Assembly: GCA_015488775.1 (NCBI GenBank)
Contig: WFNF01000122.1
Coordinates: 1 to 39,627 of the forward strand
DNA from: Helicobacteraceae bacterium
GTDB taxonomy: Bacteria > Campylobacterota > Campylobacteria > Campylobacterales > Sulfurimonadaceae
Direction: 5' to 3'
DNA length: 39,627 bases
This document shows positions 1-39,627 of this stretch, piece by piece. Numbering within the stretch: the first letter of the stretch is position 1; each line of letters opens with the position of its first letter. Position numbers and translations under genes: made by a program. The notes beneath the pieces are model-generated. The model did no database searches, was not told the DNA's origin, and saw only the letters and a list, made by a program, of their open reading frames with translations.

Positions 1-120
1 ACAACTCAAGCTCATATAGCTGTTATGAGAAAGATAATAATTACTGCACATTCTCTTTATAAAAATGATAAAAAGTTTGAGCAAAACTTCGGTTCTCAAG
101 AAGCTAATATGACTGAATAA
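1..120 (+). CDS. IS110-family transposase, C-terminal end (partial)
   Basis: The first 39 codons and a TAA stop are open and read as the tail of an IS110/IS116/IS902 transposase. The visible part contains AHIAVMRKIIITAHSLYKND, which matches the family's usual C-terminal helix (Ala-rich, then M-R-K, hydrophobic, then a short Lys-rich tail). The start and the RuvC-like and Tnp20 domains lie outside the window. IS110 elements carry bridge-RNA sequence in their non-coding ends, so the flank after 120 would be the right end of such an element, but I could not place its boundary. The family call rests on pattern recognition of a short segment. Confidence 0.6.
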   Translation, partial: TTQAHIAVMRKIIITAHSLYKNDKKFEQNFGSQEANMTE

Positions 121-148
121 TTAACTTTAAAATATGTTACTATTGGTA

Positions 149-308
149 TCATTGTTCAAAGAATTTAACGTGCGACTGACCCTCAATGCTTCTCTCTTTA
201 AACTCAGGAGTGTAGAGCCACATTTTGTTGTCAGTAAATCTATCTGAAAGTGCTTTTTGGTAGTGAGTTATATTTCTGTTTTTTGTATATTCACTCTTTT
301 CTCTTAAA
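149..308 (-). pseudogene. Coding-like fragment without a start, unknown family
   Basis: On the minus strand a frame stays open from just after a TAA near 309 to a TGA at 149-151, about 52 codons, with protein-like composition (for example MWLYTPEFKERSIEGQ). It begins where the 165-aa gene upstream ends, but in another frame, and has no good start codon or ribosome binding site. It may be the 3' part of a gene whose front was lost, or a frameshifted extension of its neighbour. I do not recognise the family. Confidence 0.3.
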
Positions 309-801
309 TTTTAATCATTCCAGAATAGTTCATTTTTGGATCAAAAAGACCTAAATCTAATTTTTCGAGAGATTTTGCAGTATTATCAGTAAACTCACAA
401 TTCAAAAAATATTTTTTTGTATTATCTTCTAGTAGCCAGTGAAATCTGTAGTCCATTAACTTATTTTTAGCATAAGCCTTTATCCCTATTTTAGATGTGA
501 TAGTATCATAGTTATCACCCATCTCTATTTCAAAAGGTAATTTTAAAGTTGTATCTTCTTCTACTGAAATTTGATTAAGATATATATTTCTTTCTCCCTC
601 TCTTTCTCTCTGTTGTACATTATTACAAGTATCATCAAAAGCCAATTCAACATCATATCCATCAGGTCTCATCCACACAGTAGATGTATCTTCATCTAAC
701 GTAGGTCTCTCTTCTCCAAATTCTTCTATGATATCAATGATTTTATCATCCCATTCGGGTAGACCAAGTACCTCTATCATTTTATTTCCATCTATTTCCA
801 T
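304..801 (-). CDS. Hypothetical acidic cytoplasmic protein, 165 aa
   Basis: This encodes 165 residues with no signal peptide and no membrane segment. It is strongly acidic at the N-terminus (runs such as DIIEEFGEERPTLDED) and has scattered aromatic residues. The size, acidity and position among decayed mobile DNA recall immunity proteins of polymorphic toxins or orphan antitoxins, but no family motif is recognisable and this is only a guess. A 21-codon reading frame ends 1 bp upstream of its start. It could be a leader or the stump of a partner gene. Nothing else suggests a function. Confidence 0.5.
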   Translation of the reverse strand: MEIDGNKMIEVLGLPEWDDKIIDIIEEFGEERPTLDEDTSTVWMRPDGYDVELAFDDTCNNVQQREREGERNIYLNQISVEEDTTLKLPFEIEMGDNYDTITSKIGIKAYAKNKLMDYRFHWLLEDNTKKYFLNCEFTDNTAKSLEKLDLGLFDPKMNYSGMIKI

Positions 802-867
802 CTATTTTCCTTTTAGATTTTCTTTTACTTTCTGTTTTAAAAACTTATCATAATTAACTTTTTTCAT
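802..867 (-). other. 21-codon ORF directly upstream of the 165-aa gene
   Basis: ATG at 867 to TAG at 802 encodes 21 residues, rich in lysine (starts MKKVNYDKFLK). Its stop lies 1 bp from the start of the next gene, and its last codons (AAAGGAAAA) supply that gene's Shine-Dalgarno sequence. It may be the last piece of a deleted upstream gene or a chance ORF. The adjoining REP-like repeat begins just beyond its start. Confidence 0.25.
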
Positions 868-874
868 TCGTCGC

Positions 875-959
875 AAAAATCTAGGGGTCAAATCTAGGGG
901 TCAAGAGTTAAGTGTCAGAAGAGTTAAGTGTCAGGACACAACCCAATACCTCTAAATAC
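875..959. repeat. REP-like repeat cluster
   Basis: Two families sit side by side. AATCTAGGGGTCA occurs twice in tandem (878-890 and 891-903); the first copy, with three more A residues, is identical over 16 bp to 39411-39426, beside a REP-associated transposase. Next, GAGTTAAGTGTCAG occurs at 905-918 and 921-934 with a 16-bp period. The second copy continues as GTGTC-AG-GACAC, a short palindrome, and the stretch 922-959 recurs at 1868-1905 with about 36 of 38 identical. Short palindromic units in clusters near a RAYT-type transposase are typical of REP sequences. Confidence 0.6.
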
Positions 960-1210
960 CCGGAAGCTCGCCAATTAAAGACAGATAACCTCCTTAGCTG
1001 GACTTAATCCAATCTGGATATAAAATATCTAAGGCTGGTTTTAGTATGTATAGAGGTTTTTTGTTTATTGGAATCTTATCTGCTGCTCGATTTAACTGTA
1101 CACCTCTGTGAGTGTAGCTCCACTTTTTTAAAGTGTTAAAAGTATATCATAAAAGTGGAGATTCATTCATAGTGGGCTCACAGTCAAAGATTTTCTAAAC
1201 ATCCCTTATT
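960..1210. other. Gene-poor stretch with an inverted repeat and a coding-like scrap
   Basis: The span 868-1274 has no intact gene. Between the REP-like cluster and the MITE fragment, a 10-bp perfect inverted repeat (CTCCACTTTT at 1119-1128, AAAAGTGGAG at 1151-1160) encloses a 22-nt loop. On the minus strand a frame without a start reads for about 49 codons down to a TAA near 1010 and includes KPLYILKPALDILYPDWIKS. It looks like residue of a lost gene, but I do not recognise it. No promoter stands out. Confidence 0.3.
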
Positions 1211-1255
1211 CACAAGCATAGATGCTACTTATTGTTCCCTACTGCATAATTTGGG
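1211..1255 (-). repeat. Partial copy of the MITE-like element
   Basis: This 45-bp segment, read on the minus strand, matches 22289-22333 at 44 of 45 positions, starting with the CCCAAATTATGCAGTAGGG end. The rest of the 22-kb copy, including its second terminal repeat, is absent, and the sequence then diverges. It lies just downstream of the broken toxin gene. Confidence 0.65.
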
Positions 1256-1274
1256 ATTAATTAATAATTTCTTA

Positions 1275-1567
1275 TTACTTTACTCTATTCGTCCAATAAG
1301 TTGGATTTCTGTGATGATGTGCAATAGCGATTATAAGAATACAATCTTCTTCAATCGAATATAGTACATTATATGGAAATTTGTGCATTATACATCTTCG
1401 TATGCTTGGTTTTATTTCAGTCCATGCAGTCGGGAATGTAGATACTCTTTTAACAGTAGATTTAATAATACCTTTAAAGGTTGTCCTAAACCTTTTACTT
1501 GTAGTTCATAATATTCTACTGCATCATCAAGCTCATCTTTAGCTTCTGGTAGAAATTCAATTTTCAT
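1275..1567 (-). pseudogene. RelE/ParE-family toxin, frameshifted
   Basis: The ATG at 1567 overlaps the antitoxin stop (TAATG). The first frame reads MKIEFLPEAKDELDDAVEYY, a classic RelE/ParE start, then fails. The remainder is open in another frame: STVKRVSTFPTAWTEIKPSI, then RRCIMHKFPYNVLYSIEEDC, and finally IAIAHHHRNPTYWTNR before TAA at 1275. Both halves together make a normal toxin of about 95 aa. At the break, AGGTTTAGGACAA would restore frame and family sequence if it were present twice, so loss of one 13-bp tandem copy is a simple explanation. The toxin should be inactive unless frameshifting occurs. Confidence 0.8.
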
Positions 1568-1767
1568 TAATTGAATGCTTCCTCAAAAGGGATAGTTTGT
1601 ACTTTGTTGTCCCTATAGTTCTGTAGTCTATTTTCCGCTTCATCAGCCCAAACTCTATCAACACTCTCATCAGGCTTATCTAAACTTTGTAGTAAGCTCT
1701 CTACAACAATATAACGTTCTTGAGGGTTAAGTTGTAAAGCCTCTTGTAGTATCTGTGCATTACTCAT
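1567..1767 (-). CDS. Addiction module antitoxin (PF09720-like), 66 aa
   Basis: This small protein (MSNAQILQEALQLNPQERYI, then VVESLLQSLDKPDESVDRVW) matches the putative addiction-module component family that pairs with RelE/ParE toxins. The W-x-D-E-A-E-x-R-L segment near residues 40-47 is typical. An AGGAG ribosome binding site lies 7 nt upstream, and a TATAAT-like -10 is at 1799-1804. The partner toxin overlaps its stop by 1 nt and is frameshifted, so this antitoxin is probably an orphan that may still repress its own promoter or buffer related toxins. It is the intact half of a decaying type II locus. Confidence 0.85.
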   Translation of the reverse strand: MSNAQILQEALQLNPQERYIVVESLLQSLDKPDESVDRVWADEAENRLQNYRDNKVQTIPFEEAFN

Positions 1768-1867
1768 ATGATACTCCTAATTTTAAATTATTACTATTAT
1801 TATAACAAAAAAAATAATTTGTAACTTTAGACCTACTCAGAAACAAATAGCCTTTATCTAGTTCACA

Positions 1868-1905
1868 AGTTAAGTGTCAGGACACAACCCAAGACCTCAA
1901 AATAC
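1868..1905. repeat. REP-like repeat, second copy
   Basis: This 38-bp segment repeats 922-959 in the same orientation with two mismatches. It begins AGTTAAGTGTCAGGACACAA and contains the GTGTC-AG-GACAC palindrome. The two copies bracket the toxin-antitoxin remnant, about 0.95 kb apart. The rest of 1768-2018 holds only the antitoxin promoter and no gene that I can see. Confidence 0.6.
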
Positions 1906-2018
1906 TGATCTGGATACACTTATTAGGACACTATAATTTACAAAAGTAAAGATTGGTATAAGCATCTACAGACCTCCACGTGAATATAAAACTTTTGATT
2001 CAGTAAACTTTCTAATTA

Positions 2019-3980
2019 TTACTCTAAAAGCATCTCTTTTATAGCTACTTTTAGGTACTTTACCTGCTCAAAATCTGGGTAGAAAGGTCCTGACATTCTC
2101 TCGCCATATCCTGATGTTGATAGTGTAGAAAGTAATGTTAACTCTCCATCAACATATAAAAAGCTTGGATTTCCACTATCTCCACCTATTGGAGTATGAT
2201 ACATAGATTTGTATCCAGTATAAGATTGTCCATCAAATATAAAAGAATCTTTAGTTTGTCCATTGTATGTGTAGTTATAAAGTGCTTGAATACCTCCAAG
2301 ATATGCTTTTTTCTTCTGATCAGTATAAACATAAGGAGCATCATCTAATTGATTTGAGTATTTATAACCTTTTGTGTCTCTAGCATCAATTATAGAATAA
2401 ACTTTAATTTTATTTGGAACAGGTCTATCGAGTTTTTCTATAGTTGTATCAAAAATTCTATCATCATAATCACTCCCATCACGAATAGTACCTAAAGTTC
2501 TAGTTGCCACAATATATCTTTCAACAAGAGTTCCATCTTTTGCGTAAAATTGTACTTTAGTTCCTACACTTCTTGCAAAGTGTGAAGCTAAAACTATATG
2601 TTGGTTAGTTATGAGTGTTCCTGCTTGTATAGAGTTCCATGCTATACCAGTAAAGTCAAAGTTCCCTGCCCAATTGTCTGGAGTATATGGAGCATCTTTT
2701 GAATATCTAAAGATAGTACTATCTGAAGTTTCAAACTTTTGAGGAAAAGTTTGTTCAAGTTGGTTTACTAAGTACTCTTTTACACTAACACCCTCGTTAC
2801 TAGCTAAAGCGTTTAAATCTATAATATTTATATCTGTTCTATTATCTGCTTCTTCAAAAACATCATTTATGTTTATAGTAACGTCTTGTTTTGCTTTATT
2901 TCCTGCTCTATCTGTAGCAATTGAAGTGATATAGTAAGTGTTTTTTCTCTCATAATCTGGAGGCAATCTAAATGTAACAACACCAGTATTTAAGTCAACA
3001 TTAAAACTATTTGCATCTGTTCCTGCTAAGGTAAAAGTTGGAGTGCTCTCATCATCAGTAGCACTTATAGTCATAACTGAGCGTTGGTTTTCATCTATAT
3101 TTATAGAATCTGATGATGTAATTTTAGGAGGAGTTGTATCGTTTGAGTTTTCATCAATGTCTATTATATTTATCGTTAAATACTCTATATCTGAATTTCC
3201 TGCTGAGTCTGTTGCGTAAGGTCTAAACCCATACTTAGAAATAGTACCAAGAACAGGCTCCTCTTTAAATGTCACCTTCCCACTTACACTATCTACATTA
3301 AAATAGGCTGCACTTTGTCCTAAAGCTATATGGTAAGTTATGCTAGACTGCTCATCAACTGCGCTTAAGGTTATAACATCCAAATCATGCTCATATACGT
3401 TTATGCTTTTTGGTATCTTTAATATAGGCGCAATCGTATCTACAACATTTTCATCAATATCTAAAATTAAAACTTTTAAATCTAAACTAGCTGTGTTGTT
3501 TGACTTATCATTTGCTTTTATCTCAATATTATAAGTATCTTTTGTTTCAAAATCAGGAATACTTTTAAAAGTTAACTTTCCACTTGAGGAGTCCAAATTA
3601 AAACTTTGAGCATCTTTACCAGATAAAGTGTATTTTACTTTAGATACATCATCTTTAGCGACAATTGTAGTTACATTTATCTGATTTTCATTAACACTAA
3701 TTTGGTTTTTAGTACTAAATATAGGTGCTATAGTATCTAAATCTTTTGGAGGTGTAGATGTATTTGTATCTTTATCAATTGGGTCTTTTGGAGGTGTGGA
3801 TGTATTTGTATCTACATCATCAATCTGTTTTTCAGTATCTTTGATATTTGTATCATCAATGCTTTTATCAATTTTAGTATCATTTTTGTCATCGGAACCA
3901 AACGAGATAGTAGTGCTTTCACAAGCATTAAAGCTTACTAAGAGAAATATTGTAAATAAACTCATGTTAAATATTTTCAT
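2019..3980 (-). CDS. Surface lipoprotein: three cadherin-like repeats and trypsin-like protease
   Basis: This 653-aa exported protein has a lipobox ending at C20 (VSFNAC). An Asp/Thr-rich linker follows, with DTNTSTPPKD twice. Three cadherin-like repeats lie at about 88-175, 184-278 and 282-374, each with the pattern APIF..I.ENE...T..A.D, then F.LD..SG.LTF, then Y.I...A.D. These domains normally bind calcium. The C-terminal 250 residues form a chymotrypsin-fold domain with H467 (LASHF), a likely D511 (RIFDTTIEKL) and S602 in GGDSGNP. It is predicted to be lipid-anchored outside the cytoplasm and to act in adhesion or processing of surface proteins; the substrate is unknown. It stands alone, with a weak ribosome binding site. 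Confidence 0.8.
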   Translation of the reverse strand: MKIFNMSLFTIFLLVSFNACESTTISFGSDDKNDTKIDKSIDDTNIKDTEKQIDDVDTNTSTPPKDPIDKDTNTSTPPKDLDTIAPIFSTKNQISVNENQINVTTIVAKDDVSKVKYTLSGKDAQSFNLDSSSGKLTFKSIPDFETKDTYNIEIKANDKSNNTASLDLKVLILDIDENVVDTIAPILKIPKSINVYEHDLDVITLSAVDEQSSITYHIALGQSAAYFNVDSVSGKVTFKEEPVLGTISKYGFRPYATDSAGNSDIEYLTINIIDIDENSNDTTPPKITSSDSINIDENQRSVMTISATDDESTPTFTLAGTDANSFNVDLNTGVVTFRLPPDYERKNTYYITSIATDRAGNKAKQDVTININDVFEEADNRTDINIIDLNALASNEGVSVKEYLVNQLEQTFPQKFETSDSTIFRYSKDAPYTPDNWAGNFDFTGIAWNSIQAGTLITNQHIVLASHFARSVGTKVQFYAKDGTLVERYIVATRTLGTIRDGSDYDDRIFDTTIEKLDRPVPNKIKVYSIIDARDTKGYKYSNQLDDAPYVYTDQKKKAYLGGIQALYNYTYNGQTKDSFIFDGQSYTGYKSMYHTPIGGDSGNPSFLYVDGELTLLSTLSTSGYGERMSGPFYPDFEQVKYLKVAIKEMLLE

Positions 3981-4418
3981 ATTATTTTACCTATTATTAT
4001 ATTTTTGTGATTTAGTTTATCATAATATATTTATACTTTTAAGGTTATAACATATATATTAGTAAAACATATTGGTATTGATACAATTGAACACAGTTAA
4101 TTTTTATTTTTATAGGTGTCCTACAATCTCTAGTATTGTTATGTACTAGAACTATGACTCTAATGAAGGTACAAGCAACAGTTAAAAACCAAGGGAATCC
4201 AGAATGTATTAATTTAAAAGATATTGACATGTTTTAACATAACTTACAAGCTATAAATTGTAGTATATTATTTTATTAAAAATCCATCTTGGGATATAAA
4301 AGGCGTAAAATGATAATTATTGATAGTCTTATATACTTCCCAATAACAAGTTTCTTTTTATAAGTATATTTGCCAACCATTGCAACTGACCCTAAAGCTT
4401 TTTAGTCAAGTGGGCTTT
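3981..4418. other. 438-bp gene-free region with a weak repeat
   Basis: No convincing gene lies here. A 61-codon minus-strand ORF (4045-4230) and a 24-codon plus-strand ORF (4163-4237) exist, but neither has a ribosome binding site or family resemblance. About 50 bp around 4060-4108 (CATATTGGTATTGATACAAT onward) resembles 16275-16325 at roughly 75-80% by eye, so a short dispersed repeat or a shared regulatory segment may be present. The lipoprotein gene's promoter should lie at the left end, but no strong -35/-10 pair is visible. Confidence 0.3.
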
Positions 4419-4964
4419 TTACGGTTCTACTATAATTGCTTTGTCTTTTGCACTGTCTATAGTAAAACTATATACTTGATCAAGATTTAGTTTGTTGTGT
4501 TTTTCAAATAACTCTACAAACTCTAAGGTAGTTTTTACTTCATTGTATTGGTTTGGCATCATGGCGTAAGACTCACCATCTGCTACACTAAAAATGCCAT
4601 CTTGTGCGAAGTTCAACTGGGTGGCTAGTTCACTTTTACTTGATATATTTAGTTTTTTTATGGATGTTACAAGACTTAGCTCTACTTGTGCATGTAGAAA
4701 CTCTCTTGTTGTTAGTGGTGAAAACATTGGGTCTTGGAAAGCGGCTTTTTTAGCATGAAAAACTATGCCATCAAATAAACTTTTATCTGAGATAATCTCA
4801 CCACTGCTTCCTCTTAACTCATTGTCTAACCATATGCTTACCACTAAACCTATATTTTCATTAAAAATCTCATCTTTATACTCATCTTTATTTATAATAA
4901 GTTCAGCAGATAAAACCTCTTTCATTGAGTCTCTTGTAAGCTTTAGTAGTGGTGAACTAGACAT
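4419..4964 (-). CDS. AMMECR1-domain protein (AmmeMemoRadiSam system protein A-like)
   Basis: The 181-aa product matches the AMMECR1 fold (PF01871): an N-terminal helix (SPLLKLTRDSMKEVL), then a strand pair with SIWLDNELRGSSGEI, then FHAKKAAFQDPMFSPLT and the E-L-S-V-type strand (HAQVELSLVTSIKKL). The signature LRGCIG reads LRGSSG here, so the conserved cysteine is lost. The start is put at ATG 4964 because GTGAGG lies 6 nt upstream; a GTG start at 4976 is possible. It overlaps the antiporter gene by 8 bp and is the last gene of a three-gene unit. The usual partners, a MEMO protein and a radical SAM enzyme, are not nearby. The biochemical role is unknown. Confidence 0.85.
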   Translation of the reverse strand: MSSSPLLKLTRDSMKEVLSAELIINKDEYKDEIFNENIGLVVSIWLDNELRGSSGEIISDKSLFDGIVFHAKKAAFQDPMFSPLTTREFLHAQVELSLVTSIKKLNISSKSELATQLNFAQDGIFSVADGESYAMMPNQYNEVKTTLEFVELFEKHNKLNLDQVYSFTIDSAKDKAIIVEP

Positions 4965-6120
4965 TTTTAACCTCACTTTCTGGGAACTTTATATTGATCA
5001 GCTTGATGCTAACCATAACAACTATTACTTGGATTAAAGATGCTAAAATTAGTGCAAAATAGTGGAGTTTATCTATGGAGTTTGCGTTGTAAGCAAGAGT
5101 TGAGATTGCTATAAGAAGTGTAAGTGGCATAGAGTGTGATAATCCCATCATAACAGAGTCTCTTAAACCTAAAGATTGTGTAAAAACCAAAGCTGCCAGA
5201 ACTCTCATAAGTATCATGGCAAATGTGATGATTAAAGATGTTTGAACAAGTCCATCCATTAAAAGTGACTCTAGTTTAAAGCTTGTTCCAATGTGTATGA
5301 AAAAGATAGGTATTAAAAAACCAAAACCAAAACTTCCAAGTTTCTCAGGCAGATGATGTTTATGATCAAAAAATGTGGGGATAAATATACCAGCTATAAA
5401 AGCTCCAAAGGCAAGTTCTAAGTCAAGGTAAAGCATAGCACTAACAAGCATAAAAAACAGACCCATAGATAGGCGTATATCTTGCTCTTTGTTGTCATTA
5501 TCTGGCATTAAGGTTTTTGAAACTTCAGGAAACCACCAAAACAGAAGTCCTAAAACTCTAAATAGAAGTAAAATTAGTGCTAAAAATATAACAAGATGTA
5601 TTAAAGTTGCAATAAGTTCACTACCTATGCCATACTTTAATCCAGGTCCTGAGATAGTTAAAAAAGCTATAGAAACCACTTCACCTATGGCACCAGCTGT
5701 CATAGATAAAGTAAGCCAAGATGTTTTTCCATACTCTTTTACAAGTGCAGCAACTAAGCCAACCGAGATAAGAGGTAGAAGAACTATAAAGATTTTTCCT
5801 AGATGAAAGTAAAGCACAAAAGACAAGGCAAATATATATAACAATGCCAAATAAGAGATAATTTTTCTTAGTAAATCAAGTTTAATGTTGATCAGTTTTT
5901 TGAGGTTAATCTCAGTCCCTGCAATAAACATCAGATATAAAAATCCAACCTCAGCAATTAACTCAAAAAGGTGATCCTCATGTAAAAGCCCTATATAGCC
6001 TAAAAAAGAGCCAAATATAATCTCAACAGGAGTTGTAGGAAGTTTAAAAACCTTAGCAAAGTAGGGGGAAAAGATTACTATAAGTGATAAGGTTACTAAA
6101 AGTGATATATTATCATGCAT
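4957..6120 (-). CDS. Kef/NhaP-like cation:proton antiporter (CPA2), membrane domain only
   Basis: This 387-aa integral membrane protein has about 12-13 hydrophobic segments and the CPA2 start (SPYFAKVFKLPTTPVEIIFG, then a glycine-rich turn and GFLYLMFIAGTEINLKKL). LELAFGAFIAGIFIP and a PIFFIHIGTSF segment are typical of the Na+/H+ exchanger core (PF00999). There is no RCK/TrkA-N domain, so it is the transport module alone. It lies 6 bp after pfkA and overlaps the AMMECR1 gene, so the three are almost certainly co-transcribed. It probably exchanges Na+ or K+ for protons in the inner membrane; ion specificity cannot be read from the sequence. Confidence 0.85.
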   Translation of the reverse strand: MHDNISLLVTLSLIVIFSPYFAKVFKLPTTPVEIIFGSFLGYIGLLHEDHLFELIAEVGFLYLMFIAGTEINLKKLINIKLDLLRKIISYLALLYIFALSFVLYFHLGKIFIVLLPLISVGLVAALVKEYGKTSWLTLSMTAGAIGEVVSIAFLTISGPGLKYGIGSELIATLIHLVIFLALILLLFRVLGLLFWWFPEVSKTLMPDNDNKEQDIRLSMGLFFMLVSAMLYLDLELAFGAFIAGIFIPTFFDHKHHLPEKLGSFGFGFLIPIFFIHIGTSFKLESLLMDGLVQTSLIITFAMILMRVLAALVFTQSLGLRDSVMMGLSHSMPLTLLIAISTLAYNANSIDKLHYFALILASLIQVIVVMVSIKLINIKFPESEVKNV

Positions 6121-6126
6121 GATGAA

Positions 6127-7089
6127 TTATAGCATAGACTTGGCTAGTTTTAGTAAAGAGCAATCTAGCTCCTTTTTTGTTCCTACAACATCATCTATAT
6201 TTTCAAGTTTAAAGTTTGAGTCACTGTGACAAACAACTGAACTTTTTTTATTATCTAAAAGAGCATCTACTGCGTGGTTAATAAACTTATATGCCATAAG
6301 TCTATCGTAAACACTAGGGTTTGAACCTCTTTGTATATGACCTAAAATCGTTGCACGAGACTCTATACCTATCTCCTCTTCAAACCATTTTGAGATGCTT
6401 TGTGCATCATCTTTAATCCCCTCTGAAACAACTGCTATAAAGTAGTTCCTACCATTGCTCACTTGTTGTTTAAATCTATGTTTATACTTATCTAAATCAT
6501 ACTCAACCTCAGGGATTAAAAGCATCTCCGCACCACTGGTTAAACTACTTACAAGTGCTAAAAAGCCACAATCTCTACCCATTGTTTCTATGACAAAAGC
6601 TCTTTTAAAAGATGAGGCAGTATCTCTTATGCTATCTATAGCATTTTTTATAACATTTAGTGATGTGTCAACACCCAAAGAGTAGTCACTAAGTGCTATG
6701 TCGTTGTCAATAGTAGATGGAACACCACAAACCTTTATGTCAAACTCTTTACTTAGTTTATGCATCCCTCTAAATGAGCCATCCCCACCCAATATAATCA
6801 ACATATCTATACCTAGTTTTTTTAGGTTATCTACGGCTATTATTCTATAGGAGTACTTCATAAACCTTGATGATCTTGATGACCTAAGCATAGTCCCACC
6901 ACGATTTATAATCCCAGAAACATCACTATAAGAGGCTTTTTTAATATTGTTATCTATAAGCCCCTCATACCCATCATAAACAAAATAGGGAGTAAGTGAG
7001 TTTTCAAAACTGTATTCTACAAAATGTTTAATGGCTGCGTTCATAGAGGAGACATCCCCACCAGAACATAAAATAGCTATGCTTTGCAT
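6127..7089 (-). CDS. pfkA: 6-phosphofructokinase
   Basis: The 320 aa are the normal length for a bacterial ATP-dependent PfkA, which phosphorylates fructose 6-phosphate in the cytoplasm. Visible motifs are ILGGDGS (about 99-105), the catalytic STIDND (D128), and ETMGRDCGFLAL for substrate binding. Two usually fixed sites differ: the N-terminal nucleotide loop is SGGDVSSMNAAI instead of GGDAPGMNAAI, and the segment before the catalytic Asp is PSTIDND instead of PGTIDND or the PKTIDND of PPi enzymes. The phosphoryl donor is therefore uncertain. AGGAG precedes the start and a TATAAT lies at 7124-7129. It heads the unit with the antiporter and AMMECR1 genes. Confidence 0.9.
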   Translation of the reverse strand: MQSIAILCSGGDVSSMNAAIKHFVEYSFENSLTPYFVYDGYEGLIDNNIKKASYSDVSGIINRGGTMLRSSRSSRFMKYSYRIIAVDNLKKLGIDMLIILGGDGSFRGMHKLSKEFDIKVCGVPSTIDNDIALSDYSLGVDTSLNVIKNAIDSIRDTASSFKRAFVIETMGRDCGFLALVSSLTSGAEMLLIPEVEYDLDKYKHRFKQQVSNGRNYFIAVVSEGIKDDAQSISKWFEEEIGIESRATILGHIQRGSNPSVYDRLMAYKFINHAVDALLDNKKSSVVCHSDSNFKLENIDDVVGTKKELDCSLLKLAKSML

Positions 7090-7123
7090 ATGTTTTTCTC
7101 CTGTATTGTTTATTATTATAAGT

Positions 7124-7129
7124 ATTATA
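7124..7129 (-). promoter_or_regulatory. -10 element for pfkA
   Basis: Read on the minus strand, TATAAT occurs after a run of nine T residues, 34 nt upstream of the pfkA start. It is preceded about 25 nt further up by TGTCAC, a poor -35. It suggests that pfkA has its own promoter, separate from the histidine-kinase operon whose last gene ends at 7204. Confidence 0.45.
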
Positions 7130-7203
7130 CAAAAAAAAAGAGATAATATGTGACATTTAATTTATAATGTTCCCAGAAAAACAAACCACTTAATAGAATA
7201 TTT

Positions 7204-9264
7204 TTATTTATCTAGTTCCCAAGCTCCAGCTGTAGTAGATAAACAAAAGTAGATCTCAGTACCTTTATCTAAACCATCACTGTTTAGTTTTATATCTCCA
7301 CCAAGCATTATTGCCATCTTTTTGCTAAGAGAAAGTCCTAACCCTGTTCCTTTGTGCTTTTTCTGCATCACATTTTCTACCTGAGTAAAATCGCCAAATA
7401 GTTTGGTTAAATCTTCCTTTTTTATCCCTATACCTGTGTCTTTTACACTGATACAAACTTGATGATTTTTACTCCACAGTTGGATATTTACTGAACCTTT
7501 TTGTGTAAACTTGATGGCATTTGAGAGGAGATTTGTGACTATTTGCTGGAATATTTTTGGATCTGTTTTATATTTTTGTAAAGTGTATCCATCCATTTTA
7601 AGATGAAATGCTAAGCCTTTATCTTCAGCTAAAGGCTGGAGCATATTATAAGCACTTTGTACTATCTTTTTTAAGTTTACTTCTTCAGAATATATCTCCA
7701 TCTTTCCTGCTTCAATTTTTGCAATATCTAAGATGCCATTAATCATCTCAAGAAGATATTGCGCCGCGCTCTCTATATTTGCAATCATCTCCACTTGGTC
7801 TTCTTTTAACTCTTCATACACAAGTATAAACTGAGTAAATCCTATAATAGCATTGAGAGGTGTACGAAGTTCATGAGACATATTTGATATAAAAGCAGAC
7901 TTTGCCCTTGAGGCTTGCATAGTTTTCTCAACAAGCCTAATTCTTTCTAACTGTAAAATAATCATAGATACGATAGAACGATAAAACTTCTCTTCATTCT
8001 CATCTTGCATTTTATCTGCATCTATTTCGATACCTCCTAGATAGACTTTTTCATCATTTTCAAAGTTATCTACATATAGTGCTATAACATTGTTACTCGT
8101 TTTTTGTGTTTGTATAAAATGTAGTTTTTCGTTACCACTGAGTTTTTGCATCTCTTGGATTGATGTACTTATGCACTCATTCTCATCTTTTGTTTGGATG
8201 ATGGTACTAAAAATCTCCGTTAACTCTATAAATCTTTTAAGACGAAGTTTATTTTCCTGTTCTAAAGACTCAAGAGCTCTATTTGTTGTGTCTAAAAGTT
8301 CATTAAAAGCATAAGAGAGTCTTCCTATCTCATCTTGTGAATCGAGGTTTACCTTTTGTGTATAATCTTTTGTCTGCGTAATTAACTCTGCTGAGGAGGT
8401 TAAATGTAGAAGTGGTTGAACAATTTTGCGACTACTTATTATACCTACAGATACGATTATTATAAGTGCTAGAGGCACGATGTAAAGCATCATATAGAGG
8501 AGGTCATATAAAAAACTAAGGGCTATACTTTTATCTACTGCATAAACAGCATAATATTTATTAAGTTGATTTGGCAACCTTTTATAGGTAAGAAGATGCT
8601 CTGATAAAATAGCACTATATGAGTTTTTATTCTCAGATATAGTGAACTTTTGTCTATCACCGATGTAAATAGTTCCTTTAGCATTGATTATCATGCTATG
8701 GATGCCTTTTCTGTGTATCAAAAAATGGTCAAGATTTTCAAGATTATATTTTAGGACAAGAGAACCTAAAAACTTATTTTTATCAAATGAAGCAAATATA
8801 TTTGAGAAAAGATAAAGATTTTTATCTACTATAAAGTACCTTTTTTTAGTAATTAATTTTGAAAAATAGTGGAACTTTGATTCTATTTTATAGTTTTGTG
8901 ATGAGGCAATCTTTGTACCTGTTGTATCCACAACAAAAAGAGAAACATCCATTCCAATATCTTCTTTTTTTTGCTCTAGCAGTCTTGCTATGCGTTTATC
9001 AATATCTTCAGAGACAATATCATCCATCACATCAAGTTGTGATATAAATTGTAACTCTTTATTTAAAGAAAGAAGATGACTATCAATAGTATATATAATT
9101 TTATCTAAAGTTATCGTCTGCTCTTCGATAATTCTTTGTATTATTTTTGCTTCTCCCCAGTAAAGGATATAGAAATAAAAAAGAGCAAAAGGGAGAAGCC
9201 CAACTACTATAAAAGCTAAAAGAAGTTTGTTATAAAGAGTCTTATTAAAGAAAGATTTAATCAT
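7204..9264 (-). CDS. Membrane sensor histidine kinase with periplasmic sensor and HAMP
   Basis: This is a 686-aa hybrid-less kinase. TM1 is at about 12-34, followed by a periplasmic Cache-like sensor (35-250), TM2 (about 256-278), HAMP (279-332) and a GAF-like linker (340-445). The HisKA domain has the phospho-acceptor H464 in SNMSHELRTP. The ATPase domain shows NLLSNAIKF, DTGIGIKKED and KGTGLGLSL. It is the last gene of the ApbE/DUF3570 cluster, and its GAGGAG ribosome binding site lies inside the 22-codon receiver stub that overlaps its start by 8 nt. Its likely partner is the OmpR-type regulator at 15410-16072. The neighbouring small PstS-like protein may present a ligand to it. The signal sensed is unknown. 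Confidence 0.93.
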   Translation of the reverse strand: MIKSFFNKTLYNKLLLAFIVVGLLPFALFYFYILYWGEAKIIQRIIEEQTITLDKIIYTIDSHLLSLNKELQFISQLDVMDDIVSEDIDKRIARLLEQKKEDIGMDVSLFVVDTTGTKIASSQNYKIESKFHYFSKLITKKRYFIVDKNLYLFSNIFASFDKNKFLGSLVLKYNLENLDHFLIHRKGIHSMIINAKGTIYIGDRQKFTISENKNSYSAILSEHLLTYKRLPNQLNKYYAVYAVDKSIALSFLYDLLYMMLYIVPLALIIIVSVGIISSRKIVQPLLHLTSSAELITQTKDYTQKVNLDSQDEIGRLSYAFNELLDTTNRALESLEQENKLRLKRFIELTEIFSTIIQTKDENECISTSIQEMQKLSGNEKLHFIQTQKTSNNVIALYVDNFENDEKVYLGGIEIDADKMQDENEEKFYRSIVSMIILQLERIRLVEKTMQASRAKSAFISNMSHELRTPLNAIIGFTQFILVYEELKEDQVEMIANIESAAQYLLEMINGILDIAKIEAGKMEIYSEEVNLKKIVQSAYNMLQPLAEDKGLAFHLKMDGYTLQKYKTDPKIFQQIVTNLLSNAIKFTQKGSVNIQLWSKNHQVCISVKDTGIGIKKEDLTKLFGDFTQVENVMQKKHKGTGLGLSLSKKMAIMLGGDIKLNSDGLDKGTEIYFCLSTTAGAWELDK

Positions 9265-9325
9265 TTAATCTCTCCTCAACCGTTCTATTTATTAACTCAT
9301 CATCTACTAGTAGTACCTGTGTCAT
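9257..9325 (-). pseudogene. 22-codon stub of a response-regulator receiver domain
   Basis: ATG at 9325 to TAA at 9257 encodes 22 residues that include TQVLLVDDELINRTVEERL. This is the beta-1 strand and acidic pocket (V-L-L-V-D-D-E) plus helix 1 of a CheY-like receiver; the phospho-acceptor Asp and everything after helix 1 are missing. It overlaps the upstream gene by ATGA and the kinase start by 8 nt, so translation can pass along the three genes. Its codons also carry the kinase's GAGGAG. It is probably the remnant of a receiver gene that once sat between binding protein and kinase, now perhaps kept as a coupling leader. Confidence 0.7.
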
Positions 9326-9732
9326 TTAGATTTCCATTTATAGAGTATTTTTAGCTTATTATTTACTTCATTCGAGGGTATGTAGGCTATTGCACCATCA
9401 ATTTTTTCTACAAATGAGATGCTACTTTGGAAAGATTTCATTGTAAGTGGAGGACGATGCCCTAAGTAATGTTCTTTTGTCCAGAAAGATTTTAAACGAT
9501 TTCGTGACATACCTAAAACTTGCTTCTCAAAAGATTTTCGTATCTTACTTGTAGGAGATAGATTTATGGGAATCAAGAGCTTGTCTTGTGACATTTTTTG
9601 TCTCTTTAAAAATATCATTTTCACCTTTGCCCGACTTAGACTCGTCAGTGTAGAGTTTTTCTGCATAACGACTACAAATTCTTCAGCATGACAGATAAAT
9701 TGTATGAGAAAAATATATAGTAACTTTTTCAT
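9322..9732 (-). CDS. Small PstS-like periplasmic binding protein
   Basis: The 136-aa protein has a signal peptide (MKKLLYIFLIQFICHAEEF) and then VVMQKNSTLTSLSRAKVKMI, followed by a Phe-rich helix, NRLKSFWTKEHYLGHRPP and VEKIDGAIAYIPSNEV. This is the pattern of the truncated phosphate-ABC-transporter-like binding proteins that often accompany a porin and a sensor kinase in Proteobacteria and Campylobacterota. It is about half the length of true PstS and no ABC transporter genes are nearby, so a sensory or chaperoning role is more likely than transport. Its start overlaps the porin stop by 1 nt. Confidence 0.75.
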   Translation of the reverse strand: MKKLLYIFLIQFICHAEEFVVVMQKNSTLTSLSRAKVKMIFLKRQKMSQDKLLIPINLSPTSKIRKSFEKQVLGMSRNRLKSFWTKEHYLGHRPPLTMKSFQSSISFVEKIDGAIAYIPSNEVNNKLKILYKWKSK

Positions 9733-10748
9733 TAAAATAGTGCCGAAATAGAGAGTAAAGTTCTATTTTGAGCATCTTCTTGATGCATCTGATACTCAGC
9801 CTTAAATGCCACAGGGTAAACAGGTCGATAGGTATAACCAAGAACAAGAAAACTATCTTTTTGTGTTTGTTTAAGCTGCTGTGACTCATAAGTTTCAAAA
9901 CGAATAGTAGGTAAATGCTTTGGTGTAATTCTATAGAGACCTTCTATGTATCCAGAATAAGGAACTAAGGAGTGATTTTTGTTAAACTGTGTTCCAAGTT
10001 CACCCATAATTTTATAATTATCTGTGTCATACTTTAGTGAAATCAAACTATAGTAAAAATTTTTATCTACAACAAGAGGATCTCTTGTATGAAAATAACC
10101 ACCGTTATACTTTACACTTAAGTCATTATTTGTATATTCTAAACCTAAAGCATAATGCTTATTAACTTTTAAATTATTATACTCATCATCAAAATCTTTG
10201 TTATTTTGTAAAAGAACATCTACTCTTATCTCATTATCACTATAGCTTGTAAATGACAGATCTAAGCCTGTTGTATATTTTGGATATATCATGGAGCTAA
10301 CTAGAGGGTTTGAACTTGTATCTCGTAATACATTTATTGGAATCATATTCCAGTACCCTATTGGAGAGTTAAATTTACCTGCTCTGAATACAAAATTTTC
10401 ATTATAGTTGTAGTCTAGATAAAGTCTCTCAATGTGAAGTTGTGTATTTTTTTGAGTATTTGTATCACCTTGAGTCCATTGTTTTATATAGAACTCTTTA
10501 AACTCCAACTCTGCCATATAAGAGAACTTATCTGCAGAACCATATACTAAAAAAGCTATCTCATCAGCTCTTAACTGATGAAAGTCAGAATCTTCTACAT
10601 TTGTGTAGTCTGCTGAGAGATAACCACCTATGTAAAGAGGTATATCTCCAACTTGTAAACCCTCTCCTAACACATAATCAGAACTCTGTTCATCCTCTGT
10701 AGCCCATATAGAGCTGAAGAGTAGTATCATAATAAATAAAATTTTCAA
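9732..10748 (-). CDS. Outer-membrane porin-like beta-barrel
   Basis: The 338-aa product has a signal peptide (MKILFIMILLFSSIWA). It is rich in alternating aromatic/polar strands and ends in a terminal phenylalanine (SISALF), the usual outer-membrane assembly signal. GGYLSADYTNVEDSDFHQLR, then AEFL-type strands and FRAGKFNSPIGYWN resemble phosphate/anion-type or short-chain porins of the porin O/P type. It lies between apbE and the small binding protein. A porin plus binding protein plus kinase trio is a recurring arrangement and suggests a ligand-import and sensing unit fused to the redox cluster. The substrate is not predictable. Confidence 0.8.
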   Translation of the reverse strand: MKILFIMILLFSSIWATEDEQSSDYVLGEGLQVGDIPLYIGGYLSADYTNVEDSDFHQLRADEIAFLVYGSADKFSYMAELEFKEFYIKQWTQGDTNTQKNTQLHIERLYLDYNYNENFVFRAGKFNSPIGYWNMIPINVLRDTSSNPLVSSMIYPKYTTGLDLSFTSYSDNEIRVDVLLQNNKDFDDEYNNLKVNKHYALGLEYTNNDLSVKYNGGYFHTRDPLVVDKNFYYSLISLKYDTDNYKIMGELGTQFNKNHSLVPYSGYIEGLYRITPKHLPTIRFETYESQQLKQTQKDSFLVLGYTYRPVYPVAFKAEYQMHQEDAQNRTLLSISALF

Positions 10749-10759
10749 ATTATTCCCTT

Positions 10760-11761
10760 TTACAAAGCATACAACTCTATAGCTTTGATATCTAAACTTT
10801 TAAAATTCTCAAAAAGTAAGTTACCCTCTTCTTCTATGGCAATTATAGCAATATTATATCTTTTAGCTAAAGCTCTTAATTTTTCTTTTGGTGTATTAAA
10901 TGCCATAGTGGCTACTGCATCAAGAAGTGTACCATCTTTACCATCTTTTATAAGAGTGATACTACTGTAGTAGTGGTTTTGCGAAGCCGTTTTTATGTCA
11001 AGAATATGGTGATTCTCTTTAGAGCTAATAAAACGCTCATAGTCACCACTCGTAGAGAAAGTAATAGGAGCTTTTGAAGTTTTTACAACAGCAATATTCT
11101 CATCTGTATATGGACTTTTTATGGCTATATTATAATTTTTTCCAAAGGTACATATCTCACCTCCTGCATTTACCAATGCCTTTTTTGCACCTTTATTTCG
11201 TAAATAGGTGATGAGCTTTTCTGCTATAAAACCTTTGCCTATGCCACCAAAGTCAAGTCGCATACCTTTTCTCTTAAGATATACACTCTCTTTATTTACT
11301 ATGAAATCTTTAAAGTTGACAAGCTCTTTTGCCTTTTGAAGCTCTTTTTTAGTAGGTATTTTTTGTGTACTCTTACCAAAGCAATAGGTAGCTTGAGAAA
11401 GTATTCCGATAGTAGGATCAAAAACACCATCAGAAGCTTTTGCCATCTCAAGTGCTTTTGAAAAGAGTTCTCTCTCATCTTGTGTACATATAACTCCGCT
11501 TATACCTGCATTGATATTAACACGGTTAAGTAGTGAGTCCTCTTTGTACGCTGAAAATTTTGCTTCAAACTCTTTAACCAAATCTAGTGCTTCAAAGAGA
11601 ATCTTTTTTGAGAGATCTGCTTCTAAAATGATCTCTGTACTCATCACTTTTGCACGAAGCCCATTCTCAAAAAAAGCCATCTTAAAAATCAAACTTGTAG
11701 TTGAGAGAGGTAAAGACAGCGCTGATGCTATCAACATCATACCAGCTTTTAATATAGTCAT
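10760..11761 (-). CDS. apbE: ApbE: FAD:protein FMN transferase
   Basis: ApbE uses FAD and Mg2+ to attach FMN covalently to a Thr or Ser of an extracytoplasmic target. The motifs are in order: MSTEI (40-44, usually MGT), DFGGIGKG (170-177), NAGGEI (198-203), STSGDYERF (236-244), HHILD (251-255) and DGTLLDAVATMAF (276-288). The long form overlaps the DUF3570 gene by 80 bp but gives a signal-like start (K5, then MMLIASALSLPLSTTSLIF). An internal ATG at 11680, 1 bp after the DUF3570 stop, would give a protein without export signal. I prefer the long form because ApbE works outside the cytoplasm. Adjacent DUF3570 holds a candidate acceptor motif. Confidence 0.93.
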   Translation of the reverse strand: MTILKAGMMLIASALSLPLSTTSLIFKMAFFENGLRAKVMSTEIILEADLSKKILFEALDLVKEFEAKFSAYKEDSLLNRVNINAGISGVICTQDERELFSKALEMAKASDGVFDPTIGILSQATYCFGKSTQKIPTKKELQKAKELVNFKDFIVNKESVYLKRKGMRLDFGGIGKGFIAEKLITYLRNKGAKKALVNAGGEICTFGKNYNIAIKSPYTDENIAVVKTSKAPITFSTSGDYERFISSKENHHILDIKTASQNHYYSSITLIKDGKDGTLLDAVATMAFNTPKEKLRALAKRYNIAIIAIEEEGNLLFENFKSLDIKAIELYAL

Positions 11762-12797
11762 TTTTTGTAGTTTGGTAGTAGTCTATACTTGCTGTCAATT
11801 TATTTTTTCTCCCAACTTTATATATAAATGGAATCCCTATTGTGAAAGAGTCAAAGGCAGACATTCTATAGTCTGTTGCAAAATAGGCATCATTTGCATT
11901 ATAATTTCCTATCTCTTGTACAAAATTAGACTTCGTTTGTGTATAGTAGCGTAGACGCAATCCAGATGTCAATCTATGTGAGAAGTCGTGTAGTTCTTCT
12001 ATGTTTATCGTATGTGAAGAGATGTCCCAATCATCTTTATAGTACCTATAAGAAACATTCATTGCGTTTGCATCATTAAAAAGATAAACACTTTTAAGTG
12101 AATAAGCTTCTCCAGCTCTTTGATCAGGATAGTTCTCAAACTTTGCTATATCACCTTGTAGTACATAGTGATATGGTGAGGATAAAAAACCTTCACTATA
12201 CATATAGGAAAAAACTCCCTGTATAGAAAAAGTTGGTGTGATAAGTTGGTTGATAGAGAGGTCAAGTTTTCTTTCATTGCGATTATCTTTTGGTAATGCT
12301 CTATCAAATACAGGACTCCACTTATCAAAGGATTGGGAAAAGCCTATCCCTAGTGCTGTGTTTTGCTGATTTAACTGACGAACATAGTTCATAAAAAGTG
12401 ATTTTCCATCATAATCCTTCTCAGTTGAGTAATACCCACCTAATGTCAAAGTATTATCCCCATCATCATAAGTAGCCATAAGCGTTGGAGCATAACGAAC
12501 ATCATCAAAATTATTCTCATTCAAAGATGCACCAGTAACTGCATCAACATGACCACCATTGGCACCATTTTTGATACTTGCTGCTGTAATTCCATCTATA
12601 CGCATTTTAAATCCAAGCATCCATTTATGTGATACTTTTTTAAAGAGCGAAAATGTTGGTGAATATACATTTACATTTGCATTGTCATTATAAGTATTAA
12701 ACCCAAAACTCATACTATCTTTGAGGTTGGAAGCAAAACTATTAATCTCTAGTGTTACTAATGAAATGATAGCGAAAAATAGGTATTTTATCTGCAT
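11682..12797 (-). CDS. DUF3570 outer-membrane protein with ApbE-type acceptor motif
   Basis: The 371-aa protein has a signal peptide (cleavage near FAS, 21-23), many amphipathic strands and a terminal Phe (NYKFDF), so it should be an outer-membrane barrel. The family is recognised from the region DSMSFGFNTYNDNANVNVYS and the constant company of DUF4266. Residues 85-91 read DAVTGAS, which fits D-x-x-[ST]-G-A-[ST], the site ApbE flavinylates in NqrC/RnfG-type proteins; S91 would carry FMN. A weaker second copy, DGITAAS, is at 68-74. It overlaps DUF4266 by 10 bp and apbE by up to 80 bp. Function is unknown; a flavin-bearing outer-membrane protein is my inference. Confidence 0.85.
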   Translation of the reverse strand: MQIKYLFFAIISLVTLEINSFASNLKDSMSFGFNTYNDNANVNVYSPTFSLFKKVSHKWMLGFKMRIDGITAASIKNGANGGHVDAVTGASLNENNFDDVRYAPTLMATYDDGDNTLTLGGYYSTEKDYDGKSLFMNYVRQLNQQNTALGIGFSQSFDKWSPVFDRALPKDNRNERKLDLSINQLITPTFSIQGVFSYMYSEGFLSSPYHYVLQGDIAKFENYPDQRAGEAYSLKSVYLFNDANAMNVSYRYYKDDWDISSHTINIEELHDFSHRLTSGLRLRYYTQTKSNFVQEIGNYNANDAYFATDYRMSAFDSFTIGIPFIYKVGRKNKLTASIDYYQTTKNDYIKSWYDVDSISAVFTSLNYKFDF

Positions 12798-13009
12798 CCA
12801 CAGCCTCCTTGAAAAGAACTTTCACCACCAGCACTTGCTTCACGAATAAGGAAAATATGTCCCTCTTGTTCTGCTCTTTCGCTTATTGGAGAAAGGCTCA
12901 TCTTATCTTGTGCAAAATACTCCTTCTCATAAGGCATCACTCGCACGAGTTTATCTGAACAAGCACTTATAAATAGTGCAAAAAGTAGTAATATGGTTAC
13001 TTTTTTCAT
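12788..13009 (-). CDS. DUF4266 lipoprotein with C-terminal Gly-Gly-Cys-Gly-Cys
   Basis: This 73-aa lipoprotein has its lipobox at FISAC (C17). The middle (VRVMPYEKEYFAQDKMSL) and the end (IREASAGGESSFQGGCGCR) match DUF4266, whose conserved tail is S-R/E-E-x-x-x-G-G then G-G-C-G-C. The two C-terminal cysteines (C70, C72) could bind metal, form a disulfide handled by the thioredoxin encoded just upstream, or carry a modification. It sits between the thioredoxin (2 bp away) and DUF3570 (10 bp overlap). In other bacteria this family is usually found with DUF3570 and ApbE, so it is probably a small accessory of the same envelope complex. Confidence 0.88.
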   Translation of the reverse strand: MKKVTILLLFALFISACSDKLVRVMPYEKEYFAQDKMSLSPISERAEQEGHIFLIREASAGGESSFQGGCGCR

Positions 13010-13011
13010 CT

Positions 13012-13506
13012 CTACTTTCCTAATAATTTTTTGATAGTTTGCTTGAGCTTTGAAATGCCATCAGTATCAAGACTTCCAATATAAACATCAACGATTTTAC
13101 CATTTTGATTTATTAGAAATGAAGAGGGCATACCTGGACACTGATAGGCTTTTGGTAAGCTCTTTTGTGAATCATAAAGAGTTTTCAAACTTCTTTTTGC
13201 ATCCACTTTAGATAGAAAATCTATCCCGTTTTTTGCTTCATTATCTATGTTTGCAAGCACTATTTCAAACTCTGATCTTGAAAACTCACTTTGGAGTTGT
13301 ACAAACAGAGGCATCTCCTCTTGACAACCACTACACCAACTTGCCCACATGTTTAACAAAACAACCTTACCATGAAGGCTTTCACTTTTAAGGCTTTTAT
13401 TTTGTGCATAAATATCTGGTAATTCAAATTTTACTGCATCATCCCCAACTCGTGGTGCTGCAAAAAGTGCAATTGATAGTAAAAATATACTTAGTAATTT
13501 TTTCAT
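13012..13506 (-). CDS. TlpA-like periplasmic thioredoxin
   Basis: The 164-aa protein has a signal peptide (MKKLLSIFLLSIALFAA), then the TlpA/ResA/AhpC-TSA core with VVLLNMWASWCSGCQEEMP. The active cysteines are C58 and C61 (WCSGC). The cis-Pro segment is GMPSSFLINQNGKIV. It should act in the periplasm, reducing or resolving disulfides. The targets in this operon could be the two CxxCH cytochromes immediately upstream, which need reduced cysteines for heme attachment, or the Cys-Gly-Cys tail of DUF4266. The thioredoxin gene is 9 bp from the diheme gene and 2 bp from DUF4266. Confidence 0.9.
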   Translation of the reverse strand: MKKLLSIFLLSIALFAAPRVGDDAVKFELPDIYAQNKSLKSESLHGKVVLLNMWASWCSGCQEEMPLFVQLQSEFSRSEFEIVLANIDNEAKNGIDFLSKVDAKRSLKTLYDSQKSLPKAYQCPGMPSSFLINQNGKIVDVYIGSLDTDGISKLKQTIKKLLGK

Positions 13507-13515
13507 TTTATTTCC

Positions 13516-14097
13516 TTATTTACATTGATTTTGATGTAGTTGAGCATATAAGACAGATGTAAATCCACCTTTTATATGACAAGCATTACATGAAATTCTA
13601 TTAGATCTATTTTGTCTATTGTTTATGTCATAATCATCAGTTGTAAAATTATGAGTAAAATTTGACACGGCAAAAACAGTTCCATTTTTATCTTCTATTT
13701 GTACATGAAATGTCTCAGCACTAAGAGGAAAGTGTGTTCTAGAAAGAATAAATAGATTACCTTTGGCTTTATAACCTTTAGAATTTACATCCTCATAATC
13801 TTTTGAACTATACACAGTGTTAAAATTTGCATCGAGAAACTTAACAACAAGATTCCCTCCACAAACATTATTTAGATCATCTTCATTACTAATATTTGAA
13901 GACTTGTAAAGTGTCCCGCCAACAATAAGATGTTTATTCTCATTAAGATCTACATTGTGACAAGCCAGACAATCTCTTCCTTGAAAGTGCCAACCTTTTA
14001 CGGTCGTTGCTGCACTATTATTACCCTCTTCAGCCTCACAAGCACTCATAAAGATGATAATGAGTATTAAAAAGAGATGCTGTATCGTTTTTTTCAT
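13516..14097 (-). CDS. Diheme c-type cytochrome lipoprotein
   Basis: This is a 193-aa lipoprotein with its lipobox at FMSAC (C20) and two heme-binding CxxCH motifs: CLACH (43-47) and CNACH (170-174). Between them is a beta-rich domain that starts with IVGGTLYKS and contains FLDANFNTVYSSKDYED. The arrangement (heme, G-G-T-L-Y strand, Ig-like domain, heme) is shared with the first part of the next gene upstream (CAQCH then GATIFK), so the two are probably distant paralogues. It is membrane-anchored on the periplasmic or outer face and should pass electrons. It lies 8 bp after the triheme gene and 9 bp before the thioredoxin gene. Confidence 0.82.
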   Translation of the reverse strand: MKKTIQHLFLILIIIFMSACEAEEGNNSAATTVKGWHFQGRDCLACHNVDLNENKHLIVGGTLYKSSNISNEDDLNNVCGGNLVVKFLDANFNTVYSSKDYEDVNSKGYKAKGNLFILSRTHFPLSAETFHVQIEDKNGTVFAVSNFTHNFTTDDYDINNRQNRSNRISCNACHIKGGFTSVLYAQLHQNQCK

Positions 14098-14105
14098 AAT
14101 TTCTC

Positions 14106-14885
14106 CTAATTATTAAGTGCACCAGCACTAATCCAATCTTTTATAGTAGTGTATTGAGTATCGCTTAGCCTCTTTCCACCACCGTGACTCACTTTTGCTG
14201 CACCTTTTTGTATAAGTCTTGAGCTTGATGGTGATGTTGTGCTTACCCGTTGCTTTACTCTCGAATATGTAAAGGTATTGTGGCAATTTGTACACTTATT
14301 TAATATAGGTGAAATATCTCTAGCAAAAGATTTTGCCACTGTTGTAGTCTTAGCCCCAGTTGAAGTTGAAGTTGTAGCTGTTTGAGTTTGAGTTTGAGTT
14401 TGAGTTTGAGTTTGAGTTTTCCCAGCAGTTGTTAATTGTGCTGCAAGAGTATACTTAAATGAGACTATACGACCTGGTGCATTATTTTTACCTGTTGCAG
14501 TATGACATCTATTACAATCAAAACGAGAAGCATCATGTGAATCTGTTACAGATGAATTAATAACAACACCTTGTGGATCGATTACTTGTGCTGTATATTT
14601 TAAAATACCTGAGTTAAATATTGAGTTAGCATTTCCAGAACCACGACCAGTACTGTAATTTATCTGCTCACCACTTTGTGCTAAGACTAAACGAAGTGAG
14701 TAGTTAGTTGCTGCTTGTGAAGTGCTGCTAGGGGCATCTAAGGTTTTAAAAATAGTTGCACCTGATGTAAATGAGTGGCACTGTGCACAGCTCACTCCTT
14801 GGTTATGAGGAGATAAGCTTTCGTCCCCACATCCTGTTAGTAGTAGTGCCATTATAATAACACTGAGTAAGTATAATAATTTCAT
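14106..14885 (-). CDS. Triheme c-type cytochrome lipoprotein with Thr-Gln repeat
   Basis: This 259-aa lipoprotein has its lipobox at LLTGC (C19) and three CxxCH sites: CAQCH (33-37), CNRCH (124-128) and CTNCH (198-202). The first two hemes belong to a domain like that of the diheme neighbour. The third lies in a C-terminal mono-heme domain (ARDISPILNKCTNCHN, ending TIKDWISAGA) of the type found in many c-type lipoproteins. The two are joined by a flexible TQTQTQ linker made by a hexanucleotide repeat. AAGGGAG precedes the ATG. It is the first gene of the compact operon, and two regulatory signals lie directly upstream. Likely role: electron transfer in the envelope. Confidence 0.85.
   Translation of the reverse strand: MKLLYLLSVIIMALLLTGCGDESLSPHNQGVSCAQCHSFTSGATIFKTLDAPSSTSQAATNYSLRLVLAQSGEQINYSTGRGSGNANSIFNSGILKYTAQVIDPQGVVINSSVTDSHDASRFDCNRCHTATGKNNAPGRIVSFKYTLAAQLTTAGKTQTQTQTQTQTQTATTSTSTGAKTTTVAKSFARDISPILNKCTNCHNTFTYSRVKQRVSTTSPSSSRLIQKGAAKVSHGGGKRLSDTQYTTIKDWISAGALNN
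14381..14416. repeat. Hexanucleotide tandem repeat (TTTGAG x6)
   Basis: Six perfect copies of TTTGAG lie inside the triheme cytochrome gene and encode a Thr-Gln linker between its heme domains. Changes in copy number by slippage would alter linker length by two residues per unit without breaking frame. Confidence 0.9.
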
Positions 14886-14892
14886 TCTAGCT

Positions 14893-14925
14893 CCCTTAAA
14901 AGTTTTAATTATCTAATTTTAAGGG
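14893..14925 (-). promoter_or_regulatory. Inverted repeat covering the triheme gene's ribosome binding site
   Basis: On the minus strand CCCTTAAAA and TTTTAAGGG form a perfect 9-bp inverted repeat with a 15-nt spacer. The right arm includes the AAGGGAG ribosome binding site of the gene starting at 14885. If the transcript begins upstream of 14925, the stem would hide that site. If instead transcription starts from the TAGATAAT at 14909-14916, the left arm is not in the RNA and the repeat is more likely a protein-binding site. Confidence 0.4.
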
Positions 14926-14931
14926 AATTTT

Positions 14932-14950
14932 ATGAAGATTAAATGAAGAT
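14932..14950 (-). promoter_or_regulatory. Direct-repeat operator, copy 1 (before triheme gene)
   Basis: ATGAAGATTAAATGAAGAT contains ATGAAGAT twice with an 11-bp period, the spacing typical of OmpR/PhoB-family binding sites. It is identical over 19 bp to 15374-15392. It lies 47 bp upstream of the gene starting at 14885. The response regulator encoded at 15410-16072 is the obvious candidate binder. Confidence 0.6.
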
Positions 14951-14957
14951 GTGATGT

Positions 14958-14973
14958 TTAACCCAAATTATGC
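14958..14973. repeat. Solo 16-bp MITE-terminus sequence
   Basis: TTAACCCAAATTATGC is identical to the terminal repeat of the MITE-like element at 22286-22382. It overlaps the last codon and TAA stop of the gene at 14968-15321. It could be the footprint of an excised or truncated element, or a chance match. Confidence 0.35.
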
Positions 14974-15321
14974 TTTTATGTTTATCCCACTTGTTTGTGT
15001 GTTAAGTGTATTATTTGCATATGCCTTTAATGATGAATTATATATTGATTCAATACTCTTGATCAAAAGAGATTGAAGGTCCTTTGCTTTTGGGCTTGTT
15101 GGAAAAATATTATTTTGCTGTTTATTTAATAACTGACTTAGGGCTTGTGCATTTTGTGCTAAAGTATTTTTGGCACTATCATCGTTATCGTTATCGTTTC
15201 CTTCATTTGCTTCGCTTGTTCCAACTGCTTCTGGAGAAAAACCACTCTGTGCTTGGACAGATGAACTATTTTGCATTTGAGCATAATTTATCTGTGCAAG
15301 GCTACTGTTGTTTACATTCAT
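14968..15321 (-). CDS. Small low-complexity protein, 117 aa, unknown
   Basis: The protein is polar and rich in Asn, Ser, Gln and Ala, with an acidic tract (NEGNDNDNDDS) in the middle and a short helix (AKDLQSLLIKSIESIYN) near the end. There is no signal peptide, membrane segment or cysteine. An AGGAG ribosome binding site lies 7 nt upstream of ATG 15321. It sits between the response regulator and the cytochrome operon, and the direct-repeat operator lies 53 bp upstream of its start. It may be a regulated partner of the system; similar short polar proteins in this phylum have no known function. Its stop codon lies in a sequence identical to a MITE terminus. Confidence 0.6.
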   Translation of the reverse strand: MNVNNSSLAQINYAQMQNSSSVQAQSGFSPEAVGTSEANEGNDNDNDDSAKNTLAQNAQALSQLLNKQQNNIFPTSPKAKDLQSLLIKSIESIYNSSLKAYANNTLNTQTSGINIKA

Positions 15322-15373
15322 AATGTACTCCTATAATAAAATTTATATCTAATTCAAATGATAAAATAGTTTA

Positions 15374-15392
15374 ATGAAGATTAAATGAAGAT
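15374..15392 (-). promoter_or_regulatory. Direct-repeat operator, copy 2 (before 117-aa gene)
   Basis: This 19-bp sequence is identical to 14932-14950: two ATGAAGAT units 11 bp apart. It is 53 bp upstream of the start at 15321 and 18 bp from the end of the response-regulator gene. Matching sequence, orientation and distance at two promoters of one locus argue for a shared activator. Confidence 0.6.
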
Positions 15393-15409
15393 AGAAAGCT
15401 TAAGAAAAG

Positions 15410-16072
15410 TTATTTGTTTATTTTATACCCAACACCACGAACACAGAGGATAAAATCTTTTTGTTTTAGTTTTTTACGAAGGTTTTTTATGTGTACATCT
15501 ACAAGATTACTATGTTTAACACCATAATTATCTTTGTTGATATGCTCACTAAGTTGGTAGCGAGTGAGGACTTGGTTTGAATTTTGCATAAAAAGTTCAA
15601 GTAAATCAAACTCTGCTGTTGTAAGATGTGCGTTTTCACCTGAGACAAAAACCTCACGAAGAGCAGTATCTAGTGTTACATCTCCTATGACTATATTTAT
15701 AGTTTTTTCTGGACTCTCACGGCGTAATAACGCGCGCATACGGGCAAGTAGCTCTACATTTGAATATGGTTTACAAAGATAGTCATCTGCACCACTATCG
15801 AGTACTGCAACTCTATCATTTATCTCTGAATTTGCTGAAAGCATAAGTACAGGTGTTCTTATCTCAATCTCTCGTATCTCTTTGAGAAGTTCAAGGCCAT
15901 CACCATCACCAAGGTTCCAATCAAGTAAAATAAGTCCATAGTTATTTTCATCTATACATTTTTGTGCATTTGTATAGCCAAAAGCAATATCACAGTTATA
16001 TTTTTCACATTCAAGCAATTTAGCTAACTGCCTTGCAACAATTTTATCATCTTCTACTATAAGAATATCCAT
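15410..16072 (-). CDS. OmpR-family response regulator
   Basis: The 220 aa contain a receiver domain (1-118) with acidic pocket E7-D8-D9, phospho-acceptor D51 (LILLDWNL), T/S switch in VLMLSANSE and the Lys in CKPYSNVELLARM. A winged-helix output domain follows (about 125-218) with TTAEFDLLELFM and the recognition helix region HSNLVDVHIKNLRKKL. It is a DNA-binding transcription factor, presumably phosphorylated by the kinase at 7204-9264 at the far end of the cluster. No kinase lies next to it. A TATAAT sits only 6 nt before the ATG with no ribosome binding site, so the mRNA may be leaderless. Confidence 0.95.
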   Translation of the reverse strand: MDILIVEDDKIVARQLAKLLECEKYNCDIAFGYTNAQKCIDENNYGLILLDWNLGDGDGLELLKEIREIEIRTPVLMLSANSEINDRVAVLDSGADDYLCKPYSNVELLARMRALLRRESPEKTINIVIGDVTLDTALREVFVSGENAHLTTAEFDLLELFMQNSNQVLTRYQLSEHINKDNYGVKHSNLVDVHIKNLRKKLKQKDFILCVRGVGYKINK

Positions 16073-16078
16073 TCAAGT

Positions 16079-16084
16079 ATTATA
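16079..16084 (-). promoter_or_regulatory. -10 element placing the regulator start at +1
   Basis: The minus strand reads TGCTATAATACTTGAATGG: an extended -10 (TGC-TATAAT) followed by 6 nt and the ATG at 16072. Transcription would begin at or next to the A of the start codon. There is no Shine-Dalgarno sequence, consistent with a leaderless message. Confidence 0.5.
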
Positions 16085-16384
16085 GCAAAAATTATTAGTG
16101 ATGCTAATGCGATGATATATGTTTAAGATAATATTTAACATTTCTGCCACTTGTCCCTTCTAGTTGTTTTATACATCTACATACAAGTAAACTTTTTATA
16201 TCTATTGAAGCTATTTGAGCTAATTTTATTTGGCCCTCTATAAGATACTTTGGGATTAATAAAGATAATCATATCAAATATATTAGTATTGCTACAATTA
16301 AACATAATCAGTTTTGATTTTTAATAGAATAGAAAGTAACAATTAAATATAATAGTTAATATACACACCAAGCAAAGGCTCTAT
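16085..16384. other. Intergenic region with coding-like fragment and weak repeat
   Basis: Between the divergent regulator and PAS genes, a minus-strand frame without start codon is open at 16104-16268 and reads protein-like (KYLIEGQIKLAQIASIDIKS, then CIKQLEGTSGRNVKYYLK). I do not recognise it. It may be the remnant of a lost gene. The next 50 bp (16275-16325) resemble 4060-4108. A TATAAT at about 16348 could serve the PAS gene, without a clear -35. Confidence 0.3.
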
Positions 16385-16870
16385 ATGCAAATTATGATGA
16401 AAAAAGATGATTTTATTGTGTCGAAAACTGACCTAAAAGGTTGCATAACCTATGGTAATGAGATTTTTATAAAGATGTCTGGTTATGTTGAAAAAGAGCT
16501 CTTGGGCTCACCACACAATATACTTAGGCATGCAGATATGCCAGCGGTAGTTTTTAAACTATTATGGAGCAGAGTAAAAGTAAAATCACCCATAAACGCA
16601 TATGTTAAAAATAGATGTAAAAATGGTGACTTTTATTGGGTCTTTGCAAATGTAACACCATCTTGTAATGATAGAGGGGATATAGTTGGATACTACTCTG
16701 TAAGACGTAAGCCAAAAGATAATGCATTAAGCATAATAGAACCTTTATATTCAAAGCTACTTAGTGAAGAGAAACTAAATGGTTTAACTGCTTCAGAGGC
16801 ATTGTTAAAACAAATTTTAGATGAGAAAGGGGTTTCTTATGATGAACTTATCATATCTCTTCAAAAGTAA
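16385..16870 (+). CDS. Aer-like PAS domain protein, first paralogue
   Basis: This 161-aa soluble protein is a single PAS domain of the Aer type plus a C-terminal helix. [20 protein letters not shown], then [20 protein letters not shown] and [20 protein letters not shown] follow the E. coli Aer PAS closely, which binds FAD and senses redox state. Unlike Aer it is not fused to a transducer; the chemoreceptor gene begins inside its last codons (ATG 16839). AAAGG lies 6 nt before the ATG. The C-terminal [14 protein letters not shown] is almost identical in the second paralogue. It probably passes a redox signal to the receptor encoded next to it. Confidence 0.88.
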
Positions 16871-18254
16871 TCAAAATAGGTATTTTTTACTAGTATCATT
16901 AATTATTTTACTTGTTATAGGTTTTAATCTATCTTTTTTATATGGTTTTGGGGCTTTTGTATTGATTTTGATAGGTTTATTTATACCATCAAGTACTAAT
17001 TCACAAGATGATCAAGTATTGTTAAGTATGCAAAAAGTTATAAAAGAGGCTGGGGATGGTCATTTAGAGGGTCGTATTACAAATATACCTGATGAATCTA
17101 TATATTATGACATAGCTTGGGGTTATAACAACTTGGTTGATCAAGTTGAAGCTTTTATGCGTGACACAGTTAGTGCTATTAAACTTGCTGGAGATGGAGA
17201 TGTAAATGGTGTTTTATTTGAAGATGGTTTCAAAGGTAGCTTTAAAGAAGCTATTAAGCCCATTGAGCTGGCTTTAGATGGTATTTTAGCTAGTAAAATT
17301 TTAGAAGTTAAGGGTGCATTAGGAGCAGCTTTTAGTAAAATAGGTGGTGGTTCATCTGGAGGTATTATTCGTATTAGAGATGATATTGAATCTGGTAGTG
17401 AGTTGATGAGCCATATTGCAAAGACCTCTAAAGAAACTGCTTCATCTGCACAAAACAGTTTATCTTCAGTCCAAAGAGTTCAGACAATATTTGATGACTT
17501 AACATCTAGCATTACAAAAAGTATTGATGGAGTTGAAAAATTAAAAATACAATCTGATGAGATATCTTCAATAACTGAACTTATTAAAGATATATCTGAT
17601 CAAACAAATTTACTTGCACTAAATGCTGCAATAGAAGCTGCTCGTGCTGGTGAACATGGAAGAGGGTTTGCGGTAGTTGCAGATGAAGTCCGAAAGTTAG
17701 CTGAGAGAACACAAAAAGCAACTCAAGAGATATCTATAACCATAGCAACATTAAAACAAGAAACAGATGAGATAAATGAAGAATCTATAATTATGTCAGA
17801 GTTAGCAGAAGAATCACATACCCTTATGGATGATTTTTCAAATACCTTACAAACGTTTAGTCAAAATGCGTTAACATCTGAAAATGATGCAAATCAAATA
17901 AATAATGTTTTTTTAATATCAATAATTAAAATTAATCACTCTATATTCAAATCAAAAGCATACTCTGCTTTGATCAATAATAATACTGAGTGTGAACTTG
18001 ATGATATTGATACTTGTACTTTTAGCTCTTGGTACAAGGGAGATGGAAAAGAGCTATTTGGAAATCATACCTCTTACTCATTACTAGCAAAAGAGCATAA
18101 TATAATTCATGAAAATGCACTTCACAATTTTAATTATGTAAAAAATGGAAATGTGTATAATCCAAAAAATTCTCAAGATATTATAGATAACTTTACAAAA
18201 ATGGAGCTAGCAAGTGATAGTTTAAGTAATTTATTAGATAAGATTATTGAGTAA
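16839..18254 (+). CDS. Chemoreceptor with CZB zinc-binding domain, first paralogue
   Basis: The 471-aa methyl-accepting protein has two close N-terminal membrane segments (about 14-50) and hardly any periplasmic part, then a HAMP-like region and the signalling hairpin ([20 protein letters not shown], then [20 protein letters not shown]). The C-terminal CZB domain has the zinc ligands H367, C393, H420 and H424 (NHSIFK, CTFSSWY, EHNIIH). CZB domains sense zinc or hypochlorous acid through the Cys-zinc centre. The start is set at ATG 16839 because AAAGGGG lies 5 nt upstream, inside the PAS gene; the genes overlap by 32 nt. It should couple to CheW/CheA. Confidence 0.92.
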
Positions 18255-18302
18255 TAAATAATAAATAGTATATAATGACCCAAAACTTTTAAGGTTCTAA
18301 TT

Positions 18303-19895
18303 TTGATTAAATATATACTTATATACTTATTGTTGATAGTTCATTTGAATGCTTTAGAGCTAAATGATGAAGAGAAAACATTTATTGAAAAAAACAATAT
18401 TGTAAATGTAGGTTTGTTCAAGTATAAACCTCTTTTATATAAGGATAATGGCTACTTTTCTGGTGTAAGTGGTGATATTATTGAGCTTGTAGCAAAAAAA
18501 TCAGGTTTAGCTTTTAGAGTAAATTATGGAACTTTTGGACAGTTAAAAGATAAACTCTACAAAGGTGATATAGATATCTTACCTGCTGCTTTTTTTACAC
18601 CACTTAGAGCTAAAAAAGCTATTTTTACTAAACCTTATTTTGGTGTAAACAACTTGGTGTATGTAAAAAAAAGCTCCAAAATAGACACCTTAGACACGCT
18701 AAAAACTCTAAAGATAGCTATTATTAGATCTCATGCAGATATAGAAAAATTTAAAGAGACCTACAAAACCATAAACTTAGTACAAACAGATAGTTTAAAT
18801 GAAGCTATAAAGCTTCTTTTTCAAAACAAGGTTGATGGTTTTTACTCATCAAGTCTAAATGTGTATGCAAACCTTACTCAATCTCAACTTTCAGAACTTA
18901 AAGAGATAAAGCCCTCTTTTTTTAAATCTAAACCACTCTATTTTATGATCAACAAAGATCAAAAAATAATCTCATCTATATTTAATAAAGCACTTAATGA
19001 TATAACCGATGAGGAGTATAAAAATATAGTTTTAAAATATATAGATTTAAAAACTAAACAAAACCCCCTTGAACTTAGTGAAGATGAGATCCTATATAGA
19101 CTAAAAAACCCAGTAGTAAACTTTTCCTCTATAAAAAATATGCTTCCATATTGTGACTTTAAAGATGAGGAGTTTGTTGGTATAGCAAACGATTATATCA
19201 AAGAGGTTCAAAAAAAATCATCTTTAGTCTTTGAGTTAAATCAAAGCAACTATGATATATTTGTAGATTTTACAGAGTCAAAACATAATGGATACACTCA
19301 AAGTGAACCATTTTTTATAAATCCTGTAGTATTGATCCAGAACAGCTCTAAAAAATACCTAAAAGATATATCTAAGCTAAAAGGTCAAAAGATAGTTATA
19401 TTAAAAGGGCTTACAAGCTTAAAAGAAAAATACAAATCGTATAAGCTTTTAGAGTTAGATGATATAGATGAAGCTCTGCTTGGAGTCTCTATGGGAAAAT
19501 ATGATGCTTTGATTGCACCTATGGCTATATCAACATTTGCAATCACTCAAGATGGCATCACTAATCTAAAAGTAGTTTCCAATTTGGATAGTGAGGTAAA
19601 ATTAACATTTTTTATAAAAGATAATAAAACCCTACTAAAAAATATCATCTCTAAAAGTCTAAAACATATTGATTTAAAAACTGAACAAAAGATTTTAGCT
19701 TCTTGGGTAAAACAAAAACATGTTGAAAAAGATGATAACTCTTGGATGTTTAACATCGCAACTGCAATTATTATTATGGTGATGCTAATAATCTTTTTCC
19801 AATTTAAAATATCTCAAAAAGTTGACTTAAAAACTAAAGAGTTACAAAAAGAGATTTATGAGTTACAAGAGGAGATAAATAGATTAAAACAATAA
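18303..19895 (+). CDS. BvgS-like double solute-binding sensor without output domain
   Basis: This 530-aa protein has a signal peptide (MIKYILIYLLLIVHLNALEL), two SBP_bac_3 Venus-flytrap domains (about 20-245 and 255-480), one membrane helix (about 486-504) and a short cytoplasmic coiled coil (KELQKEIYELQEEINRLKQ). BvgS-type kinases have the same front, but here the protein stops where PAS, kinase or GGDEF domains would follow. It may be a co-receptor for the adjacent chemoreceptor or a truncated sensor. The start is TTG at 18303 with AAGG 9 nt upstream; no ATG is close. Domain 1 has the better conserved ligand-pocket sequence (GDIDILPAAFFTPLRAKKAI). Confidence 0.82.
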   Translation: MIKYILIYLLLIVHLNALELNDEEKTFIEKNNIVNVGLFKYKPLLYKDNGYFSGVSGDIIELVAKKSGLAFRVNYGTFGQLKDKLYKGDIDILPAAFFTPLRAKKAIFTKPYFGVNNLVYVKKSSKIDTLDTLKTLKIAIIRSHADIEKFKETYKTINLVQTDSLNEAIKLLFQNKVDGFYSSSLNVYANLTQSQLSELKEIKPSFFKSKPLYFMINKDQKIISSIFNKALNDITDEEYKNIVLKYIDLKTKQNPLELSEDEILYRLKNPVVNFSSIKNMLPYCDFKDEEFVGIANDYIKEVQKKSSLVFELNQSNYDIFVDFTESKHNGYTQSEPFFINPVVLIQNSSKKYLKDISKLKGQKIVILKGLTSLKEKYKSYKLLELDDIDEALLGVSMGKYDALIAPMAISTFAITQDGITNLKVVSNLDSEVKLTFFIKDNKTLLKNIISKSLKHIDLKTEQKILASWVKQKHVEKDDNSWMFNIATAIIIMVMLIIFFQFKISQKVDLKTKELQKEIYELQEEINRLKQ

Positions 19896-19904
19896 TCATT
19901 ATCA
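19890..19904 (+). promoter_or_regulatory. Fur-like box upstream of nifS
   Basis: CAATAATCATTATCA matches the 7-1-7 Fur consensus TGATAATnATTATCA at 13 of 15 positions, counting the free centre. It overlaps the stop of the preceding gene and lies 30 bp upstream of a TATAAT at 19935-19940. Iron control of nifS has been reported in Helicobacter, which supports but does not prove a Fur role here. Confidence 0.5.
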
Positions 19905-19986
19905 TTTATAAGCTTAAACTATGATAAGTATAAATATAATTTAAGCAAGTTATAAATCAAAATAAACTAATATCTCATCATTAAAG

Positions 19987-20030
19987 AAGACAAAAATTGT
20001 CTTTTATTCTAAAAAGCCCTTATTTAGGGC
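19987..20030 (+). terminator. Hairpin with T-tract, followed by a second hairpin, before nifS
   Basis: AAGACA-AAAAT-TGTCTT (19987-20003) followed by TTATT resembles a weak intrinsic terminator, probably for the sensor gene upstream. GCCCT-TATTT-AGGGC (20016-20030) forms a second stem 26 nt before the nifS ATG. If nifS is transcribed from the TATAAT at 19935, both hairpins lie in its leader and could attenuate it. Confidence 0.4.
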
Positions 20031-20047
20031 ATTTAGAAGAAATTTAA

Positions 20048-21274
<1,227 letters not shown>

Positions 21275-21296
21275 AAAACCATAAAGGAAAAAAATA

Positions 21297-22271
21297 ATGG
21301 CAAAAAATGATATATTAGGCGAATCTTTATGGGACGCTTACTCAAATAAAGTAACAACTCTTATGAATAATCCTCAACATCAAGGTGAGATTACTGAAGA
21401 TGAGGCTGCAAGTCGTGGTAACAAGTTAATTGTTGCTGACTTTGGAGCTGAGAGCTGTGGAGACGCGGTGCGTCTTTATTGGGAAATTGATCCTAAAGAT
21501 GACAAAATTGTTAACTCTAAGTTTAAATCTTTTGGTTGTGGTACTGCAATTGCAAGTTCAGATGTTATGACTGAACTTTGTATAGGAAAAACTGTTCAAG
21601 AAGCTGTTAAAATCACAAATATAGATGTTGAAATGGCTCTTCGTGATACTCCAGATGTTCCAGCTGTTCCACCTCAAAAGATGCACTGTTCAGTTATGGC
21701 TTATGATGTAATTAAAAAAGCTGCTGGTCTTTACCTAGGTGTTGACTCTGAATCTTTTGAAGAGGAAATTATAGTTTGTGAGTGTGCTCGTGTATCTCTT
21801 GCAACACTTCAAGAGGTTATTAAGTTAAATGATTTAACTACAGTTGAACAGATTACTGACTATACAAAAGCTGGTGGTTTTTGTAAAAGTTGTATAAAAC
21901 CAGGTGGACATGAAGATAGAGAGTACTACCTAGTAGATATCTTAGCTGACACTCGTAAAGAGATGGATGAAGAGAAGATGAAAGCTGCTGCTGAGTCTGG
22001 AATGGGTGGAGATTTTGAAGCTATGACTTTAGTTCAAAAAATCAAAGCAATCGACGCTGCAATTGATGAGAGTGTTAGACAATTTCTAGTTATGGATGGT
22101 GGAAACATGGAGGTTATTGATGTTAAAGATGCAGATGATAACATAGATGTTTATATCAGATACCTTGGTGCATGTAATGGTTGTTCAAGTTCAACTACTG
22201 GTACATTGTACGCTATAGAATCAACTCTAAAAGAGAAACTTTCATCAAAGATTAGAGTTTTACCTATCTAG
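21297..22271 (+). CDS. nifU: Fe-S cluster scaffold NifU, three-domain form
   Basis: The 324-aa scaffold has all three domains of classical NifU. The IscU-like part (1-140) has cluster ligands C54 (GAESCGDAV), C81 (FGCGTA) and C131 (KMHCSVM). The central Bfd-like [2Fe-2S] domain has C161, C163 (VCECARV), C196 and C199 (GGFCKSC). The C-terminal Nfu domain has C293 and C296 (GACNGCSSST). It takes sulfur from NifS and builds clusters for cytoplasmic proteins. AAAGGAAAAAA precedes the start. The MITE-like element lies 14 bp after its stop. Sequence is complete and normal for the phylum. Confidence 0.95.
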   Translation: MAKNDILGESLWDAYSNKVTTLMNNPQHQGEITEDEAASRGNKLIVADFGAESCGDAVRLYWEIDPKDDKIVNSKFKSFGCGTAIASSDVMTELCIGKTVQEAVKITNIDVEMALRDTPDVPAVPPQKMHCSVMAYDVIKKAAGLYLGVDSESFEEEIIVCECARVSLATLQEVIKLNDLTTVEQITDYTKAGGFCKSCIKPGGHEDREYYLVDILADTRKEMDEEKMKAAAESGMGGDFEAMTLVQKIKAIDAAIDESVRQFLVMDGGNMEVIDVKDADDNIDVYIRYLGACNGCSSSTTGTLYAIESTLKEKLSSKIRVLPI

Positions 22272-22285
22272 TAAGTGTTAGTGTT

Positions 22286-22382
22286 AAACCCAAATTATGC
22301 AGTAGGGAACAATAAGTAGCGTCTATGCTTGTGTACAATGATAGATGCTTTCTTTAGTTTTCTATTGCATAATTTGGGTTAA
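22286..22382. mobile_element. MITE-like element, about 97 bp
   Basis: Perfect 15-bp terminal inverted repeats (AACCCAAATTATGCA at 22287-22301 and its complement at 22366-22380) flank a non-coding core. Adjacent TAA/TTA bases on both sides hint at a TTAA-like or TA target. Internally TAGCGTCTATGCTTG and a nearby GATAGATGCT suggest further folding. Forty-five bp recur at 1211-1255, and the terminus alone at 14958-14973. No transposase is encoded. Confidence 0.65.
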
Positions 22383-22839
22383 AAGTATATAGCCCCGATT
22401 CTTTATAATACTTCAAAGCTTGAGAGATTTTTTCAATCTTTTTAGCTTGGGGTGAACACTTACAGTTTGCCTTATAATCTTGTTTGTTTATAGTGTGAAA
22501 ATTGTTTGTTTGTAGCTCTATATCTTGGCTCGGTTTTATCTTAGAGATTTTTCGTTTTTTAACTAGATTTTTTTTAGCTTTTACTATAAAAGCATCACAA
22601 GCTATATTTTCTTTAACAAACTCAAGTCTCATATCTTTCATATTATCTTTAAAATCTCCAACAATAACCTTACAAGAGTTCTTTTTAACATCAATATAAT
22701 ACGGTAGCTTTAGCTTCTCAATGTTTTTTAAAAAATCTTTAGAGATAGATTTTTCATCTTTTACATACAACACTTGTACAGCATACTGAGATGAAAAAAG
22801 TGGTAAAATATATATAAAAAGTATAAGTAGTTTTTTCAT
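22354..22839 (-). CDS. Exported hypothetical protein whose C-terminus lies in the MITE
   Basis: This 161-aa protein has a signal peptide (MKKLLILFIYILPLFSS). The domain after it (YAVQVLYVKDEKSISKDFLK, with CKVIVGDFKD) resembles SPOR/sporulation-related folds, which bind peptidoglycan, followed by a basic linker. A CKCSP motif lies near residue 130. The last nine residues (NPNYAIEN preceded by F) and the stop are encoded by the MITE-like element, so the native C-terminus has been replaced or extended. It should be periplasmic or membrane-attached. The next gene on this strand (22855-23265) lies 15 bp upstream and is probably co-transcribed. Confidence 0.65.
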   Translation of the reverse strand: MKKLLILFIYILPLFSSQYAVQVLYVKDEKSISKDFLKNIEKLKLPYYIDVKKNSCKVIVGDFKDNMKDMRLEFVKENIACDAFIVKAKKNLVKKRKISKIKPSQDIELQTNNFHTINKQDYKANCKCSPQAKKIEKISQALKYYKESGLYTFNPNYAIEN

Positions 22840-22854
22840 ACTACCTATATCGGT

Positions 22855-23265
22855 TTAAAGTAAGTTATCTAAAAAGTGCAACTCTAATGAAAGTGTAGTT
22901 TTAGCCATAAGTTGAATACTAGCCAATAGTTCAGATGCTGACTCCCCATCTACAGGAAAAGCCACCTCAAGCGCTGGTAAAGGCTTATCAAAAAACTCTT
23001 CAAACATATTTTTAACCACTAAACTCCCGTATTTATCGGTATATGGAAGTATGAAAAAATAATAGTTTTCATAAGAGATTATAGAATCACAATCTCTAAG
23101 AAATTGCTCTAAAGATTGATTGATAACCTCAAGGTCCATCTCGTTAAGGTCTAAAAATAAAACAGTAAAACTCTCTGCTCTATTTTCATCAAGGCGGTTT
23201 GTAATACCTATATTTAGTTTTAAAATTGATACTAACTCAGAAAAATTGAAACGAATACTTGCCAT
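22855..23265 (-). CDS. Small protein resembling a degenerate GGDEF fold, 136 aa
   Basis: The start is set at ATG 23265 because AAAAGG lies 6 nt upstream; a longer frame to 23337 has no such signal. The sequence (FTVLFLDLNEMDLEVINQSL, then LRDCDSIISYENYYFFILPY and SASELLASIQLMAKTTL) has the strand-helix order of GGDEF or related nucleotidyl-cyclase-like domains, but the GG[DE]EF signature and metal ligands are missing. If the resemblance is real it is non-catalytic, perhaps a ligand-binding or protein-interaction module. No membrane segment. Divergent from DUF309. Confidence 0.55.
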   Translation of the reverse strand: MASIRFNFSELVSILKLNIGITNRLDENRAESFTVLFLDLNEMDLEVINQSLEQFLRDCDSIISYENYYFFILPYTDKYGSLVVKNMFEEFFDKPLPALEVAFPVDGESASELLASIQLMAKTTLSLELHFLDNLL

Positions 23266-23339
23266 AACTAAACCTTTTCTTTTAATTATAGCCAAAAATA
23301 ATAATCTTTTTGAAAAGAGTATTAAGATAAGTTTCATTT

Positions 23340-23663
23340 ATGAAAATTACACTAGAGATGAAACATATAAACAAGTTTAATGAACTACTTGAAAAAGAGT
23401 TATATTTTGAAGCTCACGAAGCTTTAGAGGAGTTTTGGTTTCCAAATAGATTTTCTAAAACAGATGAAGTCCTTTTAATCAAGGGTTTTATAAATGCTGC
23501 TGTTAGTTTTGAGCTTAGTAAAAGGGGAAGAGATAAGGCTTGGAAAAAACCTTTTAAAACTTTTGAAAAATATTTGCCACTATTGCAAAAGCAAAAAAAT
23601 TTTAAGGTTGAACTTGAAAATACTAAAGACTATATATATACTTTACATAATAGAATAAGATAA
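23340..23663 (+). CDS. DUF309 family protein
   Basis: This 107-aa all-helical protein has the DUF309 signature YFEAHEALEEFWFPNR near residues 22-37 and a second helix pair LLIKGFINAAVSFELSKRG. The conserved E-H-E/E-W cluster suggests a metal or small-ligand site. Family function is unknown. ATG 23340 is preceded by TTTCATTT without a clear ribosome binding site; an internal ATG (M7) is possible. It lies 29 bp before the DUF481 gene. Confidence 0.85.
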   Translation: MKITLEMKHINKFNELLEKELYFEAHEALEEFWFPNRFSKTDEVLLIKGFINAAVSFELSKRGRDKAWKKPFKTFEKYLPLLQKQKNFKVELENTKDYIYTLHNRIR

Positions 23664-23698
23664 TAAATATTATAATAACAAAAAATAAAAGGATGATA

Positions 23699-24535
23699 AT
23701 GAAAAAATTATTAACTTTGTCTATCATGGCATCAACACTACTGTTTGGTGCAGATGATATAAAAGATGATTTTGTAACACATACTGAACTTGGTTATGTT
23801 AACACTACAGGTAATACTAATGTAGAAACTTTTTCTTTAAATTTTGGTTTAAAGAAAAATTGGGATGCACATCATCTTAATTTTGATTTAGATGCCATAT
23901 ATGGTACTGAAGATAAAATTGAAAACAATAATAAAATAGTTACAGAGATAAATTATGACTATCAATTTGCAACTTCTTTGAGTGTTAACTACCTTGCAGG
24001 TTATAAAAGAGATCCTTTTGCAGGTTTTAAACTACAAGCATACACAGGTCCAGGTTTAAAATATATAGCAGTAAAAAATGAAACTATTAATTTAGACTTT
24101 CAAACCAATATACTTTATAGTTATGATGATGAATTAACTAAATATTATGGAACAAATAAAGCAGATGGAACACCAGATCCAGATAGTGAGATTGTGTACC
24201 CTTACGCTGATGGAACATCAGCTGCAAACATAACAGTTCCTGGTAAACAAAATAGCTATACTGGTTGGATGTTAAAAGGAAATTTTCTTTGGCAAATCAA
24301 TGAAAATGTAAAAGCTACTCAGTATCTCTCTTTTAGATCAGACTTTGAAGATATAGATAACCACTTTTTAACTTCTAAAACAGCAATAATATCTAAAATA
24401 AAAGATATTTTTTCAATGGGTGTAAGTTACAAATATGATTATGTAGGTAAACCACCTCTTGGTAATGTTAACGCAGATAAAACTTTTATGGTTAGTTTAA
24501 TTATAGATTACGATTTAAAAGATACATTTAACTAG
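23699..24535 (+). CDS. DUF481 outer-membrane protein (YdiY-like)
   Basis: The 278-aa barrel has a signal peptide (MKKLLTLSIMASTLLFGA) and the DUF481 hallmark HTELGYVNTTGNTNVETFSL followed by alternating strands. Family members (for example E. coli YdiY) are salt- or acid-induced outer-membrane proteins of unclear function. AAAGGA lies 7 nt before ATG 23699, which I prefer over the ATG at 23693. Its end overlaps the convergent MFS gene by 8 bp. It does not end in Phe, unusual for a barrel, although the penultimate residue is Phe. Confidence 0.88.
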   Translation: MKKLLTLSIMASTLLFGADDIKDDFVTHTELGYVNTTGNTNVETFSLNFGLKKNWDAHHLNFDLDAIYGTEDKIENNNKIVTEINYDYQFATSLSVNYLAGYKRDPFAGFKLQAYTGPGLKYIAVKNETINLDFQTNILYSYDDELTKYYGTNKADGTPDPDSEIVYPYADGTSAANITVPGKQNSYTGWMLKGNFLWQINENVKATQYLSFRSDFEDIDNHFLTSKTAIISKIKDIFSMGVSYKYDYVGKPPLGNVNADKTFMVSLIIDYDLKDTFN

Positions 24536-25634
24536 GTTTATACTGTCTTTTCTCAAATAAAACCATAAATACCCCACATAAAAAAGCTAAACCAAATGCA
24601 CTCAAAAAGAGTTCGTTTGGATAGTACTCATAAACATAACCACTATAAAATGCCCCTAAAAATGCTCCACCACCATAAGCTAAACCAAAAAATAGTTGTG
24701 CTGCTAGTTTTTTACTTTTATATAACTCATATATAAAGGCTATGGATGCTGAGTGAAATAGAGCAAAACTAAAAGCGTGTAAGGATTGAGAAAAGTATAA
24801 TATAGAGATGTTTGATGCGAAAAAATAGACCAATAACCATCTAAATGCAGTTAAAAAAGCTGAAAACTGTAAAAGGTGTATATGTGAGTATTTGAAAAAT
24901 TTTGCTTGAAAGTAAAAGAGTACAACCTCTACAACTACACCAAATGACCAAAGATATATAGTTGTGTCTAAAGATACACCATTATCTGTTTCATAAATAG
25001 TAAAAAAGTTATAAAATGGTCCAAAACTTATCTGCATTAGTATAAAGCCTATCCATAAAAAGTAGTGTTTTTGTATAGGTGGAAACTTATGCTCAAATGA
25101 GCTATTTTTATGATTGCTTTTTTCATATTTTGCTACACTGTACGCACTTATAGCAGTCATAATGGTTAAAAAACTTAAAAAACCTATAGCTGTGTTTGCA
25201 CCATCTAAAAACTTTACTAAAACAAGTGCAACAAGTATAAACCCTATAGATCCAAAAAGTCTAACCTTTCCATAATCCTTTTTACCTATTAACTCTAAAG
25301 CTATAACCTCAACATATGGTAAACTTAAAGATAAAGCAACACCTAAGGCTATGTTTGAGAGTATAAGCAGGTAAAAACTCTCTATAGTTAAAAAAAAGCT
25401 AAGTCCACTTAGTGACATCAGGATTAGGGCTTTGTTAAAGATAGCTCTGTCAAGCTTTAGACCTTTTATAAAAAGAAAAGGGATAATAAGTCTTACAAAA
25501 GGAGCAGATGCAAAGATAATACCTATCTCATAAGCTGTATAACCTATGGTGTCTAAAACCTTTGGTAGAAAGATTATGCTTACGCCAATAATTGCAAAGT
25601 AAAAAAAGTAAAACGAGCTTAATAAAAATTTCAC
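24528..25634 (-). CDS. MFS transporter, MFS_1-like (nucleoside/phenylpropionate permease type)
   Basis: The 368-aa protein has 12 predicted helices and matches the MFS_1_like/HcaT-LacY subgroup: KVLDTIGYTAYEIGIIFASA near the start and RLFGSIGFILVALVLVKFLD in the middle (the R-x-x-G-S-x-G-F motif of helix 5). It probably exchanges a small molecule with protons in the inner membrane; substrate unknown. It follows the RDD gene with a 4-bp overlap (25631-25634), so the two form an operon. Its 3' end overlaps the convergent DUF481 gene. Confidence 0.85.
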   Translation of the reverse strand: MKFLLSSFYFFYFAIIGVSIIFLPKVLDTIGYTAYEIGIIFASAPFVRLIIPFLFIKGLKLDRAIFNKALILMSLSGLSFFLTIESFYLLILSNIALGVALSLSLPYVEVIALELIGKKDYGKVRLFGSIGFILVALVLVKFLDGANTAIGFLSFLTIMTAISAYSVAKYEKSNHKNSSFEHKFPPIQKHYFLWIGFILMQISFGPFYNFFTIYETDNGVSLDTTIYLWSFGVVVEVVLFYFQAKFFKYSHIHLLQFSAFLTAFRWLLVYFFASNISILYFSQSLHAFSFALFHSASIAFIYELYKSKKLAAQLFFGLAYGGGAFLGAFYSGYVYEYYPNELFLSAFGLAFLCGVFMVLFEKRQYKPS

Positions 25635-26101
25635 GTATAAATCACAATAGTTTTGGAGATTATGTCATGTAGGGCTTTTTTATCTTTTCTAAAAAGTGGT
25701 ACAAAAAATCCCACCATACTTATAACAGACAAAAAGTAGCCAAAAAATCTTAGTATAACTTGGAGTAAACTTGCTGTTTGCAAAGTTTGATCATCAACTA
25801 CTTTTATGTGTAACATCTTTTTACCAGGCGTTTGACCCCACTTATACCACATAAAAATATAGGCTATAGTAGTTAAGATAAGCTGGGTAAGTGAAGCAAA
25901 AGGGTTTGGTGTATGTTTTAATGATTCAGAATCTTGAACTATAACATCTAAGGCAGTAGCACTTTGAGTCTCACCATAACCAAATAAAATCATAATAATA
26001 AGCGATATAGGCATACCAATCATAAAAAGATCTGTTATAAAAGCAAAAGCTCTTGTACCAAATCTTGCAAGGTGTGCTTTTTTAGTTTGTTTAATTTTCA
26101 T
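25631..26101 (-). CDS. RDD family membrane protein
   Basis: The 156-aa protein has three to four hydrophobic segments and the RDD signatures: ARFGTRAFAFITDLFMIGMP (R and D of the first helix), MWYKWGQTPGKKMLHIKVVD, and a C-terminal DKKALHDIISKTIVI. RDD proteins are small inner-membrane proteins; some act as Na+ or K+/H+ antiporters or help partner transporters. It overlaps the MFS gene by 4 bp (ATGA-type), suggesting translational coupling and joint function. Confidence 0.9.
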   Translation of the reverse strand: MKIKQTKKAHLARFGTRAFAFITDLFMIGMPISLIIMILFGYGETQSATALDVIVQDSESLKHTPNPFASLTQLILTTIAYIFMWYKWGQTPGKKMLHIKVVDDQTLQTASLLQVILRFFGYFLSVISMVGFFVPLFRKDKKALHDIISKTIVIYT

Positions 26102-26186
26102 AATGTGATTTTAACATAATTAGGTTTTAAATATATCGTGCTAAAATATGTGCAAGAAACTTAGTTTTTTATCAAAGGGTATTTTT

Positions 26187-26672
26187 ATGGAAAGAATTTT
26201 AGGAGATAATGACTTTATTATCTCAAAAACAGACAAACAAGGTAGATTAACCTATGTTAATCGTATCTTTATGGATTTAGCAGAGTATGACGAGGAGGAA
26301 CTTCTGGGTAAGCCTCACTCTATCATTAGACATGAAGATATGCCCCGTATAGTTTTTAAACTACTTTGGGAACAGATAGCAGATAAAAAAGAGATTTTTG
26401 CTTATGTTGTAAATAAAACAAAAAATGGAAACTACTACTGGGTTTATGCTAATGTAACAGCTTCTTTAGATAAAAGAGGAAATATATTAGGTTACCACTC
26501 TGTAAGAAGAAAACCTAATCCAAAAGCTTTAGAGATTATAAAACCATTCTACAAATCTATGCTAGATGCCGAAAAATTTGGTGGTATAGAAGCAGGTAAA
26601 AAAGTTTTACTTGATTTATTAAATGAAAAAGGGGTGTCATATGATGAACTTATCATCTCTTTACAAGGATAA
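26187..26672 (+). CDS. Aer-like PAS domain protein, second paralogue
   Basis: The 161-aa PAS protein closely matches the one at 16385. Aer-type motifs are [40 protein letters not shown] and [20 protein letters not shown]. The start at 26187 is supported by AAAGGG 8 nt upstream; a longer frame to 26148 lacks a ribosome binding site and aligns with nothing in the paralogue. FAD-based redox sensing is likely from the Aer resemblance. It overlaps the chemoreceptor gene by 32 nt with the same junction sequence as the first pair. Confidence 0.9.
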
Positions 26673-28074
26673 ACAGACCTTAACTCTACTTTTAGTAGTT
26701 TTTGGTGTTATGATATATGCTTTACTTGGTGCAGATTATATACTTGCAGGTTTAATGTTTCTTGGTGTATTGGTATCTTTAGTTTTTAGCTCTTCAAGTA
26801 CGTCATTTACACATGAAAAACTTGATGACGATATAAGAGCATTACTTAGAGATACAGCTAATGGAGAGCTTGAAGGGCGTTTAACACATATACACTCAAA
26901 AGATAAAGATAAAGAGAACCTAGCTTGGGCTATAAATGATGTTCTTGATCAGTTAGAAGCTTTTATGAGGGATGCACAAACTACTATACAATGTGCATCT
27001 GAGGGTAAAACATATAGAAGAGCTTATCCATCTGGACTTCATGGTATGTTTAGAAAGACTTTGGAAGATTTAAATAAAGCTATAGATAGTATCTCACAAA
27101 GCCATTTTACTAAGATTAAAGGGGAGTTATCTTCTAGCTTATCTGGGCTTGGCGGTGGTATGTCAGCTGGTCTTAAAGTTTTACAAACAGATATACTTGC
27201 ATCTGAATCTGAATCTAAAAAAATTGTTGAGACTTCAGAAAAAACTGCTTATGAGTCAAATGAAGCAAAAGAGAATGTTCAAGATATATCTAACAAACTT
27301 GGTGAGCTTGTAGAATTGATTGGTAGTTCACATGAGGGTATTTTATCTTTAGCTGAAAGGTCTCGTGAGATTTCAGAGGTTGTAGATCTTATTAAAGATA
27401 TTGCTGATCAAACAAACTTACTTGCTTTAAATGCTGCTATAGAAGCCGCGCGTGCAGGTGAGCATGGTAGAGGTTTTGCAGTTGTTGCTGATGAGGTAAG
27501 AAAACTAGCAGAGAGAACGCAAAAAGCTACACATGAGATAGAGATAACTATAAAAGCTCTACAACAAGAAACAGGCGACATTCAAACAAACTCAGAAAAA
27601 ATATCTGTTATTGCAGATAGTTCAAGCCAGATAGTATCTAACTTTGAAAATACCTTTGATTCTTTTGCAGATATGGCAACACATTCAGCACAAAATGCGG
27701 TTTCTATAAGTAGTAGACTTTTTGTAACACTTGTAAAAGTTGATCATATCATCTTTAAATCAAATGCATACGCTAATGTTTTAGAGCAAAACAAATCTTA
27801 TGAGGTTGTTGATCATCTAAATTGTAGATTGGGTCAATGGTATGCTAATGAGGGTAAAAACTCTTTTGATAAAACAAAATCTTTTACCCGCATCGATGCT
27901 CCACATAAAATTATTCATGAAAGTGCTAAACAAAATGCTCAATTTATATATGATAATAATGTTCTAACTGGTAACTCACCATCTAAAATTATAGAAAATT
28001 TCCAAAAAATGGAAGATGCATCATCTAAACTATTTACTATTCTTGATGAAATGATTGTTGAAGATAAAGCTTAG
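26641..28074 (+). CDS. Chemoreceptor with CZB zinc-binding domain, second paralogue
   Basis: The 477-aa protein has two short membrane segments near the N-terminus (about 14-50), a cytoplasmic linker and the MCP hairpin ([20 protein letters not shown]). The C-terminal CZB domain has H369 (VDHIIFK), C395 in the full NCRLGQWY motif, H422 and H426 (PHKIIH). It is closer to the CZB consensus than the first paralogue (CRLGQWY against CTFSSWY). ATG 26641 follows AAAGGGG within the PAS gene. It probably forms a receptor complex with the PAS protein and reports redox or oxidant stress to CheA. Confidence 0.93.
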
Positions 28075-28100
28075 TTAACTTAAGGTTAACTAACTTGGAT

Positions 28101-28206
28101 TATAATTTCCTTACTGACCAAGCGTGAACTACTTGGAAAGATTCATTTTACTCCTTAGATTCAAAGCATTTAAAATGTAGTGTTTGATTTTAAATGCTTT
28201 ACTTTT
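28101..28206 (+). ncRNA. Candidate small RNA or MCP 3' end transcript
   Basis: TATAAT at 28101-28106 is followed by a hairpin (CCAAG 28118-28122 with CTTGG 28132-28136) and then a 14-bp stem at 28163-28200 with a T-rich tail. Promoter-like element, hairpin and terminator within about 105 nt could define an sRNA. The -35 region is poor, so it may simply be the 3' end of the chemoreceptor transcript. Confidence 0.3.
28163..28200. terminator. Bidirectional terminator
   Basis: AAAGCATTTAAAAT and ATTTTAAATGCTTT form a perfect 14-bp inverted repeat with a 10-nt loop, with TTACTTTTTT after it. It lies between two convergent genes (chemoreceptor and cobA) and should stop both transcripts. Confidence 0.75.
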
Positions 28207-28209
28207 TTA

Positions 28210-28929
28210 CTAAATAATTTTTTCTCTTAAACTTACAACATCTCCAACTATTATCATCGCTGGTGTTTCTATAGACTCTTTTTTTACCATACTTAAAACA
28301 TTTCCTAAGTCACTTACATATACCTTTTGATCAGGAGTGCTTCCTTTAGATATTATAGCTATAGGAAGTTTAGGGCTTTTACCAACTCTTATAAGCTCAC
28401 TACTTATATGCTCTATATTGTGTAAGCCCATCAAAAAGATTATTGTTGATTCATCTTTTAAAAGCTCAAAATCTACATTTGTAGCTCTTTTTGTTGAGCT
28501 ATGCCCAGTTACCACTTTAAAAGATGTAGCTACACCTCTGTGTGTTACAGGGATACCACTAAGTTCAGGAACACTTATAGCTGAAGTTATCCCAGGTATA
28601 AGTTCAAACTCTACACCTCTATCTTTAAGATATATAGCCTCCTCACCACCACGACCAAAAACAAAAGGATCACCACCTTTTAATCTTACAACCTCTTTGT
28701 ACTTTTTAGAGTTTTCATAAATAATTTCATTTATAATCTCTTGCTTAAAGGTGTGTTTAGAGTCTTCTTTACCAACAAAGATAAACTCACAACCATCTTT
28801 AGCCAAGTCTAGCATCTCAACATTTGCAAGTCTATCATAGATGATAACATCAGCTCGCAGTATAGCTTTATGAGCTTTAATAGTTAAAAGTTCAACATCT
28901 CCAGGACCAGCCCCACATAAGTAAACCAT
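28210..28929 (-). CDS. cobA: Uroporphyrinogen-III C-methyltransferase (SUMT)
   Basis: The 239-aa SAM-dependent enzyme methylates uroporphyrinogen III at C2 and C7 to precorrin-2, the first step to siroheme and related tetrapyrroles. It begins VYLCGAGPGDVELLTIKAHK. RLKGGDPFVFGRGGEEAIYL and LIPGITSAISVPELSGIPVT are the family motifs, followed by THRGVATSFKVVTGHSS. It lies divergent from the next pathway gene with only 45 bp between starts. Siroheme is needed by sulfite and nitrite reductases. Intact and of normal length for a stand-alone SUMT. Confidence 0.95.
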   Translation of the reverse strand: MVYLCGAGPGDVELLTIKAHKAILRADVIIYDRLANVEMLDLAKDGCEFIFVGKEDSKHTFKQEIINEIIYENSKKYKEVVRLKGGDPFVFGRGGEEAIYLKDRGVEFELIPGITSAISVPELSGIPVTHRGVATSFKVVTGHSSTKRATNVDFELLKDESTIIFLMGLHNIEHISSELIRVGKSPKLPIAIISKGSTPDQKVYVSDLGNVLSMVKKESIETPAMIIVGDVVSLREKII

Positions 28930-28974
28930 GTTAAACCCCTAAGTTTTTTTGTAATTATATGATAAACTTTGTAT

Positions 28975-29535
28975 ATGAGTAAATATTTTCCCCTTTTTTA
29001 TAATATTGACAATAAAAAGATACTTTTAGTTGGTGGTGGAGCAGTAGCACACGAGAAACTAGAGAAACTTTTAGAGTTTGAGGTTAAGCCACTTATAGTT
29101 GCTAAAGAGTGCTCTTTAGAGTTTTTAGACCTAGCAAAAGAGTTAAAGATAAAAATAAAACCATTTGATAAAGATGATTTAGATGGTGTAGATATAGTTA
29201 TAGCAGCTATTGATGATATAGCTTTGCAAGAGCAGATTTTCAAACTAACAAGAGAAACGGCAACACTTTGTAATGTAGTTGATAATCAAAAATATTGTGA
29301 TTTTATCTTTCCATCGTTCATAAAAGATGATGATTTAACTATAGCTATATCAACTTCAGGTAGCTCTCCAGCCTTTGCAAAAGAGTTAAAAAAACATATA
29401 AAAAATTCACTCCCTAGTGGAATAGGGGAGTTTTTGCAAAAGATGAAAGATTTAAGGAAAAGTGAGCCAAAGGGAAAAGCTAGGATGAAAAAGTTTTCTT
29501 ATATGGCAAAAGAGTTTTTTAAATCTAAAATATAA
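28975..29535 (+). CDS. Precorrin-2 dehydrogenase / sirohydrochlorin ferrochelatase (Met8/CysG-N type)
   Basis: The 186-aa protein has the NAD-binding start KKILLVGGGAVAHEKLEKLL, then CNVVDNQKYCDFIFPSFIKD and TIAISTSGSSPAFAKELKKH, which are Met8/CysG-N hallmarks. It oxidises precorrin-2 and may insert iron to finish siroheme. The start is put at ATG 28975; an upstream TTG at 28969 adds two residues. There is little room for a leader: the start lies 45 bp from divergent cobA. The 3' end overlaps the convergent TrpD2-like gene by 37 bp. Confidence 0.9.
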   Translation: MSKYFPLFYNIDNKKILLVGGGAVAHEKLEKLLEFEVKPLIVAKECSLEFLDLAKELKIKIKPFDKDDLDGVDIVIAAIDDIALQEQIFKLTRETATLCNVVDNQKYCDFIFPSFIKDDDLTIAISTSGSSPAFAKELKKHIKNSLPSGIGEFLQKMKDLRKSEPKGKARMKKFSYMAKEFFKSKI

Positions 29536-30275
29536 AGTAAGATGTTAGCGTTATACTCTGCAAGTTTATCTATATCATCAAGATATGGAGTTGGGTCAAC
29601 CTTAATCTCTTCAGTTGTTGAGTTTCTGCTTATGATTAAAACCCCTTTTTTAAACATCTCCCATGAGCCCTCATCACCTTTACTTAACACAAAAGTTTCA
29701 CAATAAGGTGAAAAAAGATCTATATACTTTTGAGCATAAGGTTTGTGATGATACCCCATAAAACAAACTTTTGGTTTAGATACAAAAGATAGTTTCTCTA
29801 GTGTGTTAAAAGCAGTTCTTAAAAATATATTTTCTCTAAGTTGGTTTAGTTTATGAAGCTGTGGTAAAAAACTCTCTCTATCATTTACTATAAGGTTTGG
29901 CGTAAAAGTTTCATCTTTTATATAATCTTTAAAAGAGTTATGATTATCAATGTTTACACTTACACTTACATTTTCTTTATTTAAAATTTCACAAACTTTT
30001 TTTAAAAGATATGGGTTTCTTTTTTTGCCATCATAAGAGTAAGATAGCTCTATATCTGCTTTTGTATCTGAAAAGATAGTTTTCTCAGACATAGCTTGCA
30101 AAGCACCTTGTAGCTCCTCTAAAGTTTCCCTTTTATCTCTAAGTGAGATTAAAAAAGCACCAAGAAGCTCTGCTGGTAGTTTAGACTCTAAGATACTTTT
30201 AAACACCTCATAACTCTCATCTTTACTAAAGTCAGTTTTTTTGTTAAGTTGTACTTTTATAAGATCTTGAACCAT
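29499..30275 (-). CDS. TrpD2/YbiB-like protein (glycosyltransferase family 3 fold)
   Basis: The 258-aa protein resembles the nucleic-acid-binding anthranilate phosphoribosyltransferase relatives TrpD2/YbiB. It has the helical N-terminal part (LPAELLGAFLISLRDKRETL, EELQGALQAM) and a Rossmann-like part with KVCFMGYHHKPYAQKYIDLF. It lacks the GTGGD/KHGN motifs that bind PRPP in TrpD, so anthranilate transfer is unlikely; DNA binding is reported for E. coli YbiB. It overlaps the hisF stop by 1 nt (TAATG), so it is translated with hisF. It is shorter than YbiB (about 320 aa). Confidence 0.75.
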   Translation of the reverse strand: MVQDLIKVQLNKKTDFSKDESYEVFKSILESKLPAELLGAFLISLRDKRETLEELQGALQAMSEKTIFSDTKADIELSYSYDGKKRNPYLLKKVCEILNKENVSVSVNIDNHNSFKDYIKDETFTPNLIVNDRESFLPQLHKLNQLRENIFLRTAFNTLEKLSFVSKPKVCFMGYHHKPYAQKYIDLFSPYCETFVLSKGDEGSWEMFKKGVLIISRNSTTEEIKVDPTPYLDDIDKLAEYNANILLYILDLKNSFAI

Positions 30276-31033
30276 TAAAGCCTAACAGGTATGTTCTGAT
30301 CAGATAAGTAGCGTTTAAGATCCATAATATCTATCTCTTTAAAGTGAAAGATACTAGCAGCAAGTGCAGCGTCAGCACCATAATCAAAAGCCTCTTTTAT
30401 ATGCTCCATAGTTCCAGCGCCACCACTAGCTATAACAGGTACATCCACCATTTGAGATATCTTTTGAGTTACCTCTATATCAAATCCAGCTTTTGTTCCA
30501 TCTGCGTCCATAGAGGTAAGAAGTATCTCACCAGCTCCTCTATCAACAACCTCTTTTGCCCACTCATAAGCATCTATACCAGTATCAACTCTTCCACCGT
30601 TTAGATAAACATGGTACTTGCCAGCAGTTTTTTTAACATCTATGGCAGTAACTATACATTGTGAACCAAAGCGTTTAGCACCCTCGTTAATTAGTTCGGG
30701 TCTTTTTATGGCTGCTGAGTTTATGCTAACCTTGTCACACCCTACATTTAAAAGAGCATATATATCTTCAAGCTTTCTAATCCCACCACCAACAGTAAGT
30801 GGTATAAAAACTTGTTCGGCAACTTTTTTAACAACATCAACTATGGTGTCACGCCCCTCATGAGATGCACCAATATCTAAAAAAGTTATCTCATCAGCTC
30901 CCTCTTCGTTGTAGCGTTTAGCAACCTCAACAGGATCACCAGCATCTCTTAAACCTACAAAGTTAACACCCTTAACAACACGACCATCTTTTACATCTAA
31001 ACATGGGATAATTCTTTTAGCAAAATAGTTCAC
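30275..31033 (-). CDS. hisF: Imidazole glycerol phosphate synthase, cyclase subunit HisF
   Basis: The 252-aa (beta-alpha)8 barrel matches His[21 protein letters not shown] with catalytic D13 (equivalent to D11), [20 protein letters not shown], a second acid in [26 protein letters not shown], and [13 protein letters not shown]. It uses ammonia from HisH to form imidazole glycerol phosphate and AICAR in histidine synthesis. The other his genes are not in the window. Full length, intact. Its promoter region is shared with divergent flgE and contains a 12-bp inverted repeat. Confidence 0.97.
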
Positions 31034-31094
31034 AATATCATCTTTATTTTTTTGAAATTATACCATTTTTCAAAATTAGAATTAAAGTAGACAG

Positions 31095-31130
31095 TTTATC
31101 ACATAAAACAAAATAAAATTATGTGATAAA
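31095..31130. promoter_or_regulatory. Perfect 12-bp inverted repeat between hisF and flgE
   Basis: TTTATCACATAA and TTATGTGATAAA form a perfect inverted repeat with a 12-nt spacer, 29 bp upstream of the flgE sigma-54 promoter and 61 bp from the hisF start. There is no T-tract. The TCACA/TGTGA half-sites recall CRP/FNR-family operators, but in the outward orientation. It may be a regulator site or a hisF leader hairpin. Confidence 0.45.
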
Positions 31131-31158
31131 GTGTAAAGTTTAATTATTATAAAAAATT

Positions 31159-31174
31159 TGGAACATTTATTGCT
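31159..31174 (+). promoter_or_regulatory. Sigma-54 promoter for flgE
   Basis: TGGAACATTTATTGCT fits the -24/-12 consensus TGGCAC-N5-TTGCT with one mismatch and has the required 10 bp between GG and GC. Transcription would start near 31186, about 53 nt before the flgE ATG. RpoN control of the hook gene is established in this phylum. Confidence 0.85.
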
Positions 31175-31238
31175 TGACTAATAACACTAGTAAAATCTAT
31201 TCTGTGTGTAGTTTAGATTTTAAATAAAGGATTTAATT

Positions 31239-33575
31239 ATGTTAAAATCACTTTTTGCAGGCGTTTCAGGTTTACAATCTCACCAGATTGCCATGGACGT
31301 TGAATCAAACAATATTGCGAATGTAAATACTATAGGTTTTAAGTACTCTCGTGCTAACTTTTCAGACCTTCTTTCTCAAACAAGCCAAATAGCAACTGCG
31401 CCTCAAGGTGACTTAGGTGGTAAAAATGCTGTTCAAGTTGGTCTTGGTACAACTATTAGTTCTATGACTCGTATTCACTCCCAAGGTTCTGTTCAAAACA
31501 CAGATAAAAATACTGACGTTGCTATTCAAGGTGATGGATTTTTTATAGTAAGTGGAGACTCAGGAAAAACTTTAAAATACACTAGAAGTGGTGATTTTAA
31601 GTTCGATGCAGTAGGTAACTTTGTAGATAACAACGGTTATGTTGTGCAAGGTTGGTTAAGAGATAAAGAGACAGGTAAGGTTGACTCAACCGCACCTATA
31701 ACTCAAATCAACATCCCACCTGGACTTACAACACCTGCAAAAGCAACAACACAAGTTGCTTTAAAAGCAAACCTTAACTCTGGTGATATTGTGCAAAGTT
31801 TTTCAGCTATACGTTCTCTTGATCAGTTTAGAGATGCTGCTGACTTAAATAGAGATGGTATTCTTGATGATAAAGATTCTTTATCAACACCAAGTGCACT
31901 TTATGATAATTTACCTTACGCAGATGGTGATGCAAATGCTACAACAAATCCTGATCGTATAAATGAGAATTCACCTTCACATATCTTTACAAATGATAAG
32001 GGTAAAATTATTGAGCGTGGTGAAAACTTTGGTGTTTTAGTTAACTCTACAGGTCAAAGTTTTAACTTACAAAGTGGAAGTGTTGGTGATCAAGGTCAAG
32101 GTGCTTGGGTAGGTTTTAGATCTGCAAATATCAACCCTGCTGCGGCGGTAACTGTCGGTGCAATAGCTGCTGGTGGTATAACTATAAATGGTATCTCAAC
32201 TGCTGGTGTAGCAGCTGCTGCAAATGCTCCTGCACAAGCTATATCTATCTCTGCTGCTATAAATGCTATAACAACTCAAACAGGTGTTTCTGCTATAGTA
32301 ACTGGTGCTAATGCTGATCAGATACAACTTATAAACGATAACACTACAACATCTAAAAATATATTGGTTGGTGGTGCTTCAAGTGGTAACTTAAACTTAA
32401 GTACACTTACAGATCAACCAATGAAAAAGTTTAGATTTACAGATGGTGGAGTTAACCCTGTTGGTTGGGACGCGGCAACTGGTGGTGGTGCAGTTTCAAC
32501 AGCAGATACATACTACTTTACTACATCTGAAGACTTAAGAGAGGGGATGCAACAACTTTTAAGAAGTCCAGATTTAAGTGAAAATGCACCTCCAAGTGTA
32601 GGTGCTACGGTAGCTTTTGCAAACGATAATGCAACTGTAAAAATAGACTCAACAGGTAAATTTCTAATTGAAAATCCTGGTGGAGCTAACTCTTATGGTT
32701 TAAACATTGGTATAGATTCTCTAGTAGATTCTGGTACAACTGAAAATGTTAGATTTACTCAAATGATGCAAGCGCTTCAAGGTAATCTACCAAGTGGTTC
32801 AACAGGTTCTCGTCAATCTCAAGATATAAATGTTCCTATTCATAGTTCAAGTATAGATGTTTTTGACTCATTAGGTTCAAAACATACTGTTAAAATTGAC
32901 TTTAGAAAAGATACATCAAACCCTACAACTGGTTCATCATGGAAGGTTATGATATCTGTACCAGAACCAGGTGAGATAAATGTAGGTGGTGGAGCGATAG
33001 GTCTTCCTAAAAATATTTTAGAGGGTCAAGTAAGTTTTACAAGTGATGGTGCATTATCTACATTTACACCACCAACTATAACATTTACAGGAAACAATGG
33101 ATCATCACCAAGTCAAAATATCAACTTAGCTGTTGGTACTGCAAACGCTTTTGATGGTTTAACATCTTTTGATTCTAAGTCTGTAACATCAGGTATATCA
33201 CAAGATGGTTTTACTGGTGGAGATTTAGTTGGTATAAGAATTGATCAAAGTGGTACTTTAGTTGGTTCTTTCTCAAACGGTAGAAGTTTTGGTTTAGCAC
33301 AAATATCTATGGCAAAATTTGCAAATAATGAGGGTCTAGCAACTGATGGTGGAAATGTGTACTTACAATCTGCCAACTCAGGAGACCCAATCATAGGAAC
33401 AGCAGCAGGTGGAGGTCGTGGACTTATAAGAAGTTCGGCTCTTGAAGCTTCAAATGTTGATTTATCTAGGTCATTAACTCAACTTATTATCATACAAAGA
33501 GGTTTCCAAGCCAATGGTAAAACCATTACAACTTCTGATCAACTACTTCAAACACTTATTGGACTAAAACAATAA
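31239..33575 (+). CDS. flgE: Flagellar hook protein FlgE
   Basis: The 778-aa protein has the FlgE N-terminal D0 signature (MLKSLFAGVSGLQSHQIAMD, then NNIANVNTIGFKYSRANFSD) and C-terminal DVSRSLTQL-type helix (NVDLSRSLTQLIIIQRGFQA, then TITTSDQLLQTLIGLKQ). The middle is much longer than in enteric FlgE (about 400 aa), with Ala/Thr/Asp-rich inserted domains, including a calcium-loop-like DLNRDGILDD near 205. Large FlgE is normal in Campylobacter and relatives. It polymerises into the hook outside the cell. AAGGA precedes the start; a strong terminator follows. Not in an operon. Confidence 0.97.
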   Translation: MLKSLFAGVSGLQSHQIAMDVESNNIANVNTIGFKYSRANFSDLLSQTSQIATAPQGDLGGKNAVQVGLGTTISSMTRIHSQGSVQNTDKNTDVAIQGDGFFIVSGDSGKTLKYTRSGDFKFDAVGNFVDNNGYVVQGWLRDKETGKVDSTAPITQINIPPGLTTPAKATTQVALKANLNSGDIVQSFSAIRSLDQFRDAADLNRDGILDDKDSLSTPSALYDNLPYADGDANATTNPDRINENSPSHIFTNDKGKIIERGENFGVLVNSTGQSFNLQSGSVGDQGQGAWVGFRSANINPAAAVTVGAIAAGGITINGISTAGVAAAANAPAQAISISAAINAITTQTGVSAIVTGANADQIQLINDNTTTSKNILVGGASSGNLNLSTLTDQPMKKFRFTDGGVNPVGWDAATGGGAVSTADTYYFTTSEDLREGMQQLLRSPDLSENAPPSVGATVAFANDNATVKIDSTGKFLIENPGGANSYGLNIGIDSLVDSGTTENVRFTQMMQALQGNLPSGSTGSRQSQDINVPIHSSSIDVFDSLGSKHTVKIDFRKDTSNPTTGSSWKVMISVPEPGEINVGGGAIGLPKNILEGQVSFTSDGALSTFTPPTITFTGNNGSSPSQNINLAVGTANAFDGLTSFDSKSVTSGISQDGFTGGDLVGIRIDQSGTLVGSFSNGRSFGLAQISMAKFANNEGLATDGGNVYLQSANSGDPIIGTAAGGGRGLIRSSALEASNVDLSRSLTQLIIIQRGFQANGKTITTSDQLLQTLIGLKQ

Positions 33576-33580
33576 ATTTA

Positions 33581-33602
33581 AAAAGGGTTTTAAAACCCTT
33601 TT
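33581..33602. terminator. Terminator after flgE
   Basis: AAAAGGGTTTTAAAACCCTTTT is an uninterrupted 22-bp palindrome, quoted here as arms AAAAGGGTTTT and AAAACCCTTTT, 6 bp after the flgE stop. It is a typical intrinsic terminator. Confidence 0.8.
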
Positions 33603-33630
33603 ACTTCCATCTCTTTAGATATCTATATGT

Positions 33631-33636
33631 TATAAT
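33631..33636 (+). promoter_or_regulatory. -10 element giving a near-leaderless start
   Basis: TATAAT ends 5 nt before the ATG at 33642, with no ribosome binding site between. Transcription should begin at the start codon, as proposed for the response regulator at 16072. No good -35 is present. Confidence 0.4.
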
Positions 33637-33641
33637 ACCAA

Positions 33642-34181
33642 ATGATTATATGCGCAGGAAACAACGAAACTTTCTCTTTTGCTACACCTATGGGTGTTGG
33701 TATGATAGAGACAAGTATAAACTTAACAAGACTATGTTTATTTGATAAGCCAGAATTTTTACTTTTTGTAGGAAGTGCTGGAAGTTACGGTAAACATAAA
33801 ATTTTTGACATTATAGAGTCAAAAACCGCTTCAAACATAGAGCTAGCTTTTTTAGAAAAAAATGCTTATACCCCACTTGAAAATGTAGTTAGTACAAACA
33901 CAAACGGTACTAAAGATATCATTATTAACTCTTCAAATTATATTAGTACAAACAAAGAATTAAGCAATAAATTTAACAACTTTGGTGTTGAACTTGAAAA
34001 TATGGAATTTTTTGCAGTTTTAAAAATAGCTCAAGAGTTTGACATCCCTTGTGGTGGTGTTTTTTGTATAACAAACTATACAGATAAAAATGCTCATCAA
34101 GACTTTTTAAAAAACTCTGCTAAGGCTAAAGAACTACTTGAAGAGTATATACCAAAACGTATAAAGGAGCTTGTTGGATGA
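33642..34181 (+). CDS. Short nucleoside phosphorylase/hydrolase family protein (PNP_UDP_1-like)
   Basis: This 179-aa protein shows the purine-nucleoside phosphorylase/MTA-SAH hydrolase fold: [10 protein letters not shown] (phosphate or base loop), [20 protein letters not shown] (the V-x-N/D-M-E ribose-binding motif) and [18 protein letters not shown], where the family normally has the S/T-D active-site acid. Here that site reads TNYTD. At about 180 aa it is shorter than Pfs (230 aa) and lacks the first strand region. It may be a futalosine- or purine-related hydrolase; the substrate is unclear. It overlaps rlmN by 4 bp (ATGA). Confidence 0.75.
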
Positions 34182-35257
34182 AAGATTGTATCTTAAACTA
34201 TACACTTGAAGAGTTAAAAAATGAGGTAAAACCATCATTTAGAGCAAAACAGATATATAACTGGGTTTATGTAAAACAAGTAGATACCTTTGATCAGATG
34301 AAAAATCTTCCAAAAGATTTAAAAGAATCTTTAAATGAAAGATTTTCTCTTAACCCTTTAAAAATTGCAAATAAAGAGTTATCTAGTGATGGAACTATTA
34401 AGTACCTTTTTGAGTTAGAAGATGGAAAAACTGTTGAAACAGTTTGGCTTTTGATGAAAAAAGAGGAAAAAGACTTAGAGGGTAACATTACAAAAGAGGC
34501 AAAATACACTGTATGTGTATCTACTCAAGTTGGATGTAAGGTTGGCTGTAGTTTTTGTTTAACTGCAAAAGGTGGTTTTACAAGAGACTTAAGCGCAGGT
34601 GAGATAGTTGCCCAAATTCTAAGTGTCAAAAAAGACAATAACCATCCTTTTAACAGAGCTTTAAACATAGTTTACATGGGGATGGGTGAACCACTTGATA
34701 ACTTAGATAATCTAACTCAAGCTATAAAAGTTTTTAAAGAGGATGATGGCTTGTCAATTGGTGGTAAGCGTCAAACTGTATCTACAAGTGGACTCAGCTC
34801 TAAGATAGATAAACTTGGTGAGTTAGATTTAGGTGTACATATAGCTATATCTCTACATGCTGTTGATGATGAGCTTAGGAATGAACTTATACCTATGAAC
34901 AAGGCTTTTAACATACAGAGCATTATAGACGCTGTTAAACGCTACCCTATAGATACTAGAAAAAGAGTTATGTTTGAATATCTTGTGATCAAAGGTAAAA
35001 ATGATGATATAGCAAGTGCAAAAAAACTTGTAAAACTTCTACATGGTATAAAAGCAAAAGTAAATCTAATATATTTTAACCCATATCCAGGAACTCCATA
35101 CGATAGACCAAGTAAAAGAAGTATGCTTGAGTTTCAAGAGTATTTAGTTAAACATGGATTACTTTGTACGATTAGAGATTCTAAGGGTATAGATATAAGC
35201 GCTGCTTGTGGTCAACTCAAAGAAAAAGAGCTGGAAAAAGAGTTAGAAAAAGCTTAA
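34178..35257 (+). CDS. rlmN: 23S rRNA/tRNA adenine-C2 methyltransferase RlmN
   Basis: The 359-aa radical SAM enzyme methylates A2503 of 23S rRNA and A37 of some tRNAs. The [4Fe-4S] ligands are C120, C124 and C127 (GCKVGCSFC). [16 protein letters not shown] is the GGEP-type SAM motif, [10 protein letters not shown] follows, and the second catalytic cysteine is in ISAACGQL near the C-terminus. A further cysteine in the methyl-carrying region lies in the last 20 residues. Complete, normal length, translationally coupled to the gene upstream. The C-terminus ends in a short Glu/Lys helix. Confidence 0.96.
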
Positions 35258-35301
35258 AATATTACTTTTTTTGCAAATTTTAACATTTTTTGCAAAAGGT
35301 G

Positions 35302-35330
35302 TTGACATTTAAAGTTATTTTGTATATAAT
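35302..35330 (+). promoter_or_regulatory. Consensus sigma-70 promoter of the tRNA cluster
   Basis: TTGACA (35302-35307) and TATAAT (35325-35330) are both perfect, with a 17-bp spacer. They lie 44 bp before tRNA-Pro and probably drive the first four tRNAs. Upstream, TTTTGCAAA/TTTGCAAAA (35269-35297) may be a weak terminator of rlmN. Confidence 0.9.
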
Positions 35331-35374
35331 TCCGGCTCACTAATTCATATTACGTATGGTTTAGCTGAATAGGT

Positions 35375-35452
35375 CGGGGTGTAGCTCAGTATGGTTAGAG
35401 TACCTGGTTTGGGCCCAGGGGGCCGAAGGTTCGAGTCCTTTCACCCCGACCA
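35375..35452 (+). tRNA. tRNA-Pro (TGG)
   Basis: Cloverleaf with acceptor CGGGGTG/CACCCCG, anticodon arm CCTGG-TTTGGGC-CCAGG giving anticodon TGG, T-loop TTCGAGT, and encoded CCA. Confidence 0.95.
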
Positions 35453-35497
35453 CTTTTTTTATAAATATACAATTTGTTTTCATAATTTTTTAGCGAT

Positions 35498-35575
35498 GGT
35501 GGGATTAGCTCAGTTGGTTAGAGCACTGGTTTGTGGTGCCGGGGGTCGCGGGTTCGAATCCCGTATCCCACCCCA
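35498..35575 (+). tRNA. tRNA-His (GTG)
   Basis: Acceptor GTGGGAT/ATCCCAC with the extra 5' G at 35498 and discriminator C typical of tRNA-His. The anticodon loop TTGTGGT gives GTG, the T-loop is TTCGAAT, and CCA is encoded. Confidence 0.95.
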
Positions 35576-35609
35576 TTAATTAAAGAACAAAACATAACTT
35601 ATAAAATAT

Positions 35610-35686
35610 GCGTTCGTGGCTCAACTGGATAGAGCATCGGACTTCGGATCCGAGGGTTGTAGGTTCGATTCCTATCGAGCGTACCA
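35610..35686 (+). tRNA. tRNA-Arg (TCG)
   Basis: Acceptor GCGTTCG/CGAGCGT, anticodon arm TCGGA-CTTCGGA-TCCGA giving anticodon TCG, T-loop TTCGATT, encoded CCA. Confidence 0.95.
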
Positions 35687-35709
35687 CTCTTGTGAGATGA
35701 AACATTTAC

Positions 35710-35786
<77 letters not shown>

Positions 35787-35939
35787 TTTATTTGAAAAAA
35801 GTTATATACGCTTTTTATTTTGAGCTTAAGCTTGATACTGTTACGAAGTGTGTGTTTGTTTTTATCAAGTCAAAGTTTAGATAATCGTTTAAACTTAAAT
35901 TAAGAAGAAATTATGTATAATTCCTTCTCTTAATCACAT

Positions 35940-36024
35940 GCGGATGTGGTGAAATTGGTATACACGCCAGACTTAGGATCTGGTGCCGCAAGGCGTGGAG
36001 GTTCAAGTCCTCTCATCCGCACCA
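35940..36024 (+). tRNA. tRNA-Leu (TAG)
   Basis: Class II tRNA with a long variable arm (TGCCGCAAGGCGT), acceptor GCGGATG/CATCCGC, anticodon loop CTTAGGA giving TAG, and encoded CCA. It is set apart from the other four by 153 bp and has its own TATAAT at 35916-35921. The decayed island begins right at its 3' end. Confidence 0.93.
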
Positions 36025-36153
36025 TTAAATAATTAAATCTCTCAAAACTTCCTTAACAACTTTAAGAAAACTATCTTTATTAAAAATATACCCTATATCT
36101 ACCTTTGGAAAGTAATACTTTACAATTTCACACTTATGTAAAGTGAAATTATT
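36025..36153 (-). pseudogene. Coding-like C-terminal scrap beside tRNA-Leu
   Basis: A minus-strand frame without start codon runs from 36153 to TAA at 36025 (42 codons) and reads protein-like (CEIVKYYFPKVDIGYIFNKD, then SFLKVVKEVLRDLII). It ends 1 bp from the tRNA-Leu CCA. Its family is not recognisable. It may be the tail of an integrated element's gene. The remaining bases to 36240 hold no other gene. Confidence 0.3.
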
Positions 36154-36240
36154 TCACATAAAATCATTGAATAATTAAATAACTCGAAAATTATCACTTT
36201 ATTTTCTAAAATATCTAAATAATATTTATCAAGGATAATA

Positions 36241-36640
36241 ATGGATTTAAATCAAGAATTAGACATCAATCAACAAAGGTATTGATAAAAAGCTTATTAG
36301 TATAAACGAAGAAACAAACTACATAACTTACATACATCAAAAAAAATCTAGAAATTATAAAAACCCTGGAGAACGAGTACAAGCAATAATTTTTTTAAAA
36401 CTTGTACTAGAGTACAATTACCCTGTTGAGCATATAAAACAATTTGTATCAGTTCAGATGGCTAGTGAGAAAAGAGAAGCTGATATTATTATTTACAACG
36501 GCAAGGGGCATTTGTCTCCACATATTGTTGTTGAATGTAAAAAAGAGGAAATTTCAGAACTAGAATTTAAAACAGCCATTGACCAAGGTTTTAGTTATGC
36601 AGTAAGAGAGGGTGCTAAATATGTGATACGGCTACACTAA
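36241..36640 (+). pseudogene. HsdR-N-like restriction nuclease fragment, frameshifted and truncated
   Basis: AAGGA lies 4 nt before ATG 36241. The first 14 codons (MDLNQELDINQQRY) stop at TGA. From 36275 the next frame gives about 121 codons: KLISINEETNYITYIHQKKS, then NPGERVQAIIFLKLVLEYNY and ADIIIYNGKGHLSPHIVVEC. This matches the type I restriction R-subunit N-terminal domain (HSDR_N_2), a PD-(D/E)xK nuclease fold with D in READI and E-x-K in VVECKK. One extra base near 36271 breaks it, and it is cut off after AVREGAKYV by the left end of an IS3-type element. Only the nuclease-like domain remains. Confidence 0.8.
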
Positions 36641-37412
36641 TTCACACAAAGTGCAAAAAACGGATAAAAGAGGCTTTACTGAAGAGACATGGACTTATTG
36701 TTTCAAAAAGAAGAATAGGGAATATTATGAAATCACTTAATCTTGTGCCTAAAATGAGAAAAAAGTTCAAAGTAAATACAACAGATTCAAATCATAATCT
36801 TCCAATTGCTCTAAATATTTTAGATAGAGATTTTTACAGTGGATTAGCAGATACTAAATATGTTGGCGATATCACTTATATCTATACAGCTGAAGGCTGG
36901 CTGTACCTCGCTACTGGGATTGATTTATTCTCTCGAAAAGTTGTTGGCTGGTCAATGGATAATAATATGAGAGTTTCGTTAGTTAATGATGCCTTGGAAA
37001 TGGCAATCAAACGAAGAAAACCTCCTGTTGGTCTTATTTGGCATATGCCCGACCGAAGGGACAAATACTCTTGGGGTACAGATAGAGGTTCTCAGTATGC
37101 CTCACATGCTCATAAAGATTTATTAGAAGAACATTTAATTATTCAAAGTATGAGTCGAAAAGGAAACTGTTGGGACAATGCAGTTGCAGAGAGTTTTTTT
37201 CATTCTTTGAAAACAGAATGTACTAATCATGAAATTTTTAAAACTAGAGCACAAGCTAATCAAAAAATCTTTGAGTATATTGAGGTATTTTACAATAGGC
37301 AGAGGATGCATTCAAGTAATAATTACTTATCACCAGTAGAATATGAAGAAAAATGTTACTAAATGAAATAGGTGCTTAGAATGTTATATTCTTTGTGTGA
37401 TATAGGGTTGAC
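36622..37412. mobile_element. IS3-family element with internal deletion
   Basis: A perfect 10-bp inverted repeat, TCACACAAAG at 36641-36650 and CTTTGTGTGA at 37391-37400, marks the two ends. Beyond it both sides extend outward toward TG/CA-type termini (TGATACGG on the left, GGTTGACA on the right), so boundaries are approximate. Only about 790 bp lie between, against the usual 1.2-1.5 kb, and orfA plus the first part of orfB are missing. It is therefore a non-autonomous derivative. It truncates the HsdR-like gene. Confidence 0.65.
36648..37362 (+). pseudogene. IS3-family transposase OrfB, truncated and frameshifted
   Basis: The first visible part (KKRIKEALLKRHGLIVSKRR) is in one frame; the rest runs from ATG 36727 in another (MKSLNLVPKMRKKFKVNTTD and so on), because of an extra A near 36720. 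The integrase core keeps all three catalytic acids: D in YVGDITYIY, D in TDRGSQYASH and E in NAVAESFFHSLKTE. Just before the second Asp, 11 residues (MPDRRDKYSWG) interrupt the usual GLIWH-TDRGSQYAS, a 33-bp in-frame insertion at 37046-37078. The N-terminal helix-turn-helix region is missing. The protein cannot be a normal transposase. Confidence 0.85.
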
Positions 37413-37502
37413 ATATCAATTAAAGGTGTAGCCGATATTGATATAAATGATAGATATTTGTTTTTTGAAATATAAGAACACTTCATCTGTATAAGGAAAG
37501 TA

Positions 37503-38504
37503 ATGGATATTAATAAATGGATTAAAAAATTGGATGACTTGCTAAAAATAACACTTTTAAATAATCCAAATCATATATATTTGAAGAAACTTAATAGTGG
37601 AGAAAGGCAAGGTTATTTTTTAGCTGTCGAAGAAATAATAGAAACATTTGAGGAAAATGAGCCTATTTATGTTTCGGGTAACCTTAGTGATTTTTTTAAA
37701 TATTTTGAATCCCATACTTTTTATTGTTCACTAGCACAAGAAAAAGTATGTACTCAAACAAATTTTACTTTAGCAACAACTTATTGCTATCTATATTTTC
37801 TAAGTGCGTACAACGTAAAAGAGATAGGTAACATCTCTATTAAAATGGATAAATTAAGCTATCTTTTCTCTTACTTGTTGATTGCAGGTTGGGAAGAAGA
37901 GAGTCAACAAGTGTTTTCTTGGATGATGGATGATATATTGACTAAAGACAGTAGTAAGATGCGCTTTGTGAAAACTGAAGGCATTGGTATTTGGCAAATG
38001 AGTTGGTTCATTATTCGAATTTTAGCTGATCACTACAAATATGAATTAGATGATAGTTATTATCCTGCACTAAAATAAGCAAACGCCAGCGAATGGAATA
38101 TCTATAATGAGAGCATACAGTCCTGGGATAGTGATGACTTAATATGGGTTGACAAACAAGTATATCTGTTGTGTGATATATATGTTATGGATAATGCAAA
38201 AGGTGAAATGCCAGGCAATCAATATTATGAGAGTGTGGCGCGTGTAGTTTATCTCTATCCTAATCATGTTTTATCATGGCTAAAATTGCGTGAGATGAGA
38301 GGGTTAGAAAATCCGAAAGAGTATTCACATAAAATTATGAATATGAAGTTAGTTCAAGGTGTTATTGCATTAGAAACACCACTTGTCAAACCTATGGAAA
38401 TTCCTTATGCAAAAAAACTATTACTGTTTTTAAAAAAGCACTGTCCAAATACTAAGATACCATCGTGGGTTGATTCACTAGACAATAGAACGCACTATGT
38501 ATAA
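37503..38504 (+). pseudogene. 333-codon hypothetical gene with in-frame TAA
   Basis: AAGGA precedes ATG 37503. The frame reads 191 codons to a TAA at 38076-38078, then continues without another stop to TAA at 38502, so it was one protein of about 333 aa. Both halves are rich in Trp/Tyr and acidic residues (IAGWEEESQQVFSWMMDDIL; later SWDSDDLIWVDKQVYLLCDI) with no signal peptide. Size, aromatic content and position recall immunity proteins of polymorphic toxins such as the DUF1910/1911 (PoNi) type, but I cannot confirm it. A 22-codon scrap just upstream (37401-37468; ISIKGVADIDINDRYLFFEI) could be the end of a lost partner gene. Confidence 0.65.
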
Positions 38505-38750
38505 AATATTGATACTATTTTTTCACTGCTAAGCTATACAAATTCTCAAAAAACGGGGTCTATCACTATCACTTTTTTCTCAATCGAGTTTTAGTAAGAA
38601 TACGACTTTAAAAAACAAGGGTGTATAATGTCAGTATTTTTAAAGAAGCCAAATATTTTTTAGCATAAACTCGATTAGGAGTTGACGCAGATAGTACACA
38701 CTGACCCAACTCTTTACCACAAAGCTTTTATTTGAGGTTTAAACTTTACT
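38505..38750. repeat. Gene-free stretch with a 95-bp inverted-repeat unit
   Basis: AATCGAGTTT (38582-38591) and AAACTCGATT (38667-38676) form a 10-bp inverted repeat that encloses 75 bp without coding capacity, including a TATAAT at about 38626. It may be a small MITE-like element. No gene is visible between 38505 and 38808. Confidence 0.35.
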
Positions 38751-38787
38751 TTGACAATAGTATATAATAATAGTATAATAAATACTA
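38751..38787 (+). promoter_or_regulatory. Promoter and operator of the MazEF-like locus
   Basis: TTGACA (38751-38756) and TATAAT (38774-38779) with a 17-bp spacer form a consensus promoter. TAGTAT-AATAA-ATACTA (38771-38787), an inverted repeat, covers the -10, the usual position of a toxin-antitoxin autorepression site. AGGAG follows before the antitoxin ATG. Confidence 0.75.
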
Positions 38788-38808
38788 CTAATAAACTAGG
38801 AGTAAATA

Positions 38809-39060
38809 ATGATAACTATTAGTGCAAGTGACATTATAAAAAAACCCTCATATGTAACCAGACCTACCCAAATCACTCTAATAGAAGATGCAAAAAAGCA
38901 TATAAAACGCAGTGTAGTGCTTCCTTATGAACTGTATGAAAGAGTAAAAGAGAAGATAGAAGATGAAGTCTATATAATGAACAATAAACAAGCGTTATCA
39001 AAAGAGTCTTATGATGAGTTTTTGAGTATAGAGACTGTCAGTGAAGCATTGGTAAAATGA
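38809..39060 (+). CDS. Antitoxin of a MazF/PemK-type pair
   Basis: This 83-aa protein begins MITISASDIIKKPSYVTRPT, and its start resembles Phd/YefM-type or MazE-adjacent antitoxins that bind DNA with the N-terminal half. The C-terminal helix (ELYERVKEKIEDEVYIMNNK and the acidic end) should wrap the toxin. It overlaps the toxin gene by 4 bp (ATGA). The promoter upstream carries an inverted-repeat operator, consistent with autoregulation. I assign it mainly by its position next to an obvious MazF homologue. Confidence 0.8.
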   Translation: MITISASDIIKKPSYVTRPTQITLIEDAKKHIKRSVVLPYELYERVKEKIEDEVYIMNNKQALSKESYDEFLSIETVSEALVK

Positions 39061-39404
39061 AAAGAGCAGAAATTTACCTAGTAAACTTTGGAAAAAAGTA
39101 CAACAGTGAGTTTGGTAAAGTTCGTCCAGCTCTAATCATACAAAATGATGTAGCAAATAGAAACATAGATAAGGTTGCCTTCAAAGGCGTCACCGTGATA
39201 CCCATGTCTACCAATCTTTTCGGTGGTGATTTAAGAGTTCAAGTCAAAAAAAGAGATAAGCTTGAACAAGTAAGCGAACTGTGCGTAAATGAACTGTGTA
39301 CTTTAGATATGAGTAGAATTTTTCTGGATAATTTACTGACGGTATTGACAGATGAAGAGCTAAAAGAACTTGAAGAAAAATTGAAAAGTCATTTAAGTTT
39401 ATAG
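39057..39404 (+). CDS. MazF/PemK-family mRNA interferase toxin
   Basis: The 115-aa toxin has the MazF/PemK signatures: AEIYLVNFGKKYNSEFGKVR, the RPALIIQND motif that carries the active-site Arg, VTVIPMSTN with the Ser/Thr of the catalytic pocket, and ELCTLDMSRI. MazF cleaves mRNA at short sequence sites and is held in check by the antitoxin encoded upstream. Length and sequence are normal, so this pair, unlike the RelE locus at the left edge, looks functional. GGTAAAATG context gives weak independent initiation, so translation is probably coupled. Confidence 0.92.
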   Translation: MKRAEIYLVNFGKKYNSEFGKVRPALIIQNDVANRNIDKVAFKGVTVIPMSTNLFGGDLRVQVKKRDKLEQVSELCVNELCTLDMSRIFLDNLLTVLTDEELKELEEKLKSHLSL

Positions 39405-39410
39405 ATTTCT

Positions 39411-39437
39411 AAAAATCTAGGGGTCAAAACCTAGGAA
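39411..39437. repeat. REP-like sequence next to the RAYT gene
   Basis: AAAAATCTAGGGGTCA (39411-39426) is identical to 875-890 at the other end of the window, followed by AAACCTAGGAATCAG, a degenerate second unit. It directly adjoins the end of a REP-associated tyrosine transposase gene, the usual place for its REP sequences. Confidence 0.6.
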
Positions 39438-39627
39438 TCAGATATCAAATTTAAAACTCTTATTCACATGAGAAACAAGAGCACTAGTAACACCTAAATG
39501 TCTTGCAACCTCTCCTTGAGTATAGCCATCTTTTAAAGCTAATAAAATCTTTTCATTCCTATCTTTTAAGTTTTTAATCTTTTTAAAGTGCTTGGATAAG
39601 GTTTTTTGTTTTTGCTTTATTAAACCC
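39438..39627 (-). CDS. REP-associated tyrosine transposase (RAYT), C-terminal part
   Basis: The minus strand is open from the window edge to TGA at 39438 (62 complete codons). It reads HFKKIKNLKDRNEKILLALK, then DGYTQGEVARHLGVTSALVS, a helix-turn-helix that forms the C-terminus of many IS200-like/RAYT transposases in this phylum. The HUH/Y1 catalytic domain lies outside the window. RAYTs are thought to move REP sequences, and REP-like repeats lie next to it and at the left edge. Confidence 0.75.
   Translation of the reverse strand, partial: GLIKQKQKTLSKHFKKIKNLKDRNEKILLALKDGYTQGEVARHLGVTSALVSHVNKSFKFDI

Follow-up and report, generated by a model that had tools for sequence, protein, structure and literature searches.

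Gene organization of the locus

The window (the whole stretch of DNA analyzed, 39,627 nucleotides) carries on its minus strand, from 14885 to 7204, nine intact open reading frames and a receiver remnant, separated by gaps of at most 11 bp or overlapping, with an OmpR-type response regulator gene upstream. The ORF check bore out the first-pass annotation on this packing. The same architecture was found again in the loci of relatives, which supports co-occurrence of the set and argues that the gene arrangement is not chance. The features were as follows.

15410..16072, minus strand: OmpR/PhoB-type response regulator, receiver plus winged helix (Pfam Response_reg 3e-26, Trans_reg_C 4e-22)
15374..15390, minus strand: putative regulator box 1, CTTCATTTAATCTTCAT, upstream of the 117-aa gene (repeat scan)
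14968..15321, minus strand: 117-aa protein between regulator and operon (ORF; box upstream)
14932..14948, minus strand: putative regulator box 2, CTTCATTTAATCTTCAT, 63 bp before the CytA start codon (repeat scan)
14106..14885, minus strand: CytA, lipoprotein with 3 CxxCH (intact ORF)
13516..14097, minus strand: CytB, lipoprotein with 2 CxxCH (intact ORF)
13012..13506, minus strand: TlpA/ResA-like exported thioredoxin (Pfam Redoxin 3.2e-20)
12788..13009, minus strand: DUF4266 lipoprotein with C-terminal GGCGC (PF14086 8.8e-14)
11682..12797, minus strand: DUF3570, predicted outer-membrane barrel and putative ApbE substrate (PF12094 2.5e-50)
10760..11680, minus strand (longer ORF from 11761): ApbE flavin transferase (PF02424 1e-57)
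9732..10748, minus strand: porin of the sensor cassette (sub-threshold Porin_O_P match 0.0028; family profile)
9322..9732, minus strand: one-lobe PstS-like binding protein of the sensor cassette (family profile A8)
9257..9325, minus strand: receiver-gene remnant, 22 codons (read by eye; start compared with relatives)
7204..9264, minus strand: sensor histidine kinase with Cache-like periplasmic part, HAMP, HisKA and HATPase (Pfam HisKA 4e-19, HATPase_c 2.4e-25, HAMP 3.2e-06)

The 117-aa protein matched no Pfam family, and phmmer against the ORFs of the searched loci returned only the protein itself. CytB has two further cysteines, C79 and C192, which were invariant in an alignment of 31 sequences; its structure model was too weak for use (pLDDT 68.2), and a sequence search of the CytB alignment against solved structures gave no match. 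The thioredoxin matched the ResA model at 9.3e-24, under that model's cut-off, and the GGCGC of DUF4266 was invariant in 5/5 aligned sequences. DsbD lies within the locus in 8 of the 25 loci of this subfamily; it is not in the operon of the window, and a 605-aa DsbD-like frame is present elsewhere in the same genome. In Pfam the PstS-like gene gave nothing but one irrelevant sub-threshold match, while its family profile A8 matched PstS chains over one lobe only (best 8.8e-05). The receiver remnant starts like the receiver genes of relatives (MTQVLLVDDELINR versus MTQVLIVDDEVMNR), which are intact in at least seven of them (125-356 aa). The kinase matched dCache_1 at 5.5e-08, under the family cut-off. 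The reading of the run as an envelope redox module is supported.

The predicted DUF3570 barrel and the probable ApbE start

DUF3570 was modeled by AlphaFold2 (pLDDT 86.3, pTM 0.81) as a 16-stranded closed antiparallel barrel ending in an aromatic residue, F371, and structure comparison matched this model to PDB barrels with Z up to 21.6; a sequence search of the DUF3570 alignment against solved structures gave no match. All five loops of more than ten residues (72-97, 161-171, 204-225, 288-314 and 344-358) lie on one side of the modeled barrel, and the opposite side has seven turns, each of at most four residues. Two candidate flavin-site motifs were located.

12576..12596, minus strand: first motif, D68-GITAA-S74, a variant with A for G (alignment A6)
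12525..12545, minus strand: second motif, D85-AVTGA-S91, within loop 72-97 (alignment A6)

Across the 66 sequences of alignment A6, D68 and S/T74 of the first motif were each present in 66/66, and D85 and S/T91 of the second in 64/66 and 65/66 respectively. When compared with two [S/T]GA[S/T] motifs, the second site (TGAS) fits and the first (TAAS) has A in place of G. Loss of the first site was considered and not kept, S/T74 being present in every sequence. Both motifs are predicted to lie in the long loop on the surface side of the barrel; this loop is poorly modeled (residues 77-94 under 50), so its surface display rests on topology. The proposal of a flavinylated outer-membrane DUF3570 is supported by the barrel model and by a Chlorobium homologue, for which Meheust et al. 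(2021, eLife, PMC8238504) showed flavinylation by its cognate ApbE with both motifs modified, and we infer that the DUF3570 of the Helicobacteraceae operon is flavinylated as well.

N-terminal comparison indicated that ApbE probably starts at 11680 (MAFFENGL) and not at 11761. The protein with the short start has no signal peptide, and among 53 DUF3570-linked ApbEs from Campylobacterota and Aquificota, 46 have no space for one (the recount covers these rows; Bacteroidota rows, in many of which the motif anchor failed, were omitted), which suggests that flavin is attached to DUF3570 before its export.

A separable sensor cassette

Described here for the first time is a separable cassette made up of the porin, the PstS-like protein, the receiver, the kinase and the OmpR-type regulator. 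Regulator relatives at 67-78% identity occur in many cassette loci. Across 228 family genomes the porin family profile matched 119 at 1e-10 and the PstS-like protein was found in 132 at 1e-6. Of 129 porin places, 20 have DUF3570 within 8 kb and 22 have a nonaheme MtrC-like cytochrome within that distance, 2 of these being near both, and 89 are near neither; this tally used 129 of the 137 porin rows, the last eight (three fragments with E 3e-25 to 7e-18 and five weaker matches) being omitted, together with 50 DUF3570 places (split matches merged by hand) and 60 nonaheme places. One of the omitted porin rows, in G406, adjoins DUF3570. Conversely, no such porin lies within 8 kb at 30 of the 50 DUF3570 places, those at contig ends counted in, which speaks against the explanation that we favor below. 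The porin, PstS-like protein and kinase were rejected as flavin-system-specific parts because they occur without the flavin system at most places, and the original view that they and the regulator belong to one flavin system gives way to that of a cassette which can stand apart. Cassette and DUF3570 nevertheless lie side by side repeatedly, on the same strand as well as divergently, with members of two DUF3570 subfamilies, and also in Aquificota.

In relatives the cassette also adjoins a nonaheme MtrC-like lipoprotein whose gene bears the same repeat box as the operon. This protein (C9) matched the MtrC/MtrF domain II/IV model at 2.6e-14, and a sequence search of the nonaheme alignment against solved structures gave no match. 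At three loci (L181, L206, L207) the cassette adjoins a monoheme cytochrome that has a long C-terminal part and that we take to resemble the Cyc2-like cytochrome-porin layout; it had no Pfam match at 0.01 and no relevant PDB match. The shared cassette and box suggest that the flavin barrel and the multiheme cytochrome are probably alternative devices for electron exchange with an extracellular partner. Across the 228 genomes, DUF3570 and the nonaheme cytochrome occurred independently of each other (8 with both, Fisher p 1.0, kinship ignored), so genomes do not simply choose one or the other; strict per-genome replacement of cytochrome by flavin was rejected on this result. The genome tallies of co-occurrence used 113 porin genomes, not 119, again with kinship ignored. 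The kinase tree was a quick one with SH-aLRT support only and several long branches, on which the labels of L217 (nonaheme fragment non-adjacent) and L181 (monoheme gene outside that set) are unsafe.

A repeat box upstream of the redox genes

An 11-bp direct repeat, CTTCAT-N5-CTTCAT, precedes CytA, the first gene of the operon, and also the 117-aa gene. Direct repeats of 11-bp period are the usual form of OmpR/PhoB-type sites, and the other features of such regulation are present as well, namely a regulator with receiver and Trans_reg_C domains, a nearby kinase, and a position of the putative binding repeat near the promoter. Loose matches to the box numbered 3 in the window against 0.13 expected in shuffles, and 12 in the 2.7-Mb genome, where the only two exact matches are both at the studied locus.

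Upstream regions were analyzed in a first set of hand-chosen non-redundant loci (250 bp upstream plus 45 bp inside mechanically started ORFs of at least 60 aa). The loose box preceded 10/10 nonaheme cytochrome ORFs, 13/31 CytA ORFs (at -59 to -64) and 11/61 TlpA ORFs, and was found upstream of none of the DUF3570 (0/68), ApbE (0/61), DUF4266 (0/39), PstS-like (0/47) or kinase (0/68) ORFs. In a second set of 20 further loci it preceded 6 of the 7 assessable nonaheme ORFs, L225 being without it; two of the nine such ORFs, with at most 70 bp of upstream sequence, were excluded from this count, and the L222 box falls within the ORF as mechanically started. Since the second-set and cassette loci were chosen partly for boxes or nonaheme genes, box rates in them are biased.

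An exact box was present in 24 of the 29 loci whose regulator has at least 59% identity. Several observations count against the explanation favored below. Besides the nonaheme ORF of L225 without a box, an exact box also occurs in 13 of the 62 loci with a regulator below 44% identity or none; the box precedes porins in 1/49 cases in the first set and 5/15 in the second; and 119 of 150 family-wide matches, among the matches listed (G000 rows absent), were assigned to none of these genes when set against shortened lists of 46 porin, 37 DUF3570 and 34 nonaheme places, the assigned matches thus being lower bounds. The suggestion that the regulator switches the set on is supported by the conserved box, to which we infer that the OmpR-type regulator binds, and one regulator probably drives alternative redox outputs.

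Proposed function and alternative explanations

We lean, by a little, towards an outer-membrane module for electron transfer that is switched by a signal. The sensing of an extracellular condition would fall to the Cache-like kinase, probably together with the PstS-like lobe and the porin that feeds it; the kinase would phosphorylate the OmpR-type regulator, which would then bind CTTCAT-N5-CTTCAT and turn on the operon. ApbE would place FMN on one or both serines of the loop between strands 3 and 4 of DUF3570, and the flavinylated loop would end either outside the outer membrane or folded into the barrel lumen. The flavin would be linked to the periplasm by the two heme lipoproteins and by the TlpA-like thioredoxin and DUF4266, which DsbD would feed; the electron path, the direction of flow and the substrate are all putative. 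It counts against this module that no periplasmic multiheme partner able to bridge the outer membrane was found among the operon ORFs; the low-confidence flavin loop, the A for G in the first motif and the independent occurrence of DUF3570 and nonaheme cytochrome weigh on the same side. In a bolder version, which we regard as rather doubtful, the signal-less ApbE would attach FMN covalently to the barrel in the cytoplasm; the loaded barrel would then be exported and present its flavin on the outside of the cell, as an electron outlet interchangeable with the nonaheme cytochrome under one sensor cassette. If true, such a cytoplasm-loaded surface flavin barrel would be a mode of extracellular electron transfer so far unrecognized in Sulfurimonas and Aquificota.

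The same parts could instead form a thiol-flavin relay in the periplasm and outer membrane for the reduction and assimilation of a metal such as ferric iron. In it, DsbD and thioredoxin would supply DUF4266 and the flavin of DUF3570, an oxyanion or chelate would enter through the porin and PstS-like lobe, and there would be no respiratory export of electrons. The weak Porin_O_P likeness of the porin and the PstS-like binding protein fit this; we consider it unlikely. Against it, no iron transporter or TonB receptor was present among the operon ORFs and Pfam matches, and the company that the cassette keeps elsewhere, with the nonaheme MtrC-like lipoprotein and the long-tailed monoheme cytochrome, fits electron exchange better than uptake. 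Electrons might also run inward, to the cytochromes from a donor oxidized outside the cell (a reduced metal, a sulfur compound, a mineral or a cathode). Relatives of the module occur in Sulfurimonas, Aquificota and one Candidatus Manganitrophus, groups known as chemolithotrophs, and the monoheme output with its Cyc2-like layout points the same way, but DsbD/TlpA chemistry normally sends reducing power outward, and we judge this direction distinctly improbable.

That an independent sensory unit of porin, PstS-like protein and kinase came to lie beside a flavin/heme operon by accident, with no functional link, appears least credible and is in our estimate very unlikely. The 89 of 129 porin places near neither redox gene, and the boxes that precede a porin rather than a redox gene in some loci (the 5/15 of the second set), fit such an accident; the recurrence of the adjacency in both layouts, both DUF3570 subfamilies and Aquificota, and a first-set box that stands before the leading redox gene and hardly ever before porin, PstS-like or kinase ORFs, argue for a link.

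The separable sensor cassette, the repeat box, the DUF3570 barrel model with surface-side motifs and the signal-less ApbEs are new. In the Sulfurimonas genome of a 2024 study (PMC11748539), no complete porin-cytochrome set was found, and its authors supposed an undetected porin. The signal-switched module is a candidate for extracellular electron transfer in Sulfurimonas; with its named candidate genes, its regulator and its DNA box it makes the open porin question testable, and it offers a testable route for electron exchange between such cells and the outside. Should one sensor be able to exchange a flavin barrel for a multiheme cytochrome as its output, box and cassette, rather than CxxCH counts, could guide the search for electron outlets.

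Comparison with known systems

The first-pass annotation knew of no characterized system with the complete set. The core of ApbE, DUF3570, thioredoxin and DUF4266, often with DsbD, had already been described (Meheust et al. 2021, PMC8238504, who also count 316 clusters without DsbD). As in those systems, the four core families are clustered, ApbE adjoins DUF3570 (the flavinylation substrate there), DUF4266 ends in a C-terminal CxC, and DsbD is present in some relatives of the locus. Unlike them, the present locus also has two heme lipoproteins, the cassette of porin, PstS-like protein and kinase, and a regulator whose box is conserved, and its thioredoxin is of the Redoxin/AhpC-TSA type, with PF13899 absent from its Pfam matches. 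The words barrel, porin and Sulfurimonas do not occur in the main text of PMC8238504, nor DUF3570 in the main text of the mSystems 2024 paper, so no DUF3570 model was found there; neither DUF3570 nor barrel occurs in a 2025 ApbE review.

Outer-membrane electron exchange is likewise proposed for MtrCAB-type porin-cytochrome conduits, to whose MtrC/MtrF the alternative output C9 is similar. DUF3570 differs in having no CxxCH, so that the barrel cofactor would be flavin, and the operon has no MtrA-like or MtrB-like protein, only lipoproteins with 3 and 2 CxxCH and no periplasmic multiheme cytochrome in a large barrel.

LuxPQ-type sensors combine a binding protein with a histidine kinase. The cassette resembles them in encoding a small exported binding protein beside a periplasmic-sensing kinase, and differs in that this protein is a single PstS lobe and that an outer-membrane porin gene is usually adjacent.

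Organization of the gene run

The first-pass annotation had described a closely spaced run of redox and sensory genes, and this was borne out by ORF and domain analysis. Intergenic gaps within the operon are at most 11 bp, CytA carries three CxxCH motifs and CytB two, and the start of ApbE is probably at 11680. Upstream lie an OmpR-type regulator and a gene of 117 aa, the latter an addition to the genes first listed. The window, on contig C122, belongs to a 2.7-Mb genome, and the closest named relatives of its DUF3570 are in Sulfurimonas metagenome genomes (best identity 86%). The receiver gene is intact in relatives, and is fused to an HD domain in L174 (L numbers denote fetched loci).

14885-7204, minus strand, operon in the order CytA, CytB, TlpA-like thioredoxin, DUF4266, DUF3570, ApbE, porin, PstS-like protein, receiver remnant, sensor kinase
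9257-9325, minus strand, receiver remnant (22 codons), flanked by the PstS-like gene and the kinase

Elsewhere in the window, inspection by eye showed, at 16385-18254 and again at 26148-28074, a PAS-like protein paired with a methyl-accepting chemotaxis protein-like gene; the two pairs resemble each other and appear to be paralogous. A lipoprotein-like protein of 653 aa (2019-3980, by eye) combines cadherin-like repeats with a GDSGNP stretch resembling a trypsin-type protease. Five tRNA genes are clustered at 35375-36021 and are followed by an integrase-like ORF (36727-37362, by eye).

Co-occurrence of the genes

Among 228 genomes of the same bacterial family, 41 contain DUF3570; a phylum-wide sample of 298 gave 6, five of them with matches above the cut-off of the DUF3570 family. 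The DUF3570 subfamily of the window comprised 25 loci (the window, L018, L019, L069 to L088, L090 and L091). The first-pass annotation had treated the genes as one complete set. TlpA and DUF4266 were found at all 25 loci, ApbE at 24, CytB at 23, CytA, porin and regulator at 17 each, kinase at 16, PstS-like gene at 15 and DsbD at 8. Four loci are shorter than 9 kb, and the regulator and kinase matches may include unrelated genes.

The syntenic operon of L019 contains two genes absent from the window, a DsbD of 586 aa (Pfam DsbD_TM, 1.1e-93) between ApbE and the porin, and an intact receiver of 125 aa at the position of the remnant. In the window's own genome a DsbD-like gene lies away from the operon, and a second, smaller cluster (L017, G000:C20) reads CytB-TlpA-DUF4266-DUF3570-ApbE, the sensor cassette (porin, PstS-like protein, receiver, kinase and regulator) being absent from its 11-kb contig. 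Outside the phylum the set was found in Aquificota (L108, L109, L113) and in Candidatus Manganitrophus (L115), the latter having the core and CytB with ApbE split over two frames. In the Aquificota loci L108, L109, L111 and L113 a longer receiver protein upstream of CytA (453 aa in L108, 440 aa in L109) replaces the OmpR-type regulator, and in L108 and L109 a small CcdA/DsbD-like membrane protein stands ahead of CytB.

A separable sensor cassette with alternative partners

The cassette porin (119 of 228 family genomes; profile search, 1e-10) and the PstS-like gene (132 of 228; 1e-6) are far commoner than DUF3570. An alternative partner is an MtrC-like lipoprotein with nine CxxCH motifs, which scored 2.6e-14 against the MtrC/MtrF domain II/IV model, is present in 48 of 228 family genomes (1e-60) and has LLAWNDLGMHC invariant in nine of nine aligned sequences; a sequence search against solved structures gave no match. 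A third alternative output of the cassette is a monoheme protein whose C-terminal part is long, accompanied by a small protein and another ApbE, with a regulator adjoining and the repeat box described below lying upstream. Its layout may resemble that of Cyc2; the L181 copy had no Pfam match, and searches of the monoheme protein gave no relevant database or PDB match. Examples are as follows.

L057:2259-4013, L178:5653-7956, L189:6470-8173 and others, nonaheme cytochrome
L181:4450-5757, L206:2486-3796, L207:5475-6833, monoheme protein

Within 8 kb of 129 porin places, DUF3570 alone was found at 18, the nonaheme gene alone at 20, both at 2 and neither at 89; conversely, of the 50 DUF3570 places 20 had the porin within 8 kb, as did 27 of the 60 for the nonaheme gene. 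Across genomes, uncorrected for kinship, the porin was present in 34 of 41 with DUF3570 versus 79 of 187 without (Fisher p 1.8e-06) and in 43 of 48 with the nonaheme gene versus 70 of 180 without (p 1.0e-10), while DUF3570 and the nonaheme gene were mutually independent (both in 8; p 1.0). Cassette kinases from 55 rows were placed on a quick tree, 30 of them labelled by partner (21 DUF3570, nine nonaheme). At least four label changes were required, with three the safer figure by inspection because the label of L217 is unsafe; the DUF3570 row L019, for example, clusters with the nonaheme rows L178 and L190 (SH-aLRT 99). In L210, L211 and L193 the cassette adjoins an ABC-type permease, an ATPase and a membrane protein of roughly 515-525 aa (by eye), with no cytochrome or flavin barrel there.

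A candidate regulator box

Upstream of both the 117-aa gene and CytA is a direct repeat, in its loose form YTTCAT-N5-YTTCAT, of two half-sites 11 bp apart; OmpR/PhoB sites are usually 11-bp direct repeats. The window has three loose matches against 0.13 expected (none of 100 shuffles reached three), the third (21983-21967) lying inside a distant gene with one exact half only. The whole genome has 12 versus 6 for the reversed control, and its only exact CTTCAT pairs are the two at this locus.

In the first set of loci the box precedes 13 of 31 CytA ORFs, 59 to 64 bp ahead of the start, all 10 nonaheme ORFs, and 11 of 61 TlpA ORFs, the last in loci with no CytA or CytB match ahead of TlpA. It was found before 1 of 49 porins, 2 of 33 CytB and 2 of 33 regulators, and before none of the DUF3570 (68), ApbE (61), DUF4266 (39), PstS-like (47) or kinase (68) ORFs. 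Of the nonaheme ORFs in 20 further loci, picked partly for boxes, seven have sufficient sequence upstream, and six of these are preceded by the box, L225 being the exception; so are the monoheme genes of both L206 and L207 and 5 of 15 porins. The cassette itself therefore seems a target in some species, and in L208, L209, L217, L219 and L220, where the box is directly ahead of the cassette porin, the sensor genes may regulate themselves. The 150 family-wide matches listed for CTTCATNNNNTCTTCAT include at least 13 situated no more than 1 kb ahead of a nonaheme gene, at least 10 no more than 6.5 kb ahead of DUF3570 and at least 8 at up to that distance ahead of a cassette porin; 119 of those listed, chance matches included, are unassigned to these genes. 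By regulator identity, the exact box occurred at 24 of 29 loci at 59% or above, 11 of 16 at 44-59%, 2 of 12 below 44% and 11 of 50 with no regulator recognised. We infer that the OmpR-type regulator binds the box.

The predicted flavin barrel and its ApbE

DUF3570 was predicted to form a 16-stranded barrel (AlphaFold2, 66 homologues; pLDDT 86.3, pTM 0.81). Most of the model can be aligned with solved barrels (for example PgaA 4y25, Z 19.3 over 252 residues, and OmpG 2iwv, Z 17.2 over 258), and Foldseek also returned barrels. Both flavin motifs sit in the strand 3-4 loop, residues 72-97, and across 66 aligned rows the conserved positions are D68 (66), A73 (66), S/T at 74 (66), D85 (64), G89 (61), A90 (64) and S/T at 91 (65). 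The N-terminus of PgaA/OmpG-type barrels is periplasmic, and given this orientation the loop is predicted to face outward, like the other long loops; since it is poorly modelled, the flavin may lie outside or be folded into the lumen. No paper placing DUF3570 in a barrel was found in the literature searched, supplements not covered.

Judged by N-terminal length and hydropathy, most DUF3570-linked ApbEs from Campylobacterota and Aquificota appear to have no signal peptide: 46 of 53 start at most 20 residues ahead of the conserved M[ST]T motif, as in MALFEKVLEAKV-MST, which has no hydrophobic stretch. The seven longer ORFs (window, L069, L071, L073, L080, L089, L123) run 40 to 106 bp into the end of DUF3570, and what they have in addition may therefore be no more than open frame. 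Three ApbEs that do not adjoin DUF3570 on the same strand do have a signal-like start (L021 of the own genome, MRILSFLLIFAIGLYSS, and second copies in L089 and L130). The simplest reading of these N-termini is that in the two phyla FMN would be attached in the cytoplasm ahead of Sec export; alternatively, ApbE may be exported though it has no signal peptide. A simple rule is, however, countered by the monoheme-linked ApbEs (L181, L206, L207), which also have no signal-like start, and by some DUF3570-linked ApbEs outside the two phyla that do (L129, L150, L165 and several Bacteroidota).

Proposed working and relation to known systems

In the proposed working, read from sequence as far as operon and box, the kinase would receive a signal and the regulator would act at the boxes to switch the operon on. 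The DUF3570 barrel would be loaded with FMN, and we infer an electron path in which the heme lipoproteins, TlpA and DUF4266 would couple periplasmic reducing power to the barrel, whose electrons would be exchanged with an extracellular partner in either direction. Extracellular electron exchange is preferred over metal assimilation mainly because the cassette alternates with the nonaheme MtrC-like lipoprotein.

Literature searches for DUF3570 and for DUF4266 both led to Meheust et al. 2021 (PMC8238504) alone; neither the operon's regulation nor the alternation of the cassette with the nonaheme cytochrome turned up in the literature searched. In that paper, a cognate ApbE flavinylates DUF3570 in E. 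coli, flavinylation being lost only when both motif serines are replaced; clusters of ApbE, DUF3570, thioredoxin and DUF4266 are described both with DsbD (227 with DUF3570) and, in 316 cases, lacking it, and flavin and cytochrome are discussed as interchangeable in respiratory systems. Because the paper covers both, neither the core nor the general idea of flavin/cytochrome exchange is new; the system is genuine and conserved, and its core was already known.

Follow-up and report, generated by a model that had tools for sequence, protein, structure and literature searches.

Does the outer-membrane barrel encoded beside apbE in a member of the Helicobacteraceae (contig WFNF01000122.1) carry covalently bound FMN, and in which compartment would the flavin be attached? 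A preliminary description of this locus, made from the sequence alone, noted a motif of the kind modified by ApbE in a DUF3570 protein and proposed that it is a flavinylation site. The window, i.e., the whole stretch of 39,627 nucleotides analyzed here, contains the following relevant features:

9732..10748, (-), another protein of likely outer-membrane type, 338 aa, no Pfam family
10760..11680, (-), apbE (FAD:protein FMN transferase), 306 aa from the likely start at ATG 11680, lacking a signal peptide
11682..12797, (-), DUF3570 protein, 371 aa; predicted signal peptide (about residues 1-23) and 16-strand outer-membrane barrel
12525..12545, (-), predicted FMN site 2, DAVTGAS, residues 85-91; fits D-x-x-[ST]-G-A-[ST], predicted FMN on S91
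12576..12596, (-), possible FMN site 1, DGITAAS, residues 68-74; G-to-A variant, candidate Ser S74
12788..13009, (-), DUF4266 small lipoprotein, end GGCGCR (C-x-C); Pfam PF14086, E 8.8e-14
13012..13506, (-), TlpA/ResA-like thioredoxin, signal peptide, WCSGC; Pfam Redoxin, E 3.2e-20
13516..14097, (-), dihaem c-type cytochrome lipoprotein, from CxxCH motifs (CLACH, CNACH)
14106..14885, (-), trihaem c-type cytochrome lipoprotein, from CxxCH motifs (CAQCH, CNRCH, CTNCH); weak Cytochrome_C7 match

Translation of the 11682..12797 ORF confirms both motifs at the residues first reported, and positions 12525-12596 cover the two. The ORF belongs to DUF3570 (Pfam PF12094, E 2.5e-50, 172 bits versus a cut-off of 25), and its N-terminal hydropathy (indicating a signal peptide), 16 strands and C-terminal Phe predict an outer-membrane beta-barrel. 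An AlphaFold2 model computed from an alignment of only 6 sequences (pLDDT 75.7, pTM 0.75) contains the 16 barrel strands. A sequence search for a solved structure matching the protein found none. Searched with Foldseek, the model retrieves OmpG and other porins with probability 1.00 and a TM-score of about 0.45. These porins (PDB 2wvp, 2iwv) share with the model a barrel with short turns on one side, but the resemblance is distant (query-normalized TM-score 0.44-0.49, sequence identity 10-14%) and they contain no flavin.

The porin fold, together with the degeneration of site 2 in some family members, would suit a porin-like channel in which the motifs are structural and, in the lineage of the window, unflavinylated. 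We consider this very improbable, because a member of the family has been shown directly to be flavinylated at both sites (PMC8238504), and because adjacency to apbE is conserved and the ApbE motifs are kept. Meheust et al. 2021 identify DUF3570 as an ApbE substrate, with 228 ApbE-associated members bearing two conserved [ST]GA[ST] motifs, and in the Chlorobium luteolum protein the flavin disappears only when both serines are replaced (PMC8238504). The central idea of the preliminary description, namely that the DUF3570 outer-membrane barrel encoded next to apbE has an FMN site of the ApbE type, is thus right, yet it had already been published for the family; its statement that known ApbE targets are mostly inner-membrane or periplasmic overlooks this one. 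It is very likely that the protein forms a barrel in the outer membrane and carries one or two covalently bound flavins.

Judged against the published criterion of two [ST]GA[ST] motifs, site 2 fits, while site 1 reads TAAS and is a G-to-A variant. Neither pattern is common by chance: D..[ST]GA[ST] appears in 0.35% and D..[ST]AA[ST] in 0.29% of composition shuffles of the protein, and of the 620 other ORFs with 150 aa or more in the same loci (187,048 residues), 5 contain the canonical motif. Lack of conservation of the motif in the family had been named as one outcome that would count against the idea; both sites instead keep their position across it.

For this comparison we used 79 distinct DUF3570 proteins, mostly from Campylobacterota. 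The 32 that form the clade of the window (clade A) were originally picked out by their AAS motif, so a tree computed without the motif region provides an independent check; in that tree a branch with support 99/98 separates them from the rest, and they are monophyletic. Seven extra members, found from the Pfam match alone, come from a separate phylum-level group, including one Hydrogenothermaceae record, and show the same site pattern, which extends the clade to 39 sequences in two phylum-level groups. Throughout these, D68, A73 and S74 of site 1 are invariant (39/39), while position 72 is Ala in 37, Ser in two and Gly in none. At site 2, D85, A90 and a Ser or Thr at position 91 are each found in 38 of 39. 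The upstream site, ranked as the weaker of the two in the preliminary description, is therefore the better conserved one in the clade. Among the 47 other rows, the distant clade, 31 contain three canonical motifs, near residues 67, 78 and 180, and a canonical SGAS lies at the position of site 1. The expectation that the motif would be conserved mainly where apbE is adjacent proved too simple, as canonical motifs persist in some relatives whose apbE lies at another place in the genome. In one locus from a metagenome-assembled genome, L021, the DUF4266 gene (5783-5995) looks frameshifted, and site 2 of the DUF3570 protein there is degenerate too (DAQATAS).

We predict FMN on S91 with high confidence; for S74 the chances appear evenly balanced. 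A serious, if less than even, possibility is that only site 2 is flavinylated, site 1 having lost its FMN upon the Gly to Ala change and its serine being retained for structure at the end of strand 3. The missing Gly in all 39 sequences and the modeled placement of residues 68-72 within strand 3 are in line with this. However, the distant clade has its canonical SGAS at this very position, and Gly to Ala reduces rather than abolishes flavinylation in a tested protein, a different ApbE substrate whose G-to-A mutants were still about 50% flavinylated (PMC12052999). Moreover, one clade member (L033) has lost site 2 (SASTGEE) but keeps S74 and an adjoining ApbE with its conserved motifs, so site 1 may suffice. 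Flavinylation of S91 alone would be compatible with the remaining steps of the mechanism proposed below.

The model also bears on where the flavins would lie. Seven turns of at most 4 residues occupy one side of the barrel, and the long loops (73-98, 163-172, 203-225, 288-314 and 344-358) are on the opposite side. Both sites are within or at the start of the 26-residue loop 73-98 between strands 3 and 4, which is modeled at pLDDT <50, and the third motif of the distant clade aligns with the region of loop 163-172. The long loops of outer-membrane barrels usually face outward. On this rule, which is established knowledge rather than a result of our computation, the loop with S74 and S91 is probably turned toward the cell exterior or tucked into the pore, and an extracellular location of the sites is fairly likely as modeled. 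The preliminary description had envisaged a periplasm-facing loop accessible to ApbE, for which we find no support, since both sites are modeled on the side of the long loops and the partner ApbE is leaderless.

The apbE product is a clear family member (Pfam PF02424, E 1e-57, 196 bits), and its alignment contains the motifs DxGGIGKG, STSGDYER, HHIL and LDAxAT. The gene does adjoin that for DUF3570, as first noted, but the reported overlap between them does not hold up. An overlap of 80 nt depends on an upstream ATG at 11761, while the start kept in relatives is ATG 11680, 1 nt past the DUF3570 stop; no relative shares an overlap of that length, and we reject it as probably a start-codon artefact. 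In clade A the conserved start yields ApbE N-termini such as MALFEKALEAKVMST.

We assessed signal peptides by hydropathy and by the limits set by stop codons rather than with SignalP. Among partner ApbEs of clade A, the core is preceded by 11-19 residues in 23 of 29, and immediately upstream lie stop codons or the DUF3570 gene; in 27 of 29 the hydropathy of the N-terminus stays below 2. The two exceptions, the ApbEs of the window and of L094, stem from upstream extensions that are absent in close relatives. More widely, DUF3570-linked ApbEs mostly have 9-19 residues of low hydropathy before the conserved core, while the N-termini of the DUF3570, thioredoxin and DUF4266 proteins have hydropathies of 2.2-3.9 in nearly all cases. 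DUF3570-paired ApbEs are similarly leaderless in the distant clade and in the second phylum-level group. In two genomes (G593, G627) apbE is not adjacent to the DUF3570 gene and the single ApbE is still leaderless; two fragmented assemblies that encode DUF3570 (G623, G670) gave no ApbE match. The genome of the window has a third ApbE, beside an FMN_bind protein, with a clear signal peptide, and the same contrast between leaderless and signal-bearing ApbEs is found in G358, G422, G401, G519 and G615. This third ApbE of the window's genome lies on contig C150 (L149); its FMN_bind neighbor carries ITGAT, and the pair probably forms a separate flavinylation system.

From these sequences a cytosolic partner ApbE appears probable, and an ApbE lacking a signal peptide would probably attach FMN in the cytosol before export. 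The standard published picture would instead place ApbE in the periplasm, reached by an unrecognized export route or start codon, where it would modify DUF3570 before or after assembly, with electrons delivered by DsbD and thioredoxin as described by Meheust et al. Most characterized ApbEs acting on secreted targets are indeed exported (PMC12052999), and the longest apbE ORF in the window begins with a hydrophobic stretch (hydropathy 2.17) that might act as a signal if translation began at the upstream ATG. However, a relative 87% identical (L018) does not share this extension, nearly all relatives have stop codons or the DUF3570 gene so close to the start that a signal peptide would not fit, and the FMN_bind-linked or unlinked ApbEs of the same genomes do bear clear signals, so we regard a periplasmic partner as unlikely. 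A tblastn search of plasmids gave matches from Vibrio and Hymenobacter only. The Vibrio cassette includes DsbD and its ApbE is leaderless; the Hymenobacter cassettes encode an ApbE with a signal peptide, a point in favor of periplasmic modification, from which it follows that attachment before export cannot be universal.

The remaining neighbors suggest what the flavins may be for. The published cassette consists of ApbE, DUF3570, DUF4266 and a thioredoxin-like protein, in some cases joined by DsbD, which is missing from 316 published DUF3570 clusters (PMC8238504). The window encodes the first four side by side, and no DsbD family was detected among the subset of its ORFs scanned with Pfam. 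The DUF4266 gene overlaps the DUF3570 start, with an overlap of 12 nt in most relatives, and the thioredoxin has NCBIfam ResA/TlpA matches that are partial and below the cut-off. In most clade A loci with sufficient flanking sequence, the genes for two lipoproteins, one dihaem and one tri- to tetrahaem, lie upstream of that for the thioredoxin; the passages of Meheust et al. 2021 considered here (PMC8238504) do not report this set for DUF3570 clusters. Homologues of the 9732-10748 ORF adjoin the cassette in several relatives, but the linkage is limited to near relatives and this ORF is perhaps outside the core cassette.

The trihaem lipoprotein of the window has a TQTQTQ linker and a stretch, FTSGATIF, that adjoins its first haem site; we rejected this stretch as an extra FMN site because it contains no Asp and SGAT is not conserved. 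A second DUF3570 cassette occurs in the same genome (contig C20, L031), with its own apbE, DUF4266, thioredoxin and dihaem lipoprotein and with the motifs DAISAAS and DAVTGAS. In two other loci (L048:5007-6215 and L145:2781-3989) a WD40-propeller lipoprotein with DTTTGAS or DSVSGAS lies between DUF3570 and a leaderless apbE. The DUF3570 motifs are degenerate there, and the propeller protein is a candidate new ApbE substrate. Upstream of the L048 cassette, a 943-aa lipoprotein (8153-10981) also carries DSTSGAS.

Among known systems, the Chlorobium luteolum cassette (Meheust et al. 2021) is closest: it has the same Pfam family with two adjacent motif sites, as well as apbE, a DUF4266 C-x-C lipoprotein and a thioredoxin-like partner. 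It differs in that its site 1 is xGAS whereas the window has xAAS, and the window's cassette, unlike that of Chlorobium luteolum, includes two c-type cytochrome lipoproteins. On the window's side of this comparison, the ApbE is leaderless. NqrC/RnfG-type FMN_bind proteins share the D-x-x-[ST]-G-A-[ST] motif and the ApbE chemistry but have another fold and another location, and their exported ApbE has a signal peptide. In Klebsiella pneumoniae a cytosolic ApbE, likewise lacking a signal peptide, serves a soluble fumarate reductase (PMC12052999); that target remains cytosolic, whereas the target in the window is an outer-membrane barrel with a signal peptide.

Taken as a whole, we slightly favor an FMN-bearing barrel that is loaded in the cytosol before export and acts in an outer-membrane electron-transfer module; surface exposure (from the model) and flavinylation before export are what we infer. 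We likewise infer the order of events and the path and direction of electrons. The leaderless ApbE would attach FMN, derived from cytosolic FAD, to S91, and probably S74 too, of the unfolded DUF3570 precursor in the cytosol. The flavinylated precursor would then be exported by Sec and assembled into the outer-membrane barrel. Flavins at the surface or in the lumen could serve as redox groups, passing electrons to or from the lipid-anchored cytochromes encoded alongside and also a thiol relay formed by thioredoxin and DUF4266, the whole assembly making up the module. A role in electron transfer is likely. The more specific proposal, that a cytosolic ApbE modifies an outer-membrane precursor which passes Sec with its FMN on and displays the flavin(s) in extracellular barrel loops, is tentative and falls just short of even odds.

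What this locus adds to the published picture of DUF3570 is a variant: its first site ends in AAS, its cassette includes cytochromes, both sites are predicted to lie on the outer side, and its ApbE is leaderless, which makes attachment before export a testable idea. Should ApbE prove cytosolic and the sites extracellular, loading of the cofactor would precede export, with no need for FAD in the periplasm, and the flavins would be placed at the cell surface for electron exchange. Attaching the cofactor in this order would be unusual for a redox protein that works outside the cytosol, and the target site, xAAS, would be a relaxed one. In Sulfurimonas-like bacteria the cassette with cytochromes, found in two phyla, is a concrete candidate for an outer-membrane electron module built on flavin and haem.
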